Source of the DNA: Puerhibacterium puerhi
Lineage (GTDB): Bacteria > Actinomycetota > Actinomycetes > Actinomycetales > Cellulomonadaceae
DNA length: 64,000 nucleotides
Assembly (NCBI RefSeq): GCF_009846865.1
Contig: NZ_WUWN01000004.1
Location: 62,001-126,000 of the forward strand
Direction: 5' to 3'
This document shows, piece by piece, positions 1 through 64,000 of the stretch (position 1 is the stretch's first letter; every line of letters begins with the position of its first letter). The position numbers were made by a program, and so were the translations under genes. The notes beneath the pieces are model-generated. The model ran no database searches and had not been told where the DNA came from. It saw only the letters and a program-made list of their open reading frames with translations.

Positions 1-35
1 GCGACCGGCGCCGGACCGCGGCACCGGGCACGCGA

Positions 36-82
36 GAGGCCCCGCCTCACGACCCTCTTCTCGAGTCGTGGGGCGGGGCCTC
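36..82. terminator. Strong hairpin, probable bidirectional terminator
   Basis: Two 18-base arms (36-53 and 65-82) are complementary with one mismatch around an 11-base loop. The hairpin lies just behind the stop codon of the minus-strand sorting-signal fragment at 111. It could also stop transcription entering from the left edge. There is no clear U-run, which is normal for actinobacterial terminators. Positions 1-35 hold no gene that I can define. Confidence 0.75.
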
Positions 83-110
83 AGCGCGTCAGCGGGGCGT
101 CAGCCCTGCG

Positions 111-449
111 TCAGCCCTCCGCGCGGCGCCGGGCGGCGCGCACCGCGAGCAGGCCGAGGAGCAGCAGCAGGGCCGCCGCGCCCACGATCCCGCCGACCAT
201 CACGCCGGTCTGGGCCAGGTGCCCGCCCGGTCCGGCCTGCGCCGGCTCGGACGGCGCCGGAGCCGGGTCCGACGGGTCCGCCGGGTCGGCCGGAGCCGGA
301 CCCGCCGGGTCGGCCGGCGGGACCGTGCCCACGGTCGCCGTCGACGGGTCGGACGTCAGCCGGTCGCCGCCGGGCAGACGTGTCCCGCGATGATCGAACA
401 GGGTCGGGGAGGCCGCGGACGCGGCCTCCCCGAGATATCGCCCAGCGCC
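111..449 (-). pseudogene. C-terminal fragment of a sortase-anchored surface protein
   Basis: The reading frame ends in a classic cell-wall sorting signal: a Pro/Ala/Asp-rich spacer, the motif LAQTG (an LPXTG variant), a hydrophobic stretch of about 20 residues and an Arg-rich tail (RAARRRAEG). Sortase would cleave such a motif and link the protein to peptidoglycan. The frame is open only from 449, after a TGA at 450-452, and contains no ATG; the first standard start is a GTG at 332, which would give 73 residues without signal peptide or domain. The MFS gene begins its 3' end only 60 bases upstream. I read this as the remnant of a larger surface protein. A sequence error that hides the upstream frame is the alternative. 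Confidence 0.55.
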
Positions 450-508
450 TCACCCAGCCCTGGCCCGATCTCACCCGCTCCACCGGGTGCGAGCGACGCG
501 GCGAGGGG

Positions 509-1846
509 TCAGCCGACCCTCGTCGGCAGGCCGGGCCCGCCGCCGGCCGGGTCCCCGGCCTCCGTCGCCGACGGCGCGGACGGCGCGGCCGTCGTCACCG
601 CGCCCGGCCCGCCACCGGGCCGCCCGTGCCGCACCAGCGCGGCGGCCCCGGCGCCCGCGGCGAGGAACACGACGCCGAGCCCGACCCACCCCACGGTGCC
701 GTGCTCGATGGCGGTGGCGGTCACCAGCGGCGGGGCCACCATCGAGGCCACGGCGTAGCCGGTCTGGCTCAGGCCCTGGTACGCCCCGGCGCTGCGCGGG
801 TCGGCCAGCTCGAACGCCATGCCCCACCCGCCGGCCTCACCGAGGATCTCGCCGAGGGAGTGCGCGAGCGCCGCGACGACCAGCAGCACGCACGCCGTCG
901 CCACGCTGCCGTACCCGGCGAGCGCGTAGGCCAGGCACGCCCCGGCGAGCAGCCACGACGCCCGGCGCACGGTGAGCCCCGCGCGGCGCACGTCGTCGGT
1001 GCCGCGCGAGGCGCGCACCTGCAGCAGCGCCACGACGGCGGTGTTGAGCACCAGCAGCAGCGACACCATGACCGTCGGCGCGCCCGTGCTGGCGATCCAC
1101 AGCGGCACGCCGACCGTCTGCAGCCCGAAGTGCATGGCGAGCACCGAGTTCAGCGCCACGCTGGCGACGTACGTGCGGTCGCGCAGCGGCGACGGTCCGC
1201 GCGAGCGGCCGGCGCCGTCGTCGGACCGGTGCTCGAGCATCCGCGCGGCGAGACCGGGCACGCGCCCCAGCCGGGCCAGCGGGAGCACCGCGGCGAGCAG
1301 CAGGACGGCGACGGCGAGCATCGCGGCCTGGTACGCGACGGCGGTGTCCACGAGCAGGGCGGCGCCGGCCGCCACCGTGCCCAGGCCGATGCAGACGTTG
1401 GTGACCACGCGCATGCGGGCGCGCACCGCCACCCGCTCGGGACCCACGTACCAGCGGGCCAGCACGGCCTGCTTGGCCGACCCGCTCGCCGAGCGCATCG
1501 CCACCGCGAAGCACGCGACGACGACGAACGCCGCCGCCGAGTGCGCCGCCGTGTAGGCGAGCATCGCCAGCCCGTTGAGCGCGGTGGCCACCCACTGCAC
1601 GCGGTGCGCGCCGACCCGGTCGGCCAGTCGCCCGGCGCCGTACGCCGCGAGCACCCCGGCGCCGCCGGCGACGCCCAGGCCGAGGCCCACCGTCGTCGGC
1701 GCCAGCCCCACCACGCGCGTGAAGTACAGCGTGCTCACCGTGTAGAAGACGCCGCTGGACAGGGCGAACGCCATGGTGCTGAGGGTGAGGGAGCGCGCCA
1801 CGCGCTCGCGGGGCCAGAAGGTCTCGATCACGGGCCCATTGCGCAC
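509..1846 (-). CDS. MFS transporter
   Basis: This 445-residue integral membrane protein has about 12 hydrophobic segments and the length of a major facilitator superfamily drug/metabolite exporter. Between TM2 and TM3 it carries an MFS signature loop (GAGRLADRVGAHR). A polar linker rich in Arg, Ser and Gly (about residues 205-225) separates the two six-helix halves, and the C-terminal tail is Gly/Pro/Ala-rich and probably disordered. It is divergent from the winged-helix gene at 1888 with 41 bases between them, so that regulator probably controls it. The substrate cannot be read from the sequence. Confidence 0.85.
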   Translation of the reverse strand: MRNGPVIETFWPRERVARSLTLSTMAFALSSGVFYTVSTLYFTRVVGLAPTTVGLGLGVAGGAGVLAAYGAGRLADRVGAHRVQWVATALNGLAMLAYTAAHSAAAFVVVACFAVAMRSASGSAKQAVLARWYVGPERVAVRARMRVVTNVCIGLGTVAAGAALLVDTAVAYQAAMLAVAVLLLAAVLPLARLGRVPGLAARMLEHRSDDGAGRSRGPSPLRDRTYVASVALNSVLAMHFGLQTVGVPLWIASTGAPTVMVSLLLVLNTAVVALLQVRASRGTDDVRRAGLTVRRASWLLAGACLAYALAGYGSVATACVLLVVAALAHSLGEILGEAGGWGMAFELADPRSAGAYQGLSQTGYAVASMVAPPLVTATAIEHGTVGWVGLGVVFLAAGAGAAALVRHGRPGGGPGAVTTAAPSAPSATEAGDPAGGGPGLPTRVG

Positions 1847-1887
1847 CGCGGCGGCCGTGTCGGTGAACTCCTGTAGCGTCCGGCTTC

Positions 1888-2883
1888 ATGCACACGCCCT
1901 CCCGGCCGCACCACGGCGGCCTCGTCGAGTACGAGCTGGCCGGGATGGACGTGGCGGACGTGCGCTTCGCCGTCTCGCCCCTGACCGAGCTGACGCTGTC
2001 CCTGCGCACGTTCCGCGAGCCGGGCCGCTACCCCGTGCACCTGCCGTGGCTGCGGCGCACCGAGCCCGCGCGCGCCGGGCTCGACGTCGCGCTGCTCACC
2101 GCGCTGACCAACGAGCGGCAGTGGACGCCGGACTACCTCACCCCGCGACCGCACAGCCCGCTCACCCGGCTCGACGACGAGCTCGAGGCCGCCGCGCGGG
2201 TGCCGCTGGACCGGCTGCGGGACGACCTGCGCGCCGTGCACCCCGACGGCCTGCCGGCGCCGCTGCGCGGCGACCTCGCCGCCGTGCGCGCCCGCGTCGT
2301 CGCAGCGCTGCAGGCCTACTGGGACGCGTGCTTCGCCCCGTGGTGGCCGCGGATGCGCACGGTGCTGCAGGCCGACGTCGTGCACCGCGGGCAGGTGGCC
2401 TCCGCCTACGGCCTCGGGGCGATGTTCGCCGGGCTGAGCGAGCGCATCCGGCTCGACGACGGCGTGGTGCGCGTGCGGCTCGGCAGCCCGGCGCGGTTCC
2501 GCCGGCCGACAACGGGCGAGGGCCTGACGCTGGTGCCCACGCTGTTCACGCGGGCCGCGAGCGCCCCCATCTCCCCCGCCGAGCCGCCGACGATCTGGTA
2601 CGGCGCGCGCGGCGCCGGGACGCTGTGGCAGGCCGAGCCGGTGCGGGCGCCGGGCGTGCTGGCCGACCTGCTCGGCGCCACCCGGGCCGGGCTGCTCAGC
2701 ACGCTCGCCGAGCCGACGTCGTCCACCGAGCTGGCCGGGCGCCTGGGCGTCACCGTGTCTGCCGTGAACCAGCACCTGCGCGCGATGCGCGCCGCAGGGC
2801 TGCTGAGCAGCGCCCGGCACGGGCGCTCGGTGCTCTACCTGCGCTCGGAGCTGGGGGACGCGCTGCTCGGCGCGGCGGAGTGA
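1888..2883 (+). CDS. DUF5937/ArsR-type winged-helix transcriptional regulator
   Basis: The protein has 331 residues. The C-terminal part (about 250-330) is an ArsR-like winged helix: a leucine-rich first helix, then a helix-turn-helix (SSTELAGRLGVTVSAVNQHL) and a wing (ARHGRSVLYLRS). The N-terminal 240 residues match the DUF5937 type of actinobacterial regulators, presumably the ligand or dimerisation part. A TAGCGT -10 box at 1874-1879 lies 8 bases before the ATG, so the mRNA is probably leaderless. The divergent MFS gene is the likely target. The ligand is unknown. Confidence 0.8.
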   Translation: MHTPSRPHHGGLVEYELAGMDVADVRFAVSPLTELTLSLRTFREPGRYPVHLPWLRRTEPARAGLDVALLTALTNERQWTPDYLTPRPHSPLTRLDDELEAAARVPLDRLRDDLRAVHPDGLPAPLRGDLAAVRARVVAALQAYWDACFAPWWPRMRTVLQADVVHRGQVASAYGLGAMFAGLSERIRLDDGVVRVRLGSPARFRRPTTGEGLTLVPTLFTRAASAPISPAEPPTIWYGARGAGTLWQAEPVRAPGVLADLLGATRAGLLSTLAEPTSSTELAGRLGVTVSAVNQHLRAMRAAGLLSSARHGRSVLYLRSELGDALLGAAE

Positions 2884-2981
2884 GCGCTCGGCCGCGGGGC
2901 ACGGGCCGGGCGCCGGGCGAGACGCGGCGAGCGGCGCTAGCGTCGCTGCTACCAGCACCGACGTCTCATGGAGCAGCCTCG

Positions 2982-3320
2982 ATGACGAACCTCGACCAGC
3001 TCGCCGACGCGCACCTGACCGCCGCCCGGGCCGCGGAGAACGGGCGCAGCACCGAGATCGTGCTGCACGACGGCCCGCTGCGCCAGACCGTCATCGCGAT
3101 CAAGACGGGCGTCGAGCTCGGCGAGCACAACTCCCCGCCGGCGGCCTCCGTCCACGTGCTGCGGGGCCGCGTGGTCATCACCGGGATGGAGGGCGACGAG
3201 GAGATCGGCGCCGGCGAGCTGCGGGTGCTCGCCCACCACCGGCACGCCGTGCGCGCGCTCGAGGACGCGGCCTTCCTGCTCACGACGGTGACGAGCATCG
3301 ACGAGGAGTCGCACCGCTGA
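2982..3320 (+). CDS. Small cupin-domain protein
   Basis: This 112-residue protein has the length and pattern of a single-domain cupin. Motif 1 reads GVELGEHNSPPAASVHVLRG, and the second half carries LRVLAHHRHAVRALEDAAFLL, typical of small actinobacterial cupins lacking a full metal-ligand set. Such proteins often bind small ligands or protect against stress compounds, but no reaction can be assigned. The ATG at 2982 was chosen because the domain begins directly there; an upstream in-frame extension from 1773 is antisense to the MFS gene and not credible. The gene stands alone and ends in a very long inverted repeat at 3329-3394. Confidence 0.75.
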   Translation: MTNLDQLADAHLTAARAAENGRSTEIVLHDGPLRQTVIAIKTGVELGEHNSPPAASVHVLRGRVVITGMEGDEEIGAGELRVLAHHRHAVRALEDAAFLLTTVTSIDEESHR

Positions 3321-3328
3321 CCACCCTC

Positions 3329-3394
3329 CCGTTCCGGGTCCCTGGTGGTCCGAGACAGCGGGGGCTGTCTCGGACCACCAGGGACCCGGAACGG
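3329..3394. terminator. 31-bp perfect inverted repeat, terminator-like
   Basis: The arms 3329-3359 and 3364-3394 are perfectly complementary over 31 bases with a GGGG loop. It begins 8 bases behind the cupin stop codon and lies 28 bases upstream of the -10 box of the AraC-type gene. A 10-base piece of the arm (agggacccgg) occurs again at about 3407-3416. Position suggests a terminator; the arm length is far above what a terminator needs. Confidence 0.6.
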
Positions 3395-3434
3395 TCGAGG
3401 ACCGGCAGGGACCCGGGGCGCTAGGGTGCGGGCC

Positions 3435-3869
3435 ATGGCCATGGAGCGCGCCGAGGCGCAGCGCCTGCGGGACATCACCGTGATCCGCCGCGTGCGGGAC
3501 CGGATCGACCGGGAGTACGCCCAGCCGCTCAACCTGGAGGAGCTCGCCAAGGGCGCGCACATGTCGTCCGGCCACCTGAGCCGGGAGTTCCGCCGCGTCT
3601 ACGGCGAGTCCCCGTACGCCTACCTGATGACCCGGCGCATCGAGCGGGCGATGACGCTGCTGCGCCGCGGCGACCTCAGCGTCACCGACGTCTGCTTCGA
3701 GGTGGGCTTCTCGTCGCTGGGCACGTTCAGCACGCGCTTCAGCGAGCTGGTGGGCGTGCCGCCCAGCGTCTACCGCCGCGACCACTCCCAGGCCGCCGCG
3801 GGCATCCCCCCGTGCCTGGCCAAGCAGGTCACCCGACCGGTCAGGAATCGAGAAGCACCCGCGCGCTGA
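3435..3869 (+). CDS. AraC-family regulator consisting of the DNA-binding domain only
   Basis: The 144-residue protein is almost entirely an AraC/XylS DNA-binding domain with two helix-turn-helix units. The first is around LNLEELAKGAHMSSGHLSREF, and the second is around SVTDVCFEVGFSSLGTFSTRF, followed by the family signature GVPPSVYRR. There is no N-terminal effector domain. A TAGGGT -10 box at 3422-3427 precedes the ATG by 7 bases, indicating a leaderless transcript; an alternative ATG lies two codons in. The gene is followed after 20 bases by a VOC-family gene, a common pair in actinobacteria. The VOC gene has its own -10 box. Regulation of that neighbour is inferred. Confidence 0.85.
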   Translation: MAMERAEAQRLRDITVIRRVRDRIDREYAQPLNLEELAKGAHMSSGHLSREFRRVYGESPYAYLMTRRIERAMTLLRRGDLSVTDVCFEVGFSSLGTFSTRFSELVGVPPSVYRRDHSQAAAGIPPCLAKQVTRPVRNREAPAR

Positions 3870-3889
3870 GCGGTCCTAGCGTGCCGGGC

Positions 3890-4300
3890 ATGGACAACAT
3901 CACCATCCACTACGCGTTCCTGCCCCACACCGACGCCGAGGCCGCCCTCGGCTTCTACCGCGACGCCCTGGGCTTCGAGGTCCGCCAGGACGTCGGCTAC
4001 GGCGACATGCGCTGGATCACCGTCGGCCCGCCCGGGTCGCCGACGTCGATCGTGCTGCACCCGCCGGCCGTCGACCCCGGCATCACCGACGACGAGCGCC
4101 GCACGATCCTCGACCTCATCACCAAGGGCGCCTATGGCGCCATCACCCTGGGCACCGACGACCTCGACAAGCTCTTCGAGCGCCTCGAGGCCGCGGGTGT
4201 CGAGGTCGTCCAGGAGCCGATGGACCAGGACTACGGCGTGCGCGACTGCGCCTTCCGCGACCCGGCCGGCAACCTCGTCCGCGTCAACCAGCTCTCCTGA
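3890..4300 (+). CDS. VOC-family (glyoxalase/bleomycin-resistance fold) protein
   Basis: The protein has 136 residues and one VOC domain made of two beta-alpha-beta-beta-beta modules. The N-terminal module begins YAFLPHTDAEAALGFYRDALGFEV, and the C-terminal module ends with the typical FRDPAGNLVRVNQ signature. The family includes glyoxalases, dioxygenases and drug-binding proteins; this single-domain form with SerThr-poor pocket cannot be assigned a substrate. A TAGCGT box at 3877-3882 is 7 bases from the ATG, so it probably has a leaderless promoter of its own although it follows the AraC-type gene directly. Confidence 0.85.
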   Translation: MDNITIHYAFLPHTDAEAALGFYRDALGFEVRQDVGYGDMRWITVGPPGSPTSIVLHPPAVDPGITDDERRTILDLITKGAYGAITLGTDDLDKLFERLEAAGVEVVQEPMDQDYGVRDCAFRDPAGNLVRVNQLS

Positions 4301-4337
4301 CCCGGGTCACGGACGACGGCGCACCGCCGCGGGACGC

Positions 4338-4376
4338 GACGGCGCCCGCCCCCGGGTGTCGGGGACGGGCGCCGTC
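4338..4376. terminator. Hairpin terminator between convergent genes
   Basis: Arms 4338-4352 and 4361-4376 pair over 15 bases with one bulged A on the right arm and a short loop. It lies between the VOC gene (ending 4300) and the convergent lipoprotein gene (ending 4390), so it can serve both. Confidence 0.65.
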
Positions 4377-4389
4377 GGCGTCGGTGACG

Positions 4390-4926
4390 TCAGCAGTTGG
4401 TGGCGGTGTAGGTGCTGATGGACGTGCCAGCCTCCATGAACTCGTCGCTCATGAGCGCCTGGGCGGCGTCCGAGGCCTTGGTGACGGCGTCCTCGGCGGT
4501 CGGGTCGTCGAGCACCGACTGGATCGTATCGGTGTACTCGCGGAACGAGGTGGCGACGGTGTTCCAGTCGTCGGCGATCTCCGCCGGCGGCTCGACCGAC
4601 TCGAACTCGGTGGTGAGCTCGTCGAAGGCCGCGATGGCGGCGGCGGGGTCGCTGGTGTCGATGCTGGACATGTCCTGCAGGGTCTCCGAGGCGGCGCAGA
4701 CGTCGCCGGCGCCGGCGTCGGCCGTCTCCTCCTCGGCGGGGGTCTCCTCGGCGGGGGTCTCCTCGGCTGCCGTCTCCTCCTCGGTGGGCGTCGCGTCGGC
4801 CGACGCGGTGGTCTCCTCGGCGGCGGCGTCGGTCTCGTCGCCGGAGCCGCCGCAGGCGGCGAGGCTCAGGGCGAGGACGGCGGTGGTGGCCAGGGCGGTC
4901 GTCGTACGGGTCAGTCGGGTGCGCAT
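4390..4926 (-). CDS. Secreted lipoprotein, unknown function
   Basis: The 178-residue product starts with a positively charged MRTRLTRTTT, a hydrophobic core and the lipobox SLAAC (Cys at about position 25), so it is a lipoprotein anchored outside the membrane. Then follows a low-complexity linker of Glu, Thr, Ala and Pro with repeated EETPAEE units (about residues 30-70). The folded part is about 105 residues long and helical, with Cys residues near its start and at the very C-terminus (TATNC) that may form a disulphide. I do not recognise a named family. The ATG at 4926 gives the signal peptide; a longer upstream frame has none. Confidence 0.8.
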   Translation of the reverse strand: MRTRLTRTTTALATTAVLALSLAACGGSGDETDAAAEETTASADATPTEEETAAEETPAEETPAEEETADAGAGDVCAASETLQDMSSIDTSDPAAAIAAFDELTTEFESVEPPAEIADDWNTVATSFREYTDTIQSVLDDPTAEDAVTKASDAAQALMSDEFMEAGTSISTYTATNC

Positions 4927-5033
4927 GGCCCCGATGCTCTCGCACCCGGGAGCGGACCGCGAACCTGCGCCGCGCCGCCGGGGAGTTCTCCCCATGTGAC
5001 GGCGGCGGCCCTCACCGGCGGTCCGGCGGCAGG

Positions 5034-5813
5034 TCAGCGGTGGTCGTCCCACACCGGCGAGGGGAACAGCACCCGCTCGAACGTGGCCCACGCGGCGACC
5101 AGGTCGATCGCCGGCGAGCGGAACAGCCGCAGCTGCAGCCCGTCCATCGCGGCGATCGCCATCTGCACCAGGTCCCGCATGCCGTCCCAGCCGCCGACCT
5201 CCGGCGGCAGCCGCCACGTGGTGCGCGAGTACAGCTCCCACACCGCCTCGGGGCGCATGTCGAAGTAGTCGTGCGCCGGGTGGTCCTCCGCGATCGCCTC
5301 GGCGCCGAGCACGACGTACAGCCGCACGAGCTGCGGGTCGCGGGCGTTGTTCGCCACGAGGTAGCGCAGGTACGCGGGGAAGGAGACGCCGTCGGGGTGG
5401 ACGGCGGCCGGGTCGCCGGTCGCGACGAAGTCGTCCGGGTCGAACCGCTGGTCGTAGCCCTGCTGGACGATCAGCTGCAGCAGCCCCTGCTTGGTGCCCA
5501 CGTAGTGCAGCAGGCCCGCCTGCGTGATGCCTACCTCGCGGGCGACGTCCTGCAGCGACAGCGAGGAGAAGCCGCGCTCGCTGATCAGCCGCGAGGCCAC
5601 CGCGACGATCTGCCCGAGCCGCTCCTCGCGGGACAGGCGCACCCGCCGGCGCGGCGCCGCCGTCGGCCCGGCGACGCCCCGCGGGCCGCGCGAGGCGGCC
5701 GCCTCGAGGCCCTGCGACTCCTGCGGCACCGGGTCCACGCTCTCCACGGCGTCAAGGTACTGCAGCACCGACGCCAGGAGGGCGGCGTCCGCGCCCCGGC
5801 GCACGCCGGTCAC
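5034..5813 (-). CDS. TetR-family regulator of the GH43/transport/GH42 genes
   Basis: The protein has 259 residues. A TetR helix-turn-helix lies at about residues 65-115 (SLSLQDVAREVGITQAGLLHYVGTKQGLL), after an unusually long N-terminal extension, and is followed by a helical ligand domain. The GTG start at 5813 overlaps the stop of the GH43 gene as GTGA, so the two are translationally coupled and probably co-transcribed from the promoter region at 7337-7537. That region holds TACCGnnCGGTA-type palindromes, which also occur before the GH42 gene. Autoregulation and sugar-derived induction are inferred. Confidence 0.85.
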   Translation of the reverse strand: MTGVRRGADAALLASVLQYLDAVESVDPVPQESQGLEAAASRGPRGVAGPTAAPRRRVRLSREERLGQIVAVASRLISERGFSSLSLQDVAREVGITQAGLLHYVGTKQGLLQLIVQQGYDQRFDPDDFVATGDPAAVHPDGVSFPAYLRYLVANNARDPQLVRLYVVLGAEAIAEDHPAHDYFDMRPEAVWELYSRTTWRLPPEVGGWDGMRDLVQMAIAAMDGLQLRLFRSPAIDLVAAWATFERVLFPSPVWDDHR

Positions 5814-7336
5814 CGCTGGACGTCCTGCCCCGTGTACTCGATCGCGGCGACGTCGACCACGCCCTCGCGGGCGTACGGGCCCACCACGCGGCCGGTGAAG
5901 GACTCGGTGAAGTCCGACGACAGGAACGCGCCGTCGACGCCGCCGAGCTCGACCCACCGCCCGCCGTCGTGCACCCAGCCGGTGAGGCGGTCGCACGAGG
6001 CGCCGAGCGTGGCCCGGCCCTGCTCCGGCGGGTCGGCGACGATCCGCACGCGCACCCGGCCGCCGGCGTCGGTGCGCCGGTGCACCCAGGTCTGCACCAG
6101 GCCGCGGGCGGTCATCGTCATGCTGGCCGTCTCGCCGCTGACCTCGACGTCCAGGTGCGAGCCCTCGTCGTAGCGCATCGAGACGCCGCCGACGCCGTCG
6201 GTGACGTCCAGGTCGACGGTGACCGTCGCGCCCTCGGTGACCTGGCGGACGCCGAGGAACGCCGGGTGGGCGTCCTCCATGCCGACGCCGGCGCCCCGGA
6301 TCCGGGCGAAGCCGGGGCGCGCCTCGAGGTCGGCGACCTCGCGCGGGAAGGCGCGCACGGCCACGACCTCGCCCGGGAAGCCGTCGAGGGTGGCCGGGCC
6401 CTGCGCCGGGAAGGCGAACGTGCGCTCCACCGGGGCGTGCCGCTCGTCGAGCACGACCGGCTCGGCGTGCGGCCAGCCCTCGGCGTCCCAGGTGACGGGC
6501 GTCTGGAACGTCTCGCGGCCCATCGGGGCGAACGCGCGGGTCTGCGAGCGCGGGCGGGTGCCGAGCAGCACCATCGACCACGAGCCGTCGGCGTGCTGCA
6601 CCAGGTCGCCGTGGCCGGCGTTCTGCACGGCGTTGTCCGTGCCGCGGGCGGTGACCAGCGGGTTGTACGGCGAGCCCTCGAACGGGCCCTCCGGGGAGCG
6701 GCCGCGCGCGACGGTGGCCGCGTGGCCGCGCTCGGTGCCGCCCTCGGCGATCATCAGGTACCACCACTCGCCGACGCGGTAGAGGTGCGGCGCCTCGGGG
6801 AACATGCCGCCCGTGCCGGACCACAGCGAGCGCGGCTCGCTCAGCGCGGCGCCGGTCTCGGGGTCGAAGCGCACCTGGGTGATGCCCCGGTGGACCATCG
6901 ACCCGTCCTCCTCGTCGATGCCGAGGCCGGACATGGTGACGTAGCAGGTGCCGTCGGTGTCCCAGGCGATGTCGGGGTCGATGCCCACGACGTCCATGAC
7001 GACGCCGTCGGACCACGGGCCGGCCGGGTCCTCAGCGGTGAACAGCACGTTGCCCCGGCCGGTGCCCAGCATGTCGGGCACCACGAGCCAGAACCTCCCG
7101 TCGTGGTGACGGATCGTGGGCGCCCAGGTGCCGCCGCCGGTGGGCACGCCCTTGGCGCCGAGCTGGCCGTCGCGCACGGCGACGTGGCCGACGAGCTCGA
7201 CGTCGACCAGGTCCGTGGAGCGGTAGATCGGGATGCCCGGCAGGTACTCGAACGTCGAGGTCGCGATGTAGTACGCGCCGCCCACCCGGCACACGCTCGG
7301 GTCGGGGTGGAAGCCGGGGATCAGCGGGTTGCGCAC
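5810..7336 (-). CDS. GH43 beta-xylosidase/alpha-L-arabinofuranosidase
   Basis: This 508-residue enzyme has no signal peptide and should act in the cytoplasm on imported xylo- or arabino-oligosaccharides. The five-bladed GH43 propeller starts at once with NPLIPGFHPDPSVCRVG, placing the general base at Asp12. The pKa-modulating Asp lies in VGIDPDIAW (about Asp120), and the proton donor is Glu181 in MFPEAPHLYR. The C-terminal 200 residues form the beta-sandwich typical of the longer GH43 xylosidases. It is the first gene of an operon with the TetR gene and is divergent from the symporter gene at 7538. Xylosidase versus arabinofuranosidase cannot be separated from sequence alone. Confidence 0.88.
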   Translation of the reverse strand: MRNPLIPGFHPDPSVCRVGGAYYIATSTFEYLPGIPIYRSTDLVDVELVGHVAVRDGQLGAKGVPTGGGTWAPTIRHHDGRFWLVVPDMLGTGRGNVLFTAEDPAGPWSDGVVMDVVGIDPDIAWDTDGTCYVTMSGLGIDEEDGSMVHRGITQVRFDPETGAALSEPRSLWSGTGGMFPEAPHLYRVGEWWYLMIAEGGTERGHAATVARGRSPEGPFEGSPYNPLVTARGTDNAVQNAGHGDLVQHADGSWSMVLLGTRPRSQTRAFAPMGRETFQTPVTWDAEGWPHAEPVVLDERHAPVERTFAFPAQGPATLDGFPGEVVAVRAFPREVADLEARPGFARIRGAGVGMEDAHPAFLGVRQVTEGATVTVDLDVTDGVGGVSMRYDEGSHLDVEVSGETASMTMTARGLVQTWVHRRTDAGGRVRVRIVADPPEQGRATLGASCDRLTGWVHDGGRWVELGGVDGAFLSSDFTESFTGRVVGPYAREGVVDVAAIEYTGQDVQR

Positions 7337-7373
7337 GGGTGGTTCCTTCAGCGTCGTCGGTGACTATCAAATC

Positions 7374-7458
7374 TTACCGGGCGGTAGGCATGACTCTACA
7401 CGGGCCGCGCTACCTACTGAACATATGGTCGGTAGTTGACTTACTTACCGGGTGGTCA
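7374..7458. promoter_or_regulatory. Operator cluster of TACCGnnCGGTA type in the divergent GH43/transporter promoter
   Basis: Within the 201-base space between the GH43 and symporter genes I see TTACCGGGCGGTAG at 7374-7387 and TTACCGGGTGGTCA at 7445-7458. Between them are half-sites (CTACC at 7410-7414 and CGGTAG at 7430-7435). The sites share the pattern TACCG-2-CGGTA with the perfect palindrome at 11810-11823 before the GH42 gene. They are spaced so that both divergent promoters would be covered. The adjacent TetR protein is the obvious candidate to bind them. Confidence 0.7.
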
Positions 7459-7537
7459 TATTTTCGTCCGGCCGGACGACGCCCGTCCGGCGAGGCCTGG
7501 AGCGAAGCCGCTCCCCTGCGAACCAAAGAAGGTGCCC

Positions 7538-8887
7538 ATGGACACGCAGACCGACGCGGTCCCTCCGGCCGGCGCATCGGTGCCCGTCGCCGCAGACCCT
7601 GCGAGCACGGTCACGCCGGCCACGAACGCGGACGACCTCGCCCCCGACACCGGCCAGCGCTTCGACCGCGCCCGGACGACCCGCTTCGGCGTCGGCTTCT
7701 TCGCCTACGGCCTGCTGTGGATCATCGGCCTGCAGATCGTCGCGGCCGTGCTGCTGCCCCAGCGCCTCAAGGACATCGGCGTCGCCTCCCCCGAGACGCT
7801 GCTCGGCTCGATCAGCGCCGTGACCGCGATCGTCTCCCTGGTCTCGAACCTCGTGTTCGGCAACTTCTCCGACCGCACGCGCAGCCGCTTCGGCCGCCGC
7901 GCGCCGTGGATCCTCGCGGGCGGCATCCTCGGCGGCGTGACCCTGCTGGCCATCGGCCTGCTGTCCGACGCCACGCTCATCACGATCGTCTACTGCGTGT
8001 GCATGGTGGGCCTCAACATGATGCTCGCCCCGGCCGTCGCGGTGCTCAGCGACCGCGTGCCCGGCAAGCTGCGCGGCACCATGTCCGCCTTCTACGGCGC
8101 CGGCCTGTCCGCCGGTGCCCCGCTCGGCTCGCTCGTGGGCACCCTGTTCATCGGCGCCACGGGCGCCTCGGTGCCCGGGTTCGTCCTGGCCGGCGCGCTC
8201 ATGGCGTTCTCCGCCGTGCTGGCCCTCGTCATCTGGCCCCGCGAGCGCTCGGCCCGCGACCTGCCGCCCGCGCCGTCGACCCTCAAGGACGTGCTGGCCA
8301 GCTTCCGCCCGCCGCGCAACGCGCCGGACTTCTACCTGGCCTTCGGCGGCCGCCTGTTCATGCTGGTCAGCTACCAGATGATCATGGCGTACCAGCTGTA
8401 CATCGTGCAGGACCACCTGGGCCAGACGACCGAGGAGTCCGCCGCGACCATCGCGACGATGTCGGTCATCCTGCTGGTCGTCTCGCTCGTCGGCGCCGTC
8501 GTCGCCGGCCCCGTCTCCGACGTCATCGGCCGCCGCAAGCTGCCGGTCGTGCTGTCCAGCGTCATGTTCGCCGTCGGCATCGCGATGCCGTGGATCATGC
8601 CCACCACCCTGGGCATGTACCTGTTCGCCGGCATCGCCGGCCTCGGCTACGGCATCTACACCTCGGTGGACCAGGCCCTCAACGTGGACGTGCTGCCGAA
8701 CCAGGAGGAGGCCGGCAAGGACCTCGGCATCCTCAACCTGTCCACCACCGCCGGCCAGACCGTGGGCCCGCTCATCACCTCGTCGCTGGTCGTGGCCACC
8801 GGCAGCTACTCGCTGGTCTTCCCGGTCGCGATCGTCGCCGCGCTGCTCGGTGCGCTTGCCATCGTGCGGATCAGGTCGGTGCACTGA
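7538..8887 (+). CDS. MFS/GPH-type sugar transporter
   Basis: The 449-residue membrane protein has about 12 TM helices, starting after a 45-residue polar N-terminus. The loop FGNFSDRTRSRFGRRAPWIL is the signature of the glycoside-pentoside-hexuronide:cation symporter branch of the MFS. The ATG at 7538 follows AAGAAGG with good spacing; an in-frame start at 7436 would place the operator inside the gene. Divergent transcription with the GH43 gene and the shared operators point to uptake of xylosides, arabinosides or galactosides that the neighbouring hydrolases then cleave. Confidence 0.85.
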   Translation: MDTQTDAVPPAGASVPVAADPASTVTPATNADDLAPDTGQRFDRARTTRFGVGFFAYGLLWIIGLQIVAAVLLPQRLKDIGVASPETLLGSISAVTAIVSLVSNLVFGNFSDRTRSRFGRRAPWILAGGILGGVTLLAIGLLSDATLITIVYCVCMVGLNMMLAPAVAVLSDRVPGKLRGTMSAFYGAGLSAGAPLGSLVGTLFIGATGASVPGFVLAGALMAFSAVLALVIWPRERSARDLPPAPSTLKDVLASFRPPRNAPDFYLAFGGRLFMLVSYQMIMAYQLYIVQDHLGQTTEESAATIATMSVILLVVSLVGAVVAGPVSDVIGRRKLPVVLSSVMFAVGIAMPWIMPTTLGMYLFAGIAGLGYGIYTSVDQALNVDVLPNQEEAGKDLGILNLSTTAGQTVGPLITSSLVVATGSYSLVFPVAIVAALLGALAIVRIRSVH

Positions 8888-8925
8888 CCGGTGCCGACCG
8901 GCGCTGACCGGCGCTGACCGGCGCG
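8886..8925. repeat. Tandem repeat, four 10-bp units
   Basis: Units 8886-8895, 8896-8905, 8906-8915 and 8916-8925 follow the pattern GACCGGCGCT with one to three changes. The array starts inside the TGA stop codon of the symporter gene. Confidence 0.75.
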
Positions 8926-8977
8926 GTGACAGCGTGCCGAGCGCGTGACGGCAGCGCGGTGACCGCATGACGGCCGC

Positions 8978-9063
8978 GCCGAGCGCGTGACGCCGCGCGA
9001 CGGCCACGCGCTGAGTGCCGGCCGAGCGCGTGACGCCGGGCGACGGCCACGCGCTGAGTGCCG
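8978..9063. repeat. 43-bp direct tandem duplication
   Basis: Units 8978-9020 and 9021-9063 differ by a single base, and a third partial copy begins at 9064 (GTCGAGCGCG). It lies in the non-coding space after the symporter gene. Confidence 0.8.
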
Positions 9064-9165
9064 GTCGAGCGCGCACCGGCGGACCGCGCTCCTTCCGACG
9101 CCGTCGGTCGGGCCTCGTGCCCGCCCGGCGGCGTCGTCGTGCGACGGCTGCGGGGGCCGCACCAC

Positions 9166-9233
9166 TCTGTTCGGTGATTCGTTGGCTGATCGGTGATCCG
9201 GATCGCCGATCAGTCAACGAATCACCGAACAGA
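9166..9233. repeat. Dispersed 68-base palindromic element, copy 1
   Basis: Two 34-base arms are complementary with two mismatches and meet at GATCCGGATC, leaving no real loop. An almost identical element lies at 23791-23860. It is AT-richer than its surroundings and carries no coding capacity. It resembles REP-type intergenic palindromes rather than an insertion sequence. Confidence 0.85.
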
Positions 9234-9512
9234 CGACCGAGGGGCGCCGGCATCCGAGGCATGGGCAGGTCCGGCCGGCCTCGCTGATCCCGAAGAACGG
9301 GGCCGGCTCGCTGGCCCCGACGGGCGGGGCCGGCCGGCGTCGCTGACCCCGACGGGCGGGGCCGGCTCGCTGGCCCGTCCGATCGCCGTCCTGCCCCCTG
9401 CCCGCTGAGATCGGCACTTCGTCGTGAGGTCGGCACCTCGAGCTGCCGAGCTCGCGACAAACTGCCGAGCTCGCCCGCCGGCCCCACCGGCAGCCGCGGG
9501 TTCGGACGGACG

Positions 9513-9550
9513 ACGACGGCCCGTCCCGCAGCTGCGGGACGGGCCGTCGT
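9513..9550. terminator. Perfect 19-bp inverted repeat, terminator
   Basis: Arms 9513-9531 and 9532-9550 are perfectly complementary and centre on CAGCTG. It lies between the convergent symporter and GH42 genes, nearest to the GH42 3' end. Confidence 0.7.
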
Positions 9551-9669
9551 GCGTCGCCCAGGGCCGCCGAGCGCCTGGGCGGCCGGTTGCTAAGGGCGGC
9601 CGGTCCGAGCCGCCGGGCCGCCGGGGCCGCCGGGGCCGCCGGGCCGCCGCGCGCCCAGGCGCCCAGGCG

Positions 9670-11727
9670 TCAGCCCTCGAGCACCACCAGGTCCCAGGCG
9701 CCGACCGTGAGCGGCTGCCCCTGCTCGACGGCGTCGCCGGTGAGCACCGACGTGCCGGCCACCGGGGCGTCCAGGGTCACGGCCTCGCCGGAGTAGTTGA
9801 GCAGGTAGGTCAGCGGGTTGCCGCGGCCGTTGGTGCCGCGGCGGACGGCCACGCGCGGCGCCGTCGTCGCCAGCTCCTGCGGCCACTCCCACAGCCCGGC
9901 GTCCCGCACCAGCCGCGCCAGCACCCCGCGCAGCGTCTCGGGGTCGGTCATCGTGGCGAGGTAGGTCGCCGTGCCGGCGCCGAACGCGTTGCGCACGACG
10001 GCGGCGTACCGCGACCACGCCGGGTGGTCGTAGGTGGCGAGCACCTCGGCGCCGTCGGTGGGCGTCAGCAGCTCGAGCACCGCCTTCGCCTCCGGCGCCG
10101 CCTCCCCGCCGGCCAGCTCCGCGAGCGCGCCGCGGAACGCCAGCCGCGCGCCGTCGGGCGTGGAGAACTGGTTGTAGGTGGCGCCGAAGACGTCGGTGAG
10201 GCCGTGCGGGGCGCGGTCGTGCCAGACGGTGACGTGCTCGTCGGCGACGGCGGTGCGGAACGTGGAGACCAGGTGGCCGCCCTGCTCGACGTAGGCGCGC
10301 AGCGCGTCGATCGTGGCCTGCGGCGCCGCGTACAGCGCCGGGGTGAGCACCATGGCGTAGTGGGCGAGGTCCTGCGCGTCGAAGGGCACGAAGTCGACCT
10401 CGACGTTGAGCTCGAACAGCGCGTCGTAGACCCACCGCAGCACGTCGTTGTAGCCCACCGACGGGCCGTAGGCGCCCTCGACGAAGCCGCGCTCCAGCGT
10501 GAACCACCTCAGCGCGGTCAGCGCCTCGTTGCTCACCATCACCGCGACGCGGTTGGCCTTGCGCAGCCCGGTGAACGACGCGGCGTGCCGCTCGACCTCG
10601 GCGCCGAAGACGCCGGCCTCCTCGTACGTCGGGTTCGACTCGAGGTCGTGGCTGAGCAGGCCCTTCCAGTACGTCTCGAAGGAGTTGTGGATGGAGTGCC
10701 AGTGCCAGTACATGACGCCGAGCGCGCCGCTGGCCAGGTGGCTGTACGCCTGCAGGCGCAGCTGGCCCGGGTAGGGCAGCCAGCCCATCTGGCCCTGCGC
10801 CTGGGTCTCGAGCACCAGGTAGTTGGCGCCGCCCTTGATCGAGCGGGTCATGTCGCCGCCGAAGGCGATCTCCTTGCCCGTCAGGCGCGACTGCGTGGGG
10901 TGGTAGATGTCCGTGCCGGCCAGGTCGACGGCGCGGGCGGCCCTGAAGTGGTCGACGGCGGGCTGCAGGCCGTACGACCAGCCCGGGGCCCAGTCGAAGT
11001 CGAAGTTCTGGGTGACGAACTGGTCGTCGCGGGCGTACTCGCGCACGATGCCGGCCTGCCAGGCGAGGTACTCCTCGACCAGTGTGCGGCGGTACTTGTC
11101 GAACTCCGCGGCGAGCGAGCCGTTGACGGTGCCGCGCACGTCCGGGAAGTCCTCCCAGGCGTCGATCCGGTTGGACCAGTAGTCGAGGCCGAACGTGCGG
11201 TTGAGCGCGGCCAGGTCGCCGTCGAACTTCTGCTGGAGGTACTTGACGAACCCGGCCTGCACCGAGCGCGAGGCGGCGTCGTAGTACTTGGTCTCGTTGT
11301 CGACCTGGAAGCCGATCACGTGCTCGCGGTGGGCCGTGTGCTCCAGCAGCCGGCGGATCACCCGCTCGCCGTAGAACCGGTAGGCGGGGTTCGTGATGTC
11401 CATGATCTGCCGGGCGCCGTAGCGCGGGGCGTCGGTGCGGTCGGTGACCGCCAGCACGTCCGGGTGCGCGGCGACCAGCCAGGTGGGCACCGCGTAGGTG
11501 GGCGTGCCGACGATGACCTTGCGGCCGAACGTCTCCGCGGCGTCGAGCGCGCGGTCCACGTGCGTGAAGTCGAAGACGCCGGGCTGCGGCTCCAGGGTGC
11601 TCCACGTCGACTCGGCGATCCGGATGACGTTGAGGTGCGCGTCGCGCATCATCGCCATGTCGGTCTCGATCCGGTCGGTCGGCATGTACTCGTCGTAGTA
11701 CGCCGCTCCGAACAGCACTGCGTCCAC
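9670..11727 (-). CDS. GH42 beta-galactosidase
   Basis: The 685-residue protein has the full GH42 architecture. The catalytic TIM barrel comes first (FGAAYYDEYMP at 7-17), with the acid/base Glu145 in GFQVDNETKYYD and the nucleophile Glu307 in NYLVLETQAQG. Next are the trimerisation domain (about 390-600) and a small C-terminal beta domain. No signal peptide is present, so it acts on imported beta-galactosides. The start is GTG (11725-11727) behind a GAAGGG-type site. A perfect CTACCGATCGGTAG operator about 85 bases upstream links it to the TetR protein encoded at 5034-5813. Confidence 0.92.
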   Translation of the reverse strand: MDAVLFGAAYYDEYMPTDRIETDMAMMRDAHLNVIRIAESTWSTLEPQPGVFDFTHVDRALDAAETFGRKVIVGTPTYAVPTWLVAAHPDVLAVTDRTDAPRYGARQIMDITNPAYRFYGERVIRRLLEHTAHREHVIGFQVDNETKYYDAASRSVQAGFVKYLQQKFDGDLAALNRTFGLDYWSNRIDAWEDFPDVRGTVNGSLAAEFDKYRRTLVEEYLAWQAGIVREYARDDQFVTQNFDFDWAPGWSYGLQPAVDHFRAARAVDLAGTDIYHPTQSRLTGKEIAFGGDMTRSIKGGANYLVLETQAQGQMGWLPYPGQLRLQAYSHLASGALGVMYWHWHSIHNSFETYWKGLLSHDLESNPTYEEAGVFGAEVERHAASFTGLRKANRVAVMVSNEALTALRWFTLERGFVEGAYGPSVGYNDVLRWVYDALFELNVEVDFVPFDAQDLAHYAMVLTPALYAAPQATIDALRAYVEQGGHLVSTFRTAVADEHVTVWHDRAPHGLTDVFGATYNQFSTPDGARLAFRGALAELAGGEAAPEAKAVLELLTPTDGAEVLATYDHPAWSRYAAVVRNAFGAGTATYLATMTDPETLRGVLARLVRDAGLWEWPQELATTAPRVAVRRGTNGRGNPLTYLLNYSGEAVTLDAPVAGTSVLTGDAVEQGQPLTVGAWDLVVLEG

Positions 11728-11809
11728 GTCGCCACCCTTCGTCGCGCGATGCCCCGGGCGGCTCGTGGCGCCGCCGGGCGGCCCGCCGTCGGGCCGGCCA
11801 CCACTCTAC

Positions 11810-11823
11810 CTACCGATCGGTAG
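11810..11823. promoter_or_regulatory. Perfect TACCGATCGGTA operator before the GH42 gene
   Basis: CTACCGATCGGTAG is a 14-base perfect palindrome, flanked by further CTAC and AGATA bases. It has the same half-site and spacing as the sites at 7374 and 7445. Confidence 0.7.
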
Positions 11824-11904
11824 ATAAAGCCCGCAGCCGGTCGCCGGAGAGCTTGCCGCGACGAGCGTCTCGCGGAGCTCGACCACCTTGTACTCGAACA
11901 TGGC

Positions 11905-12756
11905 TCAGCTCGTCGCCGTCGCGGCCCGGAGCCACGGCAGCAGCACCGGCAGCACGGCGTCGGGCTGCATGGCGCGCAGGTGGTCGGCGCCCGGTACCAC
12001 CGCCACCTGCCAGCCGCGCGCCTCGAGCTCGGCCCGGTGGGCACGCACCGCGCCCGCGATGACCACGCGCACGCCGCCCCAGCGCGGCCCGTAGTCGATG
12101 TCGTCCCGCTCGCCGACGAACGCCAGGCGCGGCACGGTGACGCGGTCGAGGGCGGCGGCCTCGTCGAACCCGCGCAGCGACTCGTAGAGCGTGACGTACT
12201 GCTGCGTCTGCTCGGGGCTGAGCGTGACCTCGACGGAGTCCCAGTCGCCGGGCGCCACCTCCCGCCGGGGCGGCGGCGACTGCCGGTAGGCCACGGCCAT
12301 GCGATGGGTGGCGCGGGTGACCTCGAGCATCGCCGCGTACGGGCCGCCGAGCGGCGGGAAGCCGCCCATCGCCAGCCCCGTGAGGCGGTCGGTGCGCAGG
12401 GCGAGCTGCAAGGCCGCCAGCGCCAGCCAGGAGTATCCGTAGCAGGCGAACCGGTCGACGCCGGCCGCGTCGGCGACGGCCAGCAGGTCGGTGGCCACGG
12501 CGTCGGCAGTGAGCGTGAGCGGCTTGGGGTGGGCGGCGAGGTGACCCTCGTAGTCGGCAGCGACGATCCGGAAGCCCGCGTCCGCGAGCGCCGTGGCCAG
12601 CGTGCGGCCGGGGTTCGGGTCGGCGCCCCAGGCGCGGGCCTGCTCGGCCGCCGCGCCCTCGACGACGGCGGTGCCGACCGGCAGCAGGACGGCGGGACCG
12701 TCGCCGAGCACGGCGACGTCGACGGCGGCGCCGTCGTGCAGCGTGGCGGTGGGCAT
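11905..12756 (-). CDS. Alpha/beta-hydrolase
   Basis: The 283-residue protein follows the alpha/beta-hydrolase fold. The nucleophile is probably Ser109 in CYGYSWLALAAL; the family elbow G-x-S-x-G is changed to GYSWL, with Leu in place of the last Gly. The acid is Asp218 or Asp219 in VGERDDIDYG and the base is His259 in PGADHLRAM. An oxyanion HG motif is not evident. It is divergent from a TetR gene, with 44 bases between starts that carry a palindrome, so it is probably induced by a substrate of that regulator. Esterase, lactonase or another hydrolase activity cannot be decided. Confidence 0.75.
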   Translation of the reverse strand: MPTATLHDGAAVDVAVLGDGPAVLLPVGTAVVEGAAAEQARAWGADPNPGRTLATALADAGFRIVAADYEGHLAAHPKPLTLTADAVATDLLAVADAAGVDRFACYGYSWLALAALQLALRTDRLTGLAMGGFPPLGGPYAAMLEVTRATHRMAVAYRQSPPPRREVAPGDWDSVEVTLSPEQTQQYVTLYESLRGFDEAAALDRVTVPRLAFVGERDDIDYGPRWGGVRVVIAGAVRAHRAELEARGWQVAVVPGADHLRAMQPDAVLPVLLPWLRAATATS

Positions 12757-12783
12757 GGGTCCTCCTCTGCGGCGACGAAACGC

Positions 12784-12797
12784 TATACACTGTAAGG
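12784..12797. promoter_or_regulatory. Operator/promoter overlap between hydrolase and TetR genes
   Basis: The AT-rich stretch TATACACTGTAA contains the near-palindrome TACACTGTA and overlaps -10-like sequence for both divergent genes. It is the only non-GC-rich sequence in this 44-base gap and is the likely TetR site. Confidence 0.55.
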
Positions 12798-12800
12798 ACT

Positions 12801-13553
12801 ATGGGAACCACCGACAAGAGCCCCGCCTCGGACGCCGAGGCACACGTGCGCCGGCTGTGGCGCCACCGCGGCGCCGCTCCCCCGTCCCCGCGCCGCGGCC
12901 CGCGCCCGCAGCTCGCGCTGGACGCCGTGCTGGACGCCGCCGTCGCGCTGGCGGACGCCGAGGGGCTCGCCGGCGTCTCCACGCGCGCGGTCGCCGCGCG
13001 CGTCGGCGTCAGCGCGATGGGCCTGTACCCCTACGTGGGGTCCAAGGAGCAGCTCGTCGCGCTCATGCAGGACCACGCGTCGGTGATGCCGGCCTGGGAC
13101 GACGCGGGGCCGGCGCTCGCCGACGACGTCGAGGCGTGGGCGCTGCGGCTGTTCGACCTGCACGTGGCCCACCCCTGGCTCGCCGAGGTGCCGTGGGCGC
13201 AGGCCTCGGGCGGCCCGCAGGAGCAGGACTGGCTGGAGCGCCTGCTCGCCGTCCTGGAGCGCCACGGCATCGCGCCGCCGCGCCGCGCCGCCGTCGTCAC
13301 CGCGCTGTACGCGACGGTGCGCGCGTCGGCCCAGACCGCCGCCGCGTACCGCGGCATGGCCGACGGCGAGGCTGCGGCGTGGCGCGAGCGGGCGGCGGCG
13401 ACGCGGCGGCTGGTCCCCGACCTCACCGAGCGCTACCCACGCTCGACGAGCCTGCCGCCCGTGGCCGACGACTGGCGGGAGGCGCCGCGGGAGGGCGTCC
13501 GGCAGACGGTGCGGCTGCTGTGCCGCGGGCTGGAGGCCGACGGCGGCGCGTGA
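12801..13553 (+). CDS. TetR-family regulator (TetR_C type)
   Basis: The 250-residue protein has a basic N-terminal extension, then a TetR helix-turn-helix at about residues 40-85 (VSTRAVAARVGVSAMGLYPYVGSKEQLVALM). A long C-terminal helical domain has the AHPWLAEVPW pattern seen in TetR_C-type regulators. It faces the alpha/beta-hydrolase gene across a short AT-rich operator. The ATG lies about 9 bases behind the -10-like TACACT, so the transcript may be leaderless and autorepressed. The ligand is unknown. Confidence 0.82.
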   Translation: MGTTDKSPASDAEAHVRRLWRHRGAAPPSPRRGPRPQLALDAVLDAAVALADAEGLAGVSTRAVAARVGVSAMGLYPYVGSKEQLVALMQDHASVMPAWDDAGPALADDVEAWALRLFDLHVAHPWLAEVPWAQASGGPQEQDWLERLLAVLERHGIAPPRRAAVVTALYATVRASAQTAAAYRGMADGEAAAWRERAAATRRLVPDLTERYPRSTSLPPVADDWREAPREGVRQTVRLLCRGLEADGGA

Positions 13554-13563
13554 GCCGCGCCGG

Positions 13564-13914
13564 TCACGGCCCGGCGAGCCGGTCCACCTCGGGGAGCGCC
13601 GCGGCCGCCGTCTCGGCGAAGGTGCTGTGGTCGACCGAGTGCAGGCGCCCGTCGCGGACCCACAGCTCGAGCCGGCCCAGCGCCTCGGCGCCGTCGACGA
13701 CGTCGAGGGTGGCGATCCGGCCGCCGCCGTGCAGCGGGATGCGGAGGCACGCGTCGCCGTCGTGGTCCTTGCCGCCCCAGCGCGCGGTCGCCAGCTGCGC
13801 GCGGGCCTCCGGCGCCCCCGGGCCGCGCGCCGGCGCAGAGGCGCTCGAGCAGGGCACGCTCGTGCGCCGTCAGCGGCGCACCGGGTGGGCAGCACCGCCG
13901 CGAGGGTCCTCCAT
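13564..13914 (-). pseudogene. Frameshifted small conserved gene
   Basis: Three short frames together resemble one small protein. ATG at 13914 opens MEDPRGGAAHP, the next frame holds LTAHERALLERLCAGA, and a third holds APEARAQLATARWGGKDH onward to the stop at 13564 (about 95 residues). Removing one G from the run of five G near 13820 joins the last two frames smoothly; another shift near 13875 is needed to reach the ATG. The pattern LTAHERALLERL followed by ARAQLATARW reminds me of small DUF6984-like proteins, which is uncertain. Either it is a decayed gene or the sequence has homopolymer errors. Confidence 0.45.
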
Positions 13915-14029
13915 GGCCCGATCCTCCCGGGCGCCGGCGTCCGACCACCCGCGGCTCGGCCGCGCGCCGGCGATACCGTGGGACGAGCACCCCGCGCAGC
14001 AGCCGGGACGCCCCCACCGAGGGACCACG

Positions 14030-15010
14030 ATGACGGCCACCGACGCCCGCACCCGCGAGTACGACCGCTTCGGCCCGTGGATCGACGAGGTGCGCGGCGG
14101 CGACGACGTGCCGCGGCTGTACCGCGACCACCCGATCGACTTCGCGTCGGCGCAGCTGGTGCTGAAGGTGCCGCGGAACATCGCGCGCCGGGACGCGACG
14201 CCGGAGATGGACCTGTACGACCACCTGCTCGTGGTGGAGCCGGCTCGGCTGGTGGTCCTCAGCCGCGGCGGCGACGGACCAGGAGCACGGCACGCGGCGG
14301 GCGCCGCGGGCTACGGCGTCCGCGGCGTGGCGTTCCACCAGGTCGCGACCGTCCGCCACACGGTCGACCTCCTGGACGGCAGGCTCACCGTGCGCACGAC
14401 GGACGGCGCGGCGCTCACGGTGCGCTACAACGCCTCCGCCCGGGCCACCGTCGACCGGCTCGTGGACCACCTGCGCGTCGCGACCGCCGTGGCCGGGCCC
14501 ACCACCACCGGCTGGGCCCTGCTGGCCGCCGCCCGCGCCCACCCGCCGGCGCCGCTCGCCCTCGGCCGCGACGACACGGCGCTGGCCGGCGACTTCCGCG
14601 AGGCGTCGCGCCCGCGCCCGGACCTGGGCCTGTGGGCGTGGCACGGCCGGCAGCGCGTCGCGCCGTCGCGTCCGGGCGTGCTCGGCGCCCGGCGCCTGTC
14701 GCACGCCCTGTCGCCCATGACATTGCACGGCGCGGTCGTGGCCGGCGACGCCGACACGATGGAGGTCTTCGGCCGGCACGACTGGCTCGTCCGCGGCACC
14801 AGGCCCGTGCACTCGGCGTCGCGGCTCGTGGTCCCGCTGAGCACGCCGGAGCGGCTCCGCCTCGCCCCGCACCCCGCCTACGACGGCGCGGCGTCCGTCG
14901 AGATCACGGCCGGCGCGGCGACGACCGCCGTCACCGTGCCCGTCGGGTCGTCGGCCTACCGCCTCTTCGCCGCGGCGGCCGCCGGCGGCCGGCTCGGCGC
15001 CGCCCGGTGA
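14030..15010 (+). CDS. Conserved hypothetical protein
   Basis: The 326-residue protein begins MTATDARTREYDRFGPWIDEV and has no signal peptide. It has no clear TM segment in its first 300 residues, only mildly hydrophobic stretches. It is soluble, rich in beta-prone segments and Arg, and repeatedly alternates short hydrophobic and polar runs (LVVEPARLVVLSRGGDG, RLTVRTTDGAALTVRYN). This suggests a beta-rich domain with PH-like strands near residues 50-150. I do not recognise a named family. A TACCGT box at about 13974 is a plausible -10 with a 50-base leader. The TetR gene at 15058 follows after 47 bases. Confidence 0.7.
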   Translation: MTATDARTREYDRFGPWIDEVRGGDDVPRLYRDHPIDFASAQLVLKVPRNIARRDATPEMDLYDHLLVVEPARLVVLSRGGDGPGARHAAGAAGYGVRGVAFHQVATVRHTVDLLDGRLTVRTTDGAALTVRYNASARATVDRLVDHLRVATAVAGPTTTGWALLAAARAHPPAPLALGRDDTALAGDFREASRPRPDLGLWAWHGRQRVAPSRPGVLGARRLSHALSPMTLHGAVVAGDADTMEVFGRHDWLVRGTRPVHSASRLVVPLSTPERLRLAPHPAYDGAASVEITAGAATTAVTVPVGSSAYRLFAAAAAGGRLGAAR

Positions 15011-15057
15011 GGGCCGACGGAGCCCGGGGCCGGGCCCCGGCTGGGTAGGTTGGCACC

Positions 15058-15702
15058 GTGACGGCAGCGGAGGATCCCCGCCCGCGCGCGCGCGGCTACG
15101 CGAAGGGCGCGGCTCGCAGGGCGCAGATCCTGGACGAGGTGATCCGCATGGTCGCCGAGAAGGGCGTCGACGCGTCGTCGCTCCGGTCGGTGGCGGACTC
15201 GCTGGGGATCTCGCACGCCGCGCTGCGGCACTACTTCCCGTCCCGGGACGAGCTGCTGGTCGCGGTGTACGACGAGCACGAGGGGCGCCAGCGCGGCGCG
15301 GGCGGGCGGCCCGGCTCGGCCGTGGGCGACATGCGCGACAGCGCCGAGCGCAACCGGTCGGTGCCCGGGCTGGTCCAGCTCTACACGGTGCTCATGGCGG
15401 ACGCCGCCCAGGAGGGGCACCCGGTCACGCGGGAGTTCGTGCGCGCCAGGTTCGCCCGCGTGCGCGCCAAGCTCGCCGACCTCGTGCGCGAGGACCAGGA
15501 GGCCGGGCGGATCGACCCCGAGATCGACGCGCGCGACCTGGCCTCGCTGGCCATCGCCGCGTCGGACGGCCTGCAGGTGCAGTGGCTGCTGGACCCCGGG
15601 GCTGTCGACGGCGCACGGGTCCTGAGCCTGCTCGAGCGCCTCGTGCCCGCGTCGGCGCCCGCGGCGCCTCCCGCGGCGCCCGCGCCGTCGTCGGACGACT
15701 GA
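15058..15702 (+). CDS. TetR-family regulator
   Basis: The 214-residue protein has a TetR helix-turn-helix at about residues 20-65 (ASSLRSVADSLGISHAALRHYFPSRDELLVAVY). A helical C-terminal domain ends in an Ala/Pro-rich tail. The GTG start at 15058 lies 6 bases behind TAGGTT (15046-15051), so the message is probably leaderless. It converges with the oxidoreductase/isomerase operon and may regulate it, although the operators there look LacI/cre-like. A strong terminator follows. Confidence 0.82.
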   Translation: MTAAEDPRPRARGYAKGAARRAQILDEVIRMVAEKGVDASSLRSVADSLGISHAALRHYFPSRDELLVAVYDEHEGRQRGAGGRPGSAVGDMRDSAERNRSVPGLVQLYTVLMADAAQEGHPVTREFVRARFARVRAKLADLVREDQEAGRIDPEIDARDLASLAIAASDGLQVQWLLDPGAVDGARVLSLLERLVPASAPAAPPAAPAPSSDD

Positions 15703-15703
15703 C

Positions 15704-15745
15704 GCGACCAGGGGCGGGACCGTGACCGGTCCCGCCCCTGGTCGC
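15704..15745. terminator. Perfect 18-bp hairpin between convergent genes
   Basis: Arms 15704-15721 and 15728-15745 are perfectly complementary with a six-base loop. The hairpin lies between the TetR gene (ending 15702) and the oxidoreductase gene (ending 15755) and probably serves both. Confidence 0.85.
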
Positions 15746-15754
15746 CGTCGTCCG

Positions 15755-16867
15755 TCAGGCGGACGTCGCGGCGGCCGGGTCGAAGTCCTCCGGCAGCGGC
15801 GGGATCGCGTCGATGCTCGAGGGCACCTCGACGGCGCTCCCGGACTGCGCGGCGTCCCGGATCGCGAGCAGCACGTCGAGGACGTGCAGCGCGACGGCGC
15901 CGGAGGCCCGCTCCGGCCGCCCCTCGCGGATCGCGCGCGCCAGCTCGACGACGCCCGTCCCGCGGCCCCAGGTCGAGCCCGTCGCCGGGATCGTCGTCGG
16001 CCCGCCCTGGCCGTAGCGCCAGAGCGTCGAGTCGCCCTCGAAGGTGTTCGGGTCCGGCAGCGAGATCGTGCCGAGCGTGCCGTTGATCTCGACGAAGCCG
16101 GCGCGCGGCAGCGCGTGCTGGAAGGAGAACGTCGACTGCGCCGACTGCCCGCCGCGGAACTCGATGAGCGCCGCGTGGTGCGTCGGCACCTCGACCGGGA
16201 ACGTCTCGCCCGCCCGCGGGCCGGAGCCGATCGTGCGGCGGTCCTGCGACTTCGACGACACGGCCTGCACCCGGGCGGCGGCGCCGAGGGCGTGCACGAG
16301 GGTCGTGACGTAGTACGGGCCCATGTCGAACAGCGGGCCGGCACCCGTGGCGTACAGGAAGTCGGGGTCCGGGTGCCACGCCTCGGGGCCCGGCACGTGG
16401 AACATCGTCGTCGCGGTGAGCGGCTCGCCGATGTCGCCGCGGGCGATGGCGCGCAGCGCCGTCTGGATGCCCGCGCCGAGGACGGTGTCCGGGGCGCAGG
16501 CCACGCGCACGCCCTGCGCCGCCGCGGCCTCGAGGAGCTCGACGGCCGACGCGCGGTCGGTGGCGAGCGGCTTCTCGCTCCACACGTGCTTGCCGGCCGC
16601 GACGGCGCGCTGACCGATCTCGGTGTGCACGGCCGGGACGGTCAGGTTGACGACGATCTGGATGTCGTCGCGCGCGAGCAGCTGCTCGGCGGTCCCGTGC
16701 GCCGGCACGCCGTAGGCCTCGGCCTGCGCCCTGGCCCGGTCGAGCAGCAGGTCGGCGACCATGCGGACCTCGACGTCGGCGAACTTGGTCAGGTTCTCGA
16801 GGTACTGGGTCGAGATGTTGCCGGCACCGATGATGCCGACCCCGACCGGGGTGCCCAGCCGGCTCAC
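15755..16867 (-). CDS. Gfo/Idh/MocA-family oxidoreductase
   Basis: The 370-residue protein has an N-terminal Rossmann fold starting VGVGIIGAGNISTQYLENL (dinucleotide-binding GxGxxS/A). The family EKP motif follows at about residue 100 (HVWSEKPLATD), and the C-terminal alpha/beta domain holds the substrate site (GPLFDMGPYYVTTLVHALG). Such enzymes oxidise or reduce sugars and inositols with NAD(P). The GTG start overlaps the isomerase stop as GTGA, so the two act together, probably in catabolism of a sugar or sugar acid. The substrate is unknown. Confidence 0.87.
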   Translation of the reverse strand: MSRLGTPVGVGIIGAGNISTQYLENLTKFADVEVRMVADLLLDRARAQAEAYGVPAHGTAEQLLARDDIQIVVNLTVPAVHTEIGQRAVAAGKHVWSEKPLATDRASAVELLEAAAAQGVRVACAPDTVLGAGIQTALRAIARGDIGEPLTATTMFHVPGPEAWHPDPDFLYATGAGPLFDMGPYYVTTLVHALGAAARVQAVSSKSQDRRTIGSGPRAGETFPVEVPTHHAALIEFRGGQSAQSTFSFQHALPRAGFVEINGTLGTISLPDPNTFEGDSTLWRYGQGGPTTIPATGSTWGRGTGVVELARAIREGRPERASGAVALHVLDVLLAIRDAAQSGSAVEVPSSIDAIPPLPEDFDPAAATSA

Positions 16868-17664
16868 TTGTCGTTCTCCTGCAGCCAGGCGAGGGACTGC
16901 GCGATGCCCTCGAAGACGTCGCCCTTGTAGGCGTCGAACTCCACGACGCGGATCGCGTCCGGGGCGGCGGCGAGGATCGACGGCACGTCGACGTCGCCCT
17001 GCCCCGCGGGGGTCTGGTTCTCGAACGCGGCGCGCAGGGCGTCCGGCACCACCAGCGCGCTCTCGCTCGACGGCAGCACGGTGGCGATGTCGCCCGAGAC
17101 CTCGCCGTCCTTGACGTGGATCGCCACGACGCGGTCGCCGAGGGAGCGCAGCACGGCCGGAGCGTCGGCGCCGCCGACGGTCGCCCAGAACGTGTCGACC
17201 TCCAGGACCGCCTCGGGGGCGAGGTGCTCGGCGAAGAGCTCGAAGACCGAGCGGCCGTCGACCTTGTTCGTGAACTCCCACTGGTGGTTGTGGTAGCCGA
17301 AGCGCAGGCCGTGCGTGGCAGCCCGGGCGGTGAGCTCGTTGACGCGGTCGGCGATCTTCTTGGCGTCGTCGGCGGTCTGCCAGCGGTCCGTGGGGACGAA
17401 CGGGTCGATGACGATCCCGATCCCCAGGCGCGCCGCGGCGTCGAAGACGACGTCGGGGTCGGGGGCGTCGATGACGGCGGCGTGGCCGGACGGGGCCTGG
17501 AGCCCGGTCGCGGCCAGCGCGCGCTCGAAGTCGGCCACGCGCTCGACGAACGCGTACGGCTCCACGTGCTGGTAGCCGATCTCCCGGACGCGCGCGACGG
17601 CGGCGTCGAGGTCCTCGGCGATGGCGTCGCGCAGCGAGTACAGCTGCACGGAGGTGACGGGCAT
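16864..17664 (-). CDS. Sugar phosphate isomerase/epimerase (xylose-isomerase-like TIM barrel)
   Basis: The 266-residue protein is of the AP endonuclease 2/IolE-like fold. It starts with VTSVQLYSLRDAIAEDLDAAV and has the metal-site elements FGYHNHQWEF, LEVDTFWATVGG and VAIHVKDGE. Metal ligands are expected at the Asp/Glu/His of these strands. The ATG at 17664 follows AAAGGAG at good distance, and a longer frame upstream lacks support. It is the first gene of an operon with the oxidoreductase and should interconvert a keto or aldo sugar ahead of or after that enzyme. Confidence 0.85.
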   Translation of the reverse strand: MPVTSVQLYSLRDAIAEDLDAAVARVREIGYQHVEPYAFVERVADFERALAATGLQAPSGHAAVIDAPDPDVVFDAAARLGIGIVIDPFVPTDRWQTADDAKKIADRVNELTARAATHGLRFGYHNHQWEFTNKVDGRSVFELFAEHLAPEAVLEVDTFWATVGGADAPAVLRSLGDRVVAIHVKDGEVSGDIATVLPSSESALVVPDALRAAFENQTPAGQGDVDVPSILAAAPDAIRVVEFDAYKGDVFEGIAQSLAWLQENDK

Positions 17665-17732
17665 GGCGAGCTCCTTTGGTCTGACGTCCTTCACTTCCGC
17701 CGGTTTCGACACAGAAGTCCGGCGGGATCCGA

Positions 17733-17782
17733 TGAAAGCGCTGCCAGCCTAGCGCCAAAACTACACAGTGGATAGTTTCTTG
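17733..17782 (-). promoter_or_regulatory. LacI/cre-type operator and second palindrome before the isomerase operon
   Basis: TGAAAGCGCTGCCA at 17733-17746 fits the TGNAANCGNTNNCA consensus of LacI-family and CcpA-type operators exactly. Overlapping its left side on the minus strand is TAGGCT, a -10 candidate. Next to it, GCGCCAA...TTGGCGC (17752-17785) encloses AAACTA and TAGTTT half-sites separated by nine bases. No LacI-family gene occurs in the window. Confidence 0.6.
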
Positions 17783-17877
17783 GCGCCCCCGGATCGGCCC
17801 GTCCGCCCGCGGGTGGACGCCCGGCCGCGGGCCGCTCCCCCCACGGCCTGACGACGCCGCCGCGCCGCTGCGGTCGG

Positions 17878-18651
17878 ATGGGCACCGTGACCTCCTCCGC
17901 GCCCCACCCAGCACCCCACCCAGCTGCCCGGCCCGCCGCACCGGGGCCGCACACCCCTCCCCCCGCAGCTCCGGATCCCGTCGGGGTTCGTCGCGGTCTG
18001 CGGACCGTCGCGCGACGAACCCCGACGGGATCCGACCGCGGAGGTCGCCCCGCACCGGCCGTCCTCGCCGTCGCCGTCGCCGCGGGCCTGGGCGTGGGTG
18101 CCCTCACCTCGCTCGGCCAGACGCTGCTGGGCGGCACGGCGTTCGCCGGCCTGACCAACGCGGTCAGCCCGTGGCTGGTGGCGCCGTTCCTGGTGGGCGC
18201 GCTCGCGCGGCGCGGCGGGGTCGCGGCGCTGGCGGGCCTGCTCGCGTGCGCGGCGGAGGTGGCCGGCTACTACGTGACGGCGGACCTGCGCGGGTTCCCC
18301 GTCGGCGTCGGCGCGATCACGCTCTGGGGGGTGGCCGGCGCGGTCGGCGGGCCGGTGTTCGGCTGGGCCGGCCGGCAGTGGCGGGCCGGGACCGGCCGCC
18401 TGCGCGGGCTCGGTGCGGGGCTGCTCGTGGGCTGCTGGCTGGCCGAGGCGCTCGTCACCTACCTGGCGGTGCTCGGGTACGTCGACGACGCCGTCGTGTT
18501 CGCCGTCGTCGCCGCGGTGCTCGCGGTCGCGCTGGGCCGGCCCGGCCGCCGGCTGACCGCCGTGCTCGGCTGGGGGGCGGTGGCCACCGCCGTCGGCACG
18601 GCGGGCTTCGCGGCGCTGCACCACGTGCTCGGCGGAGGCTCCCCGGCCTAG
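17878..18651 (+). CDS. DUF6518-like integral membrane protein
   Basis: The 257-residue frame has a Pro/Ala/His-rich N-terminus of about 60 residues and then six or so TM helices (from PAVLAVAVAAGLGVGALTSL onward) typical of the small DUF6518 membrane family; that family call is tentative. The role is unknown. A perfect 24-bp inverted repeat (17973-18035) lies inside the N-terminal coding part, residues about 32-53. The true start may therefore lie after it, or the repeat may have entered the gene. The gene is convergent with the partner-switching cluster. Confidence 0.65.
   Translation: MGTVTSSAPHPAPHPAARPAAPGPHTPPPAAPDPVGVRRGLRTVARRTPTGSDRGGRPAPAVLAVAVAAGLGVGALTSLGQTLLGGTAFAGLTNAVSPWLVAPFLVGALARRGGVAALAGLLACAAEVAGYYVTADLRGFPVGVGAITLWGVAGAVGGPVFGWAGRQWRAGTGRLRGLGAGLLVGCWLAEALVTYLAVLGYVDDAVVFAVVAAVLAVALGRPGRRLTAVLGWGAVATAVGTAGFAALHHVLGGGSPA
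17973..18035. repeat. Perfect 24-bp inverted repeat inside a coding region
   Basis: Arms 17973-17996 and 18012-18035 are perfectly complementary with a 15-base loop. The sequence forms a terminator-strength hairpin, but it lies near the 5' end of an open frame. The arm encodes VGVRRGL-type residues on one side and RRTPTGS on the other, outside the conserved membrane domain. Confidence 0.8.
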
Positions 18652-18714
18652 GACGCCGAGGGCCCAGGTCGCCGAGGGCCCAGGTCGCCGAGGGTCTAGG
18701 CCGCCGAGGAGCCG
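18651..18714. repeat. Tandem repeat, four 16-bp units
   Basis: Units at 18651, 18667, 18683 and 18699 share the pattern GGTCGCCGAGGGCCCA with few changes. The array starts at the last base of the TAG stop of the DUF6518-like gene and ends 10 bases before the convergent HATPase gene. Confidence 0.78.
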
Positions 18715-18724
18715 GGCCGCACCG

Positions 18725-19210
18725 TCACCAGGTGAACGTGGCCCAGACGACCTTGCCGCCGTCGGGCTGCGGCCGCCACCCCCAGGTGCCGGACACGGCG
18801 TCGATGATGTGCAGGCCGTGTCCCCCGGGCAGCCCGGCGCGGCCCGACCGCGGCTGCGGCACCGACGCGCTGGCGTCGTGCACCTCCAGGCGCAGGTCGC
18901 CGGCGTGGCTGCGGACCGTCACGACGACGGTGCGGGTCCCGGCCGCGTGGCGCACGGCGTTGGTCACCATCTCGCTGGTGGCGAGCACCACGGCGTCGAC
19001 CGTCCGCGCCGGCGCACCGGCCGCGCGCGCCTGCTCGGTGACCCAGTGGCGCGCCTCGGCGATGGAGGCGGGCGTCGCGGGCAGCGAGCGGGTAGCAGGC
19101 AGCGAGCGCGTCACGTCGACGGGCTCGCGGGCTGGCACGCGAGAGACGGTAGTCGCCCTGGGGCTCGTCGGCCTCTCGGACGGCGACGGGCGTCCGGCAT
19201 CCACGGTCAT
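18725..19210 (-). CDS. HATPase-domain serine kinase/anti-sigma factor (RsbW-like)
   Basis: The 161-residue protein carries a GHKL ATPase domain of the RsbW/SpoIIAB group. The N box is VVLATSEMVTNAVRHA, the G1 box is LEVHDASAS and the G2 box is GGHGLHIIDAVSGTWG. Such proteins bind a sigma factor and phosphorylate a STAS antagonist. The first 45 residues are a low-complexity Thr/Arg/Pro segment with a repeated RSLPAT. The start ATG overlaps the stop of the upstream phosphatase gene (ATGA at 19207-19210). This suggests that the two antagonistic activities are made in fixed ratio. Confidence 0.87.
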   Translation of the reverse strand: MTVDAGRPSPSERPTSPRATTVSRVPAREPVDVTRSLPATRSLPATPASIAEARHWVTEQARAAGAPARTVDAVVLATSEMVTNAVRHAAGTRTVVVTVRSHAGDLRLEVHDASASVPQPRSGRAGLPGGHGLHIIDAVSGTWGWRPQPDGGKVVWATFTW

Positions 19211-21381
19211 GCGCGCCGCTCCGTCACCTCGAGACGTGCCACGGCATCAGGCACGCTGCCGGGACCGGCCTCGGCCGGGCGCGGGCGGTCCTGCGGGTGC
19301 AGGCGGATGGCGACGAGCGCGACGTCGTCGCTGGGCCGCTCGGGCAGCAGCCGGGCCACGACCTCGTCGCACAGGTCGTCCAGCCCCAGCCCGGCGAGGT
19401 CGTCCAGCGTGGTCCGCAGCCGCTCGATGCCGTCGCGCAGGTGCTGGTCGCGCCGCTCGACGAGGCCGTCCGTGTAGAACACGACGGTGGCCCCGCGGGC
19501 GATCTCGACCACGGCCTCGGTGCGGGGGGCGTCGGGCATGATGCCGAGCAGCGGGTCGGGCCGCCCGTCCGTCAGCGGCGACACCTCGCCGTCCGCGGTG
19601 ACGAGCATGGGCGGCGGGTGGCCCGCGCTCGACCAGCGCACCCGGGTGACGCCGCGACGCTCCTCGTCCTCGGTCTGCTCGATGCGGGCGACGACGGCGG
19701 TGGCGACGGCGTCGGCCTGGAGCGTGCGCAGCGCCTGGTCGACCCGCTGCAGCACCTCGGCCGGGCCGGCGCCGGTGGTCACGGCGATGCTGCGCAGCGC
19801 CGAGCGCACGTGGCTCATGGTGACGGCGGCGGCCAGGTCGTGGCCGACGACGTCGCCGATGACGACGACGGTGCCGCCGTCGGGCTGCATGAAGGCGTCG
19901 TACCAGTCGCCGCCCACCTGCGCGGCGTGCGCGGCGGGGTGGTAGCGCACCGCGATCTGGACGTGGTCGGGCTGCACGGGCGGGGTCAGCAGGGAGCGCT
20001 GGAAGCCCTCGGCCACGTGCCGCTGGTCGCGGTAGAGGTGGGCGTTGTCCAGGGCCAGGGCGGCGCGCCCGGCGACGTCCTCCGCGGTGGCCACCTCCTC
20101 CGCCGTCAGGGGCGCGCGGCCGGCGCCGCGGAACAGGCTCAGCGCGCCGACGGTGCGGCCGCGCGCCCGCAGCGGCAGCGCGGCGCCCGACGCCGGGGCG
20201 AGGCGGGCGATCAGGTCGCGCGCCTCGCCCGGCTGCAGCACGGCCTGGACGGCCGGCGTGGCCGGCCCCTCGATCTCGACGGCCCGGCGCCCGGTCAGGG
20301 CGCGCCGCAGGAACGAGTCGTCCTTGAGCTGGGACAGGCGCACCTGCGCGTACCGCTCGGCCAGCGGGCGGGCCTGCGGGTCGACGTGCCAGGCGCCGGC
20401 GTCGCGGACGCGGCGCCCGTCGACGGGCCACGACGCCGCGTCGTGCTGGCGGCGGCCGCCCACAGCGCCGTCGTCGTCCTCCACGAGGCTGACGACGCAC
20501 CAGTCGGCCAGGGCGGGCACCACGAGCTGGGTCAGGCGGGCCACGACCTGCTCGACGTCGAGGGTCTCGGAGAGCTCGGCGCTCACGCGTGCAGCCAGCT
20601 GCGCCTGTGCCGCGGCCCGGGCCAGCCGGTCCTGGGCCTCCTTGCGGGCCGTGATCTCCAGGAAGTACACCGAGAGGCCGTCCGGGCTGGGCCACGCCCG
20701 GACCTCGTACCAGCGGTCCAGCGGGGCGGGGTAGTACTCCTCGAACCGCACCGGCTCGCCGGTGTCCATCGAGTGGCGGTAGTAGCGCTCGAAGTCGAGC
20801 CCGATCGCGGCGGGGAACAGGTCCCAGACCACCCCGCCGAGCAGGCGCGAGCGGGGGTTGGACAGCACGCGCTCGGCCTCGGCGTTGACGTAGGTGAACC
20901 GCCACTGCCGGTCGAGGAAGAAGAACGCGGACGGCATGGCCTCGAGCACCCGCTCGACCCGTGCCTCGCCGTCCTGCGTGGCGGTCGTGTCGTAGGCCGC
21001 CCCGATGAGCCGGGTGGCGGTGCCGTCGGCGCCGGCGACGGCGTGGCCCCGCGCGGCGACCCAGCGCGCGGTGCCGTCGGGCAGCTGCACCCGGAACTCC
21101 GCGAAGTACTCGCCGCAGGTGTCGCGCGCGTGCTGCAGCGCCTCCGTGACCCGGGGCAGGTCGTCCGGGTGCAGCCGCCGGTTGAAGCCCTCGATGGTGT
21201 AGTCGAACGTGCCGTCGTCGTACCCGAACATCTCGAGCAGCCGCCGGTCCCAGTGCAGGATCCCGGTGCGCAGGTCCCACTCGAACGTGCCGATGCGCGC
21301 GGCCTGCAGCGCGGTCTGGGTCGACAGCGCGCCTACGTCCCGGGGCACGCGCGTCGGCAGCTGCGTGCCGTCCTTCACCAT
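19207..21381 (-). CDS. PAS-PAS-GAF-PP2C (SpoIIE-type) serine phosphatase
   Basis: This 724-residue sensor phosphatase reads in order: PAS1 (about 25-130, ARIGTFEWDLRTGILHWD), PAS2 (about 140-255, AFFFLDRQWRFTYVNAEAERVL), a short helical linker, GAF (about 275-450) and a PP2C/SpoIIE domain (about 480-705). The last has the metal-binding motifs GGDWYDAF and VIGDVVGHDLAAA plus FYTDGLVERR. It would dephosphorylate a STAS-domain antagonist in response to a signal sensed by PAS/GAF. The ATG at 21381 follows GAGGAGGG; an earlier in-frame start lacks such a site. It shares an operon with the RsbW-like gene. Confidence 0.9.
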   Translation of the reverse strand: MVKDGTQLPTRVPRDVGALSTQTALQAARIGTFEWDLRTGILHWDRRLLEMFGYDDGTFDYTIEGFNRRLHPDDLPRVTEALQHARDTCGEYFAEFRVQLPDGTARWVAARGHAVAGADGTATRLIGAAYDTTATQDGEARVERVLEAMPSAFFFLDRQWRFTYVNAEAERVLSNPRSRLLGGVVWDLFPAAIGLDFERYYRHSMDTGEPVRFEEYYPAPLDRWYEVRAWPSPDGLSVYFLEITARKEAQDRLARAAAQAQLAARVSAELSETLDVEQVVARLTQLVVPALADWCVVSLVEDDDGAVGGRRQHDAASWPVDGRRVRDAGAWHVDPQARPLAERYAQVRLSQLKDDSFLRRALTGRRAVEIEGPATPAVQAVLQPGEARDLIARLAPASGAALPLRARGRTVGALSLFRGAGRAPLTAEEVATAEDVAGRAALALDNAHLYRDQRHVAEGFQRSLLTPPVQPDHVQIAVRYHPAAHAAQVGGDWYDAFMQPDGGTVVVIGDVVGHDLAAAVTMSHVRSALRSIAVTTGAGPAEVLQRVDQALRTLQADAVATAVVARIEQTEDEERRGVTRVRWSSAGHPPPMLVTADGEVSPLTDGRPDPLLGIMPDAPRTEAVVEIARGATVVFYTDGLVERRDQHLRDGIERLRTTLDDLAGLGLDDLCDEVVARLLPERPSDDVALVAIRLHPQDRPRPAEAGPGSVPDAVARLEVTERRA

Positions 21382-21715
21382 CTGTGCCCTCCTCAGGCTG
21401 ACGGGGCCGCGCCCGTCTCGTCGCACATCATGCACGGTCCGGCTGGGCCGGTCGCCCGGAGCCGGCGGTCGCCCGCCGGCTCGGCCCCCACGCTCGGCCG
21501 CCGCGCTGGGCCACCAAACTCGGCCGCCACGCTCCGCCGGAGCTCGGCCGGCGCGGCGCCCGCGACCTGGCAGGAGCCGCGCGGGCGCGGCGCCGCTCCG
21601 GATGCGGCGGCGCCGCTATCGTGGGATCGTCCACACGACCTTGCCACAGCGCGTCGGCGGCTCCTCTCGTTCTGACGCACGGCAACCCTCCGACCGTCAT
21701 GAGAACGATCACGCT

Positions 21716-22180
21716 GTGACACCGCAGACAGATCCCCTGGAGACCCCGGAGACCGACGCCGGTCTTCCGCGGACCCGCCCGCCCGGGCGCTACCGGCTCG
21801 TCGAGCGCTGGAACCTCGACTCCTTCGCTGAGCTCACGCGCATGCGCGCGGGTCTCGCGCCGATCCTGCGCCCGAACGACGGCGAGGGCGTCGGGCTGGC
21901 GCAGACGCCGGAGAAGGTGGTCCTGGTCGCCTCGGAGCTCGCGACCAACGCGCTCGAGCACGGCCTGCCGCCGACCATCGTCACGCTGCTGGCCGACGAC
22001 ACCTCCTGGCTCCTGGACGTCGCCGACCATGACCGGGGCTCCGTGCCCGTGTACGCCGGCGAGCGCATCCCGGGCGCCGGCGGGCTCGGCCTGCACCTGG
22101 CGCGCACGCTGGCCCTCGACGTCGGGTGGTACGTCACCGAGGAGCACAAGCACATCTGGGTCACGTTCCCGATCGACTGA
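21716..22180 (+). CDS. Second HATPase-domain protein (RsbW-like)
   Basis: The 154-residue protein has a GHKL ATPase fold with N box (KVVLVASELATNALEHGL), a G1-like box (LLDVADHDRGS) and a G2 box (GAGGLGLHLARTLALDVGW). It differs from the protein at 18725 in sequence, so it is a paralogue rather than a duplicate. The GTG start (21716) was chosen because the conserved part begins shortly after; the long upstream frame is antisense to the phosphatase gene. It is divergent from that phosphatase and convergent with the STAS gene. An ATP-dependent kinase or anti-sigma role is inferred. Confidence 0.82.
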   Translation: MTPQTDPLETPETDAGLPRTRPPGRYRLVERWNLDSFAELTRMRAGLAPILRPNDGEGVGLAQTPEKVVLVASELATNALEHGLPPTIVTLLADDTSWLLDVADHDRGSVPVYAGERIPGAGGLGLHLARTLALDVGWYVTEEHKHIWVTFPID

Positions 22181-22215
22181 CGTCGGCGGGCGGCGGGGCG
22201 CCGCGCTGCGGCGGG

Positions 22216-22542
22216 TCAGGACGCGGGCGCGTCGACCTCGAACAGCGTGTCGAGGCCCGCCAGCTCCAGCGGCTCCAGGACGGCGTCGGTCAGCCCCGCC
22301 AGCCGCACCCTGGTGGTCGCGGCGGCGCGCGCCAGCAGGCGCAGCCCCGCGGAGTCCAGGAAGGTCACGCGTGCGACGTCGATCGTGAGCCCCTCGCCCA
22401 CGCCGGCCAGGTGCTCGCGCGCCTCGCGCTCCACGCGCACCAGGACCGACCAGTCGATCTCGCCCCACATCGCCCACGCGCCGTCGCCGAAGTCGATGCC
22501 GCCCACGGCCGACTGGCCGTCATCGGTGGGTGCGGTGCGCAT
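22216..22542 (-). CDS. STAS-domain anti-sigma factor antagonist
   Basis: The 108-residue protein is a single STAS domain. The phosphorylation-site loop reads VARVTFLDSAGLRLLARAA, with the Asp-Ser of the family and Ser as the presumed target of the HATPase kinases. The C-terminal helix is LEPLELAGLDTLFEV. It completes a partner-switching set with the two HATPases and the phosphatase. No sigma-B-type sigma factor gene lies next to it. Confidence 0.87.
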   Translation of the reverse strand: MRTAPTDDGQSAVGGIDFGDGAWAMWGEIDWSVLVRVEREAREHLAGVGEGLTIDVARVTFLDSAGLRLLARAAATTRVRLAGLTDAVLEPLELAGLDTLFEVDAPAS

Positions 22543-22810
22543 CGGATCCCTCGGCTGTCGGGGTGGGCCGGTGCCGCCGGCGGGCCGGCGGCGAGCCCGC
22601 TGAGGAGCGGGCGGACGTCTGTGCGAGGGTAACAGCGTTCCCCGGGCCCCCGAGGCGGGTCCCCCGGGCGCGACGCACCGTCTACCGTGCGGTGGTGCGC
22701 ATCTTCCAGCGCGTCGCACCGACGGACGCCCCGACGGACGCACCGGCGCCGCGGGTTCCGGCGCCGCGGGCTCCGGCGATCGTCGGACCCGGCCGCGGCG
22801 ACGGGACGCG
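22543..22810. other. Intergenic region with short direct repeats
   Basis: No well supported gene is present. The right part holds a GACGGACGC pair and a CCGGCGCCGCGGG pair. A frame from about 22695 (GTG behind TACCGT) would give 39 Pro/Ala-rich residues ending in an ATGA overlap with the transporter gene at 22811. That could be a leader peptide, but nothing else supports it. Confidence 0.4.
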
Positions 22811-23803
22811 ATGAGGCGCCTCGTCGGCTGGTGGGACGACCACCAGGTCGCCCTGTACCTCGCCGCCATCGGCCTCGGCGCCCTGGCGGGGCTGGCGGCG
22901 CCGCGCGCCGCGCCGGCGCTCGAGCACGCCATCACCCCGGTGCTCGCGCTGCTGCTGTTCGCCACGTTCCTCGGGGTGCCGCTGGTCGAGGTGGGGCGCG
23001 CGTCCCGCGACGTCCGGTTCCTGGCCGCGGTGCTGGCGGCGAACTTCGTCGCGGTGCCGGCGGTCGTGCTGGGGCTGTCGCGGCTCGTCGCCGACGACCC
23101 GGGCCTGCTGCTGGGCGTGCTGCTGGTGCTGCTGACGCCGTGCGTCGACTACGTCATCGTGTTCACCGGCCTGGCCGGCGGGGCGCGCGCCCGGCTGCTC
23201 GCGGCCGCGCCCCTGCTGATGGTGGTGCAGGTGCTCCTGCTGCCGGTCTACCTGTGGCTGTTCGCCGGGGCCGACGTGGTCGCGGTGGTGGACGTCGGGC
23301 CCTTCGTCGAGGCGTTCGCGCTGCTGATCGTCCTGCCGCTCGCCGGCGCCGCGGCGGTGCAGGGGCTGGCGCGCCGGCACCGGGCCGGCCGTGCGGTCGA
23401 GGGCGCGGCGGCGGGGGCCATGGTGCCGCTGATGATGGCGACGCTCGCGGTGGTGGTCGGCTCGCAGGTCGCGGCGGTGGGCTCCCGCGTCGTCGAGCTG
23501 GTGCGCGTCGTGCCCGTCTACGTCGCGTTCGCCGTGCTCGCCGTCGGCGTCGGCGCGCTGGTCGGACGCGCGGCACGACTGGACGTGCCCGGCCGGCGCG
23601 CCGTCCTGTTCTCCGCCGCGACCCGCAACTCGCTGGTGGTGCTGCCCCTGGCCCTCGCCCTGCCGGCCGCGCTCGACCTCGCGCCGCTCGCGGTGGTGAC
23701 GCAGACGCTCGTCGAGCTCGTCGCGATGGTCGTGCTCGTGCGGGTGGTGCCGGCGGTGGTGCGCGACGGCGGGGTGCGGGCCGACTCCTCGTCCGTTCGG
23801 TGA
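22811..23803 (+). CDS. ACR3/bile-acid-sodium-symporter superfamily transporter
   Basis: The 330-residue protein has about ten TM helices in the two-fold repeat of the BASS/ACR3 superfamily. The unwound-helix motif LLTPCVDYVIVFTGLAGG, with Cys, is close to the Cys-containing motif of arsenite permeases, and FSAATRNSLVVLPLALALP is the matching motif of the second repeat. Arsenite or another anion export is plausible; a different organic anion is possible. The stop codon lies inside the left arm of a palindromic element. No arsenic reductase or arsenic-type ArsR gene is adjacent; the metal sensor 850 bases downstream is CmtR-like. Confidence 0.72.
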   Translation: MRRLVGWWDDHQVALYLAAIGLGALAGLAAPRAAPALEHAITPVLALLLFATFLGVPLVEVGRASRDVRFLAAVLAANFVAVPAVVLGLSRLVADDPGLLLGVLLVLLTPCVDYVIVFTGLAGGARARLLAAAPLLMVVQVLLLPVYLWLFAGADVVAVVDVGPFVEAFALLIVLPLAGAAAVQGLARRHRAGRAVEGAAAGAMVPLMMATLAVVVGSQVAAVGSRVVELVRVVPVYVAFAVLAVGVGALVGRAARLDVPGRRAVLFSAATRNSLVVLPLALALPAALDLAPLAVVTQTLVELVAMVVLVRVVPAVVRDGGVRADSSSVR

Positions 23804-23860
23804 TTCGTTGGCTGATCGGCGATCCGGATCGCCGATCAGCCAACGAATCACCGAACAGAC
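23791..23860. repeat. Dispersed 70-base palindromic element, copy 2
   Basis: Arms 23791-23825 and 23826-23860 are complementary with one mismatch and meet at GATCCGGATC. Over the central 60-odd bases it matches the element at 9166-9233 with about two differences. The TGA stop of the transporter gene at 23801-23803 is part of the left arm. Confidence 0.88.
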
Positions 23861-23966
23861 CGGTGCCGGGGGCGGGACGGCGGGACGGCGGACGGGGGCG
23901 ACGGCTGGGGCGACGGCGCCAGCGGGGTGTCGGTGCCGGGGTGACGCGTCAGCGGGCGCGACGGCG

Positions 23967-24563
23967 TCAGCGCAGGTCCCGGCGCACGACGATGCGCGGC
24001 ATGCCCGCGGCGGTGGCAGCGGTGTCGGCGACCTTGGCGAAGCCCACGGACTCGAACAGGCGCCGGGTGCCCACGAACGCGAGCGTCGTGTCGACCCGCC
24101 GGCCGGCGTTGTCGACCGGATACGCCTCGACGACGGGCGCCCCGTGCTGCCGGGCGAAGTCGACGGCGCCGGCGACGAGCGCCCGGCCCACGCCCTGGCC
24201 GCGGTGCCCGGCGCGCGTCCGGACGCACCAGATCGACCAGGCCGGCAGGTCGTCGAGGGCCGGGATGCGGCTGCTGCGCGCGATCGAGTGCACCTCGGCG
24301 CGCGGCGCGACGCCCGACCAGCCGACGACGACGTCCCCGCGGTAGGCGAGGACGCCCGGCGCGACCGGACGCGCCGCGAGCTCCCGGACGTGGTCGCGGC
24401 GCGCCTCGGGGCCGAGCTGCTGGTTGAGCCTCGGGTCGATCCGGTGGCTCAGGCACCAGCAGGCGACCGCCCCCGGCCGCCGGGGACCGAGCATCGTCGC
24501 GATGTCGTCGAACCGGTCGGCGGTCGCCGGCCGGACGTCGAACGCACCGGGGGACGCGGTCAT
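23967..24563 (-). CDS. GNAT-family N-acetyltransferase
   Basis: The 198-residue protein has the GNAT acetyl-CoA motif A as IWCVRTRAGHRGQGVGRALVAGAVDFA, with the R/Q-x-x-G-x-G/A pattern. An N-terminal CWCLSHRI segment is typical of a GNAT subgroup in actinobacteria. The substrate is unknown. A TAGCGT box on the minus strand (24570-24575) is 6 bases before the ATG, so the transcript is probably leaderless. It is divergent from the metal-sensor gene with 88 bases between starts. Confidence 0.83.
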   Translation of the reverse strand: MTASPGAFDVRPATADRFDDIATMLGPRRPGAVACWCLSHRIDPRLNQQLGPEARRDHVRELAARPVAPGVLAYRGDVVVGWSGVAPRAEVHSIARSSRIPALDDLPAWSIWCVRTRAGHRGQGVGRALVAGAVDFARQHGAPVVEAYPVDNAGRRVDTTLAFVGTRRLFESVGFAKVADTAATAAGMPRIVVRRDLR

Positions 24564-24651
24564 GCACCCACGCTAGGCGGGCGCTCCGGCGTCCGACAGG
24601 GCAGGGGGTACAGGGTTCCGTGAATACACGATTCGCTGTACCGTCGGCCCC

Positions 24652-25017
24652 ATGGCACCCCAGCCCGTCGTCCAGCCGGAGGCGCCCGCGCCGACGGTGA
24701 CCCTCACGCACACCGCGGCCCTGGCCCGGCTGGGCCACGCCCTGTCCGACGAGACCCGCACGCGCATCCTCCTGGTGCTGCGCGAGGCGCCCGCGTACCC
24801 GTCCGACCTGGCCGACGCGCTCGGTGTCTCCCGCCAGGTCATGTCGAACCAGCTGGCGTGCCTGCGCGGCTGCGGGCTCGTCGAGGGCGTCCGCGACGGG
24901 CGGCGCACCTGGTACCGGCTCGCCGACACGCACCTGGCGCCCGCGCTGGGCGACCTGCTGCGGCTCGTGCTCGCCGTCGACCCGGCGTGCTGCGGCCCCG
25001 ACTGCACCTGCGCATGA
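24652..25017 (+). CDS. cmtR: ArsR/SmtB-family metal sensor, CmtR-like
   Basis: The 121-residue winged-helix repressor has the recognition region ADALGVSRQVMSNQLACLRGCGLV. The two cysteines of LACLRGCG (Cys70, Cys74) match the metal-binding pair of mycobacterial CmtR, which senses Cd(II) and Pb(II). A third ligand can come from the C-terminal cluster CCGPDCTCA (Cys113, 114, 118, 120). TACCGT at 24639-24644 is 7 bases before the ATG. Imperfect repeats around it (AATACACGATTCGCTGTA) are the likely operator. The stop overlaps the cation transporter start as ATGA, so metal release should induce both genes. Confidence 0.83.
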   Translation: MAPQPVVQPEAPAPTVTLTHTAALARLGHALSDETRTRILLVLREAPAYPSDLADALGVSRQVMSNQLACLRGCGLVEGVRDGRRTWYRLADTHLAPALGDLLRLVLAVDPACCGPDCTCA

Positions 25018-25676
25018 CCGGCATGCCGACGCCGGAGCGCCGCCGCACGCTGCAGCGGCGCGTGCGGGCGGTGGTCGGGGCGACCATCGCCTACAACGTC
25101 GTCGAGGCCGTCGTCGCCCTCGGCGCGGGCCGGGCCGCGTCGTCGACCGCGCTCGTGGGCTTCGGCCTCGACTCGGTGGTGGAGGTGCTCTCGGCGGCGG
25201 CGGTCGCGTGGCAGTTCGCCGGCCGCGACCCCGAGGCCCGCGAGCGGACGGCGATGCGGCTGATCGCCGTCGCCTTCCTCGCGCTGGCCGCCTTCGTGAC
25301 GGTCGAGGCCGCCCGCACCCTCCTGGGCGCCGCCGAGCCCGACGGCTCGACCGTCGGCATCGTGCTCGCCGCGGTCAGCCTCGCCGTCATGCCGGGCCTG
25401 TCGTGGTTCGAGCGCCGCACGGGCCGCGAGCTCGGCTCGGCGTCCGCCGTCGCCGACTCGCACCAGACCCTGCTGTGCGCCTGGCTGTCCGGCGTGCTGC
25501 TGGTGGGCCTGGTCCTGAACAGCACGCTCGGCTGGTGGTGGGCCGACCCGCTGGCCGCGCTGGTGATCGCCGCCTGGGCGGTCAAGGAGGGCGTCGAGGC
25601 GTGGCGCGGCGACGCGTGCGGCACGCCGCTCGCGCAGATCGCCGGGGGCGACACCCGGCACGACGCCTGGCGCTGA
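25014..25676 (+). CDS. Cation-diffusion-facilitator-type metal efflux protein
   Basis: The 220-residue membrane protein has about six TM helices and looks like a short CDF/cation transporter lacking the cytoplasmic C-terminal domain. Acidic residues in TM2 (VGFGLDSVVEVLSAA) and the His/Asp pair of the fifth helix region (SAVADSHQTLLCAWLSG) correspond to the CDF metal site. It begins in the stop codon of the CmtR-like gene (ATGA). Export of Cd, Pb or Zn is inferred from that partner. Confidence 0.8.
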   Translation: MTGMPTPERRRTLQRRVRAVVGATIAYNVVEAVVALGAGRAASSTALVGFGLDSVVEVLSAAAVAWQFAGRDPEARERTAMRLIAVAFLALAAFVTVEAARTLLGAAEPDGSTVGIVLAAVSLAVMPGLSWFERRTGRELGSASAVADSHQTLLCAWLSGVLLVGLVLNSTLGWWWADPLAALVIAAWAVKEGVEAWRGDACGTPLAQIAGGDTRHDAWR

Positions 25677-25679
25677 GGG

Positions 25680-26093
25680 TCAGACGCCCAGGCCCTGCGC
25701 GGCCAGCCACTCCGGGTCCGGCGCCACGGGCTGCACCAGCTCGACGACCAGCCCGTCCGGCCCGGCGGCCTGGAACCGGCGCTGCCCCCACGGCTCCGTC
25801 ACCAGCGGCTTGAGCACCTCGACGCCGCCGGCCGCCAGGCGCGCGTGCTCGGCGTCGACGTCGGCGACCACCAGCGCCACCATCGCACCGCGCACCGGCA
25901 CCCGCGGCTCCGGCCACGACTCGTGGTCGTGCCGCACGAAGTCGACCCGCAACTCCTCGCGGTCGGGGTGCTGCGTACTGACGTACCAGCCGAGGTCGAC
26001 GAGCACGGTGAAGCCGAGCCGCTGGGCGAACCAGTCCCCCGCGGCGGTCGGGTCGCTCACCGCGAACGCCGTCCCGATCTGCGTGACCTGCAC
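25680..26093 (-). CDS. VOC-family protein
   Basis: The 137-residue protein is a single VOC domain: FAVSDPTAAGDWFAQRLGFTVLVDLGWYV at the start, a central VALVVADVDAEHARLAAGGVEV and the closing AAGPDGLVVELVQPV. It starts with GTG behind GGAGGGGG. The tail WLAAQGLGV is an addition after the domain. It converges with the cation transporter with only 3 bases between stops. Its substrate is not deducible. Confidence 0.83.
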   Translation of the reverse strand: MQVTQIGTAFAVSDPTAAGDWFAQRLGFTVLVDLGWYVSTQHPDREELRVDFVRHDHESWPEPRVPVRGAMVALVVADVDAEHARLAAGGVEVLKPLVTEPWGQRRFQAAGPDGLVVELVQPVAPDPEWLAAQGLGV

Positions 26094-26174
26094 GATGGTC
26101 CCCCTCCGTCGACGATGCCGGTCCGGGGGCAGCCTGGCAGGCCGCCGCCCTGTGGCGCCAGGGGTCTGCCGAGG

Positions 26175-26714
26175 TCAGTCCTCCGGGGGGTACCAGACCC
26201 GTGTGCCGTCCACCGCGGCGAACGACGTGAGCGTGTGCGGTTTCGCCGACGTCGGCGACATGATGTCGAGGACCTCGACGCCGCGGACCAGCAGCGCGTC
26301 GCCGATCAGCGAGCGGTGACAGCGCCACGGCACCGCCTCGGCGCACATCACGGCTAGCCGCTCGTCGCGAGCCTCGGCCGCGAGCGCCTCGACCGCGTCG
26401 GCGAACTGCGGGGTCTGCATGTAGTCGGCGTAGCCGCGGAACGAGGCGTTGCGCCACGCCCCGTTGATCCCCTCGGCGCTCTCCTTGCGCGCGTGCCGCA
26501 GGCCGCCCAGCGCCGGCACCCGCTCGTAGCCCAGGCCGCGCTCGCGCAGCGCGGGGCCGAGCACGTCCTCGGCGAACTGCGGGTTGCGCCGCGACCTCGG
26601 CACGGTGCGCACGTCCACCACCCGCTGCACCCCGTGCGCCTGCAGCAGCGCGACGAACTCGTCGAGGGGGTGCGTGGAGTGCCCCACCGTCCAGACCGTC
26701 GTCGCGCCCGCCAT
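26175..26714 (-). CDS. DUF488 family protein
   Basis: The 179-residue protein has the DUF488 hallmarks: the N-terminal VWTVGHSTHPLDEFVALL, then VDVRTVPRSRRNPQF, and the conserved Cys/His motif MCAEAVPWRCHRSLIGDAL. The family is widespread and often linked to DNA repair or stress neighbourhoods, but no activity is settled. TACGGT (26722-26727, minus strand) lies 7 bases before the ATG, giving a probable leaderless mRNA. It is divergent from the glutamate-cysteine ligase type gene. Confidence 0.85.
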   Translation of the reverse strand: MAGATTVWTVGHSTHPLDEFVALLQAHGVQRVVDVRTVPRSRRNPQFAEDVLGPALRERGLGYERVPALGGLRHARKESAEGINGAWRNASFRGYADYMQTPQFADAVEALAAEARDERLAVMCAEAVPWRCHRSLIGDALLVRGVEVLDIMSPTSAKPHTLTSFAAVDGTRVWYPPED

Positions 26715-26849
26715 GCGGCCCACCGTAGGAGGCGGCGGCCCGCGCCCGCAGGCGGAGCGGGCAGGCGCTCGTCGCCCAGGGCACCCGCACCTGCGGCCGG
26801 GCCGCGCGTCGCCGAAGATGGTAGGGAGCCCGGGGAGCAGGGAGCCGCG

Positions 26850-28055
26850 ATGGTCCGGACGTTCGGCGTGGAGGAAGAGCTGCTGCTCGTCGACGCGCGC
26901 AGCCGGCAGCCGCTCGCGGCCAGCGAGGACGCCGTGCAGCGCGCGCAGCGGCCCGACGCCGGGGAGCCGGCGCCCGCCGCCGCGCCGCTGGACGCGGACG
27001 GCGCGGGCGAGGCGCAGCCGGGCGGACCCGGGCCGAAGGTGGCGACGGCGCCGGGTGGGCACGCGCTGACCCTCGAGCTCCAGCAGGAGCAGATCGAGGT
27101 GGTCGGCCCCCCGCAGACCTCGCTGGCCGACCAGATCGCCGCCATCCGCACCGGCCGGACGCTCGCGGACGCCGCCGCACGCGCGGTGGGCGGCCGCGCC
27201 GTCGCCATCGGCACGTCCGTCTCCGCAGGGCTGCCGCACCTGGTGCCGGAGGCGCGCTACCGGCGCATCCAGCGGCACGTCGGGATCCTCGCCGCCGAGC
27301 AGCTGACCTGCGGGTTCCACGTGCACGTGGCGGTCGACGACCGCGAGCAGGGCGTCGCGGCGCTCGACCGCATCCGGGTCTGGCTGCCGGTGCTCCTGGC
27401 CCTCAGCGCCAACTCCCCGTTCTGGTACGGGGTCGAGTCGGGGTTCGCGAGCTACCGCTACCAGGCCTGGACGCGGTGGCCCACCGCCGGCGCCTACGAG
27501 ATCTTCGGCTCCGCCGAGGCGTACGACCGGTGCATGGCGGCCGTGCTGCGCTCCGGCGTCGCGCTGGACGACGGCATGCTCTACTACGACGCCCGCCTGT
27601 CGGTCCCCTGGCCCACCATCGAGGTGCGCGTGGCCGACGTCGTCCTCGACCCGGTGCAGGCCGGGGTGATCGCGGCGATGATCCGCGCGCTGGTGGAGAC
27701 GGCGTGCCGGCAGCACCGCGACGGCGTGCCGCCGCACCCGGCGGGCGTCACCGAGCTGCGGGCCTGGTCGTGGCGGGCCAGCCGGTTCGGCGTGGAGGAG
27801 AAGCTGGTCAGCCCGTCGACGGGCCGCCCCACCCCGGCCGGTCACGTGGTGGCCGAGCTGCTCGACCTGCTGCGTCCCGTGCTGGACGAGTACGGCGAGG
27901 ACGCGCAGGTGCAGGCCGTCGTCGCGGAGATCCTGCAGGACGGCCCGGGCGCCCAGCGCCAGCGCGAGGCGTTCGCGCGGCGGCACGACCTCACCGACGT
28001 CGTCGACACGGCGATCAGCCTGGGCACGCCGGCACCGGACGGCGTCGGCGCCTGA
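26850..28055 (+). CDS. Carboxylate-amine ligase of the glutamate-cysteine ligase 2 (YbdK) family
   Basis: The 401-residue protein belongs to the GCS2 family: TFGVEEELLLVDARSRQPL at the N-terminus, LELQQEQIEVVGPP as the second acidic motif, and AEQLTCGFHVHVAVDDREQG in the core. It ligates glutamate, or a related carboxylate, to an amine with ATP. In actinobacteria such enzymes are weak gamma-glutamylcysteine ligases of unclear physiological role. A GGGAG site precedes the ATG at 26850. It ends in a strong terminator shared with the convergent CNNM genes. Confidence 0.87.
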   Translation: MVRTFGVEEELLLVDARSRQPLAASEDAVQRAQRPDAGEPAPAAAPLDADGAGEAQPGGPGPKVATAPGGHALTLELQQEQIEVVGPPQTSLADQIAAIRTGRTLADAAARAVGGRAVAIGTSVSAGLPHLVPEARYRRIQRHVGILAAEQLTCGFHVHVAVDDREQGVAALDRIRVWLPVLLALSANSPFWYGVESGFASYRYQAWTRWPTAGAYEIFGSAEAYDRCMAAVLRSGVALDDGMLYYDARLSVPWPTIEVRVADVVLDPVQAGVIAAMIRALVETACRQHRDGVPPHPAGVTELRAWSWRASRFGVEEKLVSPSTGRPTPAGHVVAELLDLLRPVLDEYGEDAQVQAVVAEILQDGPGAQRQREAFARRHDLTDVVDTAISLGTPAPDGVGA

Positions 28056-28066
28056 CGAGGACCGCT

Positions 28067-28100
28067 GGACCCGGCCTCCGTGGCGTAGGAGGCCGGGTCC
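28067..28100. terminator. Perfect 13-bp hairpin between convergent genes
   Basis: Arms 28067-28079 and 28088-28100 pair perfectly with an eight-base loop, between the ligase gene (ending 28055) and the CNNM gene (ending 28122). Confidence 0.8.
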
Positions 28101-28121
28101 GGCTCGCGCGGCCGGGCCGCG

Positions 28122-29153
28122 TCAGCCGGCGGCGACCGGCTCCGCCACCGTGCGCGGGAAGATCCGCGCCAGGACGTCGGCCAGCGTCACGACGCCGACG
28201 GCGCCGGACGGCTGGTGCACGAGCGCGAGGTGGTTGCTCGTCTCGCGCATCCGCGTCAGGGCGGTGTGCAGCGGCGTGTCCGCCGTGAGCACGAACGCGT
28301 CCCGGACCAGGCCGGCGACCGGGGCGGCGTCGTCGAGCAGCAGCGTGTCGCGCACGTGCACGACGCCGGTCGGCGCCGGGGCGCCGGCGGGCCGCACGAG
28401 GATGCGCAGGTGCCCGGAGCGGTCAGCAGCCGCGCGCACGTCGGCCGCCGTCGCGTCGCCGCCCACGGACACCGGGTCCGCCCCCTCGCGCAGCAGGTCC
28501 GCGACGGTGAGCCGGCGCAGGTCGAGCGCGCCCGAGAGCTGCTCGGAGTAGGCGGGGTCGAGCGCACCCACGTTGGCCGAGTGCTCCACGAGGTGGCGCA
28601 GGTCCTCCGGGCTGCGGCCCGAGGCCACCTGCCCGGTCGGCTCGACGCCGACGCGGCGCAGGCACCAGTTCGCCGCCTCGTTGAGCGCCACCAGGACCGG
28701 CCGGGTGACGGCCATGAACGCCCGCATCGGCAGCGCCAGCAGGGTCGCCGACGTCTCCGGGTGCGCGATCGCCCAGGACTTCGGCGCCATCTCGCCGACC
28801 ACCAGGTGCAGGAACGTCACGATGATCAGCGCCAGGACGAACCCGGCGACGTCCGCGAGCCACACAGCGGCGCCCCAGGACTCGAACACCGGGGTCAGCC
28901 AGTGGTGCACGGCCGGCTTGGTGATCGCGCCGAGCGCCAGGGTGCAGGCGGTGATGCCGAGCTGCGACCCGGCCAGGAGCACGGTCAGCTCGGCGGAGCT
29001 GCGCAGGGCGGCGCGGGCCGCGCGGCTGGACGCCGCGGCGTCCTCCAGGCGGTGCCGCTTGGCCGCGAGCAGCGCGAACTCGACGGCGACGAAGAACGCG
29101 CTCAGCGCGATGATGACGACGGTCGCACCGGCGACCACCCACGGGTTGCTCAT
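28122..29153 (-). CDS. CNNM-domain ion transporter (HlyC/CorC family), second of a pair
   Basis: The 343-residue protein has an N-terminal CNNM (DUF21) membrane domain with three to four TM helices and the motif GSQLGITACTLALGAITKP. Next are FLHLVVGEMAPKSWAIAHPE and two C-terminal CBS-type modules (about 190-335), ending before any CorC_HlyC domain. CNNM proteins export or exchange Mg2+ and related ions, with CBS domains sensing nucleotides. The ATG overlaps the stop of the upstream paralogue (ATGA), so the two probably form a heteromer. Confidence 0.86.
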   Translation of the reverse strand: MSNPWVVAGATVVIIALSAFFVAVEFALLAAKRHRLEDAAASSRAARAALRSSAELTVLLAGSQLGITACTLALGAITKPAVHHWLTPVFESWGAAVWLADVAGFVLALIIVTFLHLVVGEMAPKSWAIAHPETSATLLALPMRAFMAVTRPVLVALNEAANWCLRRVGVEPTGQVASGRSPEDLRHLVEHSANVGALDPAYSEQLSGALDLRRLTVADLLREGADPVSVGGDATAADVRAAADRSGHLRILVRPAGAPAPTGVVHVRDTLLLDDAAPVAGLVRDAFVLTADTPLHTALTRMRETSNHLALVHQPSGAVGVVTLADVLARIFPRTVAEPVAAG

Positions 29154-30589
29154 CGGGCCTCCTCCGCGTCCTGCTCACCGTTCTCGGCGTCGGCGCCCTG
29201 CTCCACGCCCTGCTCGACGTCCTGCTCGGCGCCGTGCTCGAGGAGCGTCACGCGCACCTGCGCGGGCACGTGCCGCTCGACCTCGAGCACCTCGACGCGC
29301 AGCGCCCGGGCGGGCGGCGGCTCGGGCAGCGCCAGGTCGGCCGGGTCGGCCGGCAGGGCCACCTCGACGGCGTCGCCGGGCTCCAGGAACGCGCCGTGCG
29401 CGGCGATCGCCAGGCCGGCGATCGTCTCGTAGTCGCCCTCGGGCAGCTCGCGCCCGACGGCGCGCTCCACCTCGTCGACGTGCACGTCGCCGTCCATCAC
29501 CCACACGCCGTCCTCGCTCGGGGCGAGCGGGCCGGGCTCGGGCTCGTCGTGCTCGTCGGTGATCTCGCCGACCAGCTCCTCGGCCAGGTCCTCGGCGGTG
29601 AGCACGCCCACGAAGCCGCCGTACTCGTCGAGCACGCAGGCCATCTGGTTGCGCGTGGCGGACAGCTCGGCAAGCGCGTCGGGCAGCGCCATGGTGGTGG
29701 GCAGCACGAGCGCCGGGCGCGCGACGGCGGCGACCGGCTCGGGGTCGGCGGCCGGGCGGCGCAGCACGTCGACCAGGTGCACCACGCCGACGACGTCGTC
29801 GTCGGCGCCGAGCACTGGGTAGCGCGAGTGGCCGGCGGCCATGAGCTCGCGCACCTGCGCCACGGTGTCGTCAGCGCGCACGGTGTCGACCTGGGCGCGC
29901 GGGATCATCGCGTGCTCCACGTCCTGGCGCGGGAAGTCGAGGATCCGGTCCAGCAGGTCGGACAGGTCGTCGGGCAGGTCACCGCTGGCGCGCGAGTCGG
30001 CCACGATGTGCTCGAGGTCGCGCGCGGTGGCGGAGTGCTCGACGTCGTGCACCGGCTCGATGCGCAGCAGGCGCAGCAGGGCGTTGGACGCGGCGTCGAA
30101 CACCGCGATGAGCCAGCCGAGCGCGCCGAGGTAGACCTGCGTGGACCGGGCCAGCCAGGTCGCCACCGGCTCCGGGCGGGCGATCGCGAGGTTCTTCGGG
30201 AACAGCTCGCCGAACAGCATCTGCACCACGGTGGACAGCAGCAGCGCCGCGACGGTGCCGACGGCGACGCCGACCCCGGTCGGCACGCCGACGCCGCCCA
30301 GCGCGGTGCCGAGCGCCTCGCCCACCAGCGGCTCGGCGACGTAGCCGACGAGCAGGCCGGTGATCGTGATGCCCAGCTGGGCGCCGGAGAGCATGAACGA
30401 CGTGCGCTTGGTGACCGCGAGCGCCCGGCGCGCGGAGGCGTCCCCCGCCTCGGCCCGCGCCGCGAGGCGCGAGCGGTCCACGGCCATGTACGCGAACTCC
30501 TGCGCGACGAAGTACCCCGTCGCGGCGGTGATCGCGAGGATCACCACGAGGCCGACGAGCAGCGACAGCACCCAGGTCACGAGGTCCAC
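29150..30589 (-). CDS. CNNM/CBS/CorC ion transporter, first of a pair
   Basis: The 479-residue protein has the full CorC-type architecture. A CNNM domain (about 1-195, with [19 protein letters not shown] and [15 protein letters not shown]) leads into two CBS domains (about 215-340). A C-terminal CorC_HlyC transporter-associated domain follows (about 355-445, [19 protein letters not shown]). The acidic tail is rich in EQGVEQGAD repeats. It starts with GTG at 30589. The upstream leader holds a hairpin and a short frame that overlaps this start, which may couple expression to ion supply. Together with the next gene it is a probable Mg2+/Co2+ system. Confidence 0.88.
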
Positions 30590-30657
30590 CCCCGTCCGCC
30601 ACGCGTGCTCCGAGGATGATCGCCCGTCCTGGGCCTGGTACTACTGCTGGTGTCCAT
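30577..30657 (-). CDS. Possible 26-residue leader peptide upstream of the CNNM operon
   Basis: An ATG at 30657 follows GGAAGG at proper distance and opens a frame of 26 codons rich in Arg, Thr, Ser and Pro. Its stop (30577-30579) lies 11 bases inside the CNNM gene in another frame. A 9-bp hairpin (30674-30695) stands just upstream in the same leader. The arrangement is what a translation-coupled regulatory leader would look like, but it could be chance. Confidence 0.3.
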   Translation of the reverse strand: MDTSSSTRPRTGDHPRSTRGGRGWTS

Positions 30658-30673
30658 GGTCCTTCCACAGGTC

Positions 30674-30695
30674 GAGGGGCCCGCGTGGGCCCCTC
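30674..30695. terminator. 9-bp perfect GC hairpin in the CNNM/AI-2E intergenic region
   Basis: GAGGGGCCC (30674-30682) and GGGCCCCTC (30687-30695) pair around a GCGT loop. It stands in the 298-base space between two divergent genes, where a terminator of a gene is not expected. It may be a leader structure for the CNNM operon. Confidence 0.45.
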
Positions 30696-30887
30696 GTCGT
30701 CGGCTCCGTGCTTCGATCTTCGCCGGATCGCCCGGCTCCTGCATCCAACGCCGACGACGTGCCGTCGGTTCCCGGGGTGTGCGGCGCGCGCCTCACCTCG
30801 GCGAACGCCGCGCGGGGATGCCGCGCGCGGGCCGCCGGCTCCCCGTACCGTCGGGGCTGACCCCGACCCCGCACGGGAGGACAGGCG

Positions 30888-32096
30888 ATGGGACCGAGAC
30901 GCAGGCCGCAGGACGAGCCGCCGGCGCGGGCCGACGAAGCGGGCGCCGACGTCGTGGGCGCCGACGTGATGAGCGCCGACGTGGTGGGCGCCCCGGACGC
31001 CCCGCGCCCCCGGCGCACGGCCTCGGCGCTGTGGGCCGACGGCTTCGGGCGGGTGGGGACCCGCGCGGTGCAGGTGCTGGCCGTGCTCGCGGTGCTCGCC
31101 GTCTTCGTGCTCGCCGTGACGCGGCTGACGCTCGTCGTCATCCCCGTGCTCATCGCGCTGGTCCTGGCGGCGGCGATCTCGCCGCTCGTGTCGCTGCTGC
31201 GGCGCCGGGGCCTGCCCGCCCTGCTCGCGACCTGGATCGCGCTGCTGGCGCTGGTCGCGGTCCTGGCGGGGATCGTCTGGCTGGTGATCCGGGCCGTCGT
31301 GAACCAGTGGGACGAGCTGAGCGCCCAGGCCGTCGACGGCTTCGACGCGCTCCAGTCGTACGTGCAGGGGCTGCCGTTCGAGGTCACCGAGGAGCAGGTC
31401 CGGTCGCTCCAGGAGTCGGTCACCGGGCTGCTGCAGTCCAGCGCCGTGGGCTCGGGCGCCATCGCCGGGGTGTCGGCGACGGCGGACTTCGTCGCCGGGT
31501 TCTTCATCATGATCGTGGTGCTGTTCTTCTTCCTCAAGGACGGCCCGAAGCTGTGGGAGTTCCTCCTGCGCCCGTTCGAGGGCCACCGCTACGAGCGCGG
31601 CAAGCGCATCGGCGACGCGACGGTCCGCACGCTCGGCGGGTACGTGCGCGGCACGGCGATCGTCGCGGCGGTGGACGCGATCGGCATCGGCATCGGGCTC
31701 GCGATCGTCGGGGTGCCGCTGGTGATCCCGCTGTCGGTGCTCGTGTTCCTGCTCGCGTTCATCCCGCTGGTCGGCGCCACCCTCGCCGGCGTCCTCGCCG
31801 CCCTGGTCGCCCTCGTGGCGGTCGGCCCGGTCGAGGCGTTGATCGTGGTCGCGATCGTCGTCGTCGTGAACCAGGTGGAGGGCGACTTCCTGCAGCCGAT
31901 CGTCATGGGGCGCGCCCTGCGCCTGCACCCGCTGATGATCCTCGTCGCCCTCACCGCCGGCACCGTGCTGGCGGGCCTCACCGGCGCCGTCCTGGCCGTG
32001 CCGATCGCGGCGTCGATCTGGCGGGCGATCCAGGTGTGGGACGGGCCGGACCTGCCGGCGCGGTTCGCCCGGGAGAAGCGGCCGGAGACGGTCTAG
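30888..32096 (+). CDS. AI-2E family transporter (PerM/YdiK-like)
   Basis: The 402-residue membrane protein has the two halves of the family. The first TM pair (about 60-130) precedes a periplasmic-side segment rich in polar residues. A C-terminal block then carries AFIPLVGATLAGVLAALVAL, VVNQVEGDFLQPIVMGRALRLHPLMILVALTAG. These match the AI-2E/DUF20 signature. Members export small molecules or act as Na+/H+ exchangers; the substrate is unknown. The N-terminus contains three 5-residue units of the type GADVV encoded by a 15-bp tandem repeat (30942-30986). The stop TAG overlaps the antitoxin-like gene's stop on the other strand within CTAG. Confidence 0.85.
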   Translation: MGPRRRPQDEPPARADEAGADVVGADVMSADVVGAPDAPRPRRTASALWADGFGRVGTRAVQVLAVLAVLAVFVLAVTRLTLVVIPVLIALVLAAAISPLVSLLRRRGLPALLATWIALLALVAVLAGIVWLVIRAVVNQWDELSAQAVDGFDALQSYVQGLPFEVTEEQVRSLQESVTGLLQSSAVGSGAIAGVSATADFVAGFFIMIVVLFFFLKDGPKLWEFLLRPFEGHRYERGKRIGDATVRTLGGYVRGTAIVAAVDAIGIGIGLAIVGVPLVIPLSVLVFLLAFIPLVGATLAGVLAALVALVAVGPVEALIVVAIVVVVNQVEGDFLQPIVMGRALRLHPLMILVALTAGTVLAGLTGAVLAVPIAASIWRAIQVWDGPDLPARFAREKRPETV

Positions 32097-32299
32097 CCGT
32101 CGCCTCGAGCGTCGCTCGCGCTGCGGCCGGCCGCTCCCCGCGCGCGGTCGATCAGGTTCGCGACGTCCTCCCGGCTGGGCACCCCGCCGTCGTGCCGCAC
32201 GGCAGCGAGCGACTGCACGACCGCGTAGCGCTGGTGCACGTCCAGCTGCTCGAACAGCTCCGGCCACCGCTCCTCGGCATCGAACCGCCCCCTGGCCAC
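32093..32299 (-). CDS. VbhA-like antitoxin-domain small protein
   Basis: The 68-residue protein reads WPELFEQLDVHQRYAVVQSLAAVRHDGG and PSREDVANLIDRARG, the pattern of small actinobacterial proteins annotated as antitoxin VbhA family. VbhA inhibits the Fic toxin VbhT through a (S/T)xxxE(G/N) motif; no clear inhibitory motif is visible here and no Fic gene lies nearby. The GTG at 32299 follows GGAGG with 6-base spacing, preferred over a longer frame to 32467. The stop codon overlaps that of the convergent AI-2E transporter. A role outside toxin control is quite possible. Confidence 0.6.
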   Translation of the reverse strand: MARGRFDAEERWPELFEQLDVHQRYAVVQSLAAVRHDGGVPSREDVANLIDRARGAAGRSASDARGDG

Positions 32300-32597
32300 G
32301 CCACGCCTCCCGACCGACGACCGCCACGGCGCCCCGGGCGAGGGCGTGGCGTCGCCGCCTCGCTGCCCTCGCCGGGATCCGCCCGGGCCGGCCCCCCTGG
32401 CCCGCCCGGCGCCCGACCCTACCCAGATGATTGTTCCTTCAACAGTGCCGATCCGGCGGACGCTCACGCGCCCTGGGTGGAATCAGGGCGCTGCGGGGAA
32501 GGTGCGGACGTCGTGCCTGGTGAGCCCCCGTGGCGGCCCGAGCGGCGACGAGGCGAGCCGGCGGATTTTCACCCTCGGGGCCGCGCCCGGGGGGCGG
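32300..32597. other. Intergenic region, no gene seen
   Basis: This stretch separates the antitoxin-like gene from the DUF4166 gene, both on the minus strand. An AT-richer island at about 32425-32460 holds TTGAAG and TAGGGT on the minus strand with about 15 bases between them. That is a possible promoter for the antitoxin-like gene. I see no further structure. Confidence 0.4.
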
Positions 32598-33269
32598 CTA
32601 CGTGCGGGCCTCGGTGCGCCGCGGCTTGAGACGGTCCGGCGCGTCGGTCGCCGGCACCCACTCGCAGGTGAAGGACCCGCGGTAGCCGAACAGGAACCCG
32701 AACACCCGGTTGCGCACCTCGAGGTCGACGTGGAACGACTCGTCCTCGTCGGACCAGTGCTCGCGCAGCGTGGCCCGCCCGCTGAACAGCATCGGGAACC
32801 GGAACCCGACCGGCCCCTCGTAGAACCGCTGCGCGCCGGACCGCACGACCAGGCCGCCGCGCTCGTCGACCTCGAGGTCGAGGTCCACGGCGAGGTGCTG
32901 GTGCGTGCCCAGGTAGTCGAGCACGCGCCCGCCTGCGACCACCATCGTGGCGTCGAACCGGGCGGTCCGCCCGGGCCGCGTCGCGTACGTCCGGACGAAG
33001 GTCACGGTCTCGCGCCCGAGGCCGTCGCGGTACGGGTAGTTCTCGATCGTGAACGGGACGTCCTCGCCGACGTCGGGCACGAGGATGTTGCGCAGCCGCC
33101 CGAGCTGGAGGAACGGGACCGTCCACCACGGACCGCGCCGGATCGAGGTCATCACGCCGCGGCCCACGCACGCCTCGGCGGCGTCGAGGCCGACGCCGAA
33201 CCGGCGGCGCATCATCGGGTGCAGCCGCTGGAAGTCGGCGCCGAGCACCTGCTCGAACAGCGAGGTCAT
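32598..33269 (-). CDS. DUF4166 domain protein
   Basis: The 223-residue protein matches DUF4166: FEQVLGADFQRLHPMMRRRFGVG near the start, then RRGPWWTVPFLQLGRLRNILVP, ENYPYRDGLGRETVTFVRTY and the C-terminal GSFTCEWVP. It is predicted soluble and beta-rich; the function is unknown. The ATG overlaps the stop of the SRPBCC gene (ATGA), so the two proteins are made together and may share a lipid-like or hydrophobic ligand. Confidence 0.82.
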   Translation of the reverse strand: MTSLFEQVLGADFQRLHPMMRRRFGVGLDAAEACVGRGVMTSIRRGPWWTVPFLQLGRLRNILVPDVGEDVPFTIENYPYRDGLGRETVTFVRTYATRPGRTARFDATMVVAGGRVLDYLGTHQHLAVDLDLEVDERGGLVVRSGAQRFYEGPVGFRFPMLFSGRATLREHWSDEDESFHVDLEVRNRVFGFLFGYRGSFTCEWVPATDAPDRLKPRRTEART

Positions 33270-33895
33270 CGTCCGTCTCCCGGGTCGGGCAGGCCGGCCA
33301 GGGTGGCCGGCGCGTCGAGCAGGTGGTCGCGGCGGCGGCTGCCGCCGGCCGGCGCGCGGAGCGTCCGGGAGGCCCGCGGCCGGTCGCGACGCCACACCCA
33401 CAGCACGCTGACCAGCGGCCAGGCCTCGGGCTCGCCACCGCCCTCGAGCCAGGTCCGCAGCCGGTCGAAGCTCCACGCGGTGGCCCACCCGAGCAGCGGG
33501 CGGACCACCAGGTCGAGCGGCCCCCACCCGACGTCGTAGTCGTAGCCCGTGATGAAGCGGGTCCGGCCAGGCCCGTCCGGCACGTAGCGCCAGTAGCCGC
33601 GCCCGGAGCGGATCGGCGAGAGCCGGTCGTCCGTCCCGAAGCGCAGCGCCGACGTCCGGGTCCCGTCCGCGCGCCGCCGCTCGCCGATGCTCACCCCGGT
33701 CCCGCGGACGTCGTGCAGGGGCGATCGCCGCACGTACGTGAACCGCGCCGCCCCGTCCGCGCCGGCGGGTTCGGGGACGATCTCGGAGAACCGGACGTCC
33801 CACCGCACGTGCTGGCGCGGGTCCTGGGTGGCGTCCCACAGCCGGTCGACGTCGACGTCGACGACCGTCTCGACGTAGATGCCCCGGCGCGCCAC
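33266..33895 (-). CDS. SRPBCC (START-like) family protein
   Basis: The 209-residue protein shows the helix-grip fold pattern: YVETVVDVDVDRLWDATQDPRQHVRWDVRFSEI, followed by strands (ARFTYVRRSP, RTRFITGYDYDVGWG) and a C-terminal helix (AWSFDRLRTWLEGG). It starts with GTG. The basic, disordered tail of about 35 residues after the domain is unusual. Members bind hydrophobic ligands. It is the first gene of a two-gene operon with the DUF4166 protein. Confidence 0.78.
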   Translation of the reverse strand: MARRGIYVETVVDVDVDRLWDATQDPRQHVRWDVRFSEIVPEPAGADGAARFTYVRRSPLHDVRGTGVSIGERRRADGTRTSALRFGTDDRLSPIRSGRGYWRYVPDGPGRTRFITGYDYDVGWGPLDLVVRPLLGWATAWSFDRLRTWLEGGGEPEAWPLVSVLWVWRRDRPRASRTLRAPAGGSRRRDHLLDAPATLAGLPDPGDGR

Positions 33896-33917
33896 GGCGA
33901 GAGCGTAGCCGCGGGCC

Positions 33918-34496
33918 TCAGCCGCGCGTGCCGCCGACGCGCGTCATCGAGCAGACGTCCGGGCCGCCGTCGATCGCGGTACGGCCCGTCACCGTGAACC
34001 CGAGGCGCTCGTAGAGCCGCACGTTGCGCTCGTCGGACGTCTCGAGCGAGACGGCTGCTCCACCGGTGGTGCTGTCGATCATGTCCAGCCCCGCCGCGGC
34101 GACCGCCGTACCGAGGCCGCGGCCGCGGTGGTCCGGGTGGACGCCGAGCGTCGCGAGGCTCCAGGAGCGCTCCGGGGGCGCGGGCAGCTCGAGCGCCGCC
34201 AGCGCGCGGAGCCGGTCCCCGTGGAGCTCCGCCACCCGTTCCTGCGTCGCCGGCTCCGGCTCGGGCGCGTCGGGCGGCAGGAACGCTGCCACCGCACGCA
34301 CGTCGGCGTCGACGAGCACGACGCCGTGCCGCAAGGCGTGGCCGAGGTACAGCGCCTGCAGCTGCTCGAGGCGTGAGACGTGCTCGTCGGCGGGCACCGC
34401 CCATCGTGTCCACGGGTAGTCGACGAAGGCGGCGGCGAGGGTGCGTGCGGCGGCCGGGAGGTCGTCCGCGGTCGCGGGTCGGATGAAGGGCGTCAC
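33918..34496 (-). CDS. GNAT-family N-acetyltransferase
   Basis: The 192-residue protein contains IRPATADDLPAAARTLAAAFVDYPWTRW at the N-terminus. The acetyl-CoA binding motif reads LATLGVHPDHRGRGLGTAVAAAGLDMI, followed by SLETSDERNVRLYERLGFTVTG. The start is GTG at 34496, or TTG one codon earlier; the ribosome site is weak in both cases. The gene stands between unrelated operons. Its substrate is unknown. Confidence 0.85.
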   Translation of the reverse strand: MTPFIRPATADDLPAAARTLAAAFVDYPWTRWAVPADEHVSRLEQLQALYLGHALRHGVVLVDADVRAVAAFLPPDAPEPEPATQERVAELHGDRLRALAALELPAPPERSWSLATLGVHPDHRGRGLGTAVAAAGLDMIDSTTGGAAVSLETSDERNVRLYERLGFTVTGRTAIDGGPDVCSMTRVGGTRG

Positions 34497-34565
34497 CAAG
34501 GGGTCCGATTCTGTCGGTGGGATCTGGCGGGCGGCGAGGGTGCGTGCGGCGGCGGTGTGCGCCGG

Positions 34566-35228
34566 TCAGCCGCCCCGGGCCGCCCGCCGGGCGTCGAGCC
34601 GGCGGGCGGTCACGCACGAGGCGACCAGCAGGCCGGTCCCGGCGACCAGCAGGAGCGCCACCGACGCACCCGGCCGCGCCGTCACCCAGGCGGTCAGGTC
34701 GGGCGCGAGGTCGCCCAGCATAGACGTGCTGGCCGCGACGGCCGCCGACAGGACGATGAGCGGGACGTACGCGACGACGCGGCCACGCGGGTAGCCCAGG
34801 GCGTAGTACACCGGCAGCTGGAGCCCCGCCAGGACCGCGAACAGCGCATAGCCGAGCGCCGCCACCATGCCGAGCTCGGCGGCGTCGACCGGTTCGCCCC
34901 GGGCCGCCGCCGGCGCCAGGGCGAGGCCCGTGCACACGGCGAGGCAGACGGCGTACATACCGACGGTCGCCGCGTAGCGGGCCCGCACGAACGTGCGGCG
35001 CGCGGCCGGCAGCACGGAGCGCAGGCTGTCCAGCTCGTTCTTGTCGCCGATCGCGAACGGGTAGGCGGCGACCAGCGCGGCGAAGACCGAGCCGGCGGCG
35101 ACCACCGCGACGGGCGGGCCGCCGACGACGGAGATGCAGGCGACCGCGAGGCCCAGCAGCAGCACCTGCCGTCCGTAGGGGCGGACCGTCAGCACGTCGA
35201 GCCGCACCGCCGCGGCGAACCCGCTCAT
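34566..35228 (-). CDS. ABC-2 type permease protein
   Basis: The 220-residue membrane protein has six TM helices (from QVLLLGLAVACISVVGGPP to ASVALLLVAGTGLLVASCV). A cytoplasmic loop FAIGDKNELDSLRSVLPAARRTFVRARY matches the ABC2_membrane_5 (YvbJ-like) permeases. It overlaps the ATPase gene by ATGA and forms a GntR-ATPase-permease operon. The C-terminus is basic (RRLDARRAARGG). The substrate is not known; such systems often export peptides or respond to cell-wall antibiotics. Confidence 0.82.
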   Translation of the reverse strand: MSGFAAAVRLDVLTVRPYGRQVLLLGLAVACISVVGGPPVAVVAAGSVFAALVAAYPFAIGDKNELDSLRSVLPAARRTFVRARYAATVGMYAVCLAVCTGLALAPAAARGEPVDAAELGMVAALGYALFAVLAGLQLPVYYALGYPRGRVVAYVPLIVLSAAVAASTSMLGDLAPDLTAWVTARPGASVALLLVAGTGLLVASCVTARRLDARRAARGG

Positions 35229-36100
35229 GCGTGCACCGCCGTCCGGGCCGCCGTCGGTGCGGCGAGGTGGACGACCACCTGGTCCAGGGTGGGCGGCTCG
35301 ACCAGCACGCCCGGACCGAGCAGCGGGACGTCGTCCGCCGCGACCAGGGCCTCGACCCCCACCGGCGTCCGACGCGCGCCCAGCAGCGGCACCAGACCGT
35401 CCGCGGGCAGCTCCTCGGCACTCCCCCTGACCAGGCAGTACGCGGACAGCAGGTCGTCCTTGGGCCCGGTGCTCACCACGCGCCCGTCGCGCAGCAGGGT
35501 GAGGTGGTCGGCGATCCGCTCCAGGTCGGTCGTGATGTGCGTCGAGAACAGCACGCTGCGACGCTCGTCGACCAGGTAGTCGCCCAGGATGCCGATCAGC
35601 TCGTCCCGGGCGACGGGGTCCAGACCGCTGGTCGGCTCGTCCAGGAGCAGCAGCCGCGCCTCGTGGGACAGCGCGATCGCGATCTGCAGCTTCATCGCCA
35701 TCCCGCGCGACAACGTCTTGACGGTGGCGCGACGGTCCAGCCCGAACGTCGCCAGCAGGTCGGCGTAGCGGGCGCCGTCCCACCGCCGGTAGAACGGCCG
35801 CAGCGCCTGCTCGACCTGGTCGAGCCGCCAGTCCTCCACCAGGTGGGGACGGTCCAGCACGACGCCGACGTCCTGCCGCAGGTCGTCGGGTGCGGGCAGC
35901 GACCGCCCGAGCACCTCGACCTGGCCGGACTCGGGCCGCAGCGCCCCGAGCAGGGTGCGGATGACTGTGGTCTTGCCCGCGCCGTTCGGCCCGACCAGGC
36001 CGAGCACGAACCCGGTCGGCAGGCTGAACGAGACGTCGGCCAGGGTGAAGTCACCGCGCCGGACGGTCACGCCGCGCAGGGCGAGAGCGAGGTCCTCCAT
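35225..36100 (-). CDS. ABC transporter ATP-binding protein
   Basis: The 291-residue ATPase has Walker A GPNGAGKTT, the ABC signature TLSRGMAMKLQIA (LSRGM in place of LSGGQ), Walker B LLLLDEPTSGLD and the H-loop STHITTDL. The LSRGM signature and the ligand-poor Q-loop are those of YtrB/BcrA-like ATPases that pair with GntR regulators of YtrA type. The ATG at 36100 is preferred over GTG at 36103 because GGAG stands 5 bases before it. The stop of the GntR gene overlaps this start (TGATG). Confidence 0.9.
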   Translation of the reverse strand: MEDLALALRGVTVRRGDFTLADVSFSLPTGFVLGLVGPNGAGKTTVIRTLLGALRPESGQVEVLGRSLPAPDDLRQDVGVVLDRPHLVEDWRLDQVEQALRPFYRRWDGARYADLLATFGLDRRATVKTLSRGMAMKLQIAIALSHEARLLLLDEPTSGLDPVARDELIGILGDYLVDERRSVLFSTHITTDLERIADHLTLLRDGRVVSTGPKDDLLSAYCLVRGSAEELPADGLVPLLGARRTPVGVEALVAADDVPLLGPGVLVEPPTLDQVVVHLAAPTAARTAVHA

Positions 36101-36540
36101 CACGACTCCTGCCCCGCGTCGTGCCCCGCCGCGTGCCCCGCGGCGCCCGGGGCCGCCGGGACGTCGGCGGCCTCGGCGAGGAGGACGTCGAGCATCCCGA
36201 CCAGGTCCTCCCGCCCGAGCCGCGCGACCCGGGCCGCGTCGATCGCCGCCCCGAGCCCGGCCTCCACCCTGCGGAGGAGCTGCTCACGGACGAGCTCGGA
36301 GTCGACGGGCAGCACGAACGCGCCCTTGCCCGGCACGGTCGTGATGAACCCCTCGGCCTCCAGCTCGGCGTAGGCGCGGGTGGTCGTGATGACCGAGATC
36401 CGCAGGTCGCGCGCCAGCGCCCGGACCGACGGCAGCGGGTCCCCGTCGTGCAGCTCACCGGCCAGGACCGCCGCCTTGATCTGCTCGGCGACCTGGCTGT
36501 ACAGCGGGGCGTCCGCGCGGTTGGACACGACGATGCGCAC
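36100..36540 (-). CDS. GntR-family regulator (YtrA type)
   Basis: The 146-residue protein has an N-terminal winged helix (PLYSQVAEQIKAAVLAGELHDGDPLPSVRALARDLRISVITTTRAYAELEAEGFI). A short helical tail (about 75-115) and an Ala/Gly/His-rich end follow, as in YtrA-type GntR proteins without effector domain. It starts with GTG after GGGAGG. It heads an operon with an ABC ATPase and permease and should repress it. Upstream, the AT-rich stretch 36556-36577 (AGTGCTTACTGTTCATATG) is the likely promoter and operator. Confidence 0.87.
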   Translation of the reverse strand: MRIVVSNRADAPLYSQVAEQIKAAVLAGELHDGDPLPSVRALARDLRISVITTTRAYAELEAEGFITTVPGKGAFVLPVDSELVREQLLRRVEAGLGAAIDAARVARLGREDLVGMLDVLLAEAADVPAAPGAAGHAAGHDAGQES

Positions 36541-36674
36541 CTGCCACCTCCCATTCAGTGCTTACTGTTCATATGTAGCGCCAGTCCGGTCTCGCCCCCG
36601 CGGGGCCGGGTGGACCTCCCGCTCGCGCCCGCACGACCGACGGTCGGCCGGACCACCGGCTCGGCCTCACCGCG

Positions 36675-36998
36675 GTGCTCCTCGCTGTGGGCGCCACGGT
36701 GGTCTCGATCCCGGCGTCCGCCTCCGTCGGCGCGACCGTCGGCCCCGTGGAGGGCGCGCACGGCACGGTCCTGGCCGACACCCCGGCCTGGTACTCCGGC
36801 GCGGTGTCGGTGCTGCTGGCGCTGCAGGGGATCGCCGCGCTCGCAGGCCTCGCCGGCCTCGTGCTGGGCATCGTGGCCGCCACCCGGCGCCAGGTCGGCG
36901 CCGGCGTCACAGCCATCGTCATCGCCACCCTCGCCCCGCTCGTGTCGTTCGGGGTCTTCCTCGCGATGGTCCTCGGGTCGGTGTGCTGCGTCGCGTGA
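36675..36998 (+). CDS. Small membrane protein, unknown
   Basis: The 107-residue protein has three hydrophobic segments. The first is at the very N-terminus (LLAVGATVVSIPASASVGATV) and could be a signal anchor; the other two (SGAVSVLLALQGIAALAGLAGLVLGIVAA and AGVTAIVIATLAPLVSFGVFLAMVLG) form a hairpin. It ends in CCVA. The GTG at 36675 is the first standard start; the frame is open back to a TAG at 36576 without another start. I do not recognise the family. It is convergent with a TetR gene. Confidence 0.5.
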   Translation: MLLAVGATVVSIPASASVGATVGPVEGAHGTVLADTPAWYSGAVSVLLALQGIAALAGLAGLVLGIVAATRRQVGAGVTAIVIATLAPLVSFGVFLAMVLGSVCCVA

Positions 36999-37015
36999 CC
37001 GCGAGCCGCCGAGGG

Positions 37016-37591
37016 TCAGGACGACGGGCGCAGCCCGTCGAGCAGCACCTCCACCATGCGGCGCGCGTCGTAGCGGGGATCGCTCTCGGCGCCGATGCAC
37101 AGGTTGCCGATGCCGCGCATGAGCTCGTAGCCCGTCACCTGCGGCCGGCACTCCCCCGCGGCGACGGCGGCCTCGAGCAGCCCGTCGCACACGGGCACGA
37201 GCCGGTCGAGGAAGGAGGCGTGCAGCGCCAGGAACGCGGGGTCGTCCGAGCGCAGGGCGGCCGCGAGGCCGTGCTTGGTCACCAGGAAGTCGACGAACCG
37301 GTCCACCCACGCACGCAGCGCGGCGGACGGCGACCCGGCGTCGGTCGCGGCCGGTGCGGCGAGCTCGTCGACCTGGTGCCGGTACACCGCCACGACGAGG
37401 TCCGCCCGGGTCGGGAAGTGGCGGTAGATCGTGCCGACCCCGACCCCCGCACGAGCGGCGATGTCCCGCACGGGCGCGTCCACCCCGCGCTCGACGAAGG
37501 ACGCGGCGGCGGCCTCGAGCAGCGCGGCGACGTTGCGCTCGGCGTCCGCACGCCGCCGATAAGCCGGTGGGGGTGTGTCCGCGGCGGGCAC
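37016..37591 (-). CDS. TetR-family regulator
   Basis: The 191-residue protein has a TetR helix-turn-helix at about residues 20-65 (APVRDIAARAGVGVGTIYRHFPTRADLVVAVY) and a C-terminal domain of the SbtR-like type (DRFVDFLVTKHGLAAAL). The GTG start lies behind GAGGAGG. It is divergent from an alpha/beta-hydrolase gene; two palindromic operators lie between them, so it probably represses both. The inducer is likely the hydrolase substrate, by inference. Confidence 0.86.
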   Translation of the reverse strand: MPAADTPPPAYRRRADAERNVAALLEAAAASFVERGVDAPVRDIAARAGVGVGTIYRHFPTRADLVVAVYRHQVDELAAPAATDAGSPSAALRAWVDRFVDFLVTKHGLAAALRSDDPAFLALHASFLDRLVPVCDGLLEAAVAAGECRPQVTGYELMRGIGNLCIGAESDPRYDARRMVEVLLDGLRPSS

Positions 37592-37616
37592 GGCGCCTCC
37601 TCAAGGATCGACTTGC

Positions 37617-37658
37617 AAGCGGAACACCGTTCCGCTTAACTGACGGAACGCGGTTCCG
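37617..37658. promoter_or_regulatory. Twin GGAAC-3-GTTCC operators between TetR and hydrolase genes
   Basis: Site 1 (37617-37637) has perfect 9-base arms, AAGCGGAAC and GTTCCGCTT, around three bases. Site 2 (37644-37658) has arms CGGAAC and GTTCCG around three bases. Centres are 24 bases apart, a little over two helical turns. The AT-richer parts of the sites are the likely promoters. Confidence 0.75.
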
Positions 37659-37723
37659 GTAAGCGAGTCTGCCAGGTGCCGGGCCGCGCCACCAACCGCG
37701 CGCGCCCTCAGGAGGGACCTGCC

Positions 37724-38641
37724 ATGACCACCAGCACCGTGCCACGCACCCCGATCGTCTCCGTCAAGCCCGTCGTCCTCGACGCAGCGGGCCGGGACCC
37801 CGGCCTGCACGTCCGGGTCTCCGCGCCGACCACCGGCGAGCGCCTGCCGGTCGTGGTCTTTTCCCACGGGAACGGGTGGTCCATGGACGGTTATGCGCCG
37901 CTCGCCGACCACTGGGCGGGCGAGGGCCTCGTCGTCGTCCAGCCCACCCACCTCGACTCCCGGTCCGTCGGCCTCGCGCCGGACGACCTGCGCTTCGCGT
38001 CCGTCTGGCGTCAGCGGGTCACCGACCTCACCACGATCATCGACCGGCTCGAGGACCTCGTGGCCGCGGTCCCCGGCCTGGCCGGAAGGGTCGACACCGC
38101 CGCGGTCGCGGTCGCGGGGCACTCCTGGGGCGCCCAGACCGCGGGCATGCTGCTCGGCGCCCGCGTCCTGGACGAGGCCGGGACCCCGGGCGAGGACCTG
38201 CGCGACCCCCGCGTGCGCGCCGGCGTGCTGCTCGCCGCCACGGGCACCGGCGAGAGCCTGACCCCGTTCGCGGCCGAGCACCAGCCCTTCATGCGGCCCT
38301 CCTACCCGCACCTGACGACGCCGACGCTGGTCGTCGCGGGAGGCAGCGACCGGTCCGCCCTGTCCACCCGGGGGCCGGACTGGTTCACCGACGCCTACAC
38401 GCTGAGCCCCGGCGCCACCGCCATGCTGACCCTCCCCGGCGGCGAGCACTCGCTCGGCGGCATCGTCGGCCACGAGGTCGCCGAGACCACGGACCCGGAC
38501 CCGGCCCGCGTCCGGATCATCCAGCGGGTCACCACCGCCTTCCTGCGCACGCAGCTCGGCCTCGACGCGGCGGCGTGGCCGGCAGCGGTCGCCGACGTCG
38601 AGCGGGAGGCGGGCGCCGCCGCGCGCATCAGCTCCAGGTAG
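37724..38641 (+). CDS. Alpha/beta-hydrolase (chlorophyllase/PET-hydrolase-like fold)
   Basis: The 305-residue protein has LPVVVFSHGNGWSMDGY (oxyanion HGN), the nucleophile elbow VAVAGHSWGAQTAGML, an Asp in TPTLVVAGGSDRSAL and a catalytic His in LPGGEHSLGG. No signal peptide is visible, so it is cytoplasmic. The ATG at 37724 follows AGGAGGG. The gene is controlled by the divergent TetR protein by inference from the shared operators. The length and spacing resemble dienelactone-hydrolase and chlorophyllase-like enzymes; the substrate is open. Confidence 0.85.
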   Translation: MTTSTVPRTPIVSVKPVVLDAAGRDPGLHVRVSAPTTGERLPVVVFSHGNGWSMDGYAPLADHWAGEGLVVVQPTHLDSRSVGLAPDDLRFASVWRQRVTDLTTIIDRLEDLVAAVPGLAGRVDTAAVAVAGHSWGAQTAGMLLGARVLDEAGTPGEDLRDPRVRAGVLLAATGTGESLTPFAAEHQPFMRPSYPHLTTPTLVVAGGSDRSALSTRGPDWFTDAYTLSPGATAMLTLPGGEHSLGGIVGHEVAETTDPDPARVRIIQRVTTAFLRTQLGLDAAAWPAAVADVEREAGAAARISSR

Positions 38642-38670
38642 CGGCCGCGTCGACCCCAGCCGGCCGGTCG

Positions 38671-39198
38671 TCAGGCGTCCAGCGCGGCGACGTACCGGGA
38701 CGCCATGACGTCCTGCACCCGGCGCGCGACCGGTCCGCCGGCGCGCGCCAGGGCGCCGGCCGGCCGGGAGAACGACGTGACGCTGAACGTCAGGGTCCCG
38801 TCGGCCGCCTGCTCCAGGAGGAACCGCTGCTCGCCCGACTCCGGGTGGCCGGGCAGCGTCCCGTACGCGAAGCCGGCCCGCCCGGGCTCGTCGACGACGT
38901 ACACCACCCGGCACGGGGCCTGCAGGCGCAGGCGACCGACCCCCAGCGACAGCCGGACGACGGTGCCCGCGCCCAGCCGCCGCGCCGACGCGGCGACAGT
39001 CAGGCCCGCGGCCTCGTGGACGCCCCAGGTCAGCAGCCGGTCGGCCGCCGCCCGCAGGTCGACACCGTGCAGCCGACGACTGCGGCCGTGCGCGCGGTAC
39101 CCGGGCGGCGCGCCGTCCGCCGTCGCCCCCACCTCCGGGTACGTGAACGGCGCCGCCTCCAGGGCGGCGACCTCGGCGGGCGGGAGCAGCGACGTCAT
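38671..39198 (-). CDS. DUF1990 family protein
   Basis: The 175-residue protein matches DUF1990: FTYPEVGATADGAPPGYRAHGRSRRL at the start, VVYVVDEPGRAGFAYGTLPGHPESGEQRFLLEQ in the middle, and FSVTSFSRPAGALARAGGPVARRVQDVMASRYV at the end. The family has a START-like fold and unknown function. It is divergent from the PadR-ABC operon with 103 bases between, and converges with the hydrolase gene. Confidence 0.87.
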   Translation of the reverse strand: MTSLLPPAEVAALEAAPFTYPEVGATADGAPPGYRAHGRSRRLHGVDLRAAADRLLTWGVHEAAGLTVAASARRLGAGTVVRLSLGVGRLRLQAPCRVVYVVDEPGRAGFAYGTLPGHPESGEQRFLLEQAADGTLTFSVTSFSRPAGALARAGGPVARRVQDVMASRYVAALDA

Positions 39199-39242
39199 GG
39201 CGCGATGATGACGCACCCGCGAGAGCGTTGACAGCGACCCAC

Positions 39243-39287
39243 TTACTCCGTAACTATCGGCGCACGGCACCGCCGCTTACCCGGTAA
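39243..39287. promoter_or_regulatory. Twin TTAC-3-GTAA operators before the PadR operon
   Basis: TTACTCCGTAA (39243-39253) and TTACCCGGTAA (39277-39287) are both palindromes TTACnnnGTAA, followed by CTA in each case, with centres 34 bases apart. They lie directly before the PadR start and are a probable autoregulation site. Confidence 0.7.
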
Positions 39288-39301
39288 CTACGGAGGACCT
39301 G

Positions 39302-39931
39302 ATGTCGATCCGGCAGGGCATCCTCGCGCTCCTGACCGAGCGCCCCATGCACGGCTACCAGCTCCGCCAGGAGTTCGAGGCCCGCACCGGCGGCACGTGG
39401 CCGCTCAACATCGGCCAGGCGTACACGACGCTCCAGCGCCTGCAGCGCGACGGGCTCGTGGAGCCCGTGCCCGACGACGACGCCAACGCCCCCGAGCGCT
39501 TCCGCCTCACCGCGGCGGGGGCGGCGGAGGCCTCGGCGTGGTGGACGCGGCCGGTCGAGCGCACCGCCCCCGCCCGCGACGAGCTGGCCATCAAGCTGGC
39601 GCTCGCGGTCACGGTCCCGGGCGTCGACGTCGTCGCCGTGGTGCAGCGGCAGCGCACCGAGACGCTGCGCGCGCTGCGCGACTACACACGGCTGAAGCGG
39701 GACGCCGCCCCGGAGGGCCCCGAGCTGGCCTGGTCCCTGGTCCTGGACTCGCTGATCTTCGCCGCCGAGGCCGAGGTGCGCTGGCTCGACCACGTGGAGT
39801 CCGCCGTCGCCCGCGCGGCGGTGGCGCGGGCGACCACCCGCCGGCCGGCCGCCGGCGCGGCGCAGGCGTCCGGCGACCCGACCGCAGTCGGGCACGGTGC
39901 CGCGGGCACCGGCGAGGGCGGCGCGCGGTGA
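39302..39931 (+). CDS. PadR-family regulator
   Basis: The 209-residue protein has the PadR winged helix (SIRQGILALLTERPMHGYQLRQEFEARTGGTWPLNIGQAYTTLQRLQRDGLVE). A C-terminal Vir_act_alpha_C-like dimerisation helix region (about 95-165) and an Ala/Gly-rich tail follow. It heads an operon with an ABC ATPase and an FtsX-type permease; the ATPase start overlaps its stop (GTGA). PadR proteins commonly repress the export system encoded with them. Confidence 0.88.
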   Translation: MSIRQGILALLTERPMHGYQLRQEFEARTGGTWPLNIGQAYTTLQRLQRDGLVEPVPDDDANAPERFRLTAAGAAEASAWWTRPVERTAPARDELAIKLALAVTVPGVDVVAVVQRQRTETLRALRDYTRLKRDAAPEGPELAWSLVLDSLIFAAEAEVRWLDHVESAVARAAVARATTRRPAAGAAQASGDPTAVGHGAAGTGEGGAR

Positions 39932-40659
39932 GCGGCCCGGCGATGCTCCGGCTGCGCCGGGTGACGCGGGTGCACGGCTACGGCGCCGCCGAGGTGCACG
40001 CGCTGCGCGGCGTCGACCTGGACGTGGCGATGGGCGAGCTCGTCGCCGTCATGGGCCCGTCCGGCTCCGGCAAGTCGACGCTGCTGCACCTGGCCGGCGG
40101 GCTCGACACCCCGACGGCGGGCACGGTGCACGTGGGGCGCGACGACGTCGGCGCGCTCGACGCCAAGGGCCGCGCGCGGCTGCGGCGCCGGCACGTGGGC
40201 TACGTCTTCCAGGACCTCAACCTGGTCCCGGCGCTCACGGCGCTGGAGAACGTCATGCTCCCGCTCGAGCTCGACGGGCTGTCCGCGCGGCGGGCCCGGT
40301 CGCAGGCGACGGCGGCGCTCGCCGAGGTCGGCACCGACGACCTCGCCGACAGGTTCCCCGACGACATGTCCGGCGGCCAGGCGCAGCGGGTGGCCATCGC
40401 CCGCGCGCTCGTCGGGCCGCGCCGGCTCGTGCTGGCGGACGAGCCGACCGGCGCGCTGGACTCCGTCACCGGCGAGGCGGTCATGCGGGTGCTGCGCGCC
40501 CGGGTCGACGCCGGTGCCGCGGGCCTGCTGGTCACGCACGACGCGCGGCACGCCGCGTGGGCCGACCGGATCGTGTTCCTGCGCGACGGCCTGGTGGTCG
40601 ACTCCACGGGCGCCGACCCCGGGCCGGACCACCTGCTGTCCGGCGCGGTGCGCGCGTGA
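39928..40659 (+). CDS. ABC ATPase of the MacB/LolD type
   Basis: The 243-residue ATPase carries Walker A GPSGSGKST, Q-loop FQDLNLVPALT, signature DMSGGQAQRVAIARAL, Walker B LVLADEPTGALD and H-loop VTHDARHAAWADR. This is the MacB/LolD subgroup that pairs with FtsX-like permeases. It starts with GTG inside the PadR stop and ends in the GTG of the permease (GTGA), so all three genes are coupled. Confidence 0.92.
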   Translation: MSGPAMLRLRRVTRVHGYGAAEVHALRGVDLDVAMGELVAVMGPSGSGKSTLLHLAGGLDTPTAGTVHVGRDDVGALDAKGRARLRRRHVGYVFQDLNLVPALTALENVMLPLELDGLSARRARSQATAALAEVGTDDLADRFPDDMSGGQAQRVAIARALVGPRRLVLADEPTGALDSVTGEAVMRVLRARVDAGAAGLLVTHDARHAAWADRIVFLRDGLVVDSTGADPGPDHLLSGAVRA

Positions 40660-43406
40660 GCGGGCGGCTGGCCCGCTGGCGCGGGCGGTGGCGGGTGGCG
40701 CTGCGCCACGGCGCCCGCGACGCCCGCCGGCACAAGGGCCGCACCACGCTGGTGGCGACGATGGTGGCGCTGCCGGTGCTCGTGGGCACGTTCGCGACGA
40801 CGGCCCTGTGGTCGGTGCAGGAGTCGCCCGAGCGGCGGGTCGAGACCGAGCTGGGGCCGCGGCTGCAGGCCGCGACGGACTATGCCCAGCCGGGCGTCCA
40901 GCAGAGTCCCGACCACCAGGGCACGATGACGGGCGAGCCGGTCTCCGTGCCGTTCGCCGACGCCGAGGCCGCCGTCGGGGCCGCGCTGCCGGCGGGCGAC
41001 TCGCTCGTCCGGGAGCTGCGGCGATCCGTCGTCGTGCACGGGCCCGGCCTGGAGCGCTCGACGACGGCGCTGCAGACCGACCTCGGCGACCCCGACGTCG
41101 CGGCCGCGTTCGCGCTCGTCACCGGGCGGACGCCGCGGGCCGGCGAGGCGGCGCTGTCCGCCGCGGTCGCCGACGAGCTCGGCGTCGCGGTTGGGGACGT
41201 CGTCGCCGTCGAGCCGGACGGCGACGTCCGCGACGACACCCAGGCGGGCGACCTCGGCGAGGTCACGATCTCGGGTCTCCTGGCCCGGAGCCAGCCGGGC
41301 GCCGCCGGCCTGCTGTACCCGGCGGACGGGCCGCTGCGCCCGCCCGCGGCGGTGGGTGACGCCGAGTTCTCGCCGACCGCGGTGGCGGTCGGCTGGTTCG
41401 TGTCCGGCGATGCGCCGGTCACCTGGGACGACGTGCTGCGCCTCAACGAGGCCGGCGCGACCGTGGTGAGCCGCGCCGTGCTGCTCGACCCGCCACCGGA
41501 CGAGGCCGTGCCGCTCTTCGGGGGCGCCCCGCAGACCGACCCCGCTGAGCTGGTGCGCACCTGGGGGCCGGTCGGCGCCGTGGTGGCAGTCGCCCTGCTG
41601 GAGGCGGTGCTGCTGATCGGGCCGGCGTTCGCCGTCGGCGCGCGCCGCTCCGCCCGGTCGCTCGCCCTCGTGGCGGCCAACGGCGGGACCGCGCGGTCGC
41701 TGCGCGCGATGGTCCTGGGCACCGGTGTGGTGATCGGCGTCGGCGCCTCGGTGCTGGGCGTGCTGCTCGGCGTCGCGGGCGCGGGGGCGCTGCTCGTGGT
41801 GCTCGACCAGAGCCTCCGCGGGCTGCGGTTCCTCACCGTCCCGTGGCTCCAGGTGCTGGGCATCCTCGTGGTCGGCGTGCTGCTGGCCACGGCGGCCGCG
41901 TGGCTCCCGGCCCGCGGCGCGTCCCGTGCCGACGTCGTCGCCGTGCTGGCGGGGCGCCGCGGCGAGACGGCGCACCGGCGGTGGCCCGCGGTCGCCGGAG
42001 CCGCCGTCGCCGTCGCCGGGTTCGCCGGCGCCGTCGCGGCGGGGCTGGCGGGGCGGCCGCTGCTCCTGGCCGGAGGCGTGGTCGTGGGCGAGCTCGGCCT
42101 GGTGCTCGCCGGCGGCGGCATCGTCGCGCTGCTCGGGCGGGTGGCCGGCCGGCTCCCGCTGGCCTGGCGGTTCGCGCTGCGGGACGCCGCCCGCCACCGG
42201 TCGCGCACGGCGCCGGCGGTCGCGGCCGTGCTGGTGGCCTGCGCGGGGGCCAGCGGCGGGCTGGTGTACTCGGCGTCGCAGGCGCTGCACGACTACCGCT
42301 CGCAGTCGGTCATGGCCGCCCCGGGGACCCTGCTCGTCGCCCCCGCGGACGTCGGCGCCCCGGACGCGCCGACGTCGCTCGAGCAAGCGCAGGTCGACGC
42401 GGTCCGTGCGCTCGTGGCCGAGGTCGCGCCGGCGGCCGGCGACCTGCGCACCATCACCGTGCTCCGCGCGCCGGCCGAGGGGCCCGTCACCACCACTGTG
42501 TTCACCGAGCCGGCCGCAGGCGTCAGCACCGGCTTCTCGAGCGGGCCGGGCGCCGTCTTCGGCCCCGTCGTGGACGACGGCTCGCTCGTCGACGTGCTCG
42601 GCATCCCCGACGCCGACGCCGCCCGCGCCGCGCTGCACGCCGGCCGTGCCGTCGTCGCGCCCGCGGACCTGTGGCCCGACGGCAGCGCCCATCTCACCGT
42701 GAGCCGGTGGGACCGAGAGGCGAGCGCCGAGGTGGGCACCGCGCGCACCTTCGACCTTCCCGCCGTCGCGGTGGGCGACCCGGCCGGCCCCACCGCCCTC
42801 GCGCTCCCCCTGGTGCCGCAGGAGCTCGTCGCCACGGCCGACGCCCCCACCGCCGTCGGCGGCCTGCTGGCCTCCCCCACCACCTCGCTCAGCACGGCCC
42901 AGGTCGAGACGCTGCAGGCGGCGCTGGACGAGCGCTTCGGCACCGACGACTGGGGATCGTGCCGGGTCTGCGCCGGCGTCGCCGAGGCGCCGGGACGGGG
43001 CGACGAGTGGTTCGCCCTGCTCCTGATCGTCGGCGGGGCCGGGCTCCTCGCCCTGGCCGCCGCGTGGATCGCCACCGCGCTGGCAGCCACCGAGTCCCGT
43101 CCCGACCTGGCGACGCTGGCCGCCGTCGGCGCCGCGCCCGGCACCCGCAAGCGGGTCGTGGCCGCCCAGGCCGGGACCGTCGCCGTCGTCGGGGCGGTGA
43201 TCGGGACGGTCTCGGGCATCGCCCTGGGGGCAGCGTTCGTGCTGTACGAGCGCCACCGCTACGACCTCGTCGACCTGACGTGGAGCGTCGCCGTGCCGTG
43301 GCCGTGGCTCGGTGCCACGGTGGTGGTGCTCCCCGTGCTCGCCGTCACGGCCGCGTGGCTGGTGACCCGCTCCCGCCTCGTGCTCTCCCGGCGGCTCGCG
43401 GACTGA
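40656..43406 (+). CDS. FtsX-like ABC permease, double-length
   Basis: The 916-residue permease has an N-terminal TM helix (about 28-50) followed by a large extracellular domain (about 55-300). A set of TM helices with an FtsX fold comes next (about 305-430), then another helix pair and a second extracellular domain (about 540-760). The C-terminal FtsX domain closes the protein (about 790-905). This is the long two-FtsX architecture of Gram-positive exporters of the BceB/antibiotic-response kind. Cys residues in CRVCAG lie in the second outer domain. It forms an exporter with the upstream ATPase under PadR control. Confidence 0.87.
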   Translation: MSGRLARWRGRWRVALRHGARDARRHKGRTTLVATMVALPVLVGTFATTALWSVQESPERRVETELGPRLQAATDYAQPGVQQSPDHQGTMTGEPVSVPFADAEAAVGAALPAGDSLVRELRRSVVVHGPGLERSTTALQTDLGDPDVAAAFALVTGRTPRAGEAALSAAVADELGVAVGDVVAVEPDGDVRDDTQAGDLGEVTISGLLARSQPGAAGLLYPADGPLRPPAAVGDAEFSPTAVAVGWFVSGDAPVTWDDVLRLNEAGATVVSRAVLLDPPPDEAVPLFGGAPQTDPAELVRTWGPVGAVVAVALLEAVLLIGPAFAVGARRSARSLALVAANGGTARSLRAMVLGTGVVIGVGASVLGVLLGVAGAGALLVVLDQSLRGLRFLTVPWLQVLGILVVGVLLATAAAWLPARGASRADVVAVLAGRRGETAHRRWPAVAGAAVAVAGFAGAVAAGLAGRPLLLAGGVVVGELGLVLAGGGIVALLGRVAGRLPLAWRFALRDAARHRSRTAPAVAAVLVACAGASGGLVYSASQALHDYRSQSVMAAPGTLLVAPADVGAPDAPTSLEQAQVDAVRALVAEVAPAAGDLRTITVLRAPAEGPVTTTVFTEPAAGVSTGFSSGPGAVFGPVVDDGSLVDVLGIPDADAARAALHAGRAVVAPADLWPDGSAHLTVSRWDREASAEVGTARTFDLPAVAVGDPAGPTALALPLVPQELVATADAPTAVGGLLASPTTSLSTAQVETLQAALDERFGTDDWGSCRVCAGVAEAPGRGDEWFALLLIVGGAGLLALAAAWIATALAATESRPDLATLAAVGAAPGTRKRVVAAQAGTVAVVGAVIGTVSGIALGAAFVLYERHRYDLVDLTWSVAVPWPWLGATVVVLPVLAVTAAWLVTRSRLVLSRRLAD

Positions 43407-43445
43407 GCCGCCGCGAGGCGGCGTCGCCGGACGTGCCGGTGGCGG

Positions 43446-43829
43446 TCAGGTCCAGGCTGCCGCGACCGCGATGTCGGCGATCGCCGTGAAGCCGGCGACG
43501 TAGAGCAGGGGACGCAGCCGGGAGTCGGACGCGCCCGCCGCACGCAGGCGTCGCTGCTGGACGAGCGCCACGACCACCAGAGCGAGCACGACCAGTGCCA
43601 GGCCTAGCTTGACCACCATCTTCGCCTCGAGGACCGGCATATCCCCGATCCGGCGCACGGCCACGAGGGCGCAGCCGGAGGCGACCTGGACGATCGAGCC
43701 CACCAAGAGAGGCGAGAAGTCGAAGCGCTCGCGCCACGGCATCTGGAGGATGAACGACCCGACGATCGCCGCCGACCCCACGAGGTGGACGACGAGCAGA
43801 GCGATGCGGGCGATCTCGAGCGCAGACAT
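43446..43829 (-). CDS. Four-helix membrane protein
   Basis: The 127-residue protein has four TM helices (IARIALLVVHLVGSAAIVGSFIL, LLVGSIVQVASGCALVAV, VKLGLALVVLALVVVALV, and LLYVAGFTAIADIAVAAAW) with conserved-looking His and Arg at helix ends. It resembles small CopD/DUF2269-like membrane proteins often found next to TetR genes; the role is unknown. An AGGAGG site precedes the ATG. It shares a divergent promoter with the TetR gene to its right. Confidence 0.7.
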   Translation of the reverse strand: MSALEIARIALLVVHLVGSAAIVGSFILQMPWRERFDFSPLLVGSIVQVASGCALVAVRRIGDMPVLEAKMVVKLGLALVVLALVVVALVQQRRLRAAGASDSRLRPLLYVAGFTAIADIAVAAAWT

Positions 43830-43843
43830 GGTTCCTCCTGGGG

Positions 43844-43895
43844 TAAGTGAGCATTTACTAACCGTGGTCGATGTTAGGGTGAGTGAACACTTACT
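43844..43895. promoter_or_regulatory. Paired AGTGA-4-TTACT operators
   Basis: AGTGAGCATTTACT (43846-43859) and AGTGAACACTTACT (43882-43895) are two near-identical imperfect palindromes between divergent genes, with TAGGGT (a -10 box for the TetR gene) between them. Centres are 36 bases apart. Confidence 0.7.
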
Positions 43896-43914
43896 CGTCA
43901 AGCGGGAGGTTCGG

Positions 43915-44475
43915 TTGGCCGCACGAGACCGCATCCTCGACGCCGCCGTGGAGATCATGCGCGAGCGGGGGATCGTCAAGGCCACGACGAAGGAGATCGC
44001 GCGCCATGCGGGCTGCTCGGAGGCCCTCATCTACAAGCACTTCGCCGGCAAGCAGGAGATCTTCGTCGCGGTCCTGCAGGAGCGGCTGCCACGGCCGTTC
44101 GACGCGGCACGGCCGGGCGAGGGCACCGTCGAGGAGAACCTCGTCCGGACTGTCGCCGCGCTCGTCACCTTCTTCCGCGAGGGCTTCCCGCTCGCCGCTG
44201 CGCTGTTCGGTGAGCGCGACGTGCTCGCCGTCTGGCGCGAGGAGGTCGAGGCGCGCGGCGGCGGCCCGTCCGCTCCGGGCCGCGCGATCACGACGTACCT
44301 CATGGCCGAGCAGGACCTGGGCAGAGTACCGCCCGAGGTCGACGCCCGCGCCGTCGGTGACCTCCTCGCCGGGGCCGCGCTCCACGCCGGGTTCCTGGCG
44401 GCCTTCGACGACCGGCCGGTGGGGGCTGCGGAGACGCTCGCCGGCAGCTGGGTCGCGGCGCTGCGCCTGACGTAG
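43915..44475 (+). CDS. TetR-family regulator
   Basis: The 186-residue protein has a TetR helix-turn-helix near the N-terminus (RDRILDAAVEIMRERGIVKATTKEIARHAGCSEALIYKHFAGKQEIFVAVL) and a helical ligand domain. The TTG at 43915 is chosen as start because GGGAGG lies 7 bases upstream; an in-frame GTG at 43879 overlaps the -10 box and an operator. It probably represses itself and the divergent four-helix membrane protein through the paired sites. Confidence 0.82.
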   Translation: MAARDRILDAAVEIMRERGIVKATTKEIARHAGCSEALIYKHFAGKQEIFVAVLQERLPRPFDAARPGEGTVEENLVRTVAALVTFFREGFPLAAALFGERDVLAVWREEVEARGGGPSAPGRAITTYLMAEQDLGRVPPEVDARAVGDLLAGAALHAGFLAAFDDRPVGAAETLAGSWVAALRLT

Positions 44476-44586
44476 CCTCCCGACCCACCCCGACGCCGGT
44501 GCTTGTGCACCTCCCCCGTTCGTCCGACGATGGCCAGACCGCGCGCGGACCCGGCCGCGCGCGGACCGCACGACGGGGGCATCACG

Positions 44587-45438
44587 ATGGCGACGGACGA
44601 CCGCGGGAAGGCGGAGCGGCGCCGCGCGGCTCGCGCCGACGCGCTGGCCCTCAAGCAGAAGCAGGCCGCCCGCGACCGTCGCAACCGCATCGTCACGTTC
44701 GGCCTGCTCGGGGCGGCGGTGGTCGCGCTCCTCGTCGTCTTCGTCGTCGTCCTCAGGCAGGGCACCGCGAGCTCCGACCGCTTCGAGTTCGCCGACCAGC
44801 CGCTGGCGGACGTCGCCGACGTGCCGTCGACCGCGCGGCCCGACGGGGGCATCCCCGTCGGCACCGACGGCGCCGCGGGCACCACCACCCAGGGCGCGCC
44901 CGAGCTGGGCATCTACTACGACTACATCTGCCCCGTCTGCGGGCAGTTCGAGAAGTCCAACGGCGCGACCGTCGACACGATGATCGCCGACGGCGACGCC
45001 ACCGTGGTCTTCTACCCGGTGGCGATCCTCGACCGCTCGTCCTCGGGCACCCACTACTCGACGCGCGCCGCGGCGGCGGCCGCCTGGGTCGCGGACCGAG
45101 CGCCCGAGGCGTTCGTCGACTTCCACGACGCGCTCTACGTCGACCAGCCGCTGGAGGGCACGAGGGGCCTGACGGACAAGCGCCTCGCCGACATCGCGAC
45201 CAACGCCGGCGTGCCGCAGGACGTCGCGGACGGCATCGCCGACGGCACCGCGGTGGACACGTTCGGGCAGTGGGTCACCTCCGCGACGCAGGCCGCCGCC
45301 GGCAGCTCGGCCCTGGCCAACCCGCAGACGAACCGGTTCGGCACCCCCACGCTGACGATCGACGGCACCCGCTGGGACGGCAACTGGCAGGACCCGAGCG
45401 CGCTGCCGGCGGCGGTGGCGCAGGCCGGCGGCCGGTAG
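44587..45438 (+). CDS. Membrane-anchored DsbA-like thioredoxin-fold protein
   Basis: The 283-residue protein has a very basic cytoplasmic N-terminus (about 1-35) and one TM helix (VTFGLLGAAVVALLVVFVVVL). The outer thioredoxin domain has the active site CPVC (Cys115-Cys118 in YYDYICPVCGQFE) and a cis-Pro loop RFGTPTLTI. It should form or isomerise disulphides in exported proteins, as in DsbA-like proteins of actinobacteria; a VKOR or DsbB partner is not in the window. The ATG at 44587 lies well inside a longer frame. A small membrane protein gene follows after 64 bases. Confidence 0.88.
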   Translation: MATDDRGKAERRRAARADALALKQKQAARDRRNRIVTFGLLGAAVVALLVVFVVVLRQGTASSDRFEFADQPLADVADVPSTARPDGGIPVGTDGAAGTTTQGAPELGIYYDYICPVCGQFEKSNGATVDTMIADGDATVVFYPVAILDRSSSGTHYSTRAAAAAAWVADRAPEAFVDFHDALYVDQPLEGTRGLTDKRLADIATNAGVPQDVADGIADGTAVDTFGQWVTSATQAAAGSSALANPQTNRFGTPTLTIDGTRWDGNWQDPSALPAAVAQAGGR

Positions 45439-45502
45439 TCGGCGACGCGTCGCCCCAGGCAGAGCCCTTCCGGCGGCCCCGCATCACCGGTACGGTCGCG
45501 GC

Positions 45503-45640
45503 ATGAGCACGCAGAGGTCCGCCGCGGCGCGGCGTCGAGAGCTGTGGTGGATCGTCGGCACCGTCGCCGCCGTCCTGCTGCTCGCTCAGGCGGTGGTGAT
45601 CGCGATGCCGTTCCTGACGTCGCTCGGCGCCGACCTGTGA
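45503..45640 (+). CDS. 45-residue single-TM protein
   Basis: The frame from ATG 45503 to TGA 45640 encodes a basic start (STQRSAAARRRELWW) and one TM helix (IVGTVAAVLLLAQAVVIAMPFL) with a short outside tail. TACGGT at 45491-45496 is 6 bases before the ATG, the leaderless promoter pattern seen elsewhere in this window. Such tiny membrane proteins are common beside export genes; no function is known. Confidence 0.55.
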   Translation: MSTQRSAAARRRELWWIVGTVAAVLLLAQAVVIAMPFLTSLGADL

Positions 45641-45667
45641 CCGCAGGCCGCTGACCCGCCGCCGCGG

Positions 45668-46378
45668 TCAGTCGACGGGGCGCAGCAGGTCGGGGCCGTT
45701 GTTGCGCACGTTCCCGACGGCGGTGCCGACCTTGATCGGCGCCAGGTGCGGCTCGGGGACCTGGGCCAGGAGAGCGTCGACCTGCTCGGCGTCGGTGAGC
45801 CCCGGGTCGAGCCAGGCGTCCCACAGGTCCTCGGGCAGCAGCAGCGGCGAGCGGTCGTGGATGTGCCCGAGCGTGTCGGTGGCGTCGGTGGTGATCACGG
45901 TGAACGACCACAGCCACCGGTCCGGGGCGTCGTCGGCCTTGGCCGGGTCGCGCCACAGCTCGTACAGCCCCGCGGCGGCCAGCGGCGCGCCGTCGGGGTC
46001 GGTCAGGTAGTACGGCTGCTTGCGGCCCTTGCCGGACTCCGGCGCCTGCCACTCGTAGTAGCCGTCCATCGGCACGATCAGGCGCCTGCGGGTGGCCGCC
46101 CGGCGGAACGCCGGCTTCTCGGTGATGGTCTCGACCCGCGCGTTGATCATCCGCGCGCCGATCTTGGTGTCCTTGGCCCACGACGGCACGAGGCCCCAGT
46201 GCAGCGTGCGCAGCTGGCGGGCCACGTGACCGGACTCCTCGCGCTCGAGCACCGCGCGCACGTCCTGGGTGGGGGCCACGTTCCAGGACGGGCCCAGCTC
46301 CTCGCCGACCAGCTCCGCGATGCGGAACTGGTCGGCGATCTCCTGGTCGCGCCGGGCGTTGGCGTACCTGCCGCACAT
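45668..46378 (-). CDS. yedK: SRAP-domain protein, HMCES/YedK family
   Basis: The 236-residue protein starts MCGRYANARR, so after removal of Met the catalytic Cys2 is N-terminal. Other active-site residues are seen as Asn79 (RMINARVET), Glu109 (PMDGYYEW) and His174 (GHIHDRSPLLL). The SRAP fold covalently crosslinks to abasic sites in single-stranded DNA and protects them. The family is often linked to the SOS response, but I see no LexA box near the start. CAGACT lies 7 bases before the ATG and may be a leaderless -10. Confidence 0.93.
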   Translation of the reverse strand: MCGRYANARRDQEIADQFRIAELVGEELGPSWNVAPTQDVRAVLEREESGHVARQLRTLHWGLVPSWAKDTKIGARMINARVETITEKPAFRRAATRRRLIVPMDGYYEWQAPESGKGRKQPYYLTDPDGAPLAAAGLYELWRDPAKADDAPDRWLWSFTVITTDATDTLGHIHDRSPLLLPEDLWDAWLDPGLTDAEQVDALLAQVPEPHLAPIKVGTAVGNVRNNGPDLLRPVD

Positions 46379-46443
46379 GGGCGCCAGTCTGGCCGCCTCG
46401 CGGGCGGCTGGCGAGCGCGGCGCCCGAGCACGCGCCGCACGGC

Positions 46444-47043
46444 TCAGTGGTAGAACGGCTGCTGCGCGTCCGGGTCCGTGCGCACGACGTCGAGCCGCGG
46501 GTCGGCCAGCAGCGCGTCGACGGCCGCCGGGGCCGCGCCGATGCCGGCCCAGTGCGGGTCGACGTCGGCGGTGACGCACCACGCGCGGTCGGCCGGCCAC
46601 ACGAACGCCGGCTCCGGCATCCAGCTCCCGCCCTCCCGCTCCCACGCGGCCTCGGCGGCGCCGGAGACGAGGTCCGGCAGCGGGACGCGGAACAGGTGGT
46701 ACGCCCGGCCCGGGAGCGTCAGGCGCGGGCGCAGCAGCGCCCGGCGCGGGAAGACCTCGTGGCCCCAGCCCTCCCACACCAGGAGGTAGCCGTCGTCGGG
46801 GGTGCCGGTGTGCCGCAGCAGGGTCTCGACCGCGGCGCGGATCTGCGCGGCGTCCGAGAGATGGTCGGCGGCGACGTCGACGTCGCCCTCCGACTGGCCA
46901 GCGTAGGCCGGGTCCGGGATGAACCGCAGCCGCGCGTACGCCGCGAACCCCGGCGGCCCGAGGGTCATCAGCCGCTCCCAGGGGCGGCCGCTCGCCGCGA
47001 TCCAGCCCGCCGGCGAGAGGTCGGCGGGCGCCGTCACCGTCAC
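46444..47043 (-). CDS. Hypothetical protein
   Basis: The 199-residue protein has no signal peptide and no TM helix. It contains LVWEGWGHEVFPRRALL, YHLFRVPLPD and PADRAWCVTADVDPHWAGIGA, a pattern of aromatic-rich blocks seen in actinobacterial proteins of unknown function. I do not recognise a named domain. The GTG at 47043 overlaps the stop of the XRE regulator (GTGA), so it is co-expressed with that regulator. Confidence 0.7.
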   Translation of the reverse strand: MTVTAPADLSPAGWIAASGRPWERLMTLGPPGFAAYARLRFIPDPAYAGQSEGDVDVAADHLSDAAQIRAAVETLLRHTGTPDDGYLLVWEGWGHEVFPRRALLRPRLTLPGRAYHLFRVPLPDLVSGAAEAAWEREGGSWMPEPAFVWPADRAWCVTADVDPHWAGIGAAPAAVDALLADPRLDVVRTDPDAQQPFYH

Positions 47044-47906
47044 GGGGAGGTCCGGGTGCGCTCGGCGGCCGGGGCGACGTGCTGGGCCCCGATGACGGAC
47101 AGCAGCTGCAGCTTCTCGTAGCTCTCCGTGCCGGGCGTGGCGGTGAGCACGAGGAGCGAGTGCCCCTGGTCCGGGTCGTGCAGCAGCTGGCACTGCAGGT
47201 CCATGACGCCGACCTCGGGGTGCTGCAGCCGCTTCTCGCGCGCGTGGGTGGTGGTGACCTCGTGCGCGTCCCAGTACTGCGCGAACTCGGGGCTCGCGGC
47301 GCGGGTCGCCTCGACCAGCGCGGCCGCGCGCGAGCGAGGACCCTGCTTGGCGTAGACCGCCCGCAGGTCGGCCGTGAACGCGCGGGCGTGGATCGGGTGG
47401 TCCTCCCGCGGGTAGACGTCGCGGCTGGCCGGGTCGGCGAACCAGCGGTAGCCGACGCTGCGCATGAACCCCTCGTGGCGCGTCTCGTCGCCGAACAGCG
47501 CCCGCGCCGCCGGCGTCTGCACCAGCGTCTCGCCGAGCTCCGTCATCACCTGCGCGGGGGTGTCGGAGAGCCGGTCGAGGATGCGCATGAGGCCCGGCGA
47601 GACGTGGTCGCCGCTCGACGCGCGGGCCGGGGCGTTGTGGCCCGCGAGCCGGAACAGGTGGTCCCGCTCGGCGAGCGACAGCCGCAGGCCGCGCGCGATC
47701 GCCTTGAGCATCTGCTCGGACGGCTGCGGGCCGCGGCGCTGCTCGAGGCGGCTGTAGTAGTCCACCGACATGTCGCACAGCGCGGCGACCTCCTCGCGGC
47801 GCAGCCCCGCGGTGCGCCGGCGCGGCCCCCGGCCGAGGCCGACGTCCTCCGGCTGCAGCGCCTCGCGCCGGCGGCGCAGGAAGTCGGCGAGCTGGTCTCT
47901 GTCCAC
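47040..47906 (-). CDS. XRE-family regulator with MmyB-like ligand domain
   Basis: The 288-residue protein has an N-terminal HTH (LRREEVAALCDMSVDYYSRLEQRRGPQPSEQML). The MmyB-type C-terminal domain follows (about 105-275), with GWRWFAD-like GYRWFADPASRDVYP and the ending DLQCQLLHDPDQGHSLLVLTATPGTESYEKLQLL. MmyB-like regulators in actinobacteria usually control a neighbouring SDR or oxidoreductase gene, which is encoded 79 bases upstream here. The GTG at 47906 is 6 bases behind CAGACT, a possible leaderless promoter. Confidence 0.88.
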   Translation of the reverse strand: MDRDQLADFLRRRREALQPEDVGLGRGPRRRTAGLRREEVAALCDMSVDYYSRLEQRRGPQPSEQMLKAIARGLRLSLAERDHLFRLAGHNAPARASSGDHVSPGLMRILDRLSDTPAQVMTELGETLVQTPAARALFGDETRHEGFMRSVGYRWFADPASRDVYPREDHPIHARAFTADLRAVYAKQGPRSRAAALVEATRAASPEFAQYWDAHEVTTTHAREKRLQHPEVGVMDLQCQLLHDPDQGHSLLVLTATPGTESYEKLQLLSVIGAQHVAPAAERTRTSP

Positions 47907-47984
47907 GACCCGAGTCTGGCGCGCCGACCGCCCGAGGGCCAGGGACCGGCGATCCCTGCCTTGCACGGGGTCCGTCAGGGCGGG

Positions 47985-48923
47985 TCAGGCCGGGACGCTC
48001 ACGCCGACCAGCCGCTCCGACAGCTCCCAGATGCGCCGGCCGTCCTCCGGGCTGCGCAGGCGGGAGTACAGGGCCTGCTCGGCGGGCGCGCCGCCGAGGT
48101 GCCCCAGCCCGCGCGGCCCGTACAGACGGCCGCCGTGGGCCTCCGGGCTGGTGGCGGCGTAGACGGCCGGCAGCGCCGCGGACTGCGGGGTGCCGACGAG
48201 GATGCCCCGGCGCGAGAGCGCGCGGATGAGCCGCACCTGGACGGTGTCCCGGGGCCGGCCCATCTGCGGCTGCGCGGCCAGCAGGTTGGTGGGCGAGACG
48301 CCCGGGTGCGAGAGGTTGCTCCGGATGCCCCAGCCCTCCTGGGTGCTGCGGCGGTGCAGCTCCATCGCGAACAGGCCGAGCGCGATCTTGGAGGAGCTGT
48401 AGGCCCGCATCGGGTGGTAGCCGCGCTCCCAGCCGATGTCGTCCCAGGCGACGGCGTGCTGGTCGGCCGCGACGCTGACCTGGCTCGTGACGTGGGCGCG
48501 GCCCGCCCGCAGCAGCGGCAGCAGCCGGCCGATCAGCGCGAAGTGGCCGAGGTGGTTCGTGGCGAGCTGCAGCTCGAACCCGTCCGTCGAGGCCTGGCGG
48601 GTTGGGGGCGTCATCACGCCCGCGTTGTTGACCTGGACGTGCAGGGGGCGGCCCTCGCGCAGCAGGTCGTCGGCGAGCGCCGCCACCGACGCCAGCGACG
48701 ACAGGTCGAGGGCGCGCACGTCGAGCCGCGCGCCCGGGACGTGCTCGCGGATGCGCTGCGCGGCGGCCCGCCCCTTGGCGGGGTTGCGGACCGGCATGAT
48801 CACCTCGGCGCCGGCCCGGGCGAGCCGCTGCGCGATCTCCAGCCCGATCCCGTCGCTGGCGCCGGTGACCAGGGCCAGCCTGCCGGTCAGGTCCGGCATG
48901 GCGATGTCGATGTTCTTCGGCAC
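47985..48923 (-). CDS. Short-chain dehydrogenase/reductase
   Basis: The 312-residue protein is a Rossmann-fold SDR: cofactor motif [13 protein letters not shown], the structural NNAGVM, and the catalytic set Ser ([10 protein letters not shown]), Tyr and Lys in [12 protein letters not shown]. The usual YxxxK is present. The Arg residues after the third strand ([10 protein letters not shown]) suggest NADPH. It is of the long retinol-dehydrogenase-like kind. It starts with GTG after GAGGAGG. The MmyB-like gene downstream on the same strand is its likely regulator. Confidence 0.9.
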
Positions 48924-49127
48924 GGAGGCCTCCTCGGGTCGGCGAGCCACGGCCCGCGTTCGGTGCTCCCATGCTGGGCCCGGCGCGCGCCCGGCATTCA
49001 GGGACGGCCTACCCCCGGACCGCCGGTCCCCGGATCCGCCCCCGGGCTGCGGGTGGGTCTGCCGGGCTGCGGGCGGGTCTGCCGTGCCGGGCGGGTCGGC
49101 CCGGGGCGCGCCGCGGGCGGGCAGCCG
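48924..49127. other. Intergenic region with short GC repeats
   Basis: No gene is seen. The stretch holds repeated GGGCTGCGGGCGGGTCTGCCG-type blocks (about 49044-49100), split as short direct copies of CGGGTCTGCCG, between the SDR start and the 3' end of the sigma factor gene. Confidence 0.4.
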
Positions 49128-49994
49128 TCAGTGGTGCCGCCACAGCTGTCGCCTGGCCGGGGACGCGCAGGCGGGCCACGACCCGCCGGCCCGCCGCCTG
49201 GCCCGCGCGGGGCGGTGCGCCGGGACGGGCAGCGGCGTGGCCACGACGTCGGACAGCGCCGGCGCCGGGGCCGGGGCCGGCGCCGCGGCGCCCAGCACCC
49301 CGGGCACGAGGACCAGCCCCAGGCGCCGCGCGACGTCGAAGTACTCCGACGCCGCGATGGAGCAGCGGGTGCACGCCGCCAGGTGCGCCTCGAGCGCCTC
49401 CCGCGCGCCGGGCGCCAGCTGCCCGCGCCGGTAGCGCGAGACCCTGACCATCGCCGCCGCGCACGGGGTGTCGCCCCAGGCGCGCGCCTGGGCGTGCGCC
49501 CACGCCCGGCCCAGCGCCGCCCGGGCGGTGCGTGCCACGGTGGGCACGGCACCCGCCGGCAGCCCGAGCCAGGGCGCGACCGCCGTCGCGGGCAGGCCCT
49601 CGACGTCGAGGTACCAGAGCGTGGACTGCCAGACCTCCGGCAGCGACCGGTACGCCTGGGCGAGCGGGGAGTGCACGAGCCGCCGCGCGCCGCCGGCACG
49701 CCCGGCGACGACGTCCCGGACGGTCCCGTAGACGTAGGGGCGGAACGGCAGCGCGCCCCCGAGGCCGCCCAGCAGCGCCGCCTCGGTCCGGGCGTACACC
49801 TCCCGGAGCACCTCGTCGGCGGCGCGGTCGCCCACCACCCGGCGCGCGGCGTCGCGGGCCGCGTCCCCGTGCCGCAGCCACAGCTCCGCGTGGGCGACCC
49901 GGTCGCCGCGGCCGACCTGCCGCACGAGCACCGCGTCCGACGCCGTCGCGGTGTCGACGACGTCGTCGCGCCCGGTCCCGGCGGTGAGCATCAT
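49128..49994 (-). CDS. ECF-type sigma factor with C-terminal zinc-binding anti-sigma-like segment
   Basis: The 288-residue protein starts with an ECF region 2-like helix set (SDAVLVRQVGRGDRVAHAELWLRHGDAARDAARRVVG). Region 4 reads LPEVWQSTLWYLDVEGLPATAVAPWLGLPAGAVPTVARTARAALGRAW. After that comes a putative zinc-finger helix, ALEAHLAACTRCSIAASEYFDVARRL, with the H-x3-C-x2-C pattern of anti-sigma ZAS domains. A Pro/Ala-rich tail follows without a TM helix. Sigma and anti-sigma elements are thus on one chain, as in some actinobacterial ECF groups. Region 2 is weakly conserved. The start is ATG at 49994 or 49991. Confidence 0.75.
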   Translation of the reverse strand: MMLTAGTGRDDVVDTATASDAVLVRQVGRGDRVAHAELWLRHGDAARDAARRVVGDRAADEVLREVYARTEAALLGGLGGALPFRPYVYGTVRDVVAGRAGGARRLVHSPLAQAYRSLPEVWQSTLWYLDVEGLPATAVAPWLGLPAGAVPTVARTARAALGRAWAHAQARAWGDTPCAAAMVRVSRYRRGQLAPGAREALEAHLAACTRCSIAASEYFDVARRLGLVLVPGVLGAAAPAPAPAPALSDVVATPLPVPAHRPARARRRAGGSWPACASPARRQLWRHH

Positions 49995-50264
49995 CGGACG
50001 GCTCCGCCGAGACGGGGGGCGGCGAGCACGCCGCCCGAGGGGCGGGGCGCTGTGCGCGGGCCGTGGCGGCGCGCTGTCGCCGCGGTCGCCGCTGTCGCCG
50101 CGGCGGGGGTGAGCAGGTGGTTCACACCCGCCTAGACCGCCTGCGCGGCCGATCGTGACGCCACGACGGCGTGCCGTGTGCAACAGGGACCTCGCAGGAC
50201 GCGTCCGGGCGGCGGCGTCGGCGCTGGCCGTGCAGGCACGTCGCCCTCGGCCGAGACTCGACGC
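49995..50264. other. Divergent promoter region of sigma factor and GH15 genes
   Basis: No gene is supported. A run of CGCCGCGGTCGCCGCTGTCGC-like triplets (about 50070-50100) is low complexity. GAGACT (50253-50258) lies 6 bases before the GH15 GTG start. Confidence 0.4.
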
Positions 50265-52117
<1,853 letters not shown>

Positions 52118-52121
<4 letters not shown>

Positions 52122-53161
52122 GAGCCCTGACCGTGGTGCCGGAGCAGGCCGGCTCGCTCGCCGTCACCGAGGTGCCCGACCCGGAGCCGCGCGACGGCGA
52201 GCTGCTGGTCGAAGGCGTCGCCGTCGGCGTCTGCGGCACCGACCACGAGATCGCCCAGGGCGACTACGGCTCCGCCCCGGCCGGCGACGAGCGTCTCGTG
52301 ATCGGCCACGAGTCCCTCGGCCGGGTGCGCGAGGCGCCCGAGGGCAGCGGCTTCTCCCCCGGCGACCTCGTCGTCGGCGTGGTGCGCCGCCCCGACCCCG
52401 TGCCGTGCGGCGCCTGCGCCCGCGGCCAGTTCGACATGTGCCGCAACGGCCGGTTCACCGAGCGCGGCATCAAGGACCTGCACGGGTACGCCAGCGAGCG
52501 CTGGACGGTCGAGGCGGACTACGCCGTGCGGCTGGACCCGTCGCTCGAGCGCGTCGGGGTGCTGCTGGAGCCGACCACCGTCGTCTACAAGGCGTGGCAG
52601 CAGGTGGACGCCGTGGGCGGCCGCTCGTGGTTCGAGCCGCAGAAGGCGCTGGTCACCGGGGCTGGGCCGATCGGCCTGCTCGCGGCGATGATCGGCGTGC
52701 AGCGCGGCCTGGAGGTGCACGTGCTGGACCGCAGCACCGACGGCCCCAAGCCGGACCTGGTGCGCGACCTCGGCGCGAGCTACCACACCGACCCCGTGCG
52801 CGAGGTGGCCGCCGCGGTCCGGCCCGACGTCGTCATCGAGGCGACCGGCGCGGCCGAGGTGGTCTTCGACGCCATCGGGGCCACCGGGGCCTACGGCGTC
52901 ACCTGCCTCACCGGCGTCACGTCCAGCCGGCGCCTGCGCATCGACGCCGGCGCGGTGAACCGTGACCTGGTGCTGGAGAACGACGCCGTGGTGGGCACGG
53001 TCAACGCCAACCTCGAGCACTTCCGCGGCGCCGCCGAGGTGCTGGCCAAGGCCGACCGCGACTGGCTGGGGCGCATGATCACCCGCCGGGTGCCGCTGGA
53101 GCGCGCCACCGAGGCGTTCGAGCGGCAGGACGACGACGTCAAGGTCGTGGTCGAGCTCTGA
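52118..53161 (+). CDS. Glucose 1-dehydrogenase, MDR family
   Basis: The 347-residue protein is a zinc-dependent medium-chain dehydrogenase of the glucose dehydrogenase type. Catalytic zinc ligands are expected at VCGTDHEIAQGDYG and IGHESLGRV. The structural zinc region is reduced (CGACARGQFDMC), and the coenzyme motif is LVTGAGPIGLLAAMIGVQRGLEV. The family oxidises beta-D-glucose with NAD(P). Coupling by ATGA to the GH15 gene means that the glucose released from a glucan or trehalose can be oxidised to gluconate at once. Confidence 0.88.
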
Positions 53162-53663
53162 CCGGCGCGGGCGGGGCGTCGGCGCGCCGGCCGAGCAGCG
53201 CGCCGACGCCGTGGGCCGCGCCGATCGTCAGCGGCACCAGGGCGGCCGCGGCGAGCACGTCCTTCGGCCGCGCGCGCCCGTGCAGCGACCGGGTGCGCCG
53301 CAGGGCCCACGCGGCGTAGGGCAGCACGACGACCGGCGTCGTCGCGACGCCGGGCGCGTACCCGCGCACGGCGACGGCGGCCCCGAGGTGCCCCAGGCCG
53401 TGCAGCCCGTAGGCCAGCACGGCGTCGTGGAACAGCCGCGAGCGCCCGCGGGTGCGCACGCCGTCGACCGTGGCGACGGCGACCAGCACGCCCATCGCCA
53501 CGATCGCGCTGCGCTGCTGCCGGTCGCCGACGGCGCGGCGCAGGACCGCCGGGGTCCGCGGGTCGGCGGCCCGGGCGCGCGCCCAGGGCCCGACGGCGAA
53601 CCACTCCTCGGCGTCGTGCACCAGCCAGGACGCCAGCAGCCCGGCCGCCTGCCACCGCTTCAT
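53139..53663 (-). CDS. HXXEE-type membrane protein
   Basis: The 174-residue membrane protein has about five helices. An early motif LASWLVHDAEEWFAVGPWA (HDAEEW) is typical of HXXEE-domain proteins, and a His in TM3/4 follows (LAYGLHGLGHLGAAVAVRG, then GAAHGVGALLG near the end). The conserved His and Glu suggest a metal-dependent membrane enzyme or transporter, but the function is unknown. The gene overlaps the 3' end of the convergent dehydrogenase gene by 23 bases. The ATG at 53663 is preferred over GTG codons just upstream. Confidence 0.72.
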   Translation of the reverse strand: MKRWQAAGLLASWLVHDAEEWFAVGPWARARAADPRTPAVLRRAVGDRQQRSAIVAMGVLVAVATVDGVRTRGRSRLFHDAVLAYGLHGLGHLGAAVAVRGYAPGVATTPVVVLPYAAWALRRTRSLHGRARPKDVLAAAALVPLTIGAAHGVGALLGRRADAPPAPVRARPRP

Positions 53664-53713
53664 CACCACGGGCGCCACCCTAGGCGGGCTGCTGGCCGGC
53701 CGACCACAGCGAC

Positions 53714-53758
53714 GTCGCCCGGTACAGAGTCGCCCGGTACAGAGTCGCCCGGTACAGA
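53714..53758. repeat. Tandem repeat, three perfect 15-bp units
   Basis: GTCGCCCGGTACAGA is repeated without change at 53714, 53729 and 53744, then continues as a partial GACCGGT. It lies 9 bases behind the stop codon of the MBL gene (on the minus strand). Confidence 0.9.
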
Positions 53759-53767
53759 ACGGACCGG

Positions 53768-54514
53768 TCAGTGCGCCCCGGTCTCGCGCGCCTTCTCCAC
53801 CGCGGCGCCGATGCCGTGCAGCCACGGGTCGCCGTGGCCGGGCAGCACGGTGCGGGCGCCGGTGGAGGCGAGCGCGTCGAGCGAGCGCAGCGCCTCGGCG
53901 CTGTCGGCGGTGGCCGCCCCGGCGACGATCTGCGGGCCGCGCACGCCGGTGTAGGGGTCGAGGGTGACCAGGGCGTCGCCGGTGATCAGCACGTCCCGGT
54001 CGGGCAGGTGCAGCGCGCAGTGCCCGTCGGTGTGCCCGGGGGAGAACACCACGCGCGGCGAGCCGGGCACCGGCAGCACGGCGTCGGGCACCACGGGCTT
54101 GAGGCCGTGCACGCCGGGCACCTTCCACGCCCCGGCGCGCATCATCGCCGCGAGGATCCTGGCGCCCGCCGGGTACCGCACCGGGTACAGCGCGCGGACG
54201 TTCTCGTGCGCGTACCGGTACGGGTGCGCCGCGATGCGCGCGTCGTCGGGGTGCAGCCACACGGGCACGCCGAGCCGGTCGACCAGGCGCGCGGCGTTGC
54301 CGGTGTGGTCGAAGTGCGCGTGGGTGAGCACGACGGCGGCGACGTCGTCCGGGGTGCGGCCGAGCTCGCGCAGCGCGCGGCCGATGTGCGGCCACGCGCC
54401 GGGCAGGCCGGTGTCGACGATCAGCACGCGGCCGTCGTCGTCGCTGACCAGGTAGACGTTGACGTAGGCGTGCTCGATGCGGTGCACGTTGGCGGCGACC
54501 TCGATCGGCGGCAT
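53768..54514 (-). CDS. MBL-fold metallo-hydrolase
   Basis: The 248-residue protein has the metallo-beta-lactamase signature VVLTHAHFDHTGNAARL (HxHxDH). Further metal-ligand histidines lie in FSPGHTDGHCALHLP, an Asp in VLITGDALV, and a His in TVLPGHGDPWL. It is a soluble hydrolase of the wide glyoxalase II/lactonase group. The ATG at 54514 follows AGGAGG. The substrate is unknown. Confidence 0.88.
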   Translation of the reverse strand: MPPIEVAANVHRIEHAYVNVYLVSDDDGRVLIVDTGLPGAWPHIGRALRELGRTPDDVAAVVLTHAHFDHTGNAARLVDRLGVPVWLHPDDARIAAHPYRYAHENVRALYPVRYPAGARILAAMMRAGAWKVPGVHGLKPVVPDAVLPVPGSPRVVFSPGHTDGHCALHLPDRDVLITGDALVTLDPYTGVRGPQIVAGAATADSAEALRSLDALASTGARTVLPGHGDPWLHGIGAAVEKARETGAH

Positions 54515-54629
54515 GCGACCTCCTGCGGTTCGGGATCGCTTCACGCTAGGCGGGCCGCGCGGCGCTCGCGACGCCTGGGACGGGTGGTCCTCGGGCGTCC
54601 GACGGCGCTCGCGGCCCCGCGCGCCCGGG

Positions 54630-55214
54630 TCAGCCGGCCGTGCGGCGCGCCATGACGACCCGGCGCCCGTGCTCCTCCAGGCCCAGGGCGCGCTCGTGGT
54701 CGCGCAGGCCGCGCAGGAACGGCGTGAGCCGCGCGTCGGGGACCTCGGCGAACCCGAGCCGCCGGTAGAACGGCGCGTTCCACGGCACGTCGGCGTAGGT
54801 GCACAGGGACAGCACGGCGTACCCGCGCCGGGCCGCCTCGGCGAGGGCGGCGCGCGTGAGCGCGCTGCCGACCCCGCGACGGCCGTGGTCCGGGTGCACG
54901 GCCAGCTGCTCCAGGTGGGCCTCGCCGGCCTCCTCGAGCACGTGGGCGAAGCCGACCGGGGCACCGCCCGCACCGGGCGCGCCGTCGTCGGCCACAAGCA
55001 GGAACCCCGCCGTGCGGGCGCGCTCCTCCCCCGGCGTCGGCGGCGCCCAGCCGGAATCCCGGAACAGCTCCACGAACAGGGCGTCGGCCGCGCCCTCGAT
55101 CCGCGTCAGGTGCGGCAGGTCGGACGCGCGGGCGGGGCGGACGCGCACGGGCCGCGACGCCGGCCGCCCCGCGGGGCGGCCGGCGTCGTCGGCGGCACGG
55201 ATCGAGGACGTCAT
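54630..55214 (-). CDS. GNAT-family N-acetyltransferase
   Basis: The 194-residue protein has a GNAT domain preceded by an Arg/Pro/Ala-rich N-terminus of about 25 residues. The acetyl-CoA motif is LEQLAVHPDHGRRGVGSALTRAALAEA, followed by SLCTYADVPWNAPFYRRLGFAEV. This resembles the actinobacterial GNATs whose target is unknown. The ATG overlaps the stop of the FBP-domain gene (ATGA). Confidence 0.87.
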   Translation of the reverse strand: MTSSIRAADDAGRPAGRPASRPVRVRPARASDLPHLTRIEGAADALFVELFRDSGWAPPTPGEERARTAGFLLVADDGAPGAGGAPVGFAHVLEEAGEAHLEQLAVHPDHGRRGVGSALTRAALAEAARRGYAVLSLCTYADVPWNAPFYRRLGFAEVPDARLTPFLRGLRDHERALGLEEHGRRVVMARRTAG

Positions 55215-55714
55215 CGGGTGCGCAGCACCTCGTCGACGAACCGCCGGGAGCGCTCGCGCAGCCCGGCGACCCGCCGCTCGACGATCAGCTCGCGCATCGT
55301 GGCGTCGTTGCCCGCCTCGGCGCTCGTGGGCGTGCGGCGCACGTTCGCCGAGCACACGAAGTCGGTGCAGATCAGCGTGCCGATGGTGTTGCCCTGACGG
55401 CCGGACGCGCCGCCGCGGCGGGCGACGTACAGCGTGACGTCGTCGGTGGCGACGACGTCCTCGCACCAAGCGCACAGCGACTTGCGCCGGGTGCGGCCGG
55501 ACGGGTCGGCGGCGCGCAGCAGCACGCCGACGGGCTCGCCGTCGATCTCCAGCACCGCGTACGCGGCCAGCGGCGCCTTGCGGTCGCGCCAGCCCAGGTA
55601 GTCGATGCGGTCCCAGTCGACGGCGTCGAGGTCGGGCAGGGTGGCCTGCGCCGCCTCGCGCTTGGAGGCGTTCACGAAGGACGCGCGGATCTGCTTCTCG
55701 GTCAGCGGGGTCAT
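55211..55714 (-). CDS. FBP-domain (EF-G-binding, FusB-like) protein
   Basis: The 167-residue protein begins MTPLTEKQIRASFVNASKREA, typical of the FBP/FusB-like domain. A treble-clef zinc site is formed by CAWC (in KSLCAWCEDV) and the later CTDFVC (LICTDFVCSANVR). FusB-type proteins bind elongation factor G and rescue it, for example from fusidic acid; in actinobacteria the role is not proved. It is the first gene of an operon with the GNAT enzyme. Confidence 0.88.
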   Translation of the reverse strand: MTPLTEKQIRASFVNASKREAAQATLPDLDAVDWDRIDYLGWRDRKAPLAAYAVLEIDGEPVGVLLRAADPSGRTRRKSLCAWCEDVVATDDVTLYVARRGGASGRQGNTIGTLICTDFVCSANVRRTPTSAEAGNDATMRELIVERRVAGLRERSRRFVDEVLRTR

Positions 55715-56232
55715 GCGGGGTTCTCGGCTTCCGGTCGTTCGGAGCCGCCGGCGGCCGCGGGGCGCCTCGGCGGGCGCCCGGGACGCACGGGGCGCGCGAC
55801 GGGTCGACGTCGGCGCGCCGGGGTGCGTGCGGTCCGGCGGCAGGGCAGGGCACAGCCGCGCCCTCCCTCACCGTGCCGGGCGCACGACGGCGGTGGCCGC
55901 CGGTGCGCGCAGGTCAGAGGGTGGCGCGGGTCGACCGGGTCGCCGAGCAGGCCGCAGCGGCCACCTCGCGTCCCGCGGTGCCCTGACGCATCGCCTCTCC
56001 TCGCTCGTGCTGGGGTCCAGGCCGCCGTCCGGCGCGCTCTCGCGCCGCGGCCCGCCGTCGATGGTACGCCGGGGCACCCGAGGCGTCACCCGGATTTCCG
56101 TCACCCCCCAGCGCCGCCCGAAGACGACGACCCGGGACGCTCGCCGCCCACCGATCGCCAGCGTCCCGCCCCGTCGTCCATCCGGCCGCAGAAGACGACG
56201 ACCCGGGACGCCCGCCGCCCGAGGACCGAGGC
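55715..56232. other. 518-base intergenic region with a direct repeat
   Basis: No well supported gene is present. A 30-base direct repeat occurs at 56120-56149 and 56191-56220 (GAAGACGACGACCCGGGACG core, one difference). A 25-codon frame on the minus strand (ATG at 55990, stop at 55914) follows AGGAGAGG and could be a small peptide, but has no recognisable content. The stretch separates two divergent-facing operons. Confidence 0.5.
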
Positions 56233-56892
56233 TCAGTCCTCGACGGGCTCGCCGGCGACGCCGTCGGTCGCGGCGTCGTCCAGGAGCGCGCCACCGAGCG
56301 CCTCGGCGTGCCAGGCCTCGAGCCGCCACGCGCCCGGCTCGCCGTCGAGCACGACGGCGCCGGTGTTCGACAGCGGCGCGCGCGCCGCGAGGTCGAGGCC
56401 GGCCTGGCCGGTCCGGGCCCCCGCCCACACGCGGATCATCGCGCCGTGCGAGAAGACCGCTGCCGTTCCCACCCCGGACGCCGCGACCTCCTCGATGGCG
56501 GCGTCGAACCGGCCGAGCGCCTCCGTGCCGTCCTCCCCGCCCGGCATGCGCACCTCGACCTGGCCCTCGGCCCAGGCCATCGCCACGGAGAGGTACTTCT
56601 GCGCGGAGGCGTCGTCGTTGGCCATCTCCAGCGAGCCGGCGGAGATCTCCCGCAGCCCGGCGTGCACGTGCGGGGTCATGCCCAGGTGCTGCGCCAGCGG
56701 GGCGGCCGTCAGGTGGGTGCGCACCAGCGTCGAGACCCAGATCGCCTCGATCCCGGCGTCGCCGAGCACGCCCGGCAGGGCCGCCGCCTGGCGGTGCCCG
56801 AGCTCCGTGAGACCCGGTCCGGGCTCGAGGGTGTCGAGGAAGTAACCGACGTTGGACGGGGTCTGGCCGTGGCGGACGAGGTAGAGGCGCAT
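56233..56892 (-). CDS. Histidine phosphatase family protein
   Basis: The 219-residue protein has the RHG motif LYLVRHGQTPSN near the N-terminus (catalytic His). The second phosphate-pocket Arg/His come from STLVRTHLTAAPLA and VFSHGAMIRVWAG. Insert GLREISAGSLEMANDD is the region with the acid. This is a phosphoglycerate-mutase-like phosphatase; possible substrates are small phosphates. The ATG at 56892 was chosen over a longer frame that has no domain. It is divergent from the Nudix-MmcQ gene. Confidence 0.88.
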   Translation of the reverse strand: MRLYLVRHGQTPSNVGYFLDTLEPGPGLTELGHRQAAALPGVLGDAGIEAIWVSTLVRTHLTAAPLAQHLGMTPHVHAGLREISAGSLEMANDDASAQKYLSVAMAWAEGQVEVRMPGGEDGTEALGRFDAAIEEVAASGVGTAAVFSHGAMIRVWAGARTGQAGLDLAARAPLSNTGAVVLDGEPGAWRLEAWHAEALGGALLDDAATDGVAGEPVED

Positions 56893-56965
56893 ACGGCCAT
56901 CCTCGCAGCGCCACCGGGCGCCGCCGTCCGGGTGTCGCGGCGGCAGGTCGCCGCCGGGTGGCAGC

Positions 56966-57802
56966 ATGGTCGCCGTGGAGCACCACGGCGTGTACGGCAT
57001 CTGGACCGATCAACGGGGTGCCATCGTCGTGGTGCGCAAGGCCCGCGGCCCGTACACGGGACTGCTCGACCTGCCCGGCGGCAGCCCGGAGCTGGGCGAA
57101 CCGCGCGAGGCGACACTTCGGCGTGAGCTCGCCGAGGAGTGCGGCATCGACGCGTTCAGGGTCCGGTCGTGGCACGCCGTCGACCTCGAGGTCGACCGGG
57201 ACTCGCGCGGCCAGCCCATCGACTTCCGTCACCGCGGCGAGATCGCCCTGCTCGACGTCGACCAGGTGCCGACGCGCCGCCGCGGGGTCGAGGACGTCGC
57301 CGACGTCGAGCTGCACGACCTCGCCACACTGCCGACGGCGGAGTGCAGCCCGCTGCTGCTCGAAGGTCTGCGGCTGCTCACGGCGCACGGCTCGACGACG
57401 AGAGGAGACGACCTGGACGGCACCACCGTGCAGCAGGTCGCGGCACGAGCCGCGCTGGAGCTGCCCGAGGTCACGCTCGGGCACCCGTTCGGCCCCGACC
57501 ACGACGTGTTCAAGGCCGTCGACAAGGTGTTCCTCATGGCCACCGAGGTGCGGGGCGAGCCGCTGGTGACGCTCAAGTGCGACCCGGAGCAGGCACGGGC
57601 GCTGTGCCAGGAGCTGGAAACCGTGACGCCCGGCTACCACATGAACAAGCGGCACTGGGTCTCGGTCCGCGGCGGGGCCGGGGTGACGCGGGAGCTCGTC
57701 GCCGAGCTCGTCGTCGACGCCTATCTGCTGGTCGTCGAGGGGCTCCCGCGCCACCGCCGGCCGGTGCTGCCGGACCACCTGCGCCGGCTCACGGAGCGGT
57801 GA
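56966..57802 (+). CDS. Nudix hydrolase fused to MmcQ/YjbR domain
   Basis: The 278-residue protein has two domains. Residues 1-140 form a Nudix hydrolase with the box GGSPELGEPREATLRRELAEECGI (GX5EX7REUXEEXGU satisfied; quoted in parts), which hydrolyses nucleoside diphosphates linked to another group. Residues about 150-270 form an MmcQ/YjbR domain (LELPEVTLGHPFGPDHDVFKAVDKVFLM and TVTPGYHMNKRHWVSV), usually a separate small DNA-binding-like protein. There is no stop or shift between them. The 3' end overlaps the convergent decarboxylase gene by 14 bases. Confidence 0.85.
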   Translation: MVAVEHHGVYGIWTDQRGAIVVVRKARGPYTGLLDLPGGSPELGEPREATLRRELAEECGIDAFRVRSWHAVDLEVDRDSRGQPIDFRHRGEIALLDVDQVPTRRRGVEDVADVELHDLATLPTAECSPLLLEGLRLLTAHGSTTRGDDLDGTTVQQVAARAALELPEVTLGHPFGPDHDVFKAVDKVFLMATEVRGEPLVTLKCDPEQARALCQELETVTPGYHMNKRHWVSVRGGAGVTRELVAELVVDAYLLVVEGLPRHRRPVLPDHLRRLTER

Positions 57803-59270
57803 GCTCCGCCTGCCGCTCCACCACCCGGATGCTGGTCAGCTCGGGGTCGGCGACGTCGGGCACGAGCATGCCCGCCTGCACCCCGGTGGTGAGGTAGTCG
57901 ATCGCCTCCTGGGTGATCCGCTCGCCCGGCGCGAGGACGGGCACGCCCGGCGGGTAGGGGCTGGCCATCTCCGCGGCGATGCGCCCGACCGCCTCGGCCA
58001 CGGGCACCTGCTCCGCGGGGCCGAAGAACGCGTCGCGCGGCGACATGACGGCCTCCAGCTCCAGCCCGCCGGGCGACGGGAGCGCCACCTGCGGGGACTT
58101 CTCGATCTCGCCGGCGTGCTCCACCAGCGCCCGCAGCGACTCGACCAGCCGCTGCTCGGTCCCGTCGTCGTCGGCGTGCGTGATCCGGCCGTTGACCCGG
58201 CACGTGTCGCCCGAGCCCAGGTCCACGTGCCGGTTGCCTCGCAGCCACTCCACCGCCTGGTAGCCGGTGATGCCCAGGCCGCGCACGTCGATCGTCAGCG
58301 CCAGCGGGTCGAGGTCGAACGCGCCGCCGGGGTGGAGGGTCTCGCGGCCCATGAGCGCGACGCCGTCGAGCTCCTCGACGGCGGCACGGACACGGTCGGC
58401 CCGGGCGATCGCCGCGCCCAGCAGCTCGGTGCCCTGCTCCACCATGTGGCGGCGCCAGCCGTCGAGCGTGGCGTACACGAGGCTGGAGGAGCTCGTGGTG
58501 CCCAGCAGGTCCTCGCGCTGCTTGAGCACCTGCGGGTTCACCAGGTCGCCCTGGAGGTGGAAGGTCGAGCTCTGCTCGACGGCCGCGCCCATCTTGTGCA
58601 CGCTGGTGACGACGAGGTCGGCGCCGACGTTCATGCCCCACTCGGGCAGGCCCTCGTGGAACGGCAGGTGCGCGCCCCACGCCTCGTCGACGATCAGCGG
58701 CACGCCGTGGCGGTGGCACACCTCGGCCACGCCGCGGATGTCGGCACAGGTGCCCCAGTCCGTGGGCGAGATCAGCAGCATGCCCTTGGCGTCGGGGTTG
58801 TCCCGCAGCGCGCGCTCGACGTCGTCGGGCTCCGGCGGGTGCGCCAGGTGCAGGTCGGGGTCCCACTTCGGGTGCACCCACACCGGCTGGATGCCGCTGA
58901 GGATCACGCCGGCGATCACCGACTTGTGGGCGTTGCGCGAGACCAGCAGCCTCTCCCCCGGCCCGGCGACGGCCAGCATCGCCGTCTTGACCGACAGCGA
59001 GCTGCCGCAGGTGGAGAAGAAGCAGGTCTCGGCGCCGACGGCGTCGGCCATGAGCTCCTGCGCCTGCTCGAGCACGCCCTGCGACTGCCGCCGGTCGTCC
59101 AGGCCGTTGAGCGACAGCACGTCGGACGTGAACAGCCCCGCGCCGAGCACCTCCAGCACCCGCGGGTCGACCCCCCGGCCCTGCTTGTGGCCCGGCGGCC
59201 CGAACACGACGTCGTCGCGGCGGCGGAACTCCTCCAGCGCCTCGATGACGGGAACGCGGCTGTGGTCCAC
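57789..59270 (-). CDS. Orn/Lys/Arg decarboxylase family PLP enzyme
   Basis: The 493-residue protein is a fold-type I PLP enzyme of the Orn/Lys/Arg decarboxylase group. It has FGPPGHKQGRG at the start, SRNAHKSVIAGVILSG, the cofactor Asp in LIVDEAWGAHLPFHE (Asp195) and the Schiff-base lysine in VTSVHKMGAAVEQSS (Lys226). A C-terminal domain (about 390-480) has SPRDAFFGPAEQVPVAEAVGRIAAE. It lacks the N-terminal wing of the enterobacterial forms. The GTG at 59270 lies 7 bases behind GGAGGT, better than a GTG three codons earlier. It makes a polyamine (cadaverine, putrescine or agmatine) from a basic amino acid. Confidence 0.85.
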   Translation of the reverse strand: MDHSRVPVIEALEEFRRRDDVVFGPPGHKQGRGVDPRVLEVLGAGLFTSDVLSLNGLDDRRQSQGVLEQAQELMADAVGAETCFFSTCGSSLSVKTAMLAVAGPGERLLVSRNAHKSVIAGVILSGIQPVWVHPKWDPDLHLAHPPEPDDVERALRDNPDAKGMLLISPTDWGTCADIRGVAEVCHRHGVPLIVDEAWGAHLPFHEGLPEWGMNVGADLVVTSVHKMGAAVEQSSTFHLQGDLVNPQVLKQREDLLGTTSSSSLVYATLDGWRRHMVEQGTELLGAAIARADRVRAAVEELDGVALMGRETLHPGGAFDLDPLALTIDVRGLGITGYQAVEWLRGNRHVDLGSGDTCRVNGRITHADDDGTEQRLVESLRALVEHAGEIEKSPQVALPSPGGLELEAVMSPRDAFFGPAEQVPVAEAVGRIAAEMASPYPPGVPVLAPGERITQEAIDYLTTGVQAGMLVPDVADPELTSIRVVERQAELTAP

Positions 59271-59380
59271 GGATGACACCTCCGGTGGTGGGGGACGGGC
59301 CGCCTCGATCGTGGCCCCGTCCCCCGCCGCCCGCACGGGCGGCCGGCGTCCCGGCCGGCCGCTGCGACCGCGACCCCGGC

Positions 59381-60739
<1,359 letters not shown>

Positions 60740-60855
60740 CTAGCCACGCCCGCCCCCGGGCCCGCCGGCCGTCCGGTCCGTGGCACGGGCCGGAACCGAC
60801 CACCGCCACCGTCCGTTGGACCACCATGACCGGACCCCACGTCCCGAGGAGCCCG

Positions 60856-61506
60856 ATGTCCGTCCCGTCCCCCGCCCCCGCCTACCCGCGCGCGCTCCCC
60901 CGGGCGCTGGCGGCCGCCGTCGCCGGCGTGGCCACCACCGCCTACTACGCGACGCCCGACTTCATCGCCGGCCGCACGGCGCGCGGCTGGGCCAAGGCCG
61001 GCCTGTCGGTGGCGATCCTGGCCGCGTCCGTGCCCGACTTCGTGGCCGCCCGCGCCGCGACGAGGGCCGAGGCGCAGGCCCGCGTGGCCGCCTGGGGCGC
61101 CGGGCCCGCGCAGGACGCCGAGGTGGAGGCGTCCGAGGGCTCGCTCGTCGACCTCGACGCCGACCCGGCCGACGACCTGCCCGACAACACGCTCGCCCCC
61201 ACGGCCGACGACGCGCTCGCCCGGATGGCCGAGCAGGCCGACGAGCTCCCCGGCCGCGCGAAGGCGGTGATCGCGGGGCTCGGCGCCGGCGCGCTCCTCG
61301 GCAGCGTCGCGCTGACGGTCGCGGCGGAGCGGTGGGTCTTCCGCAGGGGCGAGGCGCGCGCCGCGGCGGGCAAGCGGTGGCCGCACACGGCCCCCGCGGT
61401 GCTGTACGGGGCCCTCGCCGCCGCCGTCGCGCTGCTGCCGGACGACGTCGGCACACCGGCGGCCGGCACCACGAGCGGCCGGGAGAGCGGCCCGGCGGCC
61501 CGCTAG
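60856..61506 (+). CDS. Hypothetical protein with N- and C-terminal hydrophobic segments
   Basis: The 216-residue protein has hydrophobic stretches at about 15-30, 45-60, 135-155 and 185-200. A Glu/Asp-rich hydrophilic loop lies in the middle (about 85-125, SLVDLDADPADDLPDN). It looks like a peripheral membrane protein of actinobacteria with no known function. The ATG at 60856 follows GAGGAG; an in-frame ATG at 60826 lacks such a site. It is divergent from gdhA with about 125 bases between. Confidence 0.7.
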   Translation: MSVPSPAPAYPRALPRALAAAVAGVATTAYYATPDFIAGRTARGWAKAGLSVAILAASVPDFVAARAATRAEAQARVAAWGAGPAQDAEVEASEGSLVDLDADPADDLPDNTLAPTADDALARMAEQADELPGRAKAVIAGLGAGALLGSVALTVAAERWVFRRGEARAAAGKRWPHTAPAVLYGALAAAVALLPDDVGTPAAGTTSGRESGPAAR

Positions 61507-61586
61507 GCTGGAGCCACTCAGGGAATTCCTGCGCGCCGGAGTACGGGTGGGTCGGCGCGCGGCGTCGTGCACCCCGAGAGGTCCCG

Positions 61587-62804
61587 TTGACCGTCGACCC
61601 CACCACCGCCCGCGCCGCCTACGCGGAGCTCCCCCGCCGCGCCGGCGCGTGGTTCCTGCCGATCGCCTTCGGCGCCCGGCTGCCCTTCTCCATGGTGACC
61701 ATCGGCGCGCTGCTGCTGGTCACCGCCACGTCCGGCTCCGTCGCCCTCGGCGGCCTCGCCTCCGCCGCGGTCGCGCTCGGCACCGCCGTCGGCGGCCCGA
61801 CCCAGGGCGTGCTCGCCGACCGCACGGGCCAGCGGCCCGTGCTCCTGGTCGCCACCCTCCTGGAGACCGCGGCGCTGCTCGCGCTCGTGCGCCTGGCGAC
61901 CGCCGGCGCCCCCGCACCAGCCGTGCTGGGCGCCGCGGCGCTCGTCGGGCTCGCCGCCCCGCAGGTCGGCCCGCTGATCCGTGTGCGCTGGCTCGCGCTC
62001 ACGGCCGGCGACCCGCGCACGCTGCGCGCTGCCATGAGCTACGAGAGCACCGCCGACGAGGTGAGCTTCGTGCTCGGCCCGGCGCTCGTCGGCGTCCTGG
62101 CCACCGCCGGATCCCCCGCGACGACGCTGGTGGTCGCCGCCGTGTGCTGCGCCGTGCTCGGCACCGCCGTGGCGCTGCACCCCACCGCGGCGCTGCGCGC
62201 CGCCGTCGACCACCGCGCCCACGCGCCGCTGGCGGCGCTGGTGCGCAGCGTCGCCCTGCCCGCCGGCGGGATGGTCGCCATGGGGCTGCTGTTCGGCGGC
62301 ACCCAGACGGCGATCACGGCGTTCATGGGCGACGCCGGCCACGAGGGCTCGGCGGGGCTGGTCTACGCCGTGATGGGCGTGGGCTCGGCGATCACCGCGC
62401 TGTCCGTCGCCGCGCTGCCCGCCGCCTGGGCGCAGCGCGGCCGGTGGATCTCGTTCGCCGCCGGCCTCACCGTCGGGACGACGCTCGTGCTCGGCGCGGC
62501 GACGAGCGGCTCGGTGCCCCTGCTGATCGCCGCCGTGGCGCTGACCGGCCTGTTCGTCGGGCCGGTCATGGTCACCGTCTTCACCGTGGGTGGCGAGCGG
62601 GCGCCGGGCTCCCGCGCGTCCGCCGCGATGACGATGCTGGCCAGCGCGAACGTGCTGGGCGTCGCGCTCGGCGCCTCGGTCGCCGGCCGCCTGGCGGAGA
62701 GCGGCGGCACGGCGAGCGCCTTCGCGGTGCCGCTCACCGCCGCGGTGCTGCTCGTGGTGGCCGGGGTCGCGCTGCGCGAGGGGCGGGTGCGGGCCCGGCG
62801 GTGA
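61587..62804 (+). CDS. MFS transporter
   Basis: The 405-residue protein has 12 predicted TM helices with the MFS signature in the loop GGPTQGVLADRTGQRPVLL. A central loop HPTAALRAAVDHRAHAPLAALVRS separates the two halves. It belongs to the compact actinobacterial MFS exporters with short loops. The start is TTG at 61587 behind GAGAGG; no ATG or GTG lies between this point and the upstream stop. The substrate is unknown. Confidence 0.83.
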   Translation: MTVDPTTARAAYAELPRRAGAWFLPIAFGARLPFSMVTIGALLLVTATSGSVALGGLASAAVALGTAVGGPTQGVLADRTGQRPVLLVATLLETAALLALVRLATAGAPAPAVLGAAALVGLAAPQVGPLIRVRWLALTAGDPRTLRAAMSYESTADEVSFVLGPALVGVLATAGSPATTLVVAAVCCAVLGTAVALHPTAALRAAVDHRAHAPLAALVRSVALPAGGMVAMGLLFGGTQTAITAFMGDAGHEGSAGLVYAVMGVGSAITALSVAALPAAWAQRGRWISFAAGLTVGTTLVLGAATSGSVPLLIAAVALTGLFVGPVMVTVFTVGGERAPGSRASAAMTMLASANVLGVALGASVAGRLAESGGTASAFAVPLTAAVLLVVAGVALREGRVRARR

Positions 62805-62847
62805 GCGCGGGTGCGGGCCCGCCGGTGAGCGCGGGTGCGGCCCCGGC
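62800..62847. repeat. Tandem repeat, two 24-bp units
   Basis: Units 62800-62823 and 62824-62847 (GGTGAGCGCGGGTGCGG core) differ at a few bases at their 3' end. The first unit includes the TGA stop codon of the MFS gene. Confidence 0.72.
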
Positions 62848-62850
62848 GCG

Positions 62851-63225
62851 TCAGGCCGACGTGCGCGGCGGCTCCCCCGCCGCCTCGGTGACCTCGGTCG
62901 CCGCGAGGTACACCCACGCCTGCGCGCCCGAGGCCAGCGGCCGCAGCGCCCGGGCGTAGTCGGCCACCTCGTACGCGTCCGCCGCGGCCAGCTCGGCGTC
63001 GTCGAGCCGCAGGCACGCGCCCGGGACCTGGTCGGCGACGCCGGCGCGCACCAGGATCGGGTGCTCGTCGCTGCCGCTGGTCGCGATCACCCGCGGGTCG
63101 GTGATCCGCACCGTGCCCAGCCGGTAGCCGACCAGGGCGTCCGGCGTCGTCGGCACCTCGCGCCCGAAGAGCGCGCGCTGGACGTCGGGCAGGCGGAGGG
63201 TGCCATAGGAGAAGAGCAGGTGCAC
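62851..63225 (-). CDS. Gamma-glutamylcyclotransferase-like protein
   Basis: The 124-residue protein is of the GGACT/AIG2 fold with FSYGTLRLPDVQRALFG (YGTL substrate loop) and YEVADYARALRPLASGAQAWVYLA (catalytic Glu in the YE-x-x-x-Y-x-R block). It would cleave gamma-glutamyl amines or peptides to 5-oxoproline and amine. The start is GTG at 63225. It is 68 bases downstream of the dioxygenase gene on the same strand. Confidence 0.84.
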   Translation of the reverse strand: MHLLFSYGTLRLPDVQRALFGREVPTTPDALVGYRLGTVRITDPRVIATSGSDEHPILVRAGVADQVPGACLRLDDAELAAADAYEVADYARALRPLASGAQAWVYLAATEVTEAAGEPPRTSA

Positions 63226-63293
63226 GGGCCGAGCGTGGCAGCCCGGCGGGCGCCGGCGCCAGCGTCCGGCGCCGTGGTTGCTCCCGCAGCGCC

Positions 63294-64000
63294 TCAGCCG
63301 GCGTCGGGCGTGGCGACCTCGATGGCGTTGCCCCACGGGTCGGCGAAGCCCAGCGTGCGCCCGTCGTGCCGGGTCGCGACGCCGTGGTGGCGCAGCCGCT
63401 CGTCCAGGGCTCCGAGGTCGTCGTCGCCGGGCAGCAGGATGCGCACCTGGCCCAGGCCGAGCGTGAGCTGCCGGCGCCCCGCGCCGCGGCTGCGCCAGGT
63501 GTTCATCGCCATGTGGTGGTGGTAGCCGCCGGCGCTGACGAACAGCGCCTGCGGGCCGAAGGTCGCCGTGGTCTCGAAGCCGAGCCGGTCGACGTAGAAC
63601 TCTCGCGCCGTGGCGACGTCGCCGACGCTGAGGTGCACGTGCCCGACGCGGCCCGGCCGGGCCGGCGCCGCCGCGGCGGCCTCCTGCGTGAGGTGCTCGC
63701 GCAGGAACGCGTTCGGGTCGAGCATCAGCGAGTCCATCTCGACCTGCCCGTGCACCCAGCTCCACCGGCTGCGGTCGCGGTCCCAGTACAGCTCGACGCC
63801 GTTGCCCTCCGGGTCGTCGAAGTAGAACGCCTGCGAGACGAGGTGGTCGGCGCTGCCGGTGAAGGACTGCGGGTGGGCGCGGGCGACCGAGTAGACCGCA
63901 GCGGCCAGGTCGGCCTGCGTGTCGAAGAGGATCGCCGTGTGGTAGAGCCCGGCGTCCCGCGGGCCGGCGTGCCGCAGCTCCGGCGCGTGCTCGAGCACGA
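63294..64000 (-). CDS. Two-domain VOC ring-cleavage dioxygenase (CatE-like), 5' part outside the window
   Basis: At least 235 residues are visible; the gene runs off the right edge and lacks its N-terminal module. The first visible block LYHTAILFDTQADLAAAVYSVARAH and PEGNGVELYWDRDRSRW close domain 1. Domain 2 starts GRVGHVHLSVGDVATAREFYVDRLGFE. It has YHHHMAMNTWRS and ends DPWGNAIEVATP, giving metal ligands His, His and Glu of extradiol dioxygenases. It resembles CatE/YfiE-type catechol 2,3-dioxygenases; the substrate is not proved. The gene is followed by the gamma-glutamylcyclotransferase-like gene. Confidence 0.82.
   Translation of the reverse strand, partial: VLEHAPELRHAGPRDAGLYHTAILFDTQADLAAAVYSVARAHPQSFTGSADHLVSQAFYFDDPEGNGVELYWDRDRSRWSWVHGQVEMDSLMLDPNAFLREHLTQEAAAAAPARPGRVGHVHLSVGDVATAREFYVDRLGFETTATFGPQALFVSAGGYHHHMAMNTWRSRGAGRRQLTLGLGQVRILLPGDDDLGALDERLRHHGVATRHDGRTLGFADPWGNAIEVATPDAG

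Follow-up and report, generated by a model that had tools for sequence, protein, structure and literature searches.

Background

The systems closest to the repeats reported here are the REP and REPIN elements and their RAYT (TnpA-REP) genes, also called 'REPtrons' (PMC2817692, PMC3116915, PMC3733652). In the arrangement described by Nunvar and others, the gene lies between two palindromes, solo copies are found elsewhere and gene and palindromes co-vary (PMC2817692). As far as these accounts go, the repeats change around orthologous genes that stay in place, inverted pairs of repeats form hairpins and copies number over a hundred. Dispersed palindromes that have no known mobiliser are a standing puzzle, an example being the CGTC-type REPs, which are given as 20-40 bp long and 'apparently lack a dedicated transposase' (PMC3733652).

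On the protein side, the AbiEi antitoxins of type IV toxin-antitoxin systems (S. agalactiae AbiEi, M. tuberculosis Rv2827c) combine a winged helix with a nucleotidyltransferase-like domain, have inverted-repeat DNA adjoining their gene and reportedly bind inverted repeats in the promoter of that gene (PMC7319586). Vsr and homing endonucleases such as I-Bth0305I provide a second point of comparison. Homing endonucleases such as I-Bth0305I are labelled EDxHD.

We analysed a stretch of 64,000 nucleotides (hereafter the window, C34:62001-126000) of the 3.9-Mb draft genome of Puerhibacterium puerhi (G000, 94 contigs). It holds dispersed palindromes that, like REPs, have relatives flanking a gene on both sides and solo copies elsewhere; here too the repeats vary along with the protein, they differ around orthologous genes of conserved position, and inverted arms form hairpins. 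Unlike in the REP/RAYT systems, the enzyme is AbiEi-like and Vsr/homing-endonuclease-like rather than HUH/Y1, the palindromes are about 70 bp long with two half-sites per arm and no GTAG or CGTC tag, and the copies number in the tens. We do not file this palindrome-nuclease unit as a REPtron because the defining RAYT enzyme was not found; at most it may work like one. With the CGTC-type REPs it shares palindromic repeats but neither their length nor their sequence.

The partner protein shares the two AbiEi domains and the adjoining inverted repeats with the AbiEi antitoxins, but a C-terminal domain of nuclease fold is added, one gene and no toxin gene stands between the palindromes, and repeats are also found past the gene and at other places in the genome. 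It shares its C-terminal fold with Vsr and I-Bth0305I, whereas here this domain is joined to an AbiEi-like part and has palindromes on both sides. A search of the open-access literature found, by title, no publication joining dispersed palindromes with an AbiEi/Vsr-type gene. We consider it probable that the elements of the window are solo members of a family of palindromic repeats with a single partner gene, whose nuclease may spread them.

Results and discussion

Two near-identical palindromes in the window

The initial annotation had reported two nearly identical palindromes, at 9166-9233 and 23791-23860. Both are real and their ends were right to within one or two bases of the 70-bp frame given in Table 1. 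In a repeat search of the window they form a direct-repeat pair of 69 nt at 96 % identity, and copy 2 is also recovered as an inverted repeat without spacer whose 35-nt arms are 97 % complementary. Both copies have 35-bp arms that meet without spacer at a GATCC/GGATC centre. At the composition of the window, palindromes with at least 32 of 35 pairs are expected about 1.5e-8 times per 64 kb, so that chance alone should yield none like copies 1 and 2. As single strands they fold at -36.2 and -39.9 kcal/mol respectively (z -12.5 and -13.5). Rfam gave no match above gathering score in window 8500-24500.

The two copies had been described as lying behind plus-strand transporter genes. Those genes are indeed there, one of the MFS and one of the SBF type, but according to a crude gene finder both copies stand between convergent genes, and copy 2 overlaps its transporter gene. 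The MFS gene ends 277 bp before copy 1, and a GH42 beta-galactosidase gene lies 435 bp from this copy on the other side; copy 2 covers the final 13 bases of the SBF-type gene, provides its stop codon and is separated by 106 bp from an acetyltransferase gene. A third and decayed family member, recognised by the model and absent from the initial annotation, stands 170 bp from copy 1 and has about 50 % identity to the main type and a weaker hairpin.

Table 1 Palindromes of the family in the window, with adjacent genes (window positions unless a contig is named)
Feature	Position	Strand	Evidence or remark
Solo 70-bp palindrome, copy 1	9165..9234		model score 83.3 bits, repeat search, fold
Copy 1 half-sites	about 9165-9180, 9184-9199; mirrored 9200-9215, 9219-9234		half-site layout
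Solo 70-bp palindrome, copy 2	23791..23860		model score 90.9 bits, repeat search, fold
Copy 2 half-sites	about 23791-23806, 23810-23825; mirrored 23826-23841, 23845-23860		
Third, decayed family member (CGGCACTTCGT type)	9405..9474 (C34:71405-71474)		model, 54.8 bits, E 2.4e-10
SBF-type transporter gene	22811..23803	+	stop codon TGA 23801-23803 inside copy 2
MFS transporter gene, upstream of copy 1	7436..8887	+	context
GH42 beta-galactosidase gene, convergent with the MFS gene	9670..11727	-	context

The window also contains other repeats. An unrelated strong palindrome with 31-bp arms and a gggg loop is found at 3329-3394, 8 bp past a predicted gene end. Two strong hairpins between convergent gene ends are possible terminators, one at 15704-15745 (1 and 9 bp from the gene ends) and one at 4337-4377 (36 and 12 bp). 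A 43-bp unit is repeated in tandem (98 % alike) at 8978-9063, within the long stretch ahead of copy 1, and another repeat pair, 87 % alike, occupies 9263-9317 and 9322-9376.

A repeat family of regular length and phase

From two copies in 64 kb the initial annotation had predicted many in the genome, and this prediction was borne out. A 24-base arm searched with up to 3 mismatches has 23 forward and 23 reverse matches in the draft, and its reversed control has none. All but two of these 46 matches pair into 22 full palindromes, the exceptions being one at a contig end and one stray half. At E 0.01 the covariance model R2 finds 31 places, including one partial match.

The near-exact arm pattern is limited to 2 of 221 genomes of the taxonomic family, which are the two genomes of the genus (G000 and its companion G001). 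More distant relatives were sought with R1, a structure-aware model built from 35 copies of the window's genus. Of the 220 genomes searched in the taxonomic family, 50 have such relatives, and these represent 10 of its 25 genera. At a stricter cut-off, R2 detects the palindrome in 18 of the 396 genomes of the order; the taxonomic family accounts for 14 of these. A search for mobile contexts gave 0 matches in phages, 0 in viral contigs and, among plasmids, a single weak one, to a 900-kb Collinsella record. A 20-mer match in a Methylococcaceae MAG was set aside as sequence without the mirror arm.

Family elements are 70 bp long with few exceptions (69-72 bp). In all 23 elements tested, the arm matches itself best at an offset of 19 bp: each arm consists of two direct half-sites, and the whole palindrome has four (forward, forward, reverse, reverse). 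Half-sites are 0.755 alike within an element and 0.615 between elements (0 of 5000 shuffles), in a set of elements chosen by likeness to the genus model, which favours its layout. When palindromes beside the partner gene are found blind to sequence, 19 is again the commonest offset, some have 20 and some are indistinct. This regularity of length and phase suggests a protein that would measure the palindrome.

One gene between matched palindromes

The window's genome has one unit, on contig C18, in which palindromes at 19991-20060 and 21359-21428 flank a gene at 20262-21233 that encodes 323 aa. Window copies 1 and 2 are each 0.957 identical to either of these palindromes, and the solo copies of the genome are 0.857 to 0.986 like them (median 0.95, n=20). 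Loci compared across genera likewise have one homologous gene of about 320 aa between two palindromes; in the loci read it is the single gene there, with no toxin gene between the palindromes.

When the taxonomic family was searched with the alignment of the partner gene at E 1e-20, 176 of 220 genomes had a homologue, which makes homologues commoner than the R1 palindromes. Some genomes (G165, G181) have palindromes by the model and no homologue at that threshold. The window's genome has a second homologue (L272, G000:C61:578-1504) with an in-frame stop and no palindrome adjoining.

To what extent the gene is bracketed was scored at the 30 best loci, one per genome, with R2 within 500 bp: palindromes stand on both sides at 25, on one side at 4 and on neither at 1. 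Six of these loci are seeds of the gene alignment, and without them 19 of 24 are bracketed on both sides. The one locus lacking R2 matches (L270) has palindromes of a different sequence on both sides, and R2 has 0 matches in 16 other loci (52.9 kb). Many of 20 paralogues and 20 distant homologues are bracketed by other palindrome sequences of similar size and phase.

We compared left and right palindromes taken blind to sequence. Their similarity is at least 0.68 at 48 of 70 gene loci (23 of the 30 best, 14 of the 20 paralogues and 11 of the 20 distant homologues), corresponding to 48 of the 54 loci where both sides have candidates and to 42 of 64 without the seeds. The same level is seen in 3.1 % of 3604 cross-locus pairs and at 0 of 51 control genes. 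No matched pair is present at 22 of the 70 loci, 9 of which belong to the 20 distant homologues.

Over the 48 matched loci, palindrome divergence follows protein divergence with a Mantel r of 0.56 (0 of 2000 permutations), a correlation that is confounded by shared descent, as are its values for the N-terminal part (0.58) and the remainder (0.49). Within genomes, ten paralogue pairs have a protein identity of 0.47 to 0.68 and a palindrome similarity of 0.54 to 0.71, the latter lying under most left-right values of single loci (median 0.86). Solo palindromes from genomes other than the window's are nearest a tested unit of their own genome in 26 of 69 cases (mean 2.9, maximum 15 with shuffled labels); part of the units of these genomes entered this comparison, in which G140 is a clear miss. 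Taken as a whole, these sequence statistics in our view establish that palindrome and gene are paired.

The partner protein resembles AbiEi and a nuclease

Pfam matches of the protein are weak. Among 59 members, this database at E 0.01 reports AbiEi_4 in 24, REase_MTES_1575 in 7, AbiEi_1 in 5 and DUF559 in 4; the PADLOC AbiEi profile reaches E values down to 1.4e-13 among 3 proteins, and a protein-profile sequence search of PDB chains gave no match.

In an AlphaFold2 model (pLDDT 92.2), residues 2-189 align with S. agalactiae AbiEi (6y8q; Z 11.8, 165 aligned, rmsd 5.8), residues 194-306 with the catalytic domain of I-Bth0305I (3r3p; Z 10.7, 97 aligned, rmsd 3.1) and residues 191-303 with Vsr (1cw0; Z 9.5, 107 aligned, rmsd 2.7). 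Rv2827c is the sole Foldseek match under E 0.001. The protein models as an AbiEi-type N-terminal part, with winged helix and nucleotidyltransferase-like domain, joined to a C-terminal domain of the Vsr/I-Bth0305I fold. Eleven residues, E197, D228, E239, D241 and K245 among them, are invariant in 70 of 70 homologues. From the homologue alignment A5, eleven sequences with an internal stop were left out, and two were swapped for their full-length duplicates. On the model, the partner is likely a DNA-binding nuclease. Because AbiEi and Rv2827c are reported to bind inverted repeats, it is plausible by analogy that the partner protein binds the palindrome.

Conservation, gain and loss of copies

All 13 copies found in the companion genome of the same genus (G001) sit at loci of G000 copies, so that movement between the two species appears to be slow or old. 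In 12 ortholog pairs (the truncated pair L090/L117 was left out) identity is 0.907 for the elements and 0.57, which equals the random level (0.57), for the 80-bp flanks. The figure for non-orthologous copies is 0.897, and in 10 of 12 cases the ortholog is closer than the mean non-ortholog. These values indicate that copies are kept to a common sequence, either through constraint or through homogenisation.

Changes mirrored in both arms number 12, against 4.9 expected, and double-sided changes in 34 distinct copies number 25, against 9.4 in shuffles. Template-switch repair of palindromes could also mirror arm changes, and mirroring alone is thus no proof of function.

Copies also differ between genomes. 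At four loci of the window's genome (L071, L083, L084 and L089) both flanking genes are present in G001 and the element is absent; one flank was found there for L078 and L081 and none for L082 (window copy 1) and L085. There is no exact empty site among L071, L083, L084, L089 and the first copy of L087, where G000 and G001 differ by more than the element. The G001 counterpart of L089 (L122) has a different strong palindrome with 28-bp arms, 25 of 28 arm bases being like the palindrome at window 3329-3394. By eye, the G001 counterpart of L087 has a similar-looking remnant.

Variation is also found at one gene pair of genus g9. Here G141 and G142 carry the palindrome-gene-palindrome unit, G147 holds a homologue flanked by palindromes of another sequence, and G136 has a single family palindrome and no gene (L324, G136:C8, 1300-1369). 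Eight genomes (G140, G135, G148, G143, G137, G150, G152 and G151) have both flanking genes, and the 114-198 bp that separate the aligned stretches contain no hairpin. The gap at this gene pair is 159 bp in G000, and 6 of the 17 genomes searched have wider gaps of 0.9 to 2.4 kb, five of which were read in part.

These observations bear on the possibility that the palindromes are static binding sites and that the AbiEi-like protein controls its own gene and serves as a nucleoid or regulatory factor without contributing to their spread. Such a function would agree with the own-promoter binding described for AbiEi and Rv2827c (PMC7319586, as far as that account goes), with the conservation of ortholog copies between random flanks and with the shared positions of all G001 copies. 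It does not predict a matched palindrome downstream of the gene as well, copies mostly behind stop codons rather than at promoters, a nuclease-like site that is kept invariant, the absence of copies in G001 at the four loci above or the variation at the g9 gene pair. We consider this explanation rather unlikely.

Genomic placement and signs of constraint on DNA

Gene contexts, taken from a crude codon-usage gene finder, were scored for 91 family copies including the bracketing ones. The copies lie between convergent genes (37), in tandem contexts (30), between divergent genes (11), within predicted genes (12) or at an edge (1). In tandem contexts 26 of 30 are closer to the stop than to the next start, and the median distance to a stop codon is 18 bp (n=67).

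Placement of this kind is what would be expected if the palindromes terminated transcription in both directions or formed hairpins at mRNA 3' ends and were conserved as RNA structures, and the window has nine strong hairpins, of which all eight outside predicted genes stand behind a gene end. An RNA stem should favour G.U over A.C mismatches, yet on the transcribed strand of 47 tandem-context copies of exactly 70 bp the two are found 47 and 49 times. Divergent locations, which account for 4 of the 22 G000 copies in addition to the family figure above, do not suit a terminator either, and no T-run follows window copies 1 and 2. Furthermore, a terminator would need no near-fixed length of 70 bp, no repeated half-sites and no bracketed cognate gene. 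The G.U/A.C balance and the divergent copies point to constraint at the DNA level and speak for palindromes that would be constrained as DNA rather than as an RNA device; a terminator function is quite improbable. A polarity of the element was also considered and rejected: an asymmetry at column 30 orients 14 of 22 copies, and in tandem contexts 4 agree and 4 disagree with transcription.

The bases 1-6 outside the element have no fixed tag in 113 copies. Over the same 113 copies there is no target duplication of consistent length and none at 8 or 9 bases, the scan giving small excesses at some lengths and offsets, such as 9 against 3.7 (4 bases, offset -3) and 2 against 0.5 (5 bases, offset 0); a duplication may have decayed in old copies. 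The REP/MITE-type character given to the element in the initial annotation holds for its dispersed, mostly intergenic, multi-copy and REP-like placement and is not supported for the enzyme. That a classical REP/REPIN or MITE is mobilised in trans by a RAYT or another DDE/HUH transposase would match copy number, extragenic placement and palindromic shape, but is very improbable given that Y1_Tnp (PF01797) has 0 matches in the G000 draft in a Pfam search that was positive in 5 of 14 control genomes, that no insertion sequence with these ends is present among the 46 arm matches, that target duplications are inconsistent and that the bracketed gene comes from another family, AbiEi/Vsr-like and of Vsr-type fold.

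A possible mechanism of spread

We hypothesize that the palindrome spreads through the action of the nuclease encoded by its partner gene. The AbiEi part would bind the repeated half-sites, four per palindrome, and such binding is likely. The nuclease part may then cut or nick DNA at or beside the palindrome, and repair or copying after the cut would both spread the palindrome and keep copies and arms alike. The solo copies of the window would be products of this cut-and-repair spread, tolerated mainly behind stop codons, as REPs are.

It is conceivable, and in our judgement an evenly balanced question, that this constitutes a second and independent route to REP-like genomes. The proteins would form a large actinobacterial family, selfish or domesticated, in which the AbiEi part steers a Vsr/homing-type nuclease to palindromes composed of four half-sites. 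Each paralogue would own a palindrome sequence and seed or homogenise its solo copies by cut-and-repair, a form of homing into short palindromes that involves no HUH transposase. If a nuclease unrelated to RAYT does the same job, then REP-like repeats have more than one origin, and a gene family with only weak AbiEi, REase and DUF559 matches gains a testable function. The 48 natural protein-palindrome pairs from 70 loci may be used to read out how DNA specificity is set.

Some loci have palindromes in close pairs. A tblastn search between such pairs found a near full-length remnant of the nuclease gene, in two pieces, at L205 and none at L072, L087, L192 and L215.

Other loci have half-sites beyond the usual four. 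At L118 (G001:C38, about 1701-1808) one palindrome continues into two more tandem half-site units of 19 bp, which may capture a stage of arm growth. Loose extra half-sites together with a short tandem repeat (GTCTGTTCGGCAG) are found next to the palindrome at L087 (about 1734-1800) and L116 (about 3469-3498).
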